From a virus: DNA of 38,684 nucleotides. The notes beneath the pieces were generated by a model that saw nothing but the letters and a program-made list of their open reading frames with translations, was not told the DNA's origin and did not search any database. Of the stretch, positions 1 to 38,684 are shown one piece after another. Both the position numbers and the translations under genes were made by a program. Positions within the stretch are counted from its first letter, which is position 1, and every line of letters begins with the position of its first letter. The stretch spans positions 1 through 38,684 of IMG/VR virus record IMGVR_UViG_3300029309_000106. One strand, 5' to 3'.

Positions 1-1
1 A

Positions 2-820
2 AACATTCAAGAGTTTATTAATACTAGTGAAGCAGAAGATAGAATTAATATTCGAGAGATTATGAAAGCATATAATAAAATCGATGAAACTTTAAGAAAA
101 GGAATAGATCAAGGTCACGTAGACGTAGGAGTATTAAGTAAGCAGCTATTAATTTTGTATGTAAGATTTGATCAAGCTGCAGATAAGGCCGAAGCTAAAG
201 GACCAGAAGGATTTTATCAAGTGCCAACTACTACAGGCACAGAACGTATTGAAGGCGCTCCTCGAGGATATGATGTAGAAGTTAAAACTAAAAACAAAAA
301 GAGAAAAACAGCAGCAATAAGAACAATTGCAGAAGAAGTCAGACGTTTATATATAATGTCAAAAGCAGTAGATCAACTAGACAACGATACAGTAAAAAGA
401 TTAAAAGGTGATAAAAAAGAAATTATAAGAGCTGCGCTTGATGAATATTTTGAAGGAGGTCAAATTGCTCATAGTATCGAAAAAACAAAAACTGTTGATA
501 TTATAACTGGTGAAGGCACTCAAAAAATAGAATTAGATAGTAGAACAGATAATAGAGCTAAAGGATTAATTAGTAGACTTATAGGTATAGGGAGAGGACA
601 AGCTATAAATAAAAAACTTGAAGACGATACGTTAGCAAGTTTAATGAAAGAATATGGAGATCAGTTTACACAGATAACAGGATCAAGACCTCTTGAAAAA
701 GAAATAGTAGATCAAATTATGACTCTTGCTACAGGCAAAGAGAAAAAGAGTTGCATCACCTGTAAAAACAAAACTTTCTACAGCAATTTCAACAGCTATT
801 GTAGCTCAACAAGTTGCTAA
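2..820 (+). CDS. Virion structural (neck region) protein, 5' end missing, frame broken near 740
   Basis: The reading frame is open from base 2, so the true start lies left of the window; the first internal ATG is at 62. The visible part is hydrophilic and rich in Lys, Glu and Arg, and looks largely helical up to about base 735, with phrases such as GPEGFYQVPTTTG and SRPLEKEIVDQIM. No enzyme motif is visible. The last 25 or so residues (Cys-, Asn- and Ser-rich) look like out-of-frame noise over the start of the next reading frame. Skipping one base in the five-A run of gagaaaaagag (about 735-745) would join the two frames into one smooth protein. Its place just before the tail terminator and tail tube genes suggests a neck or head-tail joining role. 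Specific function is not recognised. Whether the break is real recoding or a sequence error is open. Confidence 0.6.
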   Translation, partial: NIQEFINTSEAEDRINIREIMKAYNKIDETLRKGIDQGHVDVGVLSKQLLILYVRFDQAADKAEAKGPEGFYQVPTTTGTERIEGAPRGYDVEVKTKNKKRKTAAIRTIAEEVRRLYIMSKAVDQLDNDTVKRLKGDKKEIIRAALDEYFEGGQIAHSIEKTKTVDIITGEGTQKIELDSRTDNRAKGLISRLIGIGRGQAINKKLEDDTLASLMKEYGDQFTQITGSRPLEKEIVDQIMTLATGKEKKSCITCKNKTFYSNFNSYCSSTSC

Positions 821-1205
821 AAAAGGATTACCTCGTCTTGTTGCTTCACCTAAAAAAGATAGAGGAGAATCTGGTAGAGGAGATCCTCGTAATAGAGATA
901 TAAATAAGCTGAGAATGAAAATAAATCAGCGACTACCAGCAGAAGTAAGAAGAAATATGGGGAGACCTGCACTTAGAAATCAAACAGGTAGGTTTTCAAA
1001 TAGTGTAACACTAACAGAACTAAGGCAAGGGCCGAAGACACTAGTAGGAAAATACACTTATATGTTAAGTCCTTACGAAACTTTTGAGAACGAAGGACCA
1101 AGACAATGGCCAACAGGGTATAATCCCAAAACTCTCATAACAAAGAGTATAAGAAATTTGGCAATGCAACATACAGAACAGAAATTTACACTTAGGAAAG
1201 AATAA
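726..1205 (+). CDS. Neck / tail-completion protein (HK97 gp10-like pattern), probably the downstream part of the preceding gene
   Basis: The frame runs from a TTG at 726, but neither this TTG nor the first ATG (about 914) has a usable Shine-Dalgarno sequence. This supports its being the 3' part of the gene to the left, read after a +1 shift. The N-terminal part is basic and low in complexity. The C-terminal half has the order NMGRPALRNQTGRFSNSV, then a KYTYMLSPYETFE stretch, then PKTLITKSIRNLA. A TGR(F/L)-x-NS strand, an aromatic/Tyr strand, and a C-terminal Leu-Ile-x-x-Ser-Ile helix resemble tail-completion proteins of the HK97 gp10 type and marine phage virion proteins. It overlaps the next gene by TAATG at 1203-1207. 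The role at the head-tail interface is inferred from this pattern and the position. Confidence 0.6.
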   Translation: MLQAKRKRVASPVKTKLSTAISTAIVAQQVAKKGLPRLVASPKKDRGESGRGDPRNRDINKLRMKINQRLPAEVRRNMGRPALRNQTGRFSNSVTLTELRQGPKTLVGKYTYMLSPYETFENEGPRQWPTGYNPKTLITKSIRNLAMQHTEQKFTLRKE

Positions 1206-1654
1206 TGCCAGAATATAGAACAGCAAGAAAGAAAATAGCAGTCTCTTTAGCAGAGAAGCTAAAAGAAATTGATGGCAGTCACCCTTTCAAAACAAATGTA
1301 TTTGAAAATGTGACATCAAAAATGTTATTCTTAGATGAAATAGAACAATATCCTAAAGTGTGCGTAGTCGCAGGAGATGAAAGTAGACAGTACTTACCTG
1401 ATGGCTACAAATGGAGATTTTTAACTTTAACAGTAAGAGCATATGTTCACAATGAAGATGATGCTCAAGAAGAACTTGCATTATTGCTCGAAGATATCGA
1501 AAGGATTATTGACGAGAATGATGCTTTAGTGTATGATGACACTGTGAATCCGAGTGAATCAACAACTTCATTAACAATTGAATCAATTGGTACTGATGAA
1601 GGAGTAATTCAACCTTTAGGTATCGGTGAAATGGTAGTCGAAGTACGATATTAG
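1205..1654 (+). CDS. Likely tail terminator protein (gpU-type)
   Basis: This is a 149-residue acidic protein starting at an ATG that overlaps the previous stop (TAATG), so translation is probably coupled. It has an N-terminal helix, a central strand region (WRFLTLTVRAYV), an acidic helix (DDAQEELALLLEDIERII) and a C-terminal strand ending EGVIQPLGIGEMVVEVRY. This helix-strand order, the length and the final beta strand fit tail terminators, which cap the head-proximal end of the finished tube and fix tail length. Position between a neck-like gene and the tail tube gene supports this. The sequence resembles minor tail or tail-completion proteins of marine phages. A head-completion role would be the main alternative. 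Confidence 0.65.
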   Translation: MPEYRTARKKIAVSLAEKLKEIDGSHPFKTNVFENVTSKMLFLDEIEQYPKVCVVAGDESRQYLPDGYKWRFLTLTVRAYVHNEDDAQEELALLLEDIERIIDENDALVYDDTVNPSESTTSLTIESIGTDEGVIQPLGIGEMVVEVRY

Positions 1655-1706
1655 GAGACGAAGACGCTCATTAATATGACGCGGAATCCTTTCCAAAGAA
1701 ATAAAT

Positions 1707-1711
1707 AGGAG
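1707..1711 (+). promoter_or_regulatory. Strong Shine-Dalgarno for the tail tube gene
   Basis: AGGAG lies 6 bases before the ATG at 1718. It is among the best ribosome binding sites in the window, as expected for a protein made in many copies. The 63-base gap before the gene (1655-1717) holds no promoter or terminator that I can support. Confidence 0.75.
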
Positions 1712-1717
1712 AAAGCA

Positions 1718-3301
1718 ATGGCTTTAAATCTATCGAGAAATACCAAAGTATTTGTTAGTACCGTAAACGGTGTTAAGGCAAGTAGTGGTACTGGAGGTTT
1801 GATAGCTGTGGATACTGTAACCGCAGGTACTGGGCACGCAGTAGGTGATGTTATCACTTTAACTGGTGGATCAGGCTCTGGCTCTAAAGTAATTGTTACG
1901 GCAGTTAATTCAGGAGCAGTTACTAAAGTAGCTGTAATGAATAACTTTAGAGGTTCAGGACACTCAGATGGTCAAGCATTTACACAAAGTGCAACAACAG
2001 GATCAGGCACAAATTTTGCTTGTGCGGCTGATGGTGTTAGTACAGCAGACACAACTTTTGATGGTGCTAGAACTGCACTCGGTCTTTTCAAAGGAAACGA
2101 AAGAGACGCAAATACTTTTAAAATTGGTGTATTAGATGGTTATAGTTTTTCCCAAGCAAACGAGAGTACTGATGTAACAATCAGTGAAGCTGGTTCAGCT
2201 CCAAACAGGGGTTCAAAGAGATTCAATGACTCTTTAGCACCTGCAGAGTGGTCTTTCCAAACATATGCAAGACCATTTAAACATGGAACTAATAGTTTCA
2301 GAGCAGCTAATACTATGGACTATGCAGAAAATATTCTATGGGCAGCGTTGTCAGGACAGACAATGACTACTGCAGATAAAGATACTAATAGTGGTGCAAC
2401 TACTAATTCAGGTATTACATATACTGCTTCAACAGCTGATGTAGATTTTCTAGCTTCAGATGCTCACGAATTGCTAAAACTACAAATCTATTTTGCACTA
2501 GAAAATACAACTTACAGACTTAATGAATGTCAAGTTAACCAAGTAGAGATTGATTTCTCTATTGATGGAATTGCAACCTTAAGTTGGTCTGGTAATGCAA
2601 CAAGTATCGACCAATTAACTGATTCACAAGCAGGCGCTATAGAAGATCCTTCTAAAGCAAATGAATTTACTGTATCAGGCTCAGGAAAAGCATCAATCAC
2701 TACAAGTGTAGAAAAATTCAACTTTGTTGATGTTAGTGGAACAAACGATGCAGATTATCTTAGAAATAAGTTATCAGCATTGACTCTTGCTAACGCAGTA
2801 CAAGGTGGAGGAGCATCTGCAGGTGGTTTAGATGCAGTTGCAAATTATGACATCAGTATTATTGGCGGGTCTATAACAGTAGCCAATAATATTACTTACT
2901 TGACTCCAGAAACTCTTGGAATTGTTGACCAACCTATTGGTTCATTTACAGGAACAAGACAAATTTCTGGAACACTAAATTGCTATCTTGATACAAAATC
3001 TAATGGTTCTAATGAATTATTAAAGAATTTATCAGCAGCAACAAACTTAGTTACTAACTCATTTGACATGAGTTTATTTATGGGTGGTGGATCTTCTGCT
3101 ACTCCTGTGATTGAGTTTGATATACCAAAAGCACATGTACAGATACCTGTCATTGAAGTAGCAGATGTTATTTCAACAAATATCGAGTTCATGGCTCTAG
3201 GTAGTAACCTATCAACAGGTGACGAAATGGTGGTTAAAGCTAAAGGCGCTAAAGTCTTTAGTGAAGCTGGGTACGCCAAAACTGGTAGTAGCGCAGTATA
3301 A
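1718..3301 (+). CDS. Major tail tube protein with an inserted beta-rich domain
   Basis: This 527-residue protein begins MALNLSRNTKVFVST and contains the stretches FKIGVLDGYSFSQA, DVTISEAGSAPNRGSKRFN and EWSFQTYARPF, which I recognise as the pattern of tail tube proteins of marine siphophages. Such subunits form the stacked hexameric rings of the tail tube. Residues about 29-105 form a Gly/Ser/Thr-rich unit (VGDVITLTGGSGSGSKV...) of the kind found as add-on domains in phage tail proteins. It interrupts the N-terminal part of the tube fold and may decorate the tube surface. The protein is much longer than a minimal tube subunit of about 150-250 residues, so the C-terminal half may hold further surface domains or a second tube-like fold. 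It has a strong ribosome site and is followed 2 bases later by the next gene. Confidence 0.75.
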   Translation: MALNLSRNTKVFVSTVNGVKASSGTGGLIAVDTVTAGTGHAVGDVITLTGGSGSGSKVIVTAVNSGAVTKVAVMNNFRGSGHSDGQAFTQSATTGSGTNFACAADGVSTADTTFDGARTALGLFKGNERDANTFKIGVLDGYSFSQANESTDVTISEAGSAPNRGSKRFNDSLAPAEWSFQTYARPFKHGTNSFRAANTMDYAENILWAALSGQTMTTADKDTNSGATTNSGITYTASTADVDFLASDAHELLKLQIYFALENTTYRLNECQVNQVEIDFSIDGIATLSWSGNATSIDQLTDSQAGAIEDPSKANEFTVSGSGKASITTSVEKFNFVDVSGTNDADYLRNKLSALTLANAVQGGGASAGGLDAVANYDISIIGGSITVANNITYLTPETLGIVDQPIGSFTGTRQISGTLNCYLDTKSNGSNELLKNLSAATNLVTNSFDMSLFMGGGSSATPVIEFDIPKAHVQIPVIEVADVISTNIEFMALGSNLSTGDEMVVKAKGAKVFSEAGYAKTGSSAV

Positions 3302-3303
3302 CC

Positions 3304-4212
3304 ATGTCGGAGTTTAACTTTCTTAGAGAAAGCCAACTCCACATATTACATGGGAGTAATCGATACAATGTAAAGATTACTCCCAACCTTTCGTTCTCAC
3401 AAACATTTGCCGAAGACGCATACGAAGTAAAGACTTTGCACGATCAAACGAAAATGTTTTCAGGAACGAGTATAACAAAAGCAAATCCTGCCAATTTTAG
3501 CTTTGAAGTTCATCTAACAAAAGAGAAAGATGAAAACATCGTGCTAGATCTTTTAACAGATTATGATACATCATCAGGAGAACAACTATTAAAATCTTTT
3601 GATATGTTTATAGTCTCAAACAATCAGACTTTAAAAATAGAAGGCTGTGTAATAACTCAAGGAGAGTTTAGGTTTGATAAAGGTAGTCCACTTATACTAG
3701 CTGTAAGTGGTAGCGGTAAAAAACTAGAAAGAGTAGGAGATGAAAGCTTTTCGCTTCCTGGTAACTTGGTTTCTCCAAGTACCACACGAACTCCCACAAA
3801 ACCTTTGCTTGATGTAGAAGTAGGTGGCTCAGATGTAAGTAATCTAGTCGCAGCTACATTGCAAGTTCAAAACAACATAAACTGGACTCCTTATGAGACA
3901 TTACAAGATAGCTTATCGGTTACAAATGCAAGTAATGCTATGTATCCTTCAAGCTATAGTTTGAATGATAGAGTGGTTAGTGGTAATATAACTCAGTTTT
4001 TTACTAACACAAATCAATCTGAATTTCAAACATTTAATACAAATACTTCAGTAGCGGTAAAAACTATAGTAGATGGAAATACATTTTTAAATGCAAATCT
4101 ATCAGGCTGTATGTTTACAAAACGATCAAACCCTTCAGAAGTATTTACTCAGACTTTTGACTTTCGATTAGTTACAAGTCCGAGTGATTTAGGAACAATT
4201 ATAACTTATTAG
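3304..4212 (+). CDS. Second tail tube-like / minor tail protein
   Basis: This 302-residue beta-rich protein starts 2 bases after the tail tube stop and has no clear Shine-Dalgarno of its own. Features that recall tail tube subunits include an early Phe/Asn-rich strand region, a motif NPANFSFEVHLTKEKDENIV where a strand runs into a helix, and a C-terminal QTFDFRLVTSP strand. Two halves can be seen (about 1-155 and 165-302), each ending in strands, so it may contain two tube-like folds. It lies between the main tube gene and the assembly chaperones, where some siphophages encode a second tube or tail-completion protein. It could cap one end of the tube or form a specialised ring. No enzymatic motif is visible; the call rests on context plus composition. 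Confidence 0.5.
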   Translation: MSEFNFLRESQLHILHGSNRYNVKITPNLSFSQTFAEDAYEVKTLHDQTKMFSGTSITKANPANFSFEVHLTKEKDENIVLDLLTDYDTSSGEQLLKSFDMFIVSNNQTLKIEGCVITQGEFRFDKGSPLILAVSGSGKKLERVGDESFSLPGNLVSPSTTRTPTKPLLDVEVGGSDVSNLVAATLQVQNNINWTPYETLQDSLSVTNASNAMYPSSYSLNDRVVSGNITQFFTNTNQSEFQTFNTNTSVAVKTIVDGNTFLNANLSGCMFTKRSNPSEVFTQTFDFRLVTSPSDLGTIITY

Positions 4213-4220
4213 GAGAAAAA

Positions 4221-4667
4221 ATGGAATTAAAATCATTACTAGTAGATAGTAAAACTGCTTGGGTAGACTTTCCAGGAATGGACGGTTTTGAAGTAGAGTT
4301 AGCAAACCTATCTAGAAAAGAATTAGTAAATCTTAGAAAAAGATGTACTACAAATAAATTTGATAGAAAAACAAGAATGTTTAACGAAGAGTTAGACGAA
4401 AGTAAATTTGTAACCGAATTTAGTGGTGCGACAGTTAAAGGTTGGAAAGGATTAAAATTAAAATATCTTGAAGATTTAATACTTGTTGATTTAAAAGGAC
4501 AAGATAAAGAATCTGAAATGCCATACTCAAAAGAAAACGCTGAAGTATTAGTTGAAAATTCTGCAGAATTTGATAATTGGCTCAACGAGGTAGTCTTTGA
4601 CTTAGAAAACTTTCGTAGCAAAGAGCAGGAAGCTCCTGTTAAAAAAGCTAGCCCTGTTTCTGGATAA
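4221..4667 (+). CDS. Tail assembly chaperone (gpG-type)
   Basis: This 148-residue, charged, mainly helical protein starts after AGGAG (4211-4215), which overlaps the stop codon of the previous gene. N-terminal KTAWVDFPGMDGFEVELANL followed by helical SRKELVNLRKRCT is typical of phage tail assembly chaperones that coat the tape measure protein until the tube polymerises. The protein ends in a low-complexity tail (QEAPVKKASPVSG), as expected for the part that is replaced by a T domain when ribosomes change frame. The A-rich run at 4641-4646 lies just before the stop, and the next gene's frame is open across this stop. Its position directly before the tape measure gene is the classical G-T-tape measure order. 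Confidence 0.75.
   Translation: MELKSLLVDSKTAWVDFPGMDGFEVELANLSRKELVNLRKRCTTNKFDRKTRMFNEELDESKFVTEFSGATVKGWKGLKLKYLEDLILVDLKGQDKESEMPYSKENAEVLVENSAEFDNWLNEVVFDLENFRSKEQEAPVKKASPVSG
4638..4650 (+). promoter_or_regulatory. Candidate +1/-2 translational frameshift site between chaperone genes
   Basis: In the upstream frame the codons are GTT AAA AAA GCT. The downstream chaperone frame is +1 (equivalently -2) and is open from before 4621 through 4681 and on, so a shift here would give a fusion reading ...APVKKLALFLDNKDIGMTKDQ. A -1 shift would stop at once (TAG at 4649). A Lys-tRNA sliding from AAA to AAG (4645-4647) fits a +1 slip. The downstream gene's own ATG has only a poor AGG 1-2 bases away. 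The family is known for programmed frameshifts (lambda -1, Mu -2). The exact slip site is inferred. Confidence 0.5.
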
Positions 4668-4680
4668 TAAAGATATAGGC

Positions 4681-5007
4681 ATGACCAAGGATCAATACTT
4701 GGAAATGTGCAACCAAACAGGACAAGAAATAGATTGGGAGAAATGTCCTCCAGATTGGGAGGATTTTCCTCAGATAGTAATTGATGCTATCAATATATTT
4801 CATAGTATGGGGGATAGAATGTACCCGGAAATTGGATATATTGGAAAAGACTATACTAACTTTCAATTTTTATTAGAACAATATAGTATAGAAGAACACC
4901 AAAAAGATTATACATTTGATTTAATTATTTGGTTAGATTCAAGAAAAATAGAAGCCTCACAGAAAAGATTAAAGGCAGAGTACGATAAGATAAAGCGAAA
5001 AAAATAA
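4681..5007 (+). CDS. Tail assembly chaperone, downstream (gpT-type) domain
   Basis: This 108-residue acidic protein has TKDQYLEMCNQTGQEIDWEK, then PPDWEDFPQIVIDAINIFHSM, then GYIGKDYTNFQFLLEQYSIE and a basic coiled end (KRLKAEYDKIKRKK). The pattern of an N-terminal Tyr-Leu-x-Met helix, a Pro-Pro-Asp-(Trp/Phe) turn, an Ile/Phe-rich helix and a Gly-Lys-Asp segment matches the second chaperone found before tape measure genes in several phage groups. No proper Shine-Dalgarno precedes the ATG. The frame is open upstream into the preceding gene, so its main product is probably a G-T fusion that links the tape measure to tube subunits. The stop overlaps the tape measure start (TAATG, 5005-5009). Confidence 0.7.
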   Translation: MTKDQYLEMCNQTGQEIDWEKCPPDWEDFPQIVIDAINIFHSMGDRMYPEIGYIGKDYTNFQFLLEQYSIEEHQKDYTFDLIIWLDSRKIEASQKRLKAEYDKIKRKK

Positions 5008-8000
5008 TGGCAAATAAAGTATTAATTGAAGTCATAGCAACCAGTAAAGGTTTAAAAGTTGTTGCGAAAGATACAGAAGCAGTTGTTCAATCTACTAAGA
5101 AATTAGAGAAAGAACAAAAGAAGACTACTAGATCAACTAAAAAACAAACTGATGCTCATGCTAAATATGATAAGCAGAATAAGTCTGTTATGCAAGGAAA
5201 TCTTTCTGCTTCAAAATCTTTCTCAAAAATGAAAGAAACAATCGGGGGCGGAAGCTCCGGATTGGTACAAGCCTATGCAACTTTAGCTGCTAACGTTTTT
5301 GCGGCTACAGCTGCTTTTACTGCTCTTCGTCAGGCTTCTCAGGTTACTCAACTTGTAGAAGGATTACAAGCTCTTGGTGCAGCATCAGGTAAAAATTTAG
5401 AATTATTAGCGGTAAATATCAAAGAAGCCGCAGGTCAAGCAATCGCATTAGACCAAGCTCTTAGAACAGCTTCTGTAGGTGCCTCTGCAGGATTTAGCTC
5501 AACTCAAATTGAAGGACTCGCCTCAGTAGCGAGGGATGCCGCTATTGCTCTTGGTAGAGATGTAGGAGATGCGGTTGATAGGCTTACAAGAGGTGCTGCA
5601 AAACTCGAACCAGAAATTCTTGACGAATTAGGTATCTTTGTAAGATTAGATGATGCATCTGCAAAATATGCAGCAAGTATTGGTGTAGCTTCATCTGAAT
5701 TAACTCGTTTCCAACAAAGACAAGCTTTTGCTAATGAAATTATAGAGCAGGGTGGTCAGAAATTTGGAGAGTTAGGAGATAAAGTAGAGGCTTCCCCATT
5801 TGATCAATTAGCAGCAACTTTAGGAGATTTATCAAGAACAATTATGGACGCCTTTAATAGTATTTTAGGCCCAGTGGCAGGTTTCTTATCAAATAACACT
5901 GTTGCTCTTGCAGGTCTGTTTGCAGTTTTAAGTAAAGGAATCATTGCTACTGCTTTACCAATGTTAAATACTTTTTCTGAATCAGCTCAAAAAGCCTCTC
6001 TTCAGTCAATGGCAATGGCAGAAAGAGAAGAAAAAACTGCTAACAGAAAAATACAACAACAAAGAAAAGCCTTACAACCTTTAAAAATGGTAAAAGGTGA
6101 GTATGGAGAGTTATTTAAAAAAATAAAAAAAGGTACTGCAACAATTGAAGAACAAGAACTTGCTAATAAAAAATTATTATCAACAATAAGTATAAGACAG
6201 AAAAACGTAAATAAAGGCGCACTTAAAAATATTCAACAAAAACAACAAGAACTCAAACTTATCAAAGATGAACAAAGGGAATTACAAAAACTTATTAATC
6301 TAGAAAAGGGGAGAGAAGGTTCAAGAGGAGCAGCTAAATTCTTTGGTGCACAAAGCAACTTTGATAGACGAGGTGGAAAAATACTTGGAAACCTCGATAA
6401 AGATATTGCAAGTGGAGATGTACTAGGAGGATTTAATAAAGCTATAAAGGCAGCTAGTAGAAATAGTGGTAAATTAATGAAAGACACTAGAGCAGCATCA
6501 GGTTCAATGAAAATACTAGGATTTACTGCTAGTGGACCTGTTGCAAAAGGTTTAAGATTAGCTGGAACAAGTTTTAAAATATTTGGACTCTCTGGAAAAA
6601 TAGCAATTAAAGGATTATTTACTGCTATTCCTGTTATTGGACAACTACTATTAGTAGTAGATTTGCTTATTGCAGGACTTAAAAAAGCAGTCGCCTTTTT
6701 TGCAAACTTTAAAGGAGAAGCCTCTGAATTAGAAAAAACTACCAAAAATTTAGAGATGTCTTTAAAAGGCGTTGATAAAATGATGAGTCAAGGAGCTTTA
6801 GCTAATAAATCAGCAGGAGAAGCTTTAATTATACAAGCAAATGCAACTGGGGGACTTATTGATGCAATGGAAGCACAATCAGAAGCTCAAGCAAAAGCAA
6901 GAGAAGAAGCTAGTGATTTTGGTAAAATCCTTATGAATATAGGAGATGGTTTTGAAGTTTTTGGCATGAAAATAGCTAATACTTTCCAACCTGTTACACA
7001 ATTCTTTGCAAATATTAGTCTTAATCTAAAACTCTTTTCTCTTGAATTTCAGAAAAGTGCAGCTGGACTGTTCAATGTCATGGCACATATAAATAACTTT
7101 TTTGCAGATGATAGTGCAAAAATAGAAATTATAGACCCTGAAAAATTAAGAGAGGAATTAGATAAAGAAATATTCGCAATTAATCAATCAATAGAACAAG
7201 CAAGACTATCAATGCAGAGATTAGCTACTAATGACACTCTTGACCTATTAGACAATGCAACAATAGTAAGTGCAGAATTCAAAGCAATGACTGCAATTAT
7301 AAAAGCAGGTGGCCCAGCACTAAATGAATTAAGTGATTTTATGGGCACAGATAATATAAATACATTTGTAGGACAAATTGATAGTCTAAAGAAAGGGTTA
7401 GCAGAAACAGACGGTGAAGCAGAAGCAATTACAAAACTTTTAGAATCTACTTTTAGTCCTGCAGTAGCAAAACTAGCTGGAAATTTTGTTAAAACTGACA
7501 AAGAGTTAGGTAGTACAGTAGATGTTGTAGGATTATTAGGAGCTGTACTTAGTCAAGGAACTGCCACTACAGTTGATGCTGGTAAAGCAGCAGAAGAATT
7601 AGGAGAAACATTTAAAAATAGTGGAGAAAAAATTAATAAGTTCTTTACTGGATTAAAAGAGAAATCAAAACTAGGCCCAATGCTTACAGAGTTTAAAAAC
7701 TTTGAAACATTAACAAACTCTATTAGAACTGGAGAAGGTGGAGATATTGCTTTCTTAGAACAGTTTGAAAAAGCACCTGCATCTTTACAAAGATTCTTAA
7801 CAAACACAAAAGAAATTACAAACCAACAACAAAGACTTAATCAATTAAAATCAATTGAAACTGATAATTTATTTGATCAAGTAATGATTCAGCAAATGAT
7901 AGAGGAACTATCAACACAAATAGCAGATGGAATAGAAGCTGAAGGTATAAAACTAAAAGAAAATTTAAATACTTTAATTCAATTCGAATTAATTCGTAAG

Positions 8001-9830
8001 AAAGAATTAGCACTTTTAGACCAACAAAATAAAGCAATCTCTAAAGTAAAAAATAATTCAGCAGCTACTTCGGCTTCTGTTGACTTACAAAATACTATAT
8101 CCAGAGATAATGTAAAGAATTTACAAGATCAGAATGTAATTCAAAATCAATTACTTACTGCAGAAAGTCAAAAATTAATTGCAGCAGGAGATTTAACTAG
8201 TCTTACTGATGAGCAAAGAGAAGTGTATGCAAAAATTCTTACAAATAATGTAGCAATCGCAAAAGAAGGCGAAAAAATAGTAGGCGAAGAAGAAAAAGCT
8301 TTACTTATAAAACAAGCTAATCTAGAAAATGACAAACTAAAACTTGAGTTAGCTAATGCTCAAGTGGCCACACTTGTTAAAACGACTAAACTTCTTAATT
8401 TAGAAGCAAATATAAGAGCAGGTATTGGAGGAAAACTTACTCCAGCACAACAACTAAAAGCACAAAGAGTAGCTGCAGCAGAAGCTGTGAAAGCTGCAAT
8501 AAGACAACAACAATTCCAGATTACAAAATTTGAAATAGAAAGAGACATTCTTGAACTGAGACTTCTTGCTGCAGGAGTAGATGAAAAAGTTGTAAAAGCA
8601 ACTATAAAAAGAATGAATGAAAACTTTGAAACGAATAAAAAGATCACAGCAGAAAAAGTAAAACAAGCAAGACTTGATGAAAAAATGGTAGGCAAAGATC
8701 AGTTTAGTGGACTACTAGGTGACAGCTTTGGAGCAAGACAATCTTCTGCTATTGACTTAGCAAGAGAATCAATTGCACCTAGAGAGATTCTTGATGAAGA
8801 AGGAGAAGGAACTGGTAAGTTTAAAGTCGCTACTACTCAAGAAAAATTAGAAGCCTTATCAGAAGCAACAAAACCAATGAGAGATGCTTTGATAGCACTT
8901 GGGCCAGAGGGTGAATTAGTAGCAACTGCACAGCAAGGCTTATTAACTATGGCTTCAGCTTTTGATGTAATTAAGGACAAAGGTTTAGGAAGTTCAGAAG
9001 GAATAGCAGCTGTTGGAGCAACTATCGGTGCAGTATCACAAATAATGGCAGCAAATTCAAAAGCACAAATAGCAGAAATAGACAAACAAATCGCGGCAGA
9101 AAAGAAAAGAGACGGAAAATCAAAAGAGTCTCTTGCAAAAATAAAAGAGCTAGAAAAGAAAAAAGAAGCAATGGAAAAGAAAGCATTTGAAAGAAATAAG
9201 AAAATGCAAATGGCTCAAATAATTGCAAATACAGCTGCTGGTGTTATGAAAACAATGGGAGACACTGGGTTCTTTGGTGCTCCACTAGCAATGATGGTAG
9301 CTGCAATGGGTGCTGCACAATTAGCAATTGTTGCTAAAACAAAATTTGAGGGTGGATCAACAGGAGATATCCAAGCACCAAATACAAATCTACAAATTGG
9401 AAAAAGAAATAATGCAGTAGACGTATCAAGATCAGCAACTTCTGGAGAACTTAATTTCTTACGAGGAGGCAGAACAACTGGTCAAGATTTAGGTGGAGCA
9501 GGAGTAAGTTTCCCAGGTTCTGCAATGGGTAGAAAAGGATATGCTATGGGCTTCCGTAGAGGATATGCTGATGGTGGAGTAGTAGTTGGAGAAAGAGGGC
9601 CAGAGGTCATAACTCCTTCTAGTGATGTAGATATAGTACCAAACTTTGCTCTAGGCGGAGGAGAAACAAATGTAAACTTCTCAATCAATGCAATTGATGC
9701 TGCAGGAGTTGAAGACGTACTTACAAATCAAAGAGGAAATATTATAAGAATGATTCGTGAAGCAGCAAACGAAAACGGTGAAAGATTTTTAGAGACAGTC
9801 GATACACAGACATATGGGAGTAACACATAA
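5007..9830 (+). CDS. Tape measure protein
   Basis: This 1607-residue protein sets tail length and is threaded through the tube. The long length, Ala/Lys/Glu/Gln-rich coiled-coil composition and place after the chaperones are diagnostic. Hydrophobic stretches lie at about 85-115 (AYATLAANVFAATAAF), 295-325 (LFAVLSKGIIATALPML), 535-565 (FTAIPVIGQLLLVVDLLIAG) and 1400-1445 (ANTAAGVMKTMG...AMMVAAMGAAQ). They could enter the host membrane during DNA delivery. Coiled-coil segments occupy about 330-430, 610-660, 920-1210 and 1340-1400. The C-terminus has the typical tape-measure tail motif YADGGVVVGERGPEVITP (about 1520-1537). No lytic transglycosylase or peptidase motif is evident. At about 1.5 Å per residue it predicts a tail near 240 nm, an estimate from the family rule. 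Confidence 0.9.
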   Translation: MANKVLIEVIATSKGLKVVAKDTEAVVQSTKKLEKEQKKTTRSTKKQTDAHAKYDKQNKSVMQGNLSASKSFSKMKETIGGGSSGLVQAYATLAANVFAATAAFTALRQASQVTQLVEGLQALGAASGKNLELLAVNIKEAAGQAIALDQALRTASVGASAGFSSTQIEGLASVARDAAIALGRDVGDAVDRLTRGAAKLEPEILDELGIFVRLDDASAKYAASIGVASSELTRFQQRQAFANEIIEQGGQKFGELGDKVEASPFDQLAATLGDLSRTIMDAFNSILGPVAGFLSNNTVALAGLFAVLSKGIIATALPMLNTFSESAQKASLQSMAMAEREEKTANRKIQQQRKALQPLKMVKGEYGELFKKIKKGTATIEEQELANKKLLSTISIRQKNVNKGALKNIQQKQQELKLIKDEQRELQKLINLEKGREGSRGAAKFFGAQSNFDRRGGKILGNLDKDIASGDVLGGFNKAIKAASRNSGKLMKDTRAASGSMKILGFTASGPVAKGLRLAGTSFKIFGLSGKIAIKGLFTAIPVIGQLLLVVDLLIAGLKKAVAFFANFKGEASELEKTTKNLEMSLKGVDKMMSQGALANKSAGEALIIQANATGGLIDAMEAQSEAQAKAREEASDFGKILMNIGDGFEVFGMKIANTFQPVTQFFANISLNLKLFSLEFQKSAAGLFNVMAHINNFFADDSAKIEIIDPEKLREELDKEIFAINQSIEQARLSMQRLATNDTLDLLDNATIVSAEFKAMTAIIKAGGPALNELSDFMGTDNINTFVGQIDSLKKGLAETDGEAEAITKLLESTFSPAVAKLAGNFVKTDKELGSTVDVVGLLGAVLSQGTATTVDAGKAAEELGETFKNSGEKINKFFTGLKEKSKLGPMLTEFKNFETLTNSIRTGEGGDIAFLEQFEKAPASLQRFLTNTKEITNQQQRLNQLKSIETDNLFDQVMIQQMIEELSTQIADGIEAEGIKLKENLNTLIQFELIRKKELALLDQQNKAISKVKNNSAATSASVDLQNTISRDNVKNLQDQNVIQNQLLTAESQKLIAAGDLTSLTDEQREVYAKILTNNVAIAKEGEKIVGEEEKALLIKQANLENDKLKLELANAQVATLVKTTKLLNLEANIRAGIGGKLTPAQQLKAQRVAAAEAVKAAIRQQQFQITKFEIERDILELRLLAAGVDEKVVKATIKRMNENFETNKKITAEKVKQARLDEKMVGKDQFSGLLGDSFGARQSSAIDLARESIAPREILDEEGEGTGKFKVATTQEKLEALSEATKPMRDALIALGPEGELVATAQQGLLTMASAFDVIKDKGLGSSEGIAAVGATIGAVSQIMAANSKAQIAEIDKQIAAEKKRDGKSKESLAKIKELEKKKEAMEKKAFERNKKMQMAQIIANTAAGVMKTMGDTGFFGAPLAMMVAAMGAAQLAIVAKTKFEGGSTGDIQAPNTNLQIGKRNNAVDVSRSATSGELNFLRGGRTTGQDLGGAGVSFPGSAMGRKGYAMGFRRGYADGGVVVGERGPEVITPSSDVDIVPNFALGGGETNVNFSINAIDAAGVEDVLTNQRGNIIRMIREAANENGERFLETVDTQTYGSNT

Positions 9831-10534
9831 TGGCATTTACTAGTTTTGCAAACAGATTACCAGATCCAGCTTTTAAAATTACAGAAGCAGGAGAAAATGC
9901 AAACAGTGGAAACGCTGGACCAGGCTTTGCTTCGGTAAAATTTTCTAGTGAACAACCTATATCGGTATCAAGAACAAATAGTGGGAGAGTGATAACTCGA
10001 GCAATAGTATCGCATAAGTGGAAAATTCAAATTTCATATAATCCAATGACTCGTAATGAGTTCGAGCCTGTGTACAACTTTTTATTAGAGCGACGTGGTA
10101 GGCTAAAGCCATTTTTTGTAAAATTACCACAACATTCTCCCAGAACTACAACAAGTGGAACATACACCATACAAGGGCCAGTAAGTGCTGGGAGCCCTAG
10201 TTTACTTACTACAGTTGGTTCTTTGTCAGGAGGTGTAAGACCTGGTGATTTAATTACAGTAAATGATACATCAAATACAAATCATACAAAAGCATATCAA
10301 ATTGTAAGAGTAAATGATAGCACAAATAAGTTATCTAGTGATACAGATTTAAATAATGTGAATGAAAGAAGATTATTTATAGTTCCTCCTTTAGCAAGAG
10401 ATGTTACTAACGCGTCTACAATTAATTATGCCACTCCACTTATACGAGTAATTTTAGCAAGTGATATTCAAGAATATGACTTAGGAACAAATAATTTATA
10501 TCAATTTAGTTTGAATTTAGAGGAAGCGCAATAA
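9830..10534 (+). CDS. Distal tail / minor tail protein (gpM- or Dit-like position)
   Basis: This 234-residue protein starts at TAATG overlapping the tape measure stop and ends directly before the next ATG. The N-terminal region (residues 1-105) has TNSGRVITRAIVSHKWKIQI, then NEFEPVYNFLLERRGRLKPF, the strand-helix-strand layout of minor tail proteins that follow tape measures (DUF2460/gpM-like). A middle section of about residues 110-195 (TYTIQGPVSAGSPSLLT...GVRPGDLITVND) looks like an inserted beta domain, and the last segment (PLIRVILASDIQEYDLGTNNLYQFSLNLEE) returns to the core fold. It probably forms the ring joining the tube to the tail tip. Assignment is by layout and gene order. Confidence 0.6.
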   Translation: MAFTSFANRLPDPAFKITEAGENANSGNAGPGFASVKFSSEQPISVSRTNSGRVITRAIVSHKWKIQISYNPMTRNEFEPVYNFLLERRGRLKPFFVKLPQHSPRTTTSGTYTIQGPVSAGSPSLLTTVGSLSGGVRPGDLITVNDTSNTNHTKAYQIVRVNDSTNKLSSDTDLNNVNERRLFIVPPLARDVTNASTINYATPLIRVILASDIQEYDLGTNNLYQFSLNLEEAQ

Positions 10535-13500
10535 ATGGCAGAAAGAGATATTAATAATCCTAATTTAAGGACGGCTCTAATTAATGGTGATCCGTTTGAG
10601 TATGCACATCTAATAAAATTTGAACGCCCCTTTGTACCCTTTAAAGGAGACCACAGAACAAATGCAAACCGTTACGTATATCTTACTGATGGACAAAGAG
10701 ACCTAACTTATGATGGTGATACATATCGTGCAAGCGGTATAATGACTGTTGGTGGGTACTCAGAAACAACACAAGCAAAAGCAACAAACATGAGCCTTAC
10801 TTTACCAGGAGAGTTTCTTGGTACTAAATTTAGTTTTACAGGAAACTTTACTAATGCAGGAAAAATTCGAGGTAGAGATGCAGATAATATAGATTTCTTT
10901 GAAGAAGGGTTTCGAGAAGGCGATAAAGTACGTTTAACTAGGACAAATGGTACTGATTTTTCTGATGGAGACAATCAAAAAGACTTTATTGTTACAGGAT
11001 TTGAACTTGCAAACGAAAGAATAGTTTTAGCAAGGACTGGTACTGATACTGATGATAGCGCCTTTCTTTCTAGTAGTACAGGCAATATAGGACTTACACT
11101 TGAATTAATAAATGAAGAATATAAAGGTGCCACAATGGAAAAAGGCACTACACAAAATGTAGCGTCTACTGCCGATGGTACAGCTACAATTACACTAACA
11201 GCAGCAAACTCAAAAATAGAAAAAGGACAATTAGTTTCCGGCCCTGGAGTTATTGATGAAACAGTAGTAAAGTCTATAAATGGAACAACACTTATTTTAA
11301 CAAAAGAACAGCCTCGTATACCAGCAGGAGCAAAATTAGTATTTACAAATCCAAGTTTTGTTAATAGAGAAGTATTTGTTTACAAAGCTTTTATTAATCC
11401 TGAAACAGGTGGAGTATATGGAGACCCTGTACTTATATTTAAAGGAATCACAGCTTCAACAAATATACAAGAATCACCCAACTCTAGTAAAGTTCAATGG
11501 AATCTTACAAGTCATTGGGGAGACTTTGCAGAAATTCGAGGCAGAATTACCACAGATGAAATACATAGATCAGTAGACGCAAATGGTAAAGCAAATCCAG
11601 ACTTAACAATTCGACCAGAATATGCAACTGACTTAGGATTTTTACATGCAGAATCCTCTTTAAACACAATCGCAATTTATCAAACAACTGAAACTCGTAC
11701 AAGAATGAAGTCCAAGAAAAGAGGTGGACTCGCTGGTCTTGTAGGAATGAAAAAATATTACATGGAGGAGTATCAAGTTCAAGTTGATAATGAAGTTGAT
11801 TTAAGTGTTCACTTACAAGGTAGGCACTTACCTGTTCTGTATGGGGTTCAAAGAATAAATGGTATTCCAATTTTTGCTGATACAAAATCAAATAATTCAA
11901 AAGAAGTTTACGTGGTATATGCACTAGCAGAAGGACAAGTACATGGTATTTATAATATGTACATTGATGGTGCACCTCTAATTTGTACTGATAAATCAGA
12001 TTTTGATGTAAGAAATGCTTCAACAGGTACTGATAAAGACAATACTCAATTACAGTGCTATGGTAGAGCAGACCAAGGAAGTACACTAAGTGGAGCAAAT
12101 GTTACTGCTTCTACTGGGAATACAATCATAGACATAGATGATGAAGATTTAGCAGAGGACATGCATGAAGAATATGCAGAGTACAGTGCGTATGCAAATA
12201 TAAATCAAGGACGAGCAAGACAATTTCAAAACTTTAATGAATCTTCAATTCAAAGTTTGTCTACTTCCTCAGATGCAGAAGGATTACGACACAGAGAAAC
12301 AGCAAGTATAAGTCACCCTTATAGTATGCATTTTACTTTTTATCAAGGTAAAAGAAACCAAAAGGGAGATAATAATCTAACAACTATTGCACAAGCAAAT
12401 CAATTTAAGAGACAAGCAGATTATTTTTCAGGAAGCAAAGCATACTGGAGCCCAGAGCACAGATTATTAGATACTGCTTATGCAGTTATGAAATTTACAA
12501 TTGACGCAGATCAAACAACTATTCCTGATATAGAATATGTAGTAAAAGGAAAAGTTTTAGAAAACTATAACTATGATGGTACATATGTGCCCGATCCTTT
12601 CTATACTTCTGACGCACACACTAATTTTTTAGAAGGAGATACAGTCAAAGTTCAAGTAGATTCATCTGGATTTAAATATCTAAAAGAAGATGGAACTTTA
12701 ACAGTAACAGAATCAGAGGGAGCAGATTTTAGAATATTAGATAAGTATTTATTTACTCCTGCAGAAGGAACTGCTTACTATCGCTTTAGACTAGACAATG
12801 TTCCTAACTTATATGTTAGTGGTGGAACTACACACTCTGTACCACAATATACTTCTTTAAGATTAAGATCAGGAAGTAACTCTTGGTACATGCTTACTTA
12901 TAATCATGAAGTTCTTGGAGCAACAACATGGCCAGAGGCTGATCAAACTATTACAACAAACACAATGTCAACAGACAGTAATGGTGTATTAAAAGCTACA
13001 TTAACAAATGCTCAAAAAACAAAATTACAAAATTTTTACTCTGGACTAACTGGTAGTACAAGTTCGAGTAATGCTTTTTTACAGTTTAAAGGTGGTAAAG
13101 GAATATTTGGTAAATTAAGAGAAGCTGTATTTCAAGCCATTATTAGTGGCAATGAAATAACCTTTTCTGGAACAAATTATTCAGCAAACCAAAACTCAAA
13201 TTCTGGGCAACCATTAAATGGAACAGCAATACTATCTTCTACTGTTTTTGACTTTAGTAACATAAGTGCATTAGCCTCACTTTCAAACAATGCAAGAGTA
13301 GTAGGTGCAACACTTGAAATTATAGAAACAGGTGAAAAAAGAACGATTACAGATTTTAATACAACTTCAAACTTTCTTACAATTGATGACCCTTTTGTTA
13401 AACCTCCGACAGCAGAGAATACTTTTAGAATAAATGAAAAAGGAGCAGACTCAAGGTCTTCTATCAATCCAGCTATACAGCTTACAGACATGCTTGTCAA

Positions 13501-16500
13501 TGATAGATTTGGTAAAGCTTTAGATATAAACAATGATATAGATTTACCTTCAATACGAGAATCTGCACTATTATGTGATACTCGTTCTGATGTTTCTCTG
13601 CCTTTAGCAAGCACAGCTTCTTGTGTAGCAGGAGACGTTTATAAATTAGTAGATCCAGACAATAGTAATACACATATTGCTTCTGGTAAAGTTCTTGAAT
13701 CCACAAGTAATTCTGCAAGTGTTACATTTACAAATGTATCGGGTAAATTTATTCGTTCTTATCAAGATTACGTATCTTACAATGTAGGAGATATTGTTAC
13801 AAATGTTGTATCAGGAGAAAGTAAATATTACCGAGTTACAACTGCAGGAATAAAATCTACTGCTCCAACCCATGCCACAGGTACAACAAATGGATTTAAA
13901 TACATTTCTTCAATATCACTAACAAGAGAAACAGGCAGTGGCCCCAGCACTTTAACACTTGGTGCAGATGGTAGAACACCAGAATATAGTTTATACGATT
14001 CCGATTTTGTAAAATATTGGAGATACTTAGGGTGGGAGGAAAACAGACAATATGCTGTAACTCGACATCAAACTAATTTTATCTTTGCTACAGAAAGATC
14101 AATCTTTGAAAACATTAATGCTTTACTTTCACACTTTAATGGTATACTTTCATATTCAAATGGAAAATATTTATTAAGTGTAGAGACAGCAGAAAATGTT
14201 CCAAGCTCTAATGTTCAAAATGGTATTGAGCAAAATCCAGAATTTATAACAAATGACGACATACTCGGCACTATTAGTCTAAATGATAATAGCCAAAAGA
14301 ACGCTAAAAATACAATTAAAGCAAGTATAAGTGACCCTCAAAATAATTTTAGTTCAAGGGCAGTATCTTTCTTTAACTCAGATTTTCTAAAAGCGGATAA
14401 AGGAAAAGTAAAAACTGGAAGTTATCCGATTACAGGAATTACAAGTTATTATAATGCTCGTATAGGAGTAGAGAAAGAATTAATACAAAGTAGGTATAGT
14501 AAAGAAATATCATTTACAGTTGGGCCAAAAGGTTTACTTCTTAGACCTGGTGAAGTTATCGCACTTACTTATGAGCCTTTTGGTTTTGAGAGCAAGTTAT
14601 TTAGAATAGAAAACTTAACCTATAACTCAAATTGTAATACATCTATAAAAGCTAGAGAATATAATGAGAATATTTATGCAATTACTAGCCAGAGAGCAAG
14701 TATTGCACAAGCAGCTGCTTCAGGAGGTAACCTATCTCTTGCGGCACCAGGCGCTCCACAGAATCTTACAACAGCAACTGCTAAACCAGGTATTGTTACA
14801 CTTAATTGGACAAATGGTGCAGGATTCAAAGAAGCTATTGACTCTACTGAAATATGGAGAGCTAATACTCAAGGTAGTAGTGGCTCTGTTCCTGATCATG
14901 CTGACTTACTTACTGTAGTAGATAATGCTACTACTTTTAATGACGCAGTAGGTGTTGCAGGAACTTATTTCTATTGGATTCGACATCGAAGAATGTCAAG
15001 AAGAACAAGTGATAACTCAACAGTAAAATTATTGAGTGCTTATGAATCAAATATAGATGCAGGTGTATCTGGAGTAGCAAAAGTTCTATCTCCTCAACTT
15101 GATGTAGATATTTCTAGTTTTCAAGTTAAATTCAATGCATCAAATGCACTAACTCCCGGAGGAGCTTCGCAAGATGCTACATTTACTGCAACACTCAGAA
15201 ATATTACTTCTAATAGTGTGACATTTACACTTGTAGACGCAGATGGTACTACAACAGCCACAGATGGTGTTGTGTTTACAAATAACAGTACAAGCGTAGT
15301 GGATAGTAGTGCACCTTTTACAGCAACCCTCGATGCTTCTAGTTTCTCACATAATACAGCAAACAAGTTTGTAAAAGTAGCTGTAACAGATTCAGGAACA
15401 AGTGAAAACTTTACAGAACTCATACCAATTACAGTAACAAAAGATGGAAGTTCTGGAGGTGTTGGAGTTGATGCAGTAGCAATCAAACTAACTCCAAGTA
15501 GTCATGTAGTAGCTTATACTGCAGTTGGTGGAGAAACTACAACTGTAAGTTTTACTACTGCTTCACAGGGAACTGGTGGATTTTCAGGCACTCCTCATTT
15601 TAGATTCTTAGTAGGTGGAGTAACTCAAGCGACTTCTACAACATCTACATTTACTTTAGCAGATCATTCAGCTTCTTGTACATTTACTAGTGGAAGTACA
15701 ACTGTTACTCACTCTTCTGGTACAACATTTTTTCCAGGTCAAAGAGTTATTTCAGATTCAGTTCCCGAGGGAACAACAATAGCAAGCGTCACTAATGGTA
15801 CAACTTTTGTATTAAGTGCTAACGCAACAGCAAGTGGAGCAGTTACCACAACTATTACCGATGAACCAGCAGCAGATAATACTGTTGCAGTTACTGTTCA
15901 GCTATTTGATGGAGATCCAAGTGCAAGTGGCACACTCAAAGCTTCCGATACAGTTACAATTTTTGGTGTAAGATCTGGTACAGATAGTATAACAGCTTTC
16001 TTAACAAATAATTCACATACAGTATCATCAAATCCAGACGGAACATTTGCAAGTGGAGCACTTGATGATGCAGGTGGAACATTCAAAGTTTTTGTTGGAA
16101 CAACAGATAAAACAGGCGATTGTACTTTTGCAGAAGTTTCAGGAGAAGAAACTAGTGGTTTAACTAGTAGTATAAATAGTAGCACTGGGGTATACGCAGT
16201 TACTGGTCTTACAGTAGATAGTGCTGTAAATATATTTAGAGCAACAATACCAGCTAACGTTTCTCCTTCAGGTAACGCAGTCACATTAGACCAAACATAT
16301 AGTATATCAAAATCACGAACAGGGCAAACAGGATCAGCGGGGTCAGATGCAAAAACAGTAAAACTCACTTCAACTGGGTATGCAATCGCGTATGATGAAA
16401 ATAATGGAAGCCCTTCACCTAGTGGCACTCTTACATTAACTGCAACAGCGTCAAACTTTACAAACCCTTTCTTTAAATTTACAGGTGATGGTATAACTGA

Positions 16501-19500
16501 TGAAACTTCATACACAGATGGAGCATCGGGAGATTCAGATACTATTAGTTTTTCTATTCCTACTAGCTTCTTTTCAACACCACAAGTTTTAAGAGTGGGA
16601 GTTGCAGAACAAGCTGCAGCTACAACAGAGATCGCTTTTGATTCTATAGCAATCGCAGCAGTTAAAGATGGTGGAACGGGTGCAGATGCTTTTACTGTAA
16701 TACTTACAAATGAATCTCACACTTTACCTGCAAACTCATCAGGAACGGTTACAAGTTTTGCTGGGTCAGGCACAGATATTCAAGTTTTTAAAGGAACTTC
16801 TCCTTTAGAAGGTATTTTATCAGGAACTCCTTCAACAGGTAAATTTAAAGTTACTGCTACGCCTTCAAATATTACTACTGGAACTATTTCTCTCCAAAGC
16901 AGTGATGAAATAGTTCGAGTCGCAAATCACAGTAATATGACTCAAGATATTGCAAGTATTTCTTACAGCATAGATGTGGAGGGTACTAGTACCACATTTA
17001 TCAAAAAACAATCTTTTACAAAATCAAAAGAAGGCGCAGAAGGAGACGACTCTATAAGTGGAGTACTAACAAATGAAAATACTTCTGCTATTGAGTTTCA
17101 AGGATTTGGTGCTCAATCAGGGTCTTTCATAGTTTATTCTGGAACAAGTGGTGAATTTAAAGTATTTGAAGGTGCAACAGAAAAAACAAGTGGAGTCGTT
17201 TTTGGCATAAGTGGAGGAAGTTCTTCAAGTGGTTCTACAACTAAAACTCAAAATAATTTAACTCTTACTATTAATAATAGTACAGGAATATATAGTGTAA
17301 GTGGAGCAAGTTGGAGCACAGAAGCAGAAACGTTTACACTTACTGCAACAATTGGTAGCACAGTTATAGAAAGAGTCTTCAATATAGATAAAAAAGTTGG
17401 TTTAACAGTTACAAGATTAACTGCATCAGAGCAAGCGTTTAGTTATGATGGAAATGGAGCAAATCCAAGTCCTGGTACAATTACTCTTACTGCTTCTGAG
17501 CCTACTGCTTTTTCTCAATTTCCTTCAGGAAATTATCAGTATAGATTTAGTAAATCAACAAATAACGGAGCAAGTTTTAGTGTTCTTGGTAGCGGATTTT
17601 CTACAAATGGAAATCTAAGTGATAGACAACTTTCTGTAAGTGCAGGAGCTCTAAGTTTAGGAAATGAAATATTTAAAGTTGAAGTAAGACACTCAAGTAA
17701 TACTAGTCAAATATTAGACGAAGATCAAACAACTCTTCTTAGATTAAAAGAGGGAGCTGCTGGAGCACCAGGTAGTCAAACAGCAAATATACAAATATAT
17801 AAAAGAACTAGTTCCTCTTCTGCTCCAGCTAAACCAGGTAATGGTTCAACATTTACTTTTAGTACAGCAGCATTAACAGGACAAGCTATAACAGATGGGT
17901 GGAGTCAGACAGTTCCAAGTGGAACAGCGCAATATTTATGGACATGTAGTAAAACAATTACAGCATCAGCATCTACAACATCTGTAACAATTAATCAAGC
18001 AGACTGGTCAACTGTAGTTTTACAATCAGAAGCACAAGTATCTAGAGTTGCAACAAAAAGAATTTATTTTGATTCATGGGCTTTTGGGGATAATTTACCT
18101 ACTATAAGTAATACTCAAAGAGATGGAATTTCATATAACTTTGATACTGGAGCATGTACTAGTTTACCTCCAAGCTGGAGTACTAGCATTGGCACAGTAC
18201 CCTATGCATATGTAGATGTTACATTTAACGAAAGTACATATGAAGGATCGTATACTAGAAGTTTAGGAGCTATTCGTGTAGTTGGAGTTTTTGACCGAAT
18301 AGATGTTGATGACTTTGATGTAAGTTTTGATGCTTCTAATGATTTTCAGTTACGATTTGGAAACGCAGGGGTAGGAACATCAGCATTTCAAACTACAACG
18401 ACTCCTGCTGGACTTAAAAATAATCAGATTAGTTTAGACTCTGATGGTAAAATAACAGGAGCTAGTTCAACTCTTAGTAATGTAGTAGTTTCAAATGAAA
18501 AAGTTACAGTTAATAATGATGGAAAACTAGTAGGAATAGGAACTACTGATATAAAAGTTGATGTATCAAAAATTGCTTCTAGTGATGTAGTAGGTGTCTC
18601 GGGTAAATTATTTACTGCTTTACCAGCTTCAGGAGCAACAGTAGGTGCTACTGCGGGAACTGATCTTAAAGAATCAGATGGAAGTGTACTTGCAGACACA
18701 GCAATTAAAAATGACGAACTAGATGTAGCTATTGATGGAACAGCAATTAAATTAAAAATAGGAAGTAATGAAACTTCAACAGTAACAGCGACTCAAGGAC
18801 TTGTCGGATTAAGTGGAGTTCAAAATGATGCTGACCAAACAAGCACTAATACTTCTGCAGATACAGCTAAAGTAAATAATGTTGCTGCTTCAACAGTTTC
18901 GGGAGGAGCAGCAAGAGCCAACTCAGGATTAACTTCTACAGGAGTTGTAAATAAACTTGTACCAAAAGAAAAGGGTGGTTTTAATGAAGATATATCTGGA
19001 AAAACTGGAGTATTAGACTTTAGTAGTGGAACTGCAAACTTTAGATCAACTCTACCGACAAATAGAGGCGGGTTCGGACTAAACGTTGCAACCTTATTTG
19101 GAAGCGATATAGGGAGATTCCCAAGATGGAACGGCACCACTTTTGAAGTTGCAAATGAAAATGATTTTAAAAATGACCAAATTATAGATGGAAGTGGTAA
19201 CTTATTAGATAGTGTTGATATTAATTTACCTGGTGGTAGTACCATTAGCACAACTCAACTACAAAATATAAAAGGTACTTTTGATAATATTGATAATTCA
19301 TCTAATATAAAATTAAGTGCTTCTAAAGTTCCGATTGATTCAAATATATTTGAAGCACCAGGAGCTGTTGTTACAATCAAAGACAATGGTATTGATGGAG
19401 ACGCAATTAGTAGCTCAACTACAATTATAGCAGGCTCAGGAGCAAATAGAGCAGTATTAGATGGAGCACATTCCTCAGTAAGAATATACGCAGGAAGTGC

Positions 19501-21187
19501 TGGAGATCCTCTTGCTAATGGTGCAGAAGCTCCTTTCAGAGTAACTCAACAAGGAGTGCTTACTGCAACAAAAACTACTTTAGGTAGTACTTCAGGTATT
19601 GCTCTTAATGTATCCTCAGGAGATAATACAGTACTAATCAATACTCCAAGTAATACTACAGGTACGGTATTCCAAGCTGGAGGAGATGCAAACTCTACTT
19701 ATATACCTTTTAAAGTTTTAGGTAATAAAACAGGAATAATTAGAGCTTTTGATATTTTTACTTCAGACGGTACAAAAATATTTGACAAAGATAGTGGATT
19801 AACAGATGATGCACTTACAACTATTGCTCAAGCAACAGGAAGTGCTGTCTCAACTGTATCAAAAACAACAAACAGTGAAACATCAAGTGATGCTCAAAAG
19901 ATAACAAATGGAAACTCAAGCCAGACTGTAACAGTGAAACTATTTAAAGACGGTGATGGAATGCAAGGTTTTGATACTGGAACTATTGGTAATGCAATAG
20001 CAGATATTCCAAGTCAAATAGTTTTAAAAGTATTTAAATCAGCAAATGCAAATTTAAGCAGTCCAACTCAACTTGGGTCTACTAGAACATTAAATAGAAT
20101 AACATCAGGTTCTCCTAGTCAAAGTGAATATTTTGTTGACGTAGAAAGTGAGTCTGAGCCAGGATTCGAGTTCCATTTTGCTACTCTCCCTTCTTCGAAT
20201 AGTAGTTCTGCAAGTAGTACACCCTTTAATGCTGAAGGTAATATAGAGGTATCTGTAACAGATACTCTATCAGCAGGACAAGTTGTATATTACTTTACTG
20301 AAATAACAGGAACTGGAGGTAATGGCCAAGGGTCAAATAATAGAACTTCAACAGCAACAAGAACACTCAGTGTTACAGCAGCTTCAGGAAACACATTTAC
20401 AATTGATGCGGCTGGAGATAGTACTGATGCAGGTGGTGGAGATATTACTGGAGTAACAGTAACACCTGGTACTGGACTTGTTACAGAAGCTGGGAATGCT
20501 AGCACAGCTAGTGGAGCGCACAATCAAACATTAGGAGTAAATACAGGAGCAGTCTCAAATGGAGCTACAACAATTCCAACAGGAGACCATGTTTATGACC
20601 ATGTTACTACTCGTATTAGTGGATTAACTTCTAATGCTGGTACAGTTACAAGTGTAGCTGCGGGTACAGGACTAAGTGGTGGTACAATAACTTCTTCTGG
20701 AACTATTAGTATGCCAAACTCAGGTGTAACTGCAGGAAGTTATACAAACACTAACTTAACTGTTGATGCACAAGGTAGAATTACTGCGGCTTCAAATGGT
20801 TCAAGTGGTGGTGGTGGTCTACCTTCAGGAATGACATACTCAAGTTCTATACTTGATGTAACAGGACAAATACGAGCTACTGGAGACGTTACTGCGTTCC
20901 ATAGTTCAGATATAAGATTTAAAGATAATATAAAAATTATTAGTAATGCAGTAGAAAAAGTTTCAAAACTACGAGGCGTTGAGTTTGACTGGAATGAGAC
21001 TTCGGACTATGCAGGAGAACATGATATAGGAGTTATTGCACAAGATGTAGAAAAAGTAGCTCCAGAAATTGTAATAGATAGAGATGACGGGTATAAAGCA
21101 GTTAACTATCAGAAACTTACAGTTTTACTAATAGAAGCGGTAAAAGAATTAAAAGAAGAAATAAAAGAACTTAAAAAAGACAAATAA
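10535..21187 (+). CDS. Giant tail-tip protein: gpJ-like hub, Ig-like modules, fibre shaft and S74 chaperone
   Basis: This 3550-residue protein has a mosaic layout. Residues 1-115 (DPFEYAHLIKFERP, RYVYLTDGQRDLTYDGDTY) resemble tail-hub DUF2163-like domains, with a beta insert near 205-270. A gpJ-like hub spans about 340-1390, with PAIQLTDMLVNDRFG near 975 and LLLRPGEVIALTYEPFGFES near 1330. A fibronectin type III-like domain follows at about 1405-1490 (APGAPQNLTTATAKPGIVTLNW). Repeated Ig-like modules cover about 1634-2400, and a QTANIQIYKR domain lies near 2408. A Gly/Ser/Thr-rich fibre shaft leads to a C-terminal intramolecular chaperone: SSDIRFKDN holds the Ser3458/Lys3463 pair with the S-x4-K spacing of peptidase S74, then GVIAQDVEKVAPE and a coiled coil. 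Self-cleavage before Ser3458 would release 93 residues after trimer folding. The protein probably forms the tip that contacts the host. Confidence 0.85.
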   Translation: MAERDINNPNLRTALINGDPFEYAHLIKFERPFVPFKGDHRTNANRYVYLTDGQRDLTYDGDTYRASGIMTVGGYSETTQAKATNMSLTLPGEFLGTKFSFTGNFTNAGKIRGRDADNIDFFEEGFREGDKVRLTRTNGTDFSDGDNQKDFIVTGFELANERIVLARTGTDTDDSAFLSSSTGNIGLTLELINEEYKGATMEKGTTQNVASTADGTATITLTAANSKIEKGQLVSGPGVIDETVVKSINGTTLILTKEQPRIPAGAKLVFTNPSFVNREVFVYKAFINPETGGVYGDPVLIFKGITASTNIQESPNSSKVQWNLTSHWGDFAEIRGRITTDEIHRSVDANGKANPDLTIRPEYATDLGFLHAESSLNTIAIYQTTETRTRMKSKKRGGLAGLVGMKKYYMEEYQVQVDNEVDLSVHLQGRHLPVLYGVQRINGIPIFADTKSNNSKEVYVVYALAEGQVHGIYNMYIDGAPLICTDKSDFDVRNASTGTDKDNTQLQCYGRADQGSTLSGANVTASTGNTIIDIDDEDLAEDMHEEYAEYSAYANINQGRARQFQNFNESSIQSLSTSSDAEGLRHRETASISHPYSMHFTFYQGKRNQKGDNNLTTIAQANQFKRQADYFSGSKAYWSPEHRLLDTAYAVMKFTIDADQTTIPDIEYVVKGKVLENYNYDGTYVPDPFYTSDAHTNFLEGDTVKVQVDSSGFKYLKEDGTLTVTESEGADFRILDKYLFTPAEGTAYYRFRLDNVPNLYVSGGTTHSVPQYTSLRLRSGSNSWYMLTYNHEVLGATTWPEADQTITTNTMSTDSNGVLKATLTNAQKTKLQNFYSGLTGSTSSSNAFLQFKGGKGIFGKLREAVFQAIISGNEITFSGTNYSANQNSNSGQPLNGTAILSSTVFDFSNISALASLSNNARVVGATLEIIETGEKRTITDFNTTSNFLTIDDPFVKPPTAENTFRINEKGADSRSSINPAIQLTDMLVNDRFGKALDINNDIDLPSIRESALLCDTRSDVSLPLASTASCVAGDVYKLVDPDNSNTHIASGKVLESTSNSASVTFTNVSGKFIRSYQDYVSYNVGDIVTNVVSGESKYYRVTTAGIKSTAPTHATGTTNGFKYISSISLTRETGSGPSTLTLGADGRTPEYSLYDSDFVKYWRYLGWEENRQYAVTRHQTNFIFATERSIFENINALLSHFNGILSYSNGKYLLSVETAENVPSSNVQNGIEQNPEFITNDDILGTISLNDNSQKNAKNTIKASISDPQNNFSSRAVSFFNSDFLKADKGKVKTGSYPITGITSYYNARIGVEKELIQSRYSKEISFTVGPKGLLLRPGEVIALTYEPFGFESKLFRIENLTYNSNCNTSIKAREYNENIYAITSQRASIAQAAASGGNLSLAAPGAPQNLTTATAKPGIVTLNWTNGAGFKEAIDSTEIWRANTQGSSGSVPDHADLLTVVDNATTFNDAVGVAGTYFYWIRHRRMSRRTSDNSTVKLLSAYESNIDAGVSGVAKVLSPQLDVDISSFQVKFNASNALTPGGASQDATFTATLRNITSNSVTFTLVDADGTTTATDGVVFTNNSTSVVDSSAPFTATLDASSFSHNTANKFVKVAVTDSGTSENFTELIPITVTKDGSSGGVGVDAVAIKLTPSSHVVAYTAVGGETTTVSFTTASQGTGGFSGTPHFRFLVGGVTQATSTTSTFTLADHSASCTFTSGSTTVTHSSGTTFFPGQRVISDSVPEGTTIASVTNGTTFVLSANATASGAVTTTITDEPAADNTVAVTVQLFDGDPSASGTLKASDTVTIFGVRSGTDSITAFLTNNSHTVSSNPDGTFASGALDDAGGTFKVFVGTTDKTGDCTFAEVSGEETSGLTSSINSSTGVYAVTGLTVDSAVNIFRATIPANVSPSGNAVTLDQTYSISKSRTGQTGSAGSDAKTVKLTSTGYAIAYDENNGSPSPSGTLTLTATASNFTNPFFKFTGDGITDETSYTDGASGDSDTISFSIPTSFFSTPQVLRVGVAEQAAATTEIAFDSIAIAAVKDGGTGADAFTVILTNESHTLPANSSGTVTSFAGSGTDIQVFKGTSPLEGILSGTPSTGKFKVTATPSNITTGTISLQSSDEIVRVANHSNMTQDIASISYSIDVEGTSTTFIKKQSFTKSKEGAEGDDSISGVLTNENTSAIEFQGFGAQSGSFIVYSGTSGEFKVFEGATEKTSGVVFGISGGSSSSGSTTKTQNNLTLTINNSTGIYSVSGASWSTEAETFTLTATIGSTVIERVFNIDKKVGLTVTRLTASEQAFSYDGNGANPSPGTITLTASEPTAFSQFPSGNYQYRFSKSTNNGASFSVLGSGFSTNGNLSDRQLSVSAGALSLGNEIFKVEVRHSSNTSQILDEDQTTLLRLKEGAAGAPGSQTANIQIYKRTSSSSAPAKPGNGSTFTFSTAALTGQAITDGWSQTVPSGTAQYLWTCSKTITASASTTSVTINQADWSTVVLQSEAQVSRVATKRIYFDSWAFGDNLPTISNTQRDGISYNFDTGACTSLPPSWSTSIGTVPYAYVDVTFNESTYEGSYTRSLGAIRVVGVFDRIDVDDFDVSFDASNDFQLRFGNAGVGTSAFQTTTTPAGLKNNQISLDSDGKITGASSTLSNVVVSNEKVTVNNDGKLVGIGTTDIKVDVSKIASSDVVGVSGKLFTALPASGATVGATAGTDLKESDGSVLADTAIKNDELDVAIDGTAIKLKIGSNETSTVTATQGLVGLSGVQNDADQTSTNTSADTAKVNNVAASTVSGGAARANSGLTSTGVVNKLVPKEKGGFNEDISGKTGVLDFSSGTANFRSTLPTNRGGFGLNVATLFGSDIGRFPRWNGTTFEVANENDFKNDQIIDGSGNLLDSVDINLPGGSTISTTQLQNIKGTFDNIDNSSNIKLSASKVPIDSNIFEAPGAVVTIKDNGIDGDAISSSTTIIAGSGANRAVLDGAHSSVRIYAGSAGDPLANGAEAPFRVTQQGVLTATKTTLGSTSGIALNVSSGDNTVLINTPSNTTGTVFQAGGDANSTYIPFKVLGNKTGIIRAFDIFTSDGTKIFDKDSGLTDDALTTIAQATGSAVSTVSKTTNSETSSDAQKITNGNSSQTVTVKLFKDGDGMQGFDTGTIGNAIADIPSQIVLKVFKSANANLSSPTQLGSTRTLNRITSGSPSQSEYFVDVESESEPGFEFHFATLPSSNSSSASSTPFNAEGNIEVSVTDTLSAGQVVYYFTEITGTGGNGQGSNNRTSTATRTLSVTAASGNTFTIDAAGDSTDAGGGDITGVTVTPGTGLVTEAGNASTASGAHNQTLGVNTGAVSNGATTIPTGDHVYDHVTTRISGLTSNAGTVTSVAAGTGLSGGTITSSGTISMPNSGVTAGSYTNTNLTVDAQGRITAASNGSSGGGGLPSGMTYSSSILDVTGQIRATGDVTAFHSSDIRFKDNIKIISNAVEKVSKLRGVEFDWNETSDYAGEHDIGVIAQDVEKVAPEIVIDRDDGYKAVNYQKLTVLLIEAVKELKEEIKELKKDK
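15435..17760 (+). repeat. Alternating Ig-like modules inside the tail-tip gene
   Basis: Two module types recur in the protein. Type A has (A/T)-x-(K/R)LT followed by (A/F)-(A/S)-Y and a Pro-Ser-(P)-Gly-T strand; it begins near residues 1634, 1922 and 2286. Type B begins (D)S/F-x-x-(F/V/I)LTN(N/E)-(S/N)-H/T and later has F-K/Q-V-F-x-G; it begins near 1814, 2044 and 2166. The order is A-B-A-B-B-A. Linkers such as KDG-SGG, GSAGSD, KDGGTGAD and KEGAEGDD mark the joints. The copies are diverged, so this is old duplication rather than a recent tandem repeat. Confidence 0.6.
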
Positions 21188-21190
21188 ACC

Positions 21191-21210
21191 TAACGATTGA
21201 AGAATCGTTA
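21191..21210 (+). other. RNA hairpin just after the tail-tip gene
   Basis: TAACGATT, loop GAAG, then AATCGTTA form a perfect 8-bp stem starting 3 bases after the stop codon at 21185-21187. It is followed by CTACCTT rather than a T-run, so it is not a standard intrinsic terminator. It could protect the 3' end of an upstream transcript or be a weak pause or processing site just before the promoter at 21231. Confidence 0.5.
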
Positions 21211-21230
21211 CTACCTTGAAAATTTAATGC

Positions 21231-21260
21231 TTGACTTTAGGTATAAATTTTTGGTATAAT
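21231..21260 (+). promoter_or_regulatory. Sigma-70 promoter for the fibre block
   Basis: TTGACT (21231-21236) and TATAAT (21255-21260) are separated by 18 bases: five of six matches at -35 and six of six at -10. Transcription would start near 21267, leaving a short leader of about 16 bases with GGAG at 21269-21272 before the ATG at 21283. It sits in one of the few intergenic gaps in the window. It closely resembles the promoter at 36454, which strengthens the call. Confidence 0.8.
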
Positions 21261-21282
21261 TAGACAATGGAGAAATATATAA

Positions 21283-21618
21283 ATGGCAGCTGGAAAGTAT
21301 AATTTTACATTAGAGCAGGGAGCGACTTTTAGTCGGGAGATAACTGTGCAAGACAGTGGGTCTCCAATGAATTTAACGGGGCACACACCACGTATGCAGA
21401 TGCGTTCAACCCATGACTCATCGACTATTGCTCTTACCTTTACAGCATCAGTTTCAAATGCTGCACAAGGTAAGATACAACTTTCAGCGTCTGCTACAAA
21501 CACAGCAGCCGTTGAAGAAGGAATGTATGTTTACGATTTAGAAATTGAATCAGGCTCAAGTGGAGTTACTCGTCTTCTAGAAGGACAAGTCACAGTGACA
21601 CCAGAAGTAACAAGATAA
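21283..21618 (+). CDS. Small virion protein, fibre adaptor / BppU-N-like
   Basis: This is a 111-residue beta-rich protein: YNFTLEQGATFSREITVQDS, MNLTGHTPRMQMRS, QGKIQLSASATNTAAVEEG, YVYDLEIESGSSGVTRLLEG and a final VTVTPEVTR. The pattern of an N-terminal 'x-F-T-(L/I)-(E/Q)-Q-G-x-(T/D)-(F/W)' strand, a 'NLTG-x-T-x-(R/K)-(M)-(Q)-(M/I)-R' strand and a closing 'G-x-(V/Y)-Y-D-L-E' hairpin is seen in small phage proteins that sit next to fibre genes, resembling the N-terminal domain of receptor-binding-protein connectors (BppU type). It is the first gene after the promoter at 21231 and shares a TAATG overlap with the next gene. It may anchor fibres to the tail tip; this role is inferred. Confidence 0.6.
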   Translation: MAAGKYNFTLEQGATFSREITVQDSGSPMNLTGHTPRMQMRSTHDSSTIALTFTASVSNAAQGKIQLSASATNTAAVEEGMYVYDLEIESGSSGVTRLLEGQVTVTPEVTR

Positions 21619-22010
21619 TGGCTATAACAGTAACAGTAAATGAATCACCTACTTTTGTTACAGTAAATGAAACAAATAATGAAGTGGTATTAAATCAAAG
21701 TGATAATCCAATTACAGTCACTACTACACTTGATTTGATCGCAGCAAATGCCGATCAAATAAACGTAGGTGCAATAGGTAATATAATTCCTGCAGGCACC
21801 GTTGCTAACGCGTTAGAAGTATTAGCAGACCAATTTTTCCGAGGGCCATCAGCGCCTTCAGGAGATAACTTAGAAGAAGGCGATCTATGGTATGATACTG
21901 ATGATGATCAGCTTAAAGTATATAGAGAGACTTCATCTAATACATTTGAATTCGTACCTCTTGCTGCGGCAACAGGCACAATGGACAATCTCGATGGCGG
22001 GTTGTTTTAG
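21618..22010 (+). CDS. Small fibre-associated protein
   Basis: This 130-residue acidic protein has its start overlapping the previous stop (TAATG). N-terminal residues 1-40 are Thr/Val-rich strands (VTVNESPTFVTVNETNNEVV). Residues 75-105 have GPSAPSGDNLEEGDLWYDTDDDQLKVY, a motif common in phage fibre and structural proteins, where 'GDLWYDT' leads into a short beta hairpin. The C-terminus ends DNLDGGLF, which resembles the C-terminal VIDGGTF of the next fibre protein. The two may therefore interact with the same partner. Function is otherwise unknown; position points to a tail fibre or collar component. Confidence 0.55.
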   Translation: MAITVTVNESPTFVTVNETNNEVVLNQSDNPITVTTTLDLIAANADQINVGAIGNIIPAGTVANALEVLADQFFRGPSAPSGDNLEEGDLWYDTDDDQLKVYRETSSNTFEFVPLAAATGTMDNLDGGLF

Positions 22011-22020
22011 GACATAAAAA

Positions 22021-23934
22021 ATGGCACAGACAATTAAAATTTTAAGAAGTACCGGGAATTCCGCTCCTAGTAGTTTAAATGCAGGTGAATTAGCTTATAC
22101 TGGAGGAGCTGGAACAGCTGGTAATAGCGGCTCTAGATTATTCATTGGTAATCCTGCTGACGGAACAAATCTGGTAATAGGCGGAAAGTATTTTACAGAT
22201 TTATTTTCATCTTCAGCAAACGGTACTATAGTTGCTAACAAAGTAGTAACTGTAGACGGTAGTAAAAAAGTCAATGAATGGAAAGTCGATAATTTAACTT
22301 TAGACGGTAGTACTATTGCCTCTACAGGCAGTTTAGTATTCACTCATAGTGGAACAATAGATTTAGATGCACAAACTAACGAAATTACAATTAAAGATAA
22401 TGAAGCAGCTGCATTAAATATAACTCAAGGAAGTAACTCTTATCTTAAGTTTGTTACTACAGATTCTGCTGAAAAAATTATCGCAGGTAAAACTGTTATT
22501 ATTGATGGTGATGGCTCAACAAGTAATGGCGGAGTATCTATATCTAATGGTTTAATTGACCTTAAGAATGGTGGTTCTCTTTCTAAAATTAAGTTTTATT
22601 GTGAGAGCGCAAATGCTCACGCACAAACTTTACAAGCAGCAGCACATAGTTTATCAGCAAGTAACACACTAAGCTTACCACATGTTGGTACAATCTTAGC
22701 AACAACTGATGGTGCTCAAACCTTTACAAACAAGAGTCTTACAGCTCCAACACTTACAGGTACAACAACTGCGGCAGCAGCAAACTTCTCTGGAACAGTA
22801 ACTTTTGCAGGTGGTTCAGGTAATGGTATAAGTATTACTCAAGGCGCAATATCAATTAAGAATGGTGGCACACAATCATATATAGATTTCTATTGTGAAT
22901 CTTCTAATGCTCACTATGTAAGATTACAAGCACCTGCTCACTCTGCATTCTCTGGTAATCCAGTAGTAACATTACCAGCAACAACAGCAACTTTAATAGG
23001 TACTGATACAACAGATACTTTAACAAACAAAACACTAACAAGTCCAGACATTAATACACCAGATATTGATGGTGGTACAGCAGACGGAATAGTCATTGGT
23101 GGAAATACTGCGGCAGCAGGTACATTTACTACTATTGTAGGTACAAGTGCTGATATTGATAATGTATTTATTGATGGCAATACTATTTCTACTCAAAATG
23201 CAAATGGTAGTTTAGTATTATCACCGCATGGTACTGGTACAGTAACTGTTCCTTCAGGTTATAAAGATAGAGCAGGCTTTGGTACTACCTCTCTTGTCAC
23301 AAAAGAATATGTTGATGCAGTCAAAGTTGGACTAGATTTCAAAGATTCAGTAAGAGTCGCTTCAACAGCTAATGTAAATATCTCAAGCGCTCCAGCAGCA
23401 ATTGATGGAGTTACACTTTCTAGTGATGACAGAGTATTACTAAAAAATCAATCTACTGGCTCACAAAACGGCATATACGTATTTAATGGATCAGGCTCTG
23501 CAATGACCAGAGCTACCGATGCAGATTCTTCAACAGAAGTAACTGCAGGTTTATTTGTATTTGTTGAAGAGGGTACCGCAAATGCTGATAATGGATATGT
23601 ATTAACAACTGACGGATCAATAACAGTAGGCTCAACATCGCTTACATTTACACAGTTCTCAGGAGCAGGACAAATAACAGCTGGAGACGGCTTACTCAAA
23701 TCAGGAAACACTCTTAGCGTAAATGATGATAATATATCAATCGCAATAAGCGGAGACGCATTAAGAATAAAAGGCATTTCAACCACAGCCACTGGTGACC
23801 TACTCATAGGTGCTAATGGAGCAAACGGTGGTTACACAAGATTAGCAAAACCTGGAGCAGCTGGTGCACTTCTAAATATGAATACATCAGGAGTAGCTTC
23901 ATGGAGTAATGTTATCGACGGTGGAACTTTTTAA
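22021..23934 (+). CDS. Tail fibre protein
   Basis: This 637-residue protein starts after AGGA (22009-22012). Its N-terminus (AQTIKILRSTGNSAPSSLNAGELAYTG) is the usual attachment end of marine phage fibres: a short 'I-K-(I/L)-(K/R)-R' strand followed by 'P-x-x-L-x-x-GELA'. Two copies of a 'NGG-x4-I-x-FYCES-x-NAH' repeat lie at about 172-230 and 270-330. They are followed by a LTNKTLTSPDINTP shaft motif, a VTKEYVDAVKVGLDFKDSVR segment typical of fibre shafts, and a domain with LSSDDRVLLKNQSTGSQNG and EGTANADNGYVLTTDG (about 465-545). The end is a WSNVIDGGTF tail. No S74 chaperone is present. It probably folds as a trimer and takes part in host recognition. Confidence 0.75.
   Translation: MAQTIKILRSTGNSAPSSLNAGELAYTGGAGTAGNSGSRLFIGNPADGTNLVIGGKYFTDLFSSSANGTIVANKVVTVDGSKKVNEWKVDNLTLDGSTIASTGSLVFTHSGTIDLDAQTNEITIKDNEAAALNITQGSNSYLKFVTTDSAEKIIAGKTVIIDGDGSTSNGGVSISNGLIDLKNGGSLSKIKFYCESANAHAQTLQAAAHSLSASNTLSLPHVGTILATTDGAQTFTNKSLTAPTLTGTTTAAAANFSGTVTFAGGSGNGISITQGAISIKNGGTQSYIDFYCESSNAHYVRLQAPAHSAFSGNPVVTLPATTATLIGTDTTDTLTNKTLTSPDINTPDIDGGTADGIVIGGNTAAAGTFTTIVGTSADIDNVFIDGNTISTQNANGSLVLSPHGTGTVTVPSGYKDRAGFGTTSLVTKEYVDAVKVGLDFKDSVRVASTANVNISSAPAAIDGVTLSSDDRVLLKNQSTGSQNGIYVFNGSGSAMTRATDADSSTEVTAGLFVFVEEGTANADNGYVLTTDGSITVGSTSLTFTQFSGAGQITAGDGLLKSGNTLSVNDDNISIAISGDALRIKGISTTATGDLLIGANGANGGYTRLAKPGAAGALLNMNTSGVASWSNVIDGGTF
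22530..23010 (+). repeat. Two FYCES-NAH repeats in the fibre gene
   Basis: The protein units around residues 172-230 and 270-330 share the pattern L/I-K-NGG-x4-I-x-FYCES-x-NAH-x3-LQA-x-AHS, then a Leu/Pro-rich strand ending near TIL/ATLIGT. They are separated by about 40 residues holding LTNKSLTAPTLTG. The DNA copies have diverged at many silent sites, which suggests long-standing duplication under selection on the protein. Confidence 0.65.
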
Positions 23935-23949
23935 TTAAGTTCCACTTTT
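23921..23949 (+). terminator. Probable weak intrinsic terminator after the fibre gene
   Basis: GTGGAACTT (23921-23929), a loop of TTTAATT, and AAGTTCCAC (23937-23945) form a perfect 9-bp stem followed by TTTTCC. The stop codon of the fibre gene (23932-23934) lies in the loop. The T-run is short, so read-through into the next fibre gene, which has no visible promoter, is likely. It may set a step-down in expression between fibre genes. Confidence 0.6.
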
Positions 23950-23981
23950 CCGCCTACATAGGCATTTAAGGAATCATATAT

Positions 23982-26900
23982 ATGGCACAAATAGTAAAAT
24001 TAAAACGTACCTCTGTTGCAGGTAGAATTCCTACGACTTCGAATATAGAAGTAGGAGAACTTGCATTTAATTCAAACGATAAGTCTTTATTTATCAGAGG
24101 CGACAGTAATGCTATTGTAGCCATTCACGATGAATCCACACTTCATATAGACACTACCAATAATCGTGTCGGTATCGGAACTACTTCTCCTAATGAGCCA
24201 TTACACATAGTTAATAGTGACCCGAAAATAAAACTAGAAGATTCTGATGGTACTAACCAAGTTTCAACAATATTTCACTCAGGTAGTGTACTTGCATTTC
24301 AATCTAGAAATAATACTGCAAATGGAACAATTAAATTTTCAGGCTTTGATGGCACTACTGTTACAGAATATGCTAGGTTCAATGCATCAGGTAGATTAGG
24401 CATAGGAACCACTTCGCCAAGTAGAAGATTACACGTAAAAGATTCTAATTATAGAGTAGCATTATTTGAAAGAACTGGAGCTCCAAACTGTTTTATTACA
24501 TTTGCAGATCCTAATACTACGCAAGATGTTGGTGTTGGTGCTACAACAAATGATTTAAAATTTAGGTCAGGTAATGTTGACCATCTTTCTTTATTAGGTT
24601 CAAATGGCCATTTAAAATTTACTGACTTCGACCAACAACTTGAATTTGGTAGTACTAGTAATAAGCTTGGTTATAATCAATGGTTAATGAGTGCAAGTGG
24701 TGGAGCATCAATTAAGAATGTTGCAGGTCCACTTACAATTAATCCAGATGATTTTACAGCATTTCAAGTTAATGACGTAGAAAAGGCCAGAATAAATGCT
24801 ACCGGTCTTGGTATCGGAACAACTTCACCAGACACCTCATTAGACATTACAACAGCAGGTGCTGAGGGTATAATTCTTAATCAAGATACAGGCAATACTT
24901 CTGTGTCTTCAAGAGTATTCTTTAAAGATGGTACATCAACAAGTGCCCTACTAAATGTTGGAGGCAATTTTGAAATTAGAACAGGAGCTGGCGTAAGCTC
25001 TAGTTCTGGAACGAGAAGATTAGTAGTTAAACCAAATGGTACTATTACATTTAACGAAGCATATACATTTCCCTCATCAGATGGAAGCGCAAATCAAGTA
25101 CTGCAGACAGATGGCTCAGGTAACTTAAGTTTTGCGACTGTACAAGCTGGTGGCGGTGGAACAGTTTCCGAAGCATTTAAAACAATAGCAGTAAGCGGAC
25201 AAGACAACGTAGTTGCAGAAGCAGCTACAGATACATTAACATTTGCGGCAGGTACTGGTATGACAATTACTACGAATGCTTCAAGTGATACAGTTACTTT
25301 TGCAGCTTCATCATCAGATTTTACAGATTCAGATGGCGATACCAAGATACAAGTCGAGGAAAGTTCAGATGAAGATATAATTCGATTTGATGCAGGCGGT
25401 GAAGAAGTTGCAAGAATGCAACACAGAAATAATGAAGTTTTCTTGGATCTCGTTCGTAGAGGTGTGCCTGCAGCAACTGCAAATCTTTCTTTCTCTGGAA
25501 TAGGTCTCAATACAAATGTTACTAGTGGGTATCATTCTTTAGTTGTTCAAAATAATGGTTCTGAGCAGTTTAGAGTTGATAGTTCTGGTAAAGTTGGTAT
25601 TGGAAGCTCCTCTCCACAAGCGCACTTAGACGTAGCTTCTGGAACTATAAGAGCAAGAGGCTTAAGTACTATAGGAAGCGGTGCAGGAACAGAATTAAGA
25701 TATATCAGTGGCTCAAATGCTGGTGGAATAATTGTTTTTGATAGAAGTACAAGTTCATATGAAGAACTAAGACTTGAAGGTTCTGTTATTAAAATAAAAG
25801 AATCTGGTACAGATGTATTAACAGTAGAGGGTCAAAAAGTTGGTATTGGAACAAGTGCACCTAGCTCAGTATTACATATATCAGACGCATCTTCACCAGA
25901 AATAAGACTAGAAGATAGCGATGCAACTTCAACATTTAACCAAATAGCGTTTCAAAATGCAGCAGGTAATTTTAACCTTAATACTCGTCAAGATAATGGA
26001 ACATTCGTTTCCACTGATTATCAAATAGTAAAAAATGCAGCAGGAGCTAATATACATAAATGGTTTATTGGCAATGCAGAAAAAGTTAGACTAGATGCTT
26101 CTGGACGACTTGGTATAGGAACTACTGCTCCAAGTGCTAAGCTAGACGTAAACGGCACCATTAGAACTAATCTTATTCAAACAAGAGATACAAGTTTGAG
26201 CGCATTTACATTTATTGACCTTGATATGGACACAGGCGGTAGTGCAGGAACTAATAATCTTGTATTAGGTGGTGTTAATAATGTTGATTTCTTAGTCGAT
26301 ACAAACAATAACGGAACTACTGGTGCTTTTGTATTTGGTAAAGATGCCAACACAATGAGTTCAGCTACTGAGTTAATGAGATTAAATGAGTCAGGCAATC
26401 TAGGTATAGGTGAAAGTGCTCCTTCTCAAAAGTTACAAGTTAATGGAAACATAAGAGCAGATGGACATTATTATGTAGGCGGAAATATTGTCATAAATAG
26501 TTCAAGAGCATTACAAAATATTACTACTATAAATACAAGTTCTACAATAGTAGCTGGATCTACAATACATCGAGGCAATTTAACAATTGAAAGTCAAGAA
26601 ATAGATGTAGGTTCAGGAGATTTTACTCTTGATGTTGCAGGAGATATTACACTCGATGCAGATGGTGGAGATGTACGATTAAAAGATAATGGAACAGAGT
26701 TTTTAAATTTTTATGCGGGTGCAATAGAAAGAACTGGTGGTTCTTTAAACTTTGATGTAGCAGGTAACATTACATTAAATGCTGATGGAAGTACAATTAG
26801 TCTAAATGATGATACTATAAACTTTGGACAGTTTTTTAATAATGCTTCTGGTCAATTTAATATTTTCGCACCTACGCAAGACAAAGACATTGTATTCTTA

Positions 26901-29060
26901 GGTAATGATGGTGGTAGCACAATTACTGCACTTACACTTGATATGTCAGCTTCTGGTGCGGCAACATTTAACGACCAAATAACTATAGGATCAGGTTCTA
27001 ATATAATCAATGCTGGAAACATGACTCTAGATGTTGGAGGAGACATTACACTTGATGCAGGTGGAGCAAATATTAATTTTAATGATGACGGCACAGCAGT
27101 CGGCCACATTGAAATGGCAGGAAGTAATTTAGAAATAAAATCTAAAGTTTCTGATAAAGATATAATCTTTAAAGGTAACGATGGTGGATCAACTATTACT
27201 GCACTTACACTTGATATGTCAGATGCAGGAAAAGCTACCTTTAATTCATCAATTGATTGTGGAAATATAACATCAACTGGAACAATCAATATGAATCATG
27301 ATAGTGCCACTTTATTCTTGGGTGCTGACATTGATATGCGAATTAAACATGACGGCTCAAATGGTACGATACAAAATGACACTGGAGATTTAACACTAGA
27401 CGTTGCAGGAAATTTAGTTCTCGATGCAGATGGCGGAACTATAGATCTCATGGACGGGGGTACTAGATTTGGTAGACTGCAACAAATGATTGGCGGACTT
27501 GGTATATCAGCTGGATCAGCGCCCACATTCCAACAATTACTATCATCTACTAAAACACTTTTCTTTGGTCATATTGAGACAGGAGATAACAAGCACATTC
27601 GACTTGGAAGTGGTAATGGAGATCTTCAACTTATTCATGATGGATCAAATAGTTATATTGAAGCATATGGTACTGGTAATTTAATTATAAAACAAAGTAC
27701 TGATGATGCAGATATATCATTTCAAAGTGATAATGGTTCTGGCGGAGTAACAGAATACTTAAGATTAGACGGTGCCAATGTTCAAATGGTTGCTAGTCAA
27801 AAACTTGCTTTTAACGATAATGTAAGAGCTACTTTTGGTAATAGTTCAGATTTACAAATTTACCATGACAGTTCATCAGGAAGTATTATAGAAGATGTTG
27901 GTTCAGGTACTTTAGATATTAGAACGAATGGCACTAGAGCCCAATTTTCTAAAAATGGAACAGAGTTTATTGCTAAATTTATTCCTGATGGTGCAGTAGA
28001 GTTATTTTACGATAATAGTAAAAAGATTGAAACAACTTCATCAGGTATAAATGTCACAGGTAATATAGTAAATACAGGAGATACAGACTTTGGTGGTCGT
28101 GGTGATTTTGCAAAAGATTTAAGAATTAGAGGAGATGGCTCTAATGCTAATCATGGTGTGGTTAGATTTCATTCAAATTCAAGCAGTAGACTTTCAATTG
28201 ATCCAGGTAATACTGGTAGTAATGTTTTCTTTTTAGATACTAGTGGTAATTTAACAGTACCAGGTAATTTAACTCTAAGTGGTAACTTAACTGTAAACGG
28301 CACTCAAACAATATTAAATACTGCAACATTAGATGTAGAAGATAAGAATATAACTCTGAATAAAGGTTCAGGAGATACTTCTGGTTCTGCAGATGGAGCA
28401 GGTATAACAATACAAGACGCTGTTAATGCAAGTACAAATGCAACTATATTGTGGAATCAATCAATTAGTGGATTTAAGTTTTCACATGATATAAGACTTG
28501 ATGATGATTTAAGACTAGAGTTTGGAGATAGTTCAGACCTAATTATTAGACATGCTAACAATAACAGATCTTATATTAGTGGTAATGACATAGAAATTAG
28601 TACAAATAGTTTCAGATTATTTAACTTAGCTGGAACTACTGGAATGATTACAGCTACCACAAGTGGAGTAAGTCTTTTACAAAATACTTCAGTTACAGGT
28701 AGTTTAAGTGTAACAGGAAACATAAGCAGTGGAATATATGAAATAGGAGACGATACAACTTCAACTTCTAGTACATCGCAGACAACTATATCGCAGTTCT
28801 CAGCAAGTAGCGTGAGATCCTGCAGATTTACAGTACAAGTTACAAATAGTACAGACAGTACTTTCCATACAACTGAACTATTATTAGTTCATGATGGAAC
28901 AACTCCAGGTATAACGGAGTTTGGAACAATTTTTACAGGCGCAGCAGCCGAAGCAACATTTGATGCAGATATATCTAGCGGAAATGTTCGACTTCGCGCG
29001 ACACCCGCTTCGTCTGATTCGATGACATTTAAAGTCGTCAGGCACATGATAACAACATAA
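23982..29060 (+). CDS. Large repeat-rich tail fibre protein
   Basis: This 1692-residue protein starts after AAGGA (23968-23972). The N-terminus AQIVKLKRTSVAGRIPTTSNIEVGELAFNSND is the 'KLKRT...P...L..GELA.N...' attachment end of marine phage fibres. Seven VGIGTTSP-x4-LHV units follow (for example VGIGTTSPNEPLHI, LGIGTTAPSAKLDV), then four DVAGNITLDADGG-type units between about residues 880 and 1160. Two nearly identical KDIVFLGNDGGSTITALTL units also occur. The C-terminal 120 residues form a distinct globular domain (SSVRSCRFTVQVTN, TELLLVHDGTTPGITEFGTIF, SGNVRLRATPASSDSMTFKVV), known at the end of cyanophage virion proteins. There is no S74 chaperone. It is probably a trimeric beta-structured fibre or spike. 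Confidence 0.75.
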   Translation: MAQIVKLKRTSVAGRIPTTSNIEVGELAFNSNDKSLFIRGDSNAIVAIHDESTLHIDTTNNRVGIGTTSPNEPLHIVNSDPKIKLEDSDGTNQVSTIFHSGSVLAFQSRNNTANGTIKFSGFDGTTVTEYARFNASGRLGIGTTSPSRRLHVKDSNYRVALFERTGAPNCFITFADPNTTQDVGVGATTNDLKFRSGNVDHLSLLGSNGHLKFTDFDQQLEFGSTSNKLGYNQWLMSASGGASIKNVAGPLTINPDDFTAFQVNDVEKARINATGLGIGTTSPDTSLDITTAGAEGIILNQDTGNTSVSSRVFFKDGTSTSALLNVGGNFEIRTGAGVSSSSGTRRLVVKPNGTITFNEAYTFPSSDGSANQVLQTDGSGNLSFATVQAGGGGTVSEAFKTIAVSGQDNVVAEAATDTLTFAAGTGMTITTNASSDTVTFAASSSDFTDSDGDTKIQVEESSDEDIIRFDAGGEEVARMQHRNNEVFLDLVRRGVPAATANLSFSGIGLNTNVTSGYHSLVVQNNGSEQFRVDSSGKVGIGSSSPQAHLDVASGTIRARGLSTIGSGAGTELRYISGSNAGGIIVFDRSTSSYEELRLEGSVIKIKESGTDVLTVEGQKVGIGTSAPSSVLHISDASSPEIRLEDSDATSTFNQIAFQNAAGNFNLNTRQDNGTFVSTDYQIVKNAAGANIHKWFIGNAEKVRLDASGRLGIGTTAPSAKLDVNGTIRTNLIQTRDTSLSAFTFIDLDMDTGGSAGTNNLVLGGVNNVDFLVDTNNNGTTGAFVFGKDANTMSSATELMRLNESGNLGIGESAPSQKLQVNGNIRADGHYYVGGNIVINSSRALQNITTINTSSTIVAGSTIHRGNLTIESQEIDVGSGDFTLDVAGDITLDADGGDVRLKDNGTEFLNFYAGAIERTGGSLNFDVAGNITLNADGSTISLNDDTINFGQFFNNASGQFNIFAPTQDKDIVFLGNDGGSTITALTLDMSASGAATFNDQITIGSGSNIINAGNMTLDVGGDITLDAGGANINFNDDGTAVGHIEMAGSNLEIKSKVSDKDIIFKGNDGGSTITALTLDMSDAGKATFNSSIDCGNITSTGTINMNHDSATLFLGADIDMRIKHDGSNGTIQNDTGDLTLDVAGNLVLDADGGTIDLMDGGTRFGRLQQMIGGLGISAGSAPTFQQLLSSTKTLFFGHIETGDNKHIRLGSGNGDLQLIHDGSNSYIEAYGTGNLIIKQSTDDADISFQSDNGSGGVTEYLRLDGANVQMVASQKLAFNDNVRATFGNSSDLQIYHDSSSGSIIEDVGSGTLDIRTNGTRAQFSKNGTEFIAKFIPDGAVELFYDNSKKIETTSSGINVTGNIVNTGDTDFGGRGDFAKDLRIRGDGSNANHGVVRFHSNSSSRLSIDPGNTGSNVFFLDTSGNLTVPGNLTLSGNLTVNGTQTILNTATLDVEDKNITLNKGSGDTSGSADGAGITIQDAVNASTNATILWNQSISGFKFSHDIRLDDDLRLEFGDSSDLIIRHANNNRSYISGNDIEISTNSFRLFNLAGTTGMITATTSGVSLLQNTSVTGSLSVTGNISSGIYEIGDDTTSTSSTSQTTISQFSASSVRSCRFTVQVTNSTDSTFHTTELLLVHDGTTPGITEFGTIFTGAAAEATFDADISSGNVRLRATPASSDSMTFKVVRHMITT
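25052..25158 (+). repeat. Segment shared with the next fibre gene (copy 1)
   Basis: Codons for NEAYTFPSSDGSANQVLQTD and the following GSGNLSFATVQAGGGGT are repeated in the next fibre gene at about 30984-31090 with the same phase and high nucleotide similarity (differences mainly at third positions by eye). It marks a common module between the two fibre proteins and a possible site for recombination. Confidence 0.7.
26881..27242 (+). repeat. Tandem duplicated modules in the large fibre gene
   Basis: The protein segment KDIVFLGNDGGSTITALTLD (first copy about 26881-26965) recurs as KDIIFKGNDGGSTITALTLD (about 27156-27240). Both are followed by MS-x-x-G-x-ATFN. Between them lies one of the DVGGDITLDAGG units. 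The copies differ at silent and a few coding positions. Confidence 0.7.
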
Positions 29061-29079
29061 AGGTGGAGAGTGAAACCAA

Positions 29080-32000
29080 ATGGCAACAGATCATAATTTT
29101 AGAATAAAAAACGGCCTCGAAGTAGGCGGCGTATTAATAGTGAATTCATCGGGGCAACTTCGTGTTGCAACAGTATCATCTAATCTAAATCTTTTAGATA
29201 GTGTAAGATTAAATGTAGGTACAGGTAACGATTTAGCTATTTTTCATACTGGTAGTAATGGTGTAATACATAATACTACAGGTGAATTAAGAATCCGAAG
29301 TAATACTTTAAAAATCCAAGACTTTACTAACGAAGACAATATGATTGTTGCAACTTCAAACAGTTCAGTAGACTTATATCACAATAATATTAAAGCATTT
29401 GAAACAACTACTTCAGGTATAATGGCACGAAGTCCACATGGTTATATTACAGTAGGGCCTGCTAATAGTAGCTTTGCACATATACAAACAGATAGAGCTC
29501 AATTTTATTTTAACAAAAAATTAAATGTTAATGAAGGTATTATAACATCTTATGATGAAGACTTGCAATTACAAAGAGTAGGTTCTACTAAAGTAACATT
29601 AAATTCAACAGGTGCATCAGTTTCAGGTAATCTTGGCATCAATGAAACTTCCCCTGATTCTAGATTGCATATTACTGGAACAGATGGTGGTTGGGATAAA
29701 CATATTACTATTGAGCACGATGGAAGCGATATAGGTAAAATCTTAGTTGATACCGATGGTATGAAGTTTAGAAATATGAGCAGTGGAAATGCTTTCTACT
29801 TTAGAGATAGTTCAAACAACACTCGTATGATTATAACTTCAAGTGGATCAGTTGGAATTGGAACAACTTCTCCAGCTGGTGGTCTGCATGTTGCAGGGTT
29901 TATTAGAGTAGATAATGCTGAAGGTATAGCAACTAGGAAAGTTAGGGCTAGTTATTTTTCTACTAGCCAAAATTTAATACTAGAAACTCATTCATCATCA
30001 GATATAATAATGGATACAGGCAAGGTTGGTATTGGAACAAGTTCACCAGTAAGTCCTTTAACTATTAAATCAAACTCAGTAAGTTCGCAAGAAAGCGGTC
30101 TTGCTATTATAGCTAATGGTAGTAATGATGCAATCTTTAAAGTTGCTGAAAGATCAACAAATGGTGCACGTATGCATATGTTTGATGGAGGAGTTGAAAA
30201 AATTGCCTTCTATACAGATGGAACAGCAAACCATATAAGTGCAGGTAATCTTGGTATTGGGATAACATCTCCAAGTCATAAACTTCACGTAGCTGGAACA
30301 GGAAAATTTGAGGGTGCACTTACTGTAGTAGTTTCATCTGGAGGCGGAGCTGCTTTAGCTATAAATCATTCTGGAAACGAAAACTGGTCTTTTGATGCAA
30401 GAAGTGGCTCAGGTTCAACTGACTATGTAGACTTTGGTATTGCGGGGGGTACAAGATGTATGACTTGGCAAGAAGATGGCAAAGTTGGTATAGGTACAAC
30501 TGCACCAGACGCACCTTTAACAGTTCATAGTAGTTCCGACCCTGAAATAAGAGTTGGTTATAGTTCTTCACAAGACCATAGAATTACTTGGGATAGTGCT
30601 AAATTATTTTTAGATGCCGACCCTGATAATGCTAATAATAATTCTGCTCTAGGGTTTAGAGTTGATGGAAGTGAGGCTGCTAGATTTGATTCATCAGGTA
30701 ATTTTGGTATAGGAACAAGTTCTCTTACAAATAAATTTCATGTAAGCGGTAATGCAAGAATTGAAGGTAATCTTATGGCTGGTGGTGCAGCTGCATCTAA
30801 TGTTCCAGCTAGACCTATTCATGTAAAATCAAGTGGAGACGGAGCTGCAATTCGTATTGAAGATACTACAAGTAGTAATCTTGCTTATGATATAAGAAGT
30901 ACACATGGCACAGGTTTATTATTTGTTGATGTAACAAATGGTGCTACCCGAATGACTATTAAAGATTCAGGTGGAATTAATTTTAATAATGCATATACTT
31001 TTCCAACATCAGATGGCTCAGCAAACCAAGTACTACAAACAGATGGTTCAGGTAACTTAAGTTTTGCTACTGTGCAATCAGGTGGTGGTACAATCACTGG
31101 TGTTTCTAATATGGCAAATAATAGAATACTTACAGCACAGGGCTCAACTACTATTAATGCTGAAAGTAAACTTACTTTTGATGGAAGTACATTATTATCA
31201 ACTGGAAATTCTATAATTGTTGATCCTGCTTCAAGTGATGCAGTATTATCCTTACAAGGTGCTTCAGGAGCCCAAACACTTAGGTTAGATCAAAATAGTA
31301 TTAGAACTATGACAAATTCTAACTTAGATATATTTACAAATGGAAATAGTAATCAACTTTACTTAAGACAAAGTAATGGTTTTGTAGGTATAGGAACATC
31401 TGCACCTTTAAGAAATTTAGAAGTAAGTGGTGCTGGAGCTAAACTTCGTGTAGGGCCAGATTACTATACAGCAAATGGAAGTACTGATAGAGATTTTGTT
31501 GAATTACAAGCTCATGGTAGTGATACTAAAATAGTATCGCCTAACGAAAGATTCCATATTGAAAATACCTCAGGAGATATAATATTAACTAGTAATGCTG
31601 TTGCTATTGGTACTAATGGTACTGTAAGTGCTAAAACAGTAATTAACGTTAATGCATCTGGAACACAAGCCGCTTTACTTTTAAACAATGCACATAGTTA
31701 TGGAAGTGGCGTTGGTACCGCTTCTACAGCATTACAATTTGCACGAGATAATACACCTACTAATGGCCAAGCAATTATAGGTGCACAGATACATTCAGGT
31801 AATGAAAACGAAAGTACAAGTAATCCACAAAATTTAATATTCTCAACTAAATCTGGAACAAGCCCGTATAACTTAACAGAGGCAATGAGGATTACTTCTC
31901 AACAGCGTGTTGGCATCGGAACTACATCGCCTGGCCAAAAACTAGAAGTTGCCGGTCGTGTTAGAGCAACAAGTGATCCAACTTTTGAGACATATGAATC

Positions 32001-35000
32001 ATCAACTAAAAGAGGTGGTATTCAATGGAATACTGGAAGTGATTATCTAAATTTATTCACTGTAGGTGGACATATAGTATTATCTGGAAATGGTAATAAC
32101 GTTGGTATAGACACTACTTCACCAGGACAAAAACTTGATGTTGCTGGTAATACAACATCAAATGCTTATATACTTAGGGCAAATGGATCCGCACCAACTG
32201 CTGATGCAGCTATATTTAGGGCAGCCGATAATACTTTAGCATTTTCTACAGGAAGCAGTGAAAAAATGCGTATTGATTCAGCTGGTAATATTGGTATTAA
32301 TGATCCAAGTCCTGATAGAAAAGTTAGTATTATTGGTGATAGTACATCTAATGGACAATATCCATTATCACTTGATGCAACAAATACAGATTACACATTA
32401 GAATTTAGAAGAAACGGACAATCTGAATGGTGGATTAAACAAGCTGGATCTAGTTTTAATATACATGAAAATGGAGTAGGAGACCACTTCCGAATAGCAG
32501 CAGGTGGTAGTATCGGTATTGGAACCACATCACCCGCTCAAAAACTTCAGGTAGAAGGAAATATTCGAATGAATACACCTGATACTGGTGGTGCACCGGC
32601 AATGACATCTACATTAGAAATGAGAGGTTATGAAGGTCGTGGTGTTGGCGTAAAAATAAGAGATTCTGTTAACAGTGCAAGTAGCCCAAATAATAGAGAA
32701 TGGTTTGTAGGAAGTGGGTATGGTACCTCTGGATTTAGAATTGGTTACGCAAGTGACGGCAATCAATCAGAGTATTCAGGCCAACAAGCACTTCACATTG
32801 ATACCTCACGTAATGTTAGTATTGCTCAAGGCAACTTGCAAATGGGAGGCACAACAGTAATTGATTCTTCAAGAAATCTTACTGTAGTAGGTATTACAGG
32901 CACAGGTAGTTATCATGAGATTGGTAACAATACAGGAGCAGTTAGTAATGATGGAAGTTGGAATGCAAGACTTAATATTGCTGGTACTTCGCATGCTCGT
33001 TTAGATTTATTTGAAGACGCAGATGATTCTAAACTAAGACTATATGTTCACGTAGGCCAACAGGCGAAGATTCAAACTACTTCAAATACAAATATAGACT
33101 TAGGTACAAATGGTTCCAATAGAGTAATAATTGATAGTAGTGGATTAAATATTGTATCGGGTCATTCTATAAGACATAATAGTACAACTGTTTTAGACTC
33201 ATCAAAAAATCTTGTAAATATAGGAACTATCTCTAGTGGTGCTATAACTTCTAATGTAAGTGATGGTACAGCAATTACTTTAAAAAGAAGTGGAAGTACA
33301 GCAGCTAAATTTGGCGTAGCTGCTGGACCAGTAGGATTTTTAGTTCTAAATGATACAACCTCTAATAATGTAGCCGCAATTAAAGGTACAAGTGCTGCGA
33401 TTTTACCATCTACTAACGCAGGAGCAGATAAACATGGAACAATGAACTTAGGTTCAAGTAGTGTAAAATTTGCAAATCTTTTCCTTTCAAATTATGCAGA
33501 CGCATCTTCATATAGAGTTGGTACAACTACAGTTATTGATTCTTCAAGAAACTTAACCAATATAGCATCAGCAAATATTGGAGGTGATTTAAACATTGCG
33601 AGTGTTATTGCCCATACTGGTGATTTAGACACTTACTTTCAATTCAATGCAGCTAATACAGCAAGAATTGTCGTAGGTGGATCTCAAAAATTTGTAGTTA
33701 ATACTAATGGTGTGTCTATATCTAATGGCACTCTAAATATGAATAGTGGAGATATTACTTCTGGAGGAAACATAACAGTTGGAGATAGCTCAACTGCAAA
33801 ACAAGTAAGAGCTCACTATAATGATGGTGCTCATATGACTCTTACAGGGTATGGTTTAGAAATGAATCGTGGTGCTTCTTACATACGACCAACTACAGAT
33901 GGTAATAAAACACTTTATATTGGAGGAGCAGATGCCTCCTTAGATTGGTCATCAATCCATTTTAGAAGTGTAAACGGTCTTTATATGACTGGCACTAAAT
34001 TTATTGACGCAAGTAGAAACATTAGTAATATTAATACTTTTTCTTCAACAGTAGCAGCACTTGGTCAAGCTGCAAGTGCTATGGACCAAACTAATCTTGA
34101 TTTAGACGTTGCAGGAAATGTGTCTATTCGTGGTGGGTCTGCACTTTATTTTGGTATTACAACAAATAACTATAATTCTTGGAAAGGTAAAATTTGGAAT
34201 AATAATACCTCAACAATGCAAATTAATGCGCAAGCATTAAACTTTAATAATACTGGTTACGGTTCAAGCACATTCTTTGTATCTAATTCAACTGGATTTG
34301 ATATTCGTACTGGTAGCTTATTAATGAATGGTACAGCAGTTATAGATTCTTCAAGAAACCTTAATAATATTGGTACTATTAACATTGGTGGAACAACTAC
34401 AGTCGGAGACTTTAAAACATCTGGTACAGTACAACTTGGTGGTAGTAGAGGAGTAATGCTAAAATCATTAACTGCAGTATTTAGTAATGGTACAGCAAAT
34501 CAATATGCTCGTGTAAATTTAGGTAATAATTATTTTTCAGGAACTTTTAAAGTTAAAGTACAAGGAACATATAGCCATCAAAATACTGTTGGATATATAG
34601 AAAAAATTTGGTCAGTTGGATTAAATATTAACAATAGTGTATGGAGAAATACAGTTGAGCGAGTAGACCAATTTGGACTTGCAGCTCAAAACTTTACTAT
34701 AGGAGATATTGCTTGGGACGGTTCTCAGTATTATTTTGATATTTATCATATTGTTTCTACAGGTAATAATATAAATATTGATCTTGAACTTCATAGTCAT
34801 AACGCTCAACCTGCTATGTATACTGCTTTTGATGGAGTTACAGTAAGTAGTGTTACAACAGGCACTATACCAAGTGCTTTTAGTAGTCAATTTGCTTCTG
34901 GAGTAACTCCTTTTAGAAACACTAGATTAACAATTGATGGTGACATGAATGTAGGAGATGGCTCGAATGATAGTAGAGTTATAATTAAAAAGCCAGATAA

Positions 35001-36450
35001 TAATGTTGCAGATCATATACAGTTTTTTAATGGATCAACAAGAACAGGCGAAATGGGTTCCATGGACAATTCATGGTTAAGAATAAACCAAGTAACTAAT
35101 AAAAATATTTATACTCCAAGATATATTCGTGCTGATAATGGATTCTTTATTGATAGTACTTCAAAAGGTATTGATGGAAATGGTAATTTATTAGGAATTG
35201 GAACAGTTGCTTGTGGTGCTATAACAAGTAGTGCAGTCCAAACATTTACAAAATCTGTTTATGGTGATTTTTCATCAGAAAACTTTTACAGAATTAAATT
35301 TCAAGATCAAGGTGGCATAACAAATGACGTAGGCATAGGACAATTCCAGAGTGGAGCTTTAGGTTTCAATGTTACACAAGGGCAAGAGTTTAGATTTAAT
35401 GAAGGAACAGATGGAATTGTTGGTGTTATAGGACCAAATGGTGTAGATGCTAGACAAGGTGGTTTCAGAATTGGTACAACCACAGTTATAAATTCTTCAA
35501 GAGAAATAAGAAACTGTCCTGGAATTTTTAATTCAAGTGATTTAGAAGCACTTACATTAGATCATGCAACATACACAATACTAAGAACTCCTGAAGCTCA
35601 TTCTGCATTACATTTAGGAGATAGTGCAGATAGGGGTAACTATTACTCAAACAATGCTCACTACTTTAGAGATTTTAGTTCAAATATGTTATTAACTTTA
35701 ACAGGAAGTGTTGCAAACTTAAATGGAATTAATTTACAGATGAGTGGAACAACAGTACTAGATAGTTCAAGAAATCTTACAAATATAGGAACTTCTAATT
35801 TTTCAGGAGCTATGACAGTAAATGCAAACATAGATTTAAGTTCAACAGATACAGCTACTCGTTATATACACATGCCTCGAGGCGGTGGAATCACATTCTA
35901 TGGAGATACAAGTGTACACCATGGTATATTCTCAAGAAACCAATCTAATAGTTCAGCAGATGATTTACTAATTAGTTCTTATGGTGCAGTTTATATTGAT
36001 TTAGACTCAAATAGCAATAATAGCTCAGCTGCAGATTTCATAATTGGCAAACATAACTCTACTGGATTAAATTTATTCAGTGTTAATGGAGAAACGGGAG
36101 CTGTAATTGGAACAAATGACATTACTGCATTTGGTTCACCATCAGATATTAGACTTAAAGAAAATATAGAAGTAATTGCTGATCCAATAGAAAAGGTACT
36201 AAAACTAAGAGGTGTCACATTTAATTACAAAGACACAGGTAAAAAATCAACTGGACTTATTGCACAAGATTTAGAAGAAGTCTTGCCAGAAGTTGTTTAT
36301 GAAACACATGATATAAATGATGAAGAAAATAAATTTAAAGCAGTGAGATATGGTAATACCGTAGGTTTATTGGTTGAAGCAATAAAAACACAACAAGAAC
36401 AAATTGACGAACTTAAACAACAAGTTCAAGATTTAACGAATCAAAAATAG
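29080..36450 (+). CDS. Very large tail fibre protein with C-terminal S74 intramolecular chaperone
   Basis: This 2456-residue protein follows GGAG at 29065-29068. The N-terminus (DHNFRIKNGLEVGGVLIV) resembles fibre attachment ends of marine phages. About eleven VGIGTTSP-type units run from about residue 185 to 1165, then seven or eight TTVIDSSRNLTNIGT-type units from about 1265 to 2240. A globular insert lies near 1800-1950 (VMLKSLTAVFSNG, YFSGTFKVKVQGTY). The C-terminus is a peptidase S74 chaperone: SPSDIRLKENIEV holds Ser2355/Lys2360 with the S-x4-K spacing of the catalytic pair, then STGLIAQDLEEVLPEVV and a coiled coil (QQEQIDELKQQVQDL). Self-cleavage would release about 102 residues once the trimer has folded. 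It is likely a main host-binding fibre. Confidence 0.85.
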   Translation: MATDHNFRIKNGLEVGGVLIVNSSGQLRVATVSSNLNLLDSVRLNVGTGNDLAIFHTGSNGVIHNTTGELRIRSNTLKIQDFTNEDNMIVATSNSSVDLYHNNIKAFETTTSGIMARSPHGYITVGPANSSFAHIQTDRAQFYFNKKLNVNEGIITSYDEDLQLQRVGSTKVTLNSTGASVSGNLGINETSPDSRLHITGTDGGWDKHITIEHDGSDIGKILVDTDGMKFRNMSSGNAFYFRDSSNNTRMIITSSGSVGIGTTSPAGGLHVAGFIRVDNAEGIATRKVRASYFSTSQNLILETHSSSDIIMDTGKVGIGTSSPVSPLTIKSNSVSSQESGLAIIANGSNDAIFKVAERSTNGARMHMFDGGVEKIAFYTDGTANHISAGNLGIGITSPSHKLHVAGTGKFEGALTVVVSSGGGAALAINHSGNENWSFDARSGSGSTDYVDFGIAGGTRCMTWQEDGKVGIGTTAPDAPLTVHSSSDPEIRVGYSSSQDHRITWDSAKLFLDADPDNANNNSALGFRVDGSEAARFDSSGNFGIGTSSLTNKFHVSGNARIEGNLMAGGAAASNVPARPIHVKSSGDGAAIRIEDTTSSNLAYDIRSTHGTGLLFVDVTNGATRMTIKDSGGINFNNAYTFPTSDGSANQVLQTDGSGNLSFATVQSGGGTITGVSNMANNRILTAQGSTTINAESKLTFDGSTLLSTGNSIIVDPASSDAVLSLQGASGAQTLRLDQNSIRTMTNSNLDIFTNGNSNQLYLRQSNGFVGIGTSAPLRNLEVSGAGAKLRVGPDYYTANGSTDRDFVELQAHGSDTKIVSPNERFHIENTSGDIILTSNAVAIGTNGTVSAKTVINVNASGTQAALLLNNAHSYGSGVGTASTALQFARDNTPTNGQAIIGAQIHSGNENESTSNPQNLIFSTKSGTSPYNLTEAMRITSQQRVGIGTTSPGQKLEVAGRVRATSDPTFETYESSTKRGGIQWNTGSDYLNLFTVGGHIVLSGNGNNVGIDTTSPGQKLDVAGNTTSNAYILRANGSAPTADAAIFRAADNTLAFSTGSSEKMRIDSAGNIGINDPSPDRKVSIIGDSTSNGQYPLSLDATNTDYTLEFRRNGQSEWWIKQAGSSFNIHENGVGDHFRIAAGGSIGIGTTSPAQKLQVEGNIRMNTPDTGGAPAMTSTLEMRGYEGRGVGVKIRDSVNSASSPNNREWFVGSGYGTSGFRIGYASDGNQSEYSGQQALHIDTSRNVSIAQGNLQMGGTTVIDSSRNLTVVGITGTGSYHEIGNNTGAVSNDGSWNARLNIAGTSHARLDLFEDADDSKLRLYVHVGQQAKIQTTSNTNIDLGTNGSNRVIIDSSGLNIVSGHSIRHNSTTVLDSSKNLVNIGTISSGAITSNVSDGTAITLKRSGSTAAKFGVAAGPVGFLVLNDTTSNNVAAIKGTSAAILPSTNAGADKHGTMNLGSSSVKFANLFLSNYADASSYRVGTTTVIDSSRNLTNIASANIGGDLNIASVIAHTGDLDTYFQFNAANTARIVVGGSQKFVVNTNGVSISNGTLNMNSGDITSGGNITVGDSSTAKQVRAHYNDGAHMTLTGYGLEMNRGASYIRPTTDGNKTLYIGGADASLDWSSIHFRSVNGLYMTGTKFIDASRNISNINTFSSTVAALGQAASAMDQTNLDLDVAGNVSIRGGSALYFGITTNNYNSWKGKIWNNNTSTMQINAQALNFNNTGYGSSTFFVSNSTGFDIRTGSLLMNGTAVIDSSRNLNNIGTINIGGTTTVGDFKTSGTVQLGGSRGVMLKSLTAVFSNGTANQYARVNLGNNYFSGTFKVKVQGTYSHQNTVGYIEKIWSVGLNINNSVWRNTVERVDQFGLAAQNFTIGDIAWDGSQYYFDIYHIVSTGNNINIDLELHSHNAQPAMYTAFDGVTVSSVTTGTIPSAFSSQFASGVTPFRNTRLTIDGDMNVGDGSNDSRVIIKKPDNNVADHIQFFNGSTRTGEMGSMDNSWLRINQVTNKNIYTPRYIRADNGFFIDSTSKGIDGNGNLLGIGTVACGAITSSAVQTFTKSVYGDFSSENFYRIKFQDQGGITNDVGIGQFQSGALGFNVTQGQEFRFNEGTDGIVGVIGPNGVDARQGGFRIGTTTVINSSREIRNCPGIFNSSDLEALTLDHATYTILRTPEAHSALHLGDSADRGNYYSNNAHYFRDFSSNMLLTLTGSVANLNGINLQMSGTTVLDSSRNLTNIGTSNFSGAMTVNANIDLSSTDTATRYIHMPRGGGITFYGDTSVHHGIFSRNQSNSSADDLLISSYGAVYIDLDSNSNNSSAADFIIGKHNSTGLNLFSVNGETGAVIGTNDITAFGSPSDIRLKENIEVIADPIEKVLKLRGVTFNYKDTGKKSTGLIAQDLEEVLPEVVYETHDINDEENKFKAVRYGNTVGLLVEAIKTQQEQIDELKQQVQDLTNQK
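30984..31090 (+). repeat. Segment shared with the previous fibre gene (copy 2)
   Basis: This encodes NNAYTFPTSDGSANQVLQTD and the following GSGNLSFATVQSGGGT, matching the copy at about 25052-25158. The shared 15-base word cAGGTAACTTAAGTT within it is identical in both genes. Confidence 0.7.
32855..35800 (+). repeat. VIDSSRNL repeat series in the last fibre gene
   Basis: Units of the form G-TT-V-I-D-S-S-R-N-L-x-N-I recur about every 100-170 residues (for example near 32855, 33185, 33525, 34335, 35485 and 35750, with a looser FIDASRNI near 34000). Each is preceded by a strand region and followed by a short 'I-x-x-G' strand. They probably mark repeated beta-structural blocks of the fibre shaft. 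Confidence 0.65.
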
Positions 36451-36453
36451 TTC

Positions 36454-36482
36454 TTGACTTGAGAACAAAATTTTGATATAAT
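36454..36482 (+). promoter_or_regulatory. Sigma-70 promoter for the Hint unit
   Basis: TTGACT (36454-36459) and TATAAT (36477-36482) are 17 bases apart: five of six and six of six consensus matches with ideal spacing. It begins 4 bases after the stop of the giant fibre gene. Transcription would start near 36489, giving a leader of about 44 bases with a hairpin and a strong AGAGGAG ribosome site (36519-36525) before the ATG at 36533. Confidence 0.85.
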
Positions 36483-36495
36483 TTAAAAATAAATA

Positions 36496-36511
36496 TAGGA
36501 CATTCGTCCTA
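36496..36511 (+). other. Leader hairpin downstream of the second promoter
   Basis: TAGGAC, loop ATTC, GTCCTA form a perfect 6-bp stem a few bases after the predicted transcription start. A hairpin at the 5' end of an mRNA can slow decay and raise yield. It does not block the ribosome site, which lies 8 bases further on. No T-run follows, so it is not a terminator. Confidence 0.5.
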
Positions 36512-36532
36512 AGGCTATAGAGGAGAAACATT

Positions 36533-36799
36533 ATGGCAATAACAAAAGTAACAAAAGTACAACGTATCGAAGTATACCCAGCAATGGACTCAAGTGCGGC
36601 ATCTACAAAAAATGATGCACATGAAAGAGTAATGGTTGTATACGAAGACACTCTAGATGATAGTGGAGACGCAGATTTACCTGTAACTGCTACAAGAGTA
36701 AAACATTTAACAAAATTAGTTGCAGATGATGGAGCAGCAACAGACTACTCAGGTGAAGATGCACTTGTAAAAGTAGTTTGCGCAGCAATCTGGGCATAA
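36533..36799 (+). CDS. Small conserved virion-type protein
   Basis: This 88-residue protein has a strong ribosome site (AGAGGAG) and its own promoter. It begins AITKVTKVQRIEVYPAMDSS, with the strand ERVMVVYEDTLDDSGDADLP and a C-terminal helix region GEDALVKVVCAAIWA. I recognise this as a small protein often found near the structural genes of marine phages; its role is not known to me. The high promoter and ribosome-site quality suggests abundant production, so a virion or assembly component is likely. It is separated from the Hint-domain gene by 3 bases, and the two are probably co-expressed. Confidence 0.6.
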   Translation: MAITKVTKVQRIEVYPAMDSSAASTKNDAHERVMVVYEDTLDDSGDADLPVTATRVKHLTKLVADDGAATDYSGEDALVKVVCAAIWA

Positions 36800-36802
36800 A
36801 AT

Positions 36803-37999
36803 ATGGCTACCCCTGCTAACAATAGTACACCCATTACATTACTTGGTATACAAAGAGAAGTATTTAATAATAACTATAACGCATCAAATACTCATAGTGA
36901 TATTTCTTTAACTGATTTAAGTGAAGAAGCAGATGAAAATTTTAATGCAAATAGTCCAAGTAAGCCTGATGGAAATACGCCGCATGCAATGAGTGAGTGG
37001 TATAATTACGACCATGATGCAGCTCCCGCATTTACTTGGGGCACTAATGGAGGCGTATCTCAAGGTTGGGGTAGTGCATCAGGTAATTCACCATTTACAG
37101 CAAATGCAACTTGTAGTCTTGGTTTTGCATTTCAACCTGCTAATGATAGAGTAAGAGTAAAACATGGTAACGGTAATAATAGTAGTGCTGTATCTTATAG
37201 TTATAATAGCGTTAGCTATACAGGAGCCGACCCAGATCAGGTAGAATTTAAAATAGTTTGGACAGGAGTATTTTCTGGATCAACCACTAGTTCATCAGAA
37301 GCTTCAGGTTCAACTTCAGGTACTTATTATCAAATGTCTAAACAAACGACCTCAAGTGACAGCGGTACTTTTACTATGAGAAACTGGTTCATACAGAAAT
37401 CATCTGGCGTAGGTGGTGCAGCATATAATGCAATTGGAGCTAATAGTCCACAGTGGACATATAGAGCAAAAGATTCAAGTGGAAATGTAATAGCAACAAG
37501 TGGTACCTCAAGTCAAAATGGAATTTCACTTTCAGTAACTAGAGGTCAACAAGGCGGAGAGTTCTTCTGTATACATGAAGATATAATGATTCAAACTGAA
37601 CAAGGATTAATGAGTGTAAAAGATGTTGCAGACAAAGATCCGAAGATATGGACTTATAACTGGAATACTGGAGAAAAAGAATTACAAGACCAAAATCACA
37701 ATATTCAAATAGTTCACAATAATTTATATACTATAAATGATAACTTTAAAATTACAGAAGACCATATTATGTATGATAAAGAAAAACGAGAATATACTAT
37801 TAATCCAGATGCAACTCTAGATAAATATGGTAAAACTTCTCAAAAACTATCAGTTGGAATATCACTTAAAACTTTTGATGGCACCGACTTTATTGTGGAA
37901 AAAATTGAACGCTATGAAGGAGATCATTGGACGTACACAATTAGTACAGATAATGGAAACTTTTATGCAGGAAACTTATTAGTGGATTCAGAAATATGA
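36803..37999 (+). CDS. Virion-type protein with C-terminal Hint (hedgehog/intein) domain
   Basis: This 398-residue protein starts 3 bases after the previous stop without its own clear ribosome site. Residues 1-80 (STPITLLGIQREVFN, SLTDLSEEADEN, HAMSEWYNYDH) match N-termini of phage virion proteins. Residues 80-250 are Ser/Gly-rich beta structure. From Cys256 (FFCIHEDIMIQTEQGLMSVK) to the end is a Hint domain: the Cys256 nucleophile, a T318-E-D-H321 TxxH motif, a late IVEKIERYEGDHWTYTISTD strand pair and a final NFYAGNLLV. The normal end, VHN plus Cys/Ser/Thr, is replaced by VDSEI, so the Asn needed for splicing is absent. It may self-cleave before Cys256 or form an ester or amide link there, rather than splice. 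No homing endonuclease is inserted. The catalytic outcome is inferred. Confidence 0.75.
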   Translation: MATPANNSTPITLLGIQREVFNNNYNASNTHSDISLTDLSEEADENFNANSPSKPDGNTPHAMSEWYNYDHDAAPAFTWGTNGGVSQGWGSASGNSPFTANATCSLGFAFQPANDRVRVKHGNGNNSSAVSYSYNSVSYTGADPDQVEFKIVWTGVFSGSTTSSSEASGSTSGTYYQMSKQTTSSDSGTFTMRNWFIQKSSGVGGAAYNAIGANSPQWTYRAKDSSGNVIATSGTSSQNGISLSVTRGQQGGEFFCIHEDIMIQTEQGLMSVKDVADKDPKIWTYNWNTGEKELQDQNHNIQIVHNNLYTINDNFKITEDHIMYDKEKREYTINPDATLDKYGKTSQKLSVGISLKTFDGTDFIVEKIERYEGDHWTYTISTDNGNFYAGNLLVDSEI

Positions 38000-38163
38000 A
38001 AAGTTATTTAGTAACATGTACTTATAGTGGTGGAACTAAACAAGGTTACATGCACGGTGAAGATTATGAAGAAGGCACTGCAGAGTATAATGCAGAGTTG
38101 GCTAGACTAACTGCAGAGGCTCAAAAAGGATTTGATAACTGGGATGCAGGAGATCGAGAATAA
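37996..38163 (+). CDS. Small 55-residue protein overlapping the Hint gene
   Basis: An ATG at 37996 overlaps the Hint gene stop as ATGA, and the frame ends at TAA 38161-38163, giving 55 residues. It starts MKSYLVTCTYSGGTKQGYMH and continues with an acidic helical part (EEGTAEYNAELARLTAEAQK) ending FDNWDAGDRE. It is below the usual size cut-off but has a coupling overlap, codon use like its neighbours, and ends 24 bases before the terminator. It is the third gene of the promoter-to-terminator unit. I do not recognise the family. Possible roles are a Hint partner or a small virion or host-interaction protein; none is shown. Confidence 0.6.
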   Translation: MKSYLVTCTYSGGTKQGYMHGEDYEEGTAEYNAELARLTAEAQKGFDNWDAGDRE

Positions 38164-38186
38164 ATAGTTTATTTACTAAAAATAAA

Positions 38187-38213
38187 AAAGGGGCTTTACG
38201 CCCCTTTCTTTTT
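38187..38213 (+). terminator. Bidirectional intrinsic terminator
   Basis: AAAGGGGC (38187-38194), loop TTTAC, GCCCCTTT (38200-38207), then CTTTTT on the + strand. On the - strand the same stem is followed by a T-rich run (complement of 38176-38186). It lies between the + strand late genes and the - strand DUF6447/ribonucleotide reductase genes, so it stops transcription from both sides. Confidence 0.9.
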
Positions 38214-38475
38214 AGACCTCTTCGGCCTCTACCACTTCAGGTTCTTCTGGTGGATTATCAATAACTTCTTTTAGTCTTTTGGTAAATCCCTCTGAAGCAA
38301 CAACTATTTGGTCTAATTCCATTTGTATGTTTTGTTTTTTCACACCTAGATTATTTAGACACGCAACATAGTATTGTGCTTCTTGATTAAGCTCTGAAAT
38401 GACATATTTCTTATCATCAAGCACTACGACTGGTTCTTCGTTAGTTACTTGAGGAGTTACATTTTCTGTCGACAT
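38212..38475 (-). CDS. DUF6447-like small protein
   Basis: This 87-residue acidic protein starts at 38475 after AGGAG, which overlaps the stop of the upstream reductase gene (sequence TAGGAGAAAATATG on the - strand), so expression is coupled. The centre reads VVLDDKKYVISELNQEAQYY, then a helical coiled part with IQMELDQIVVASEGFTKRLKE, then an acidic tail (EEPEVVEAEEV). A short beta hairpin followed by a long helix, 'L-D/N-G-x-x-Y-x-(I/V)-x-(D/E)-L-x-x-x-(A/Q)', is the pattern I associate with DUF6447 of marine phages. The function is unknown. The stop codon sits in the tail of the terminator. Confidence 0.6.
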   Translation of the reverse strand: MSTENVTPQVTNEEPVVVLDDKKYVISELNQEAQYYVACLNNLGVKKQNIQMELDQIVVASEGFTKRLKEVIDNPPEEPEVVEAEEV

Positions 38476-38483
38476 ATTTTCTC

Positions 38484-38684
38484 CTATTTAAAAATATCTT
38501 GCCAATTTCCTTGGGTACTAGCCTTAGCATACTCGGTAGCACGGTTTTCAAAAAAGTTGGTATGCTCAACCGCATTTACTTGCATATCAATCCAAGGTAA
38601 AGGATTTTCATTACTATGGAATATTGCTTTCATTCCTATCGCTAGTAATCTTCTATCCGCAATATAACGAATATACTCTTTTAC
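38484..38684 (-). CDS. nrdB: Ribonucleotide reductase small (beta) subunit, 3' end only
   Basis: The last 66 codons are visible; the start is right of the window. The sequence VKEYIRYIADRRLLAIGMKA, then NPLPWIDMQVNAVEHTNFFE, then NRATEYAKAS is the conserved C-terminal part of class I ribonucleotide reductase R2 subunits (the YIADRRL helix, NPLPW and EHTNFFE-x-R-x-TEY motifs). The R2 subunit holds the metal cofactor that starts radical transfer to the large subunit, which reduces ribonucleotides to deoxyribonucleotides for phage DNA synthesis. The ferritin-like metal ligands lie outside the window. The C-terminal tail (NWQDIFK), which docks on the large subunit, is present. This gene marks the start of an oppositely transcribed nucleotide-metabolism region. 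Confidence 0.9.
   Translation of the reverse strand, partial: VKEYIRYIADRRLLAIGMKAIFHSNENPLPWIDMQVNAVEHTNFFENRATEYAKASTQGNWQDIFK

Follow-up and report, generated by a model that had tools for sequence, protein, structure and literature searches.

A fibre-associated protein of uncultured tailed phages with a C-terminal Hint domain predicted to remove itself

The DNA that we analysed, here called the window, is a linear virus record of 38,684 bases from IMG/VR (IMGVR_UViG_3300029309_000106). It carries the gene set of a long-tailed phage, including a tail terminator, a major tail protein, a base plate tail tube, two tail assembly chaperones, a distal tail protein, and an L-shaped-fibre assembly protein. 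Two giant fibre genes, at 10535-21187 (3550 aa) and 29080-36450 (2456 aa), both end in Peptidase_S74; the C-terminal domain of the second fibre, encoded on the plus strand, is a self-cleaving chaperone matched by PF13884 with an E value of 4e-16. Downstream of this fibre gene, the initial annotation had recognized three ORFs of 88, 398, and 55 aa, and their coordinates and lengths are exactly as it gave them. All three are on the plus strand: ORF1 (36533-36799), the gene of the 398-aa protein (36803-37999), and ORF3 (37996-38163), whose start overlaps the stop of the 398-aa protein gene as ATGA. The 398-aa gene adjoins genuine tail genes and the S74 fibre, in agreement with the position first assigned to it. 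At the right end of the window, a conserved 87-aa gene (phrog_21153; 38212-38475, minus strand) and nrdB run convergent to the tail genes, with the 87-aa gene between the tail-fibre slot and nrdB. Homologues of the 87-aa gene are found beside nrdB in L012, L016-L019, L022, L051, and L053 (L numbers designate the other sequences compared). The gene content and the relatives of the window, rather than sample records, point to a marine origin of the samples.

The locus had been described as a self-contained unit that begins with a strong promoter and a leader hairpin and ends with a strong terminator. The promoter is present as an extended -10 sigma70-type site (TTGACT-17-TATAAT with TG) on the plus strand at 36454-36482 and is better than chance, as two sites of such strength occur on the plus strand of the 38.7-kb window and about 0.075 are expected. 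The other site (21231-21260, TTGACT-18-TATAAT with TG) is located just upstream of the L-shaped-fibre assembly gene, which starts at 21283. We found no counterpart of the promoter upstream of ORF1 in the relatives examined, and many contigs have no room for one because the start of ORF1 lies at or within the end of the gene before it. The small leader hairpin (TAGGACATTCGTCCTA; 36496-36511, plus strand) did not stand up to scrutiny: its z of -1.9 is near chance, with 11 of 200 shuffles equally stable, and it has no Rfam match and was not found in relatives. On these grounds, including the lack of conservation, a regulatory leader RNA was ruled out. The terminator at 38184-38210 is present, has a GGGGC..GCCCC stem, and is predicted to work both ways, as an intrinsic terminator shared by the tail operon and the convergent nrdB operon (folding z of -2.9 on the plus strand and -3.9 on the minus strand). 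The same stem occurs in L012, L016, L017, and L018, three of which lack the Hint gene, and no terminator-like site was found on the plus strand between the fibre gene and the promoter. The idea of a self-contained unit is thus not supported, because its terminator lies between convergent operons and is kept even without the Hint gene and its promoter has no counterpart in relatives.

The proposal of a three-gene accessory cassette likewise had to be rejected, because ORF1 is widespread without Hint. ORF1 represents a separate family with relatives in 30 other IMG/VR contigs, nearly all of them without an adjoining Hint gene, and we regard it as an upstream neighbour outside the Hint unit. A Hint gene adjoins ORF1 in just three of the ORF1-bearing contigs, namely the window, L012, and L047. 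In L016, L017, and L022, ORF1 and the convergent gene have nothing between them; downstream of ORF1 are a lone 86-aa N-terminal module in L018, two other proteins in L019, and Hint-less proteins of 240-245 aa in L035-L039. The expected linkage in relatives thus failed for ORF1 but was seen for ORF3 within one Hint group. Homologues of ORF3 are present in 7 of the 31 records searched, all 7 of which carry the Hint gene, and in none of the Hint-less records. Most Hint genes have no ORF3, which tracks a single Hint group; on the Hint tree, the ORF3-bearing sequences correspond to one change with weak support (67/32). A different 51-aa overlapping gene (MSLGPITNVPYV...) follows Hint-less homologues in L035 (1775-1930), L036 (6994-7149), and L037 (6270-6425), and a 68-aa gene (MTWIVVKQYF...) takes this place in the L055-L062 group, each allele type having its own small companion.

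The 398-aa protein consists of distinct modules. The N-terminal module (about residues 1-72; 36803-37018, plus strand) has 43-48% identity to the N-terminal modules of other contigs and a low pLDDT on its own, and it is probably a virion anchor. The middle domain (about residues 70-249; 37010-37549, plus strand) is modelled as a beta-sandwich with a pLDDT of 91.9 and a pTM of 0.86 and is probably the variable, receptor- or structure-facing part of the protein. Comparison of this domain with 993 PDB chains gave a best Z of 5.7 and no known fold, a result that is not evidence of a new fold. It occurs without Hint in L002-L005 and L035-L039. A Gly-containing linker, GQQGGEFF (residues 248-255; 37544-37567, plus strand), forms the N-terminal side of the predicted cut, and the Hint domain (residues 256-398; 37568-37996, plus strand) completes the protein. 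A virion-type N-terminal part joined to a Hint domain, as originally proposed, is supported.

Single-sequence searches with the whole protein in Pfam, PHROGs, NCBIfam, and PDB returned nothing useful. No curated model, PF13884 included, matched the 398-aa protein itself; Intein_splicing, PT-HINT, and intein_Nterm were otherwise reached at E values of only 0.006-0.09, short of the curated Pfam and NCBIfam cut-offs. When searched against solved structures, a profile of 5 relatives matched NrdJ-1 (9e-5) and DnaX (2e-4), and a profile of 16 sequences matched the NrdJ-1 intein 8ubs (E 2e-7), BIL2 (6y75, E 9e-5), and the DnaX intein (7cfv, E 1e-4). We also modelled the 398-aa protein with AlphaFold from 15 sequences (mean pLDDT 75). 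Residues 251-398 of the model matched 6y75 in Foldseek (5e-8) and in VIA (Z 20.6, rmsd 2.1 over 142 residues), and VIA further aligned them with Hedgehog 1at0 (Z 15.3) and with dozens of inteins (Z 13-17). We consider the Hint fold predicted for residues 251-398 to be real. Profile and structure comparison hence bear out both the Hint domain and the Phe255-Cys256 junction proposed in the initial annotation.

Alignment of 16 Hint sequences, which are 37-61% identical to that of the window, revealed 26 invariant columns out of 143. Present in all 16 sequences are Cys256 (37568-37570), His258, Glu259, the block-B residues Thr318 (37754-37756) and His321 (37763-37765), Asp320, Ser396 (37988-37990), and Glu397 (37991-37993), all encoded on the plus strand. 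All 16 aligned relatives have retained the residues predicted to carry out N-terminal cleavage. In some relatives, among them L047, L048, and L051, position -1, before Cys1, is Ile or Val; either residue there often slows the acyl shift. The C-terminal Asn (or Gln) of inteins is absent, and all 16 sequences have Ser in its place. In a gapless alignment with BIL2 (NFFANGVLAHA versus nfYaddiLvds of the profile), Asp395 falls on His142 and Ser396 on Asn143, which is mutated to Ala in the 6y75 chain. This register is settled by the second, myovirus-type group, which has kept the penultimate His and has Ser at the Asn position (LAHSE). There is no C-extein, as the protein stops 2 residues past the Asn position (12-13 residues in the second group). 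With Ser replacing Asn, neither canonical splicing nor Asn-driven cleavage at the C-terminus is expected. A decayed or unusual intein could in principle still splice, linking residues 1-255 to the three C-terminal residues (SEI), and both the sequence kinship with the NrdJ-1 and DnaX inteins and the Ser that follows Asp395 in most members would fit such an origin. However, none of the 16 sequences has the terminal Asn, the second group has His-Ser and so lacks the Asp too, virtually no C-extein exists, and the domain is terminal instead of lying within a conserved enzyme. We rejected splicing because of the missing Asn and consider even an unusual form of it highly improbable.

The invariant His258-Glu259 after Cys1 and the invariant Ser396-Glu397 at the C-terminus are not accounted for by ordinary Hint chemistry; given this unusual Ser-Glu end and Cys-x-His-Glu start, the domain could have another job. 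Pairs with usable divergence gave dN/dS values of 0.11-0.33 for Hint, which indicates that the domain is kept under purifying selection. It might be a chemically idle folding aid or cap, retained for its structure at the fibre tip. In favour of this reading, the AlphaFold model has a well-folded terminal domain, and the neighbouring S74 fibre shows that chaperone tails are in use here. Yet the Cys, Thr, and His are invariant among sequences of only 37-61% identity to that of the window, and because such an active site would be superfluous in an idle domain, we find a purely structural role quite unlikely.

The predicted cut site coincides with a domain boundary. Proteins without Hint terminate in GPGGGGL, GPGGGGGGL, or GGGPGGGFEP at exactly the point where their Hint-bearing homologues run into (F/I/V/L)-Cys. 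In the middle-domain tree, the Hint-less proteins are polyphyletic, with two separate changes, suggesting at least two gains or losses of Hint at this joint. Maximum-chi-square breakpoints were located after residues 260, 266, 220, and 159, close to Cys256, Cys267, Cys225, and Cys164, respectively, and values as high were reached in 0, 0, 0, and 1 of 1000 permutations. Breakpoints in DNA identity lay no more than 5 residues from Cys1 in 4 of the 4 pairs tested, which are all pairs tried. The synonymous divergence before the joint and in Hint was 0.40 and 1.17 for the window and L001, 0.53 and 0.23 for L006 and L011, and 0.32 and 0.10 for L055 and L061. The last two of these pairs and L055/L060 have members in common and are not fully independent. 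A mere difference in rate was dismissed as an explanation of the breakpoints, since synonymous divergence changes at the joint too, and recombination is favoured. The choice of Phe255-Cys256 as the cut site is thus in line with the domain boundary, with all four breakpoint pairs, and with the ends of the Hint-less proteins. Other parts of the protein have also been exchanged. L045 (584-2857) and L046 (5422-7695) share a stretch of 2274 bases at 99.6% identity, which begins about 50 codons into the Hint gene; the different N-terminal modules upstream of it are the result of a recent anchor swap. Between L055 and L061, the N-terminal module is 98-100% and Hint 96-100% identical, while the middle domain is only 68-82% identical, and the window-type and L055-type middle domains have no sequence similarity to each other.

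We analysed the distribution of this Hint family and found it in 21 further IMG/VR contigs, several of which are near-copies. Each of the 15 Hint-bearing records searched has one Hint, and all relatives of the Hint protein are metagenomic and uncultured. Using tblastn with the 398-aa protein, its halves, the proteins of relatives, ORF1, and ORF3, we detected no Hint relative in 50,697 phage records; the sole matches were N-terminal modules from Alteromonas AD45 phages and Vibrio phage CZ01. In the window, L012, L045-L048, L053, L055, L057, and L061, the Hint gene comes after an S74 fibre gene, either directly or with one or two small genes between, and most contigs with that side visible have the S74 fibre gene directly before it. 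In L006 and L043, the Hint gene is flanked upstream by the gene of another virion-type protein and downstream by ORF3 and a lysozyme-like gene. The protein encoded downstream in the L055-L062 group is read, by inspection of its sequence, as a putative contractile tail sheath. The Hint gene was thus found among tail-fibre genes in several phage lineages, whose labels come from a few marker genes, and this position suggests that its product is a virion protein.

The Hint domain of L046 (5269-6432, residues 275-382) has a weak match (E 0.013) to a region of phrog_34521, which is annotated as tail sheath and has 962 positions; this match possibly reflects a Hint or intein in tail sheath proteins. 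Scans of GTDB genomes gave nothing except a distant archaeal MAG with two Hints. This tandem pair, with the ends LVHN and LVSN, is encoded by a Thermoplasmata archaeon (L050, 5248-7255) and is the only distant cellular relative found. In the open-licence literature, the phage Hint domains that we encountered were all inteins, in genes for terminase, helicase, or ribonucleotide reductase (PMC3556154, PMC5259590, PMC5526547, PMC8790156). A Foldseek search of BFVD turned up Hint domains on fibronectin- or collagen-type proteins encoded by uncultured phages, so that Hint on a phage structural-type protein is already present in databases.

Overall, with a probability of about 0.6, our analysis suggests a fibre-associated virion protein built from modules, in which the C-terminal Hint tail of the 398-aa chain would cleave itself off. 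The modules would be, in order, an exchangeable N-terminal anchor, a variable beta-sandwich, a Gly-rich linker, and a removable Hint tail. On the model of the Hedgehog and B-type BIL domains, Cys256, aided by Thr318 and His321, would convert the Phe255-Cys256 bond to a thioester through an N-S acyl shift, and the thioester would then be hydrolysed. The products would be a mature protein of about 255 residues with a free Gly-rich C-terminus and a 143-residue Hint fragment. The fold, the catalytic residues, the loss of Asn, the domain boundary, selection, and the gene context support this proposal. Counting against it are the Ile or Val at position -1 in some relatives and the unusual invariant ends of the domain. 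Cleavage would take place during assembly, and the mature product would be expected in the virion.

Alternatively, a specific nucleophile, such as a lipid, a sugar, an amine, or a virion or host protein, could attack the thioester as in Hedgehog, resulting in covalent attachment at the C-terminus. The residues of Hedgehog autoprocessing are kept, and the model aligns with 1at0 as noted above. The Gly-rich linker ahead of Cys1 is exposed and flexible, ORF3 is a group-specific partner that overlaps the Hint gene and might help the transfer step in one Hint group, and plain hydrolysis does not account for the invariant Ser396-Glu397 near the active site. On the other hand, the protein stops at Hint and has no acceptor-binding domain past it, ORF3 is missing beside most Hint genes, and Hint-less homologues have a similar Gly-rich end without any attachment chemistry. 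As Hint-less alleles encode such an end directly, we prefer plain cleavage and regard attachment as unlikely, although it stays a candidate in view of the invariant Ser-Glu end and the companion gene ORF3. A more specific version, in which the Hint thioester couples the fibre-tip protein via its Gly-rich C-terminus to a specific acceptor (a host-surface molecule or a virion part), the Ser-Glu end is a new catalytic element, and the Hedgehog-like attachment acts in entry or assembly, is doubtful and offered as speculation.

If plain cleavage does occur, marine phages of at least two tail types (long-tailed T5-like and contractile) mature an exchangeable fibre-associated protein by Hint chemistry, next to a fibre whose own self-cleaving tail (S74) is of an unrelated kind. 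It would provide a concrete biological job for Hint domains without the splicing Asn, and such naturally N-cleaving domains could serve as protein-engineering tools. The adhesin domains, in turn, appear to be swappable between conserved flanking modules.

Several known systems resemble the proposed one in part. The Peptidase_S74 tails (PF13884) are self-removing C-terminal domains on tail fibres, as is predicted for the Hint tail, and one of them is on the neighbouring gene, but their fold and chemistry are unrelated to Hint. The BFVD Hint proteins of uncultured Caudovirales have Hint joined to adhesin- or fibre-like parts with fibronectin III or collagen repeats, yet their Foldseek matches to our model have only 11-19% identity. 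Class 1 inteins (NrdJ-1, DnaX, gp41-1) are the best sequence matches and share Cys1 and the block-B Thr and His, whereas the phage Hint has Ser for the terminal Asn, no C-extein, and no conserved enzyme around it. The Hog domain of Hedgehog carries out only the first step and needs no Asn (PMC7664689). As is predicted for the phage domain, it is a C-terminal self-cleaving Hint (VIA Z 15.3 to our model); unlike it, it has a sterol-recognition region, while the phage protein ends at Hint. B-type BIL domains have the intein motifs except the C-terminal His-Asn motif and reportedly also cleave at the C-terminus by an atypical reaction (PMC7765530). The phage domain differs from them in its location at the extreme C-terminus of fibre-associated proteins, in its invariant Ser-Glu end and Cys-x-His-Glu start, in that no curated model reaches it, and in that C-terminal cleavage is unexpected. 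It shares with them the Hint fold, the N-terminal Cys, the motifs minus the C-terminal one, and a variable, non-conserved host protein, and N-terminal cleavage would be expected of both. Indeed, the motif pattern and the variable protein, with its variable middle and swapped N-terminal modules, are those of a B-type BIL, and among solved structures a BIL domain (6y75, Z 20.6) comes closest.

Follow-up and report, generated by a model that had tools for sequence, protein, structure and literature searches.

HINT-fold domains related to the one reported here have been described in several settings. B-type BIL domains are reported to lack the C-terminal intein motif and to cleave at their N-terminus (PMC7765530). 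In the NrdJ-1 intein, which comes from a marine metagenome, the native exteins are NPC and SEI (PMC13123727). Self-removal of a C-terminal domain is also described for a phage fibre: the C-terminal chaperone of T5 pb1 is lost by autoproteolysis, a step proposed to unmask a receptor site (PMC4690869). The fold and chemistry of such Peptidase_S74 chaperones (Ser cleavage) are unrelated to those of Hint domains, but T5 pb1 offers a precedent for a phage fibre that sheds its own C-terminal domain. Hint domains on phage tail-like proteins are already known from annotation. The annotated tail protein of Alcaligenes phage Afa-NA1 (XUE01657.1) has collagen-like repeats and a C-terminal Hint; a Hint-bearing tail-like protein is annotated in Salmonella phage Sen-NF (listing entry only); and BFVD holds uncultured Caudovirales proteins named for collagen repeat, fibronectin III and Hint (names only). 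A search of titles and abstract openings in the open-licence literature found no paper describing a Hint on phage tail proteins.

The Hint domain described here lies at the end of a tail-module protein encoded in a 38,684-base stretch of DNA (the window), an IMG/VR virus record from a marine virus of bacteria. The tail module of the window is of the long-tailed-phage type, with tail terminator, major tail, distal tail and tail-fibre-J-like proteins assigned by PHROGs. The features of the locus, with the contig L001 as the relative used for comparison, are as follows.

29080..36450, plus strand: gene for a 2456-residue fibre with a C-terminal Peptidase_S74 intramolecular chaperone domain
36533..36799, plus strand: 88-residue open reading frame (ORF) between the S74 fibre gene and the Hint gene, found in many relatives
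36803..37999, plus strand: gene for the tail-module protein with C-terminal Hint, 398 residues, 43.6 kDa (ORF list, translation, residue check)
36803..37021, plus strand: residues 1-73, N-terminal module modelled at low confidence, pLDDT about 40
37031..37546, plus strand: residues 77-248, beta-rich domain common to Hint-less homologues (homologue comparison, model)
37541..37567, plus strand: RGQQGGEFF, short Gly-rich linker 5' of Cys256; the equivalent stretch is the stop region of Hint-less homologues
37556..37615, plus strand: recombination junction relative to L001 at the FCIHED codons, where identity falls from 0.95 to about 0.65
37568..37996, plus strand: Hint domain, C256-I398, the last 143 residues, 16.7 kDa (model, structure search, residue check)
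37568..37570, plus strand: Cys256, which is predicted to be the nucleophile in the N-S acyl shift and is the same in 12/12 copies (structural register, alignment)
37715..37717, plus strand: His305, invariant in 12/12 (alignment)
37754..37765, plus strand: T318-E-D-H321, block-B TxxH motif, with T, D and H invariant in 12/12 (alignment)
37985..37996, plus strand: D395-S396-E397-I398, invariant end, with D at the intein His place and S at the Asn place (structure, alignment)
37996..38163, plus strand: 55-residue ORF overlapping the stop of the Hint gene (ATGA)

Used as a single query, the window protein gave no match naming a Hint in NCBIfam, PDB, Pfam or PHROGs; the best weak hits (ArlG, 0.064; PHROG 31956, 0.053) were judged to be chance. 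The assignment therefore rests on its relatives and on its fold. A five-member family profile matched the Spl DnaX mini-intein (E 2.9e-5) and the NrdJ-1 intein (E 1.3e-4) in the PDB, and three of the five members touched Pfam Intein_splicing (best E 3.3e-4). A match of two of the five to Pfam AXH, at 1.8e-4, was treated as spurious, the fold search having given HINT. Eight Hint sequences were the input for AlphaFold; the best of five models, which was the one used, reached pLDDT 95.2 and pTM 0.88; of the five, two scored poorly, at 46 and 48. Foldseek matched this model to 48 PDB chains at E<=0.001 (E 6.8e-10). The best structural match by VIA was the Tetrahymena BUBL1 BIL2 (6y75; Z 21.0, rmsd 1.9, 138 aligned), followed by the NrdJ-1 intein (Z 18.2, rmsd 1.9, 130 aligned) and Hedgehog 1at0 (Z 15.4, rmsd 2.2, 127 aligned). 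With the full-length model, the matches were taken up by the Hint, and the structure search gave no fold match for the N-terminal domain. The features of the HINT superfamily, namely the fold, a Cys at position 1 and a block-B TxxH, are present, the residues in all 12 copies compared. Judged by profile and model, the C-terminal 143 residues of the 398-residue protein are a HINT domain, and the Hint that the initial annotation had placed at 37568-37999 is borne out.

Viral contigs were scanned for relatives, using either the Hint alignment or a DNA pattern for the C-terminal end, and 14 contigs besides the window were obtained. In all 15, the Hint is at the very end of its protein. Searches elsewhere gave little. 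The whole protein had no tblastn match among 50,697 phage records. The Hint alone drew four records at E 5 to 10; the one that was read, the Syn9 gp94 protein, has no Hint. Two other Hint copies drew two records each; the sole genuine intein among these was in the Brochothrix phage BL3 terminase (E 1e-3), matched in its N-terminal part. A pattern scan of genome contigs gave 131 pattern stretches and no relative.

Twelve distinct copies were compared, omitting L023, whose start is cut off, and L007 and L010, which nearly duplicate L008 and L009. Their pairwise identity ranges from 42 to 94%, and 33 of 144 positions are invariant, including C256, H305, T318, D320, H321, H375 and L393-I398. Cys256 and the TxxH motif (T318, H321), proposed at the outset as the residues of the first acyl shift, are confirmed by translation and lie in the catalytic blocks; the residues for N-terminal cleavage were assessed solely in the alignment. 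Every copy has F, I, L or V immediately ahead of the Cys, at residue 255. The ranges aligned for the full-length model match residue 256 to residue 1 of inteins and to Hedgehog Cys258, and residue 396 to chain positions in Mtu RecA and gp41-1 that we take to be the terminal Asn. The protein ends in F387-YAGNLLVDSEI-398, followed by TGA at 37997-37999. By structural register the intein His and Asn places are taken by D395 and S396, and E397 would be the +1 residue. All 12 copies have this replacement, and the end of the Hint offers no other Asn among them. The terminal LVDSEI persists down to 42% identity. Four copies (L016, L018, L020, L025) came from the pattern that fixes the end, and the other eight, the window among them, were found without it and have the same ends.

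These residues separate the domain from several described classes. The C-terminal His-Asn of A-type BIL domains and of class 1 inteins (or an Asn, Gln or Asp end in the latter) is absent in the structural register given above. The wild-type Tetrahymena BUBL1 BIL2 (6y75, 6tmm) retains Asn143, unlike the window Hint (the entry is C1A-N143A). BUBL1 BIL2 lies in a polyubiquitin-like precursor. The Afa-NA1 Hint ends in LVHN-MDDSGYETKRKY, which is BIL-A-like, and its protein showed no resemblance to the window N-domain. No toxin domain follows the Hint, as one does in polymorphic-toxin HINT proteins; it is terminal in all contigs read. There is a likeness to B-type BIL domains: the HINT fold and the intein N-terminal motifs are kept, the C-terminal His-Asn is missing, and the host proteins are variable, with swapped cassettes and differing N-domains. 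This likeness is one of features, and the window family differs in being strictly terminal in phage tail-module proteins and in its fixed DSEI.

The N-domain is also found in proteins that have no Hint. A scan with the N-domain core recovered 13 contigs, six of them known Hint carriers and seven Hint-less. The Hint-less homologues are not close orthologues (core identity to the query 41-53%). All seven have a conserved strand ending in TRG (or ARS), then a Gly/Pro-rich tail and a stop, as in SLSATRGTAGPGGGGL-stop; carriers have a like tail leading to the Cys, as in SVSATRGTQGPGGGGGGGFI-CVHED, and in L018 this linker is longer than in the window. Cleavage before Cys256 would thus leave a C-terminus of the Hint-less type. 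Three frames read downstream of the seven Hint-less genes, over about 330 bases or less at contig ends, contained nothing Hint-like. On these comparisons, the Hint is an add-on at a natural protein end.

Several neighbours are common to carriers and Hint-less relatives. An upstream ORF of about 88-95 residues is found in most loci, and a large fibre with a C-terminus similar by eye is present in the window, L006, L008, L018 and L020 and in the Hint-less L174, L176 and L179. Upstream genes differ in L005, L175, L177 and L178, and L180 is cut short. An ORF of 49-60 residues often lies directly 3' of the tail gene, and lysozyme or other late genes are also shared. From this gene context, the 398-residue protein is probably tail-tip or fibre associated. 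In many loci the 49-60-residue ORF is at or overlaps the tail-gene stop (ATGA), and its sequence differs between Hint carriers and the Hint-less L174-L180; it is perhaps a small chaperone.

Other genes were observed nearby. Curli secretion genes (CsgF, CsgG) adjoin Hint tail genes at L001:3412-4685 and L020:9269-10130. Curli genes are reported in pelagimyophages (PMC7029224), and their presence near Hint genes hints at SAR11 or related hosts. The same phage cluster holds iron-sulfur genes, NifU_N (IscU-like) and Fe-S_biosyn (IscA-like), at L001:2032-2843; similar ORFs were noted by eye in L005, L016 and L178.

The window gene was compared with that of L001, its nearest relative. Nucleotide identity per 60 bases is 0.77-0.95 in the N-domain, 0.95 just before the Cys and 0.48-0.75 in the Hint, and the two parts differ in synonymous divergence, at 0.39 for the N-domain and 1.17 for the Hint. 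The jump at the FCIHED codons implies that one half was exchanged in either the window or the L001 gene. In three close pairs, the dN/dS of the Hint was 0.025/0.226, 0.093/0.601 and 0.107/0.867, or about 0.11-0.15. These sequence comparisons mark the Hint as a cassette that has been swapped and is under purifying selection.

What, then, does the domain do? Our preferred reading, to which we give slightly better than an even chance, is that a phage tail-module protein carries the Hint as a C-terminal cap that processes itself and can be shuffled, with its thioester resolved by hydrolysis. Cys256, aided by Thr318 and His321, would attack the Phe255-Cys256 peptide bond in an N-S acyl shift. Neither Asn cyclisation nor ligation would follow, because Asp395-Ser396 replaces the intein His-Asn. 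Hydrolysis of the thioester would release the 16.7-kDa Hint; the remaining 26.9-kDa tail protein would have a Gly-rich C-terminus resembling that of the natural Hint-less homologues. Removal of the Hint may uncover a C-terminal tail or time assembly, as with the S74 chaperone in T5 pb1. Thioester-only chemistry, as first expected for this protein, is the best inference from its residues, and N-terminal cleavage is favoured because the Hint-less homologues end at the cut site. Plain hydrolysis would, as a counterpoint, leave the strict conservation of DSEI unexplained.

Release of the Hint by Hedgehog-type transfer was ranked less likely than hydrolysis, and we consider it improbable, though it is the main rival. 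Here the Phe255 thioester would pass to a specific nucleophile, fixing the tail protein covalently to an amine or hydroxyl of another virion protein, to a lipid or to a host-surface molecule. The catalytic start is the same as in Hedgehog. D296 (10/12 copies) and H305 (12/12) are, in the alignment, candidates for the Hedgehog-type acceptor-activating Asp or His; the invariant extra H305, H375 and DSEI could orient an acceptor, and a flexible Gly-rich tail suits ligation. The Hedgehog comparison made in the initial annotation is sound for the fold, the Cys, the TxxH and the absent Asn but loose beyond them: the N-domain differs, and the protein ends two residues past the Asn position, with no sterol-recognition or other acceptor-binding domain after the Hint. 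No candidate acceptor was found, and the plain C-terminus of the Hint-less homologues also speaks against transfer.

Somewhat less probable again is that the Hint is kept as a folded, non-reacting structural or binding cap. The loss of intein C-terminal catalysis would suit such a role, and no activity is known. Yet Cys256 and TxDH are among the few positions invariant in all copies, and the Hint sits exactly at the end of the Hint-less homologues.

The conserved end also bears on the origin of the domain. The last three residues, SEI, are identical to the native C-extein of NrdJ-1. At least 120 viral-contig loci (L029-L148) have LVHN-[SCT]EI, most apparently in ribonucleotide reductase (RNR) by motif; complete inteins were recovered from 80 of the 120 among the matches listed, at least 58 of them distinct (14 SEI, 44 CEI). 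SEI follows LV both in the intein L037, NNFYANDVLVHN-SEI, and in the Hint of L001, NNFYANDILVDSEI. A Hint HMM, with DSEI and HN trimmed, scored SEI inteins at a mean of 35.2 bits versus 16.8 for CEI inteins in the 58 listed; eight of its top nine were SEI inteins (Mann-Whitney p 5e-6, which ignores kinship). In trees, the Hints group together as a single clade (100/99) whose branch is long and separate from RNR inteins. This clade stood beside a PhoH intein in the first tree and outside all RNR inteins in the second, from which 5 long-branch and 16 redundant rows of 75 were dropped. A single clade of Hints and SEI inteins was neither supported nor rejected (AU p 0.271). An uninterrupted NLCSEI site is present in the reductase of three Hint-carrier phages (G002, G006, G008), and the G001 site reads NLCCEI; a PF02867 search of eight Hint-carrier records had no match in four, all fragments. 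The window contig ends in an incomplete minus-strand ORF similar to the C-terminal end of the RNR small subunit (E 5.1e-7, below the family cut-off). Descent from an NPC|SEI-type RNR intein is possible, with the chances about equal either way. The differences from NrdJ-1-type split inteins are that the Hint has Asp in place of His-Asn, is a single chain and lies outside RNR.

Other inteins were observed in the same searches. Viral contigs very often hold inteins, split or contiguous, at the NPC/NLC of the reductase active site ahead of SEI/CEI, which makes these contigs a useful source of NrdJ-1-like split inteins. The PhoH intein of Campylobacter phage IBB_35 (L164:1001-1393), which joined the Hint clade on long branches, starts with CLHED like the Hints and ends in VLSKN-C without the usual His. 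In Salicola phage SCTP-2 (L165:801-1277), an intein lies inside a tail-collar-like motif (GWALC / CDGSNGTPDLTDRF).

Two further readings draw on the resemblance to RNR inteins. In the first, a swappable cassette arose by domestication of an RNR intein, perhaps one from nearby nrd genes, along with its SEI, and the Gly-rich end of the tail protein would be thioester-activated and joined covalently to a virion or host acceptor; we regard this as a rather slim chance, and if true, phages would possess a tail-tip ligation system. The second, cryptic splicing, is quite doubtful. Asp395 would be the last intein residue and Ser396 the +1 nucleophile, giving a tail protein ending EFF-SEI. Inteins with a final Asp are described as cyclising that Asp, some inteins tolerate loss of the penultimate His, and only the invariant SEI, with the letters of the NrdJ-1 C-extein, could serve as a C-extein. 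The claim that there is no C-extein is to be read with this in mind: two residues follow the Asn position, and the last three residues match a native C-extein. By structural register, however, D occupies the His place and S the Asn place, which leaves the end short by one residue. A decaying, functionless intein stranded at a gene end, for which the resemblance to RNR inteins might speak, is the least credible reading and is already disfavoured by the low dN/dS, the end conserved in copies at 42% identity and the cassette exchange.

With Hints on phage tail-like proteins known from annotation, what appears to be new is the variant ending in DSEI, the existence of Hint-less counterparts and the swapping of the cassette. 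As a natural experiment, one phage tail domain occurs in two forms, ending either in a Hint or, at the equivalent position, in a plain C-terminus, and this pairing makes cleavage, its timing and any acceptor directly testable. A small (143-residue) N-cleaving Hint devoid of intein C-terminal activity could also serve in the making of protein thioesters. If the self-processing cap is real, HINT chemistry would be a second way, besides the S74 chaperone carried by the upstream fibre, for phages to process their tail proteins.
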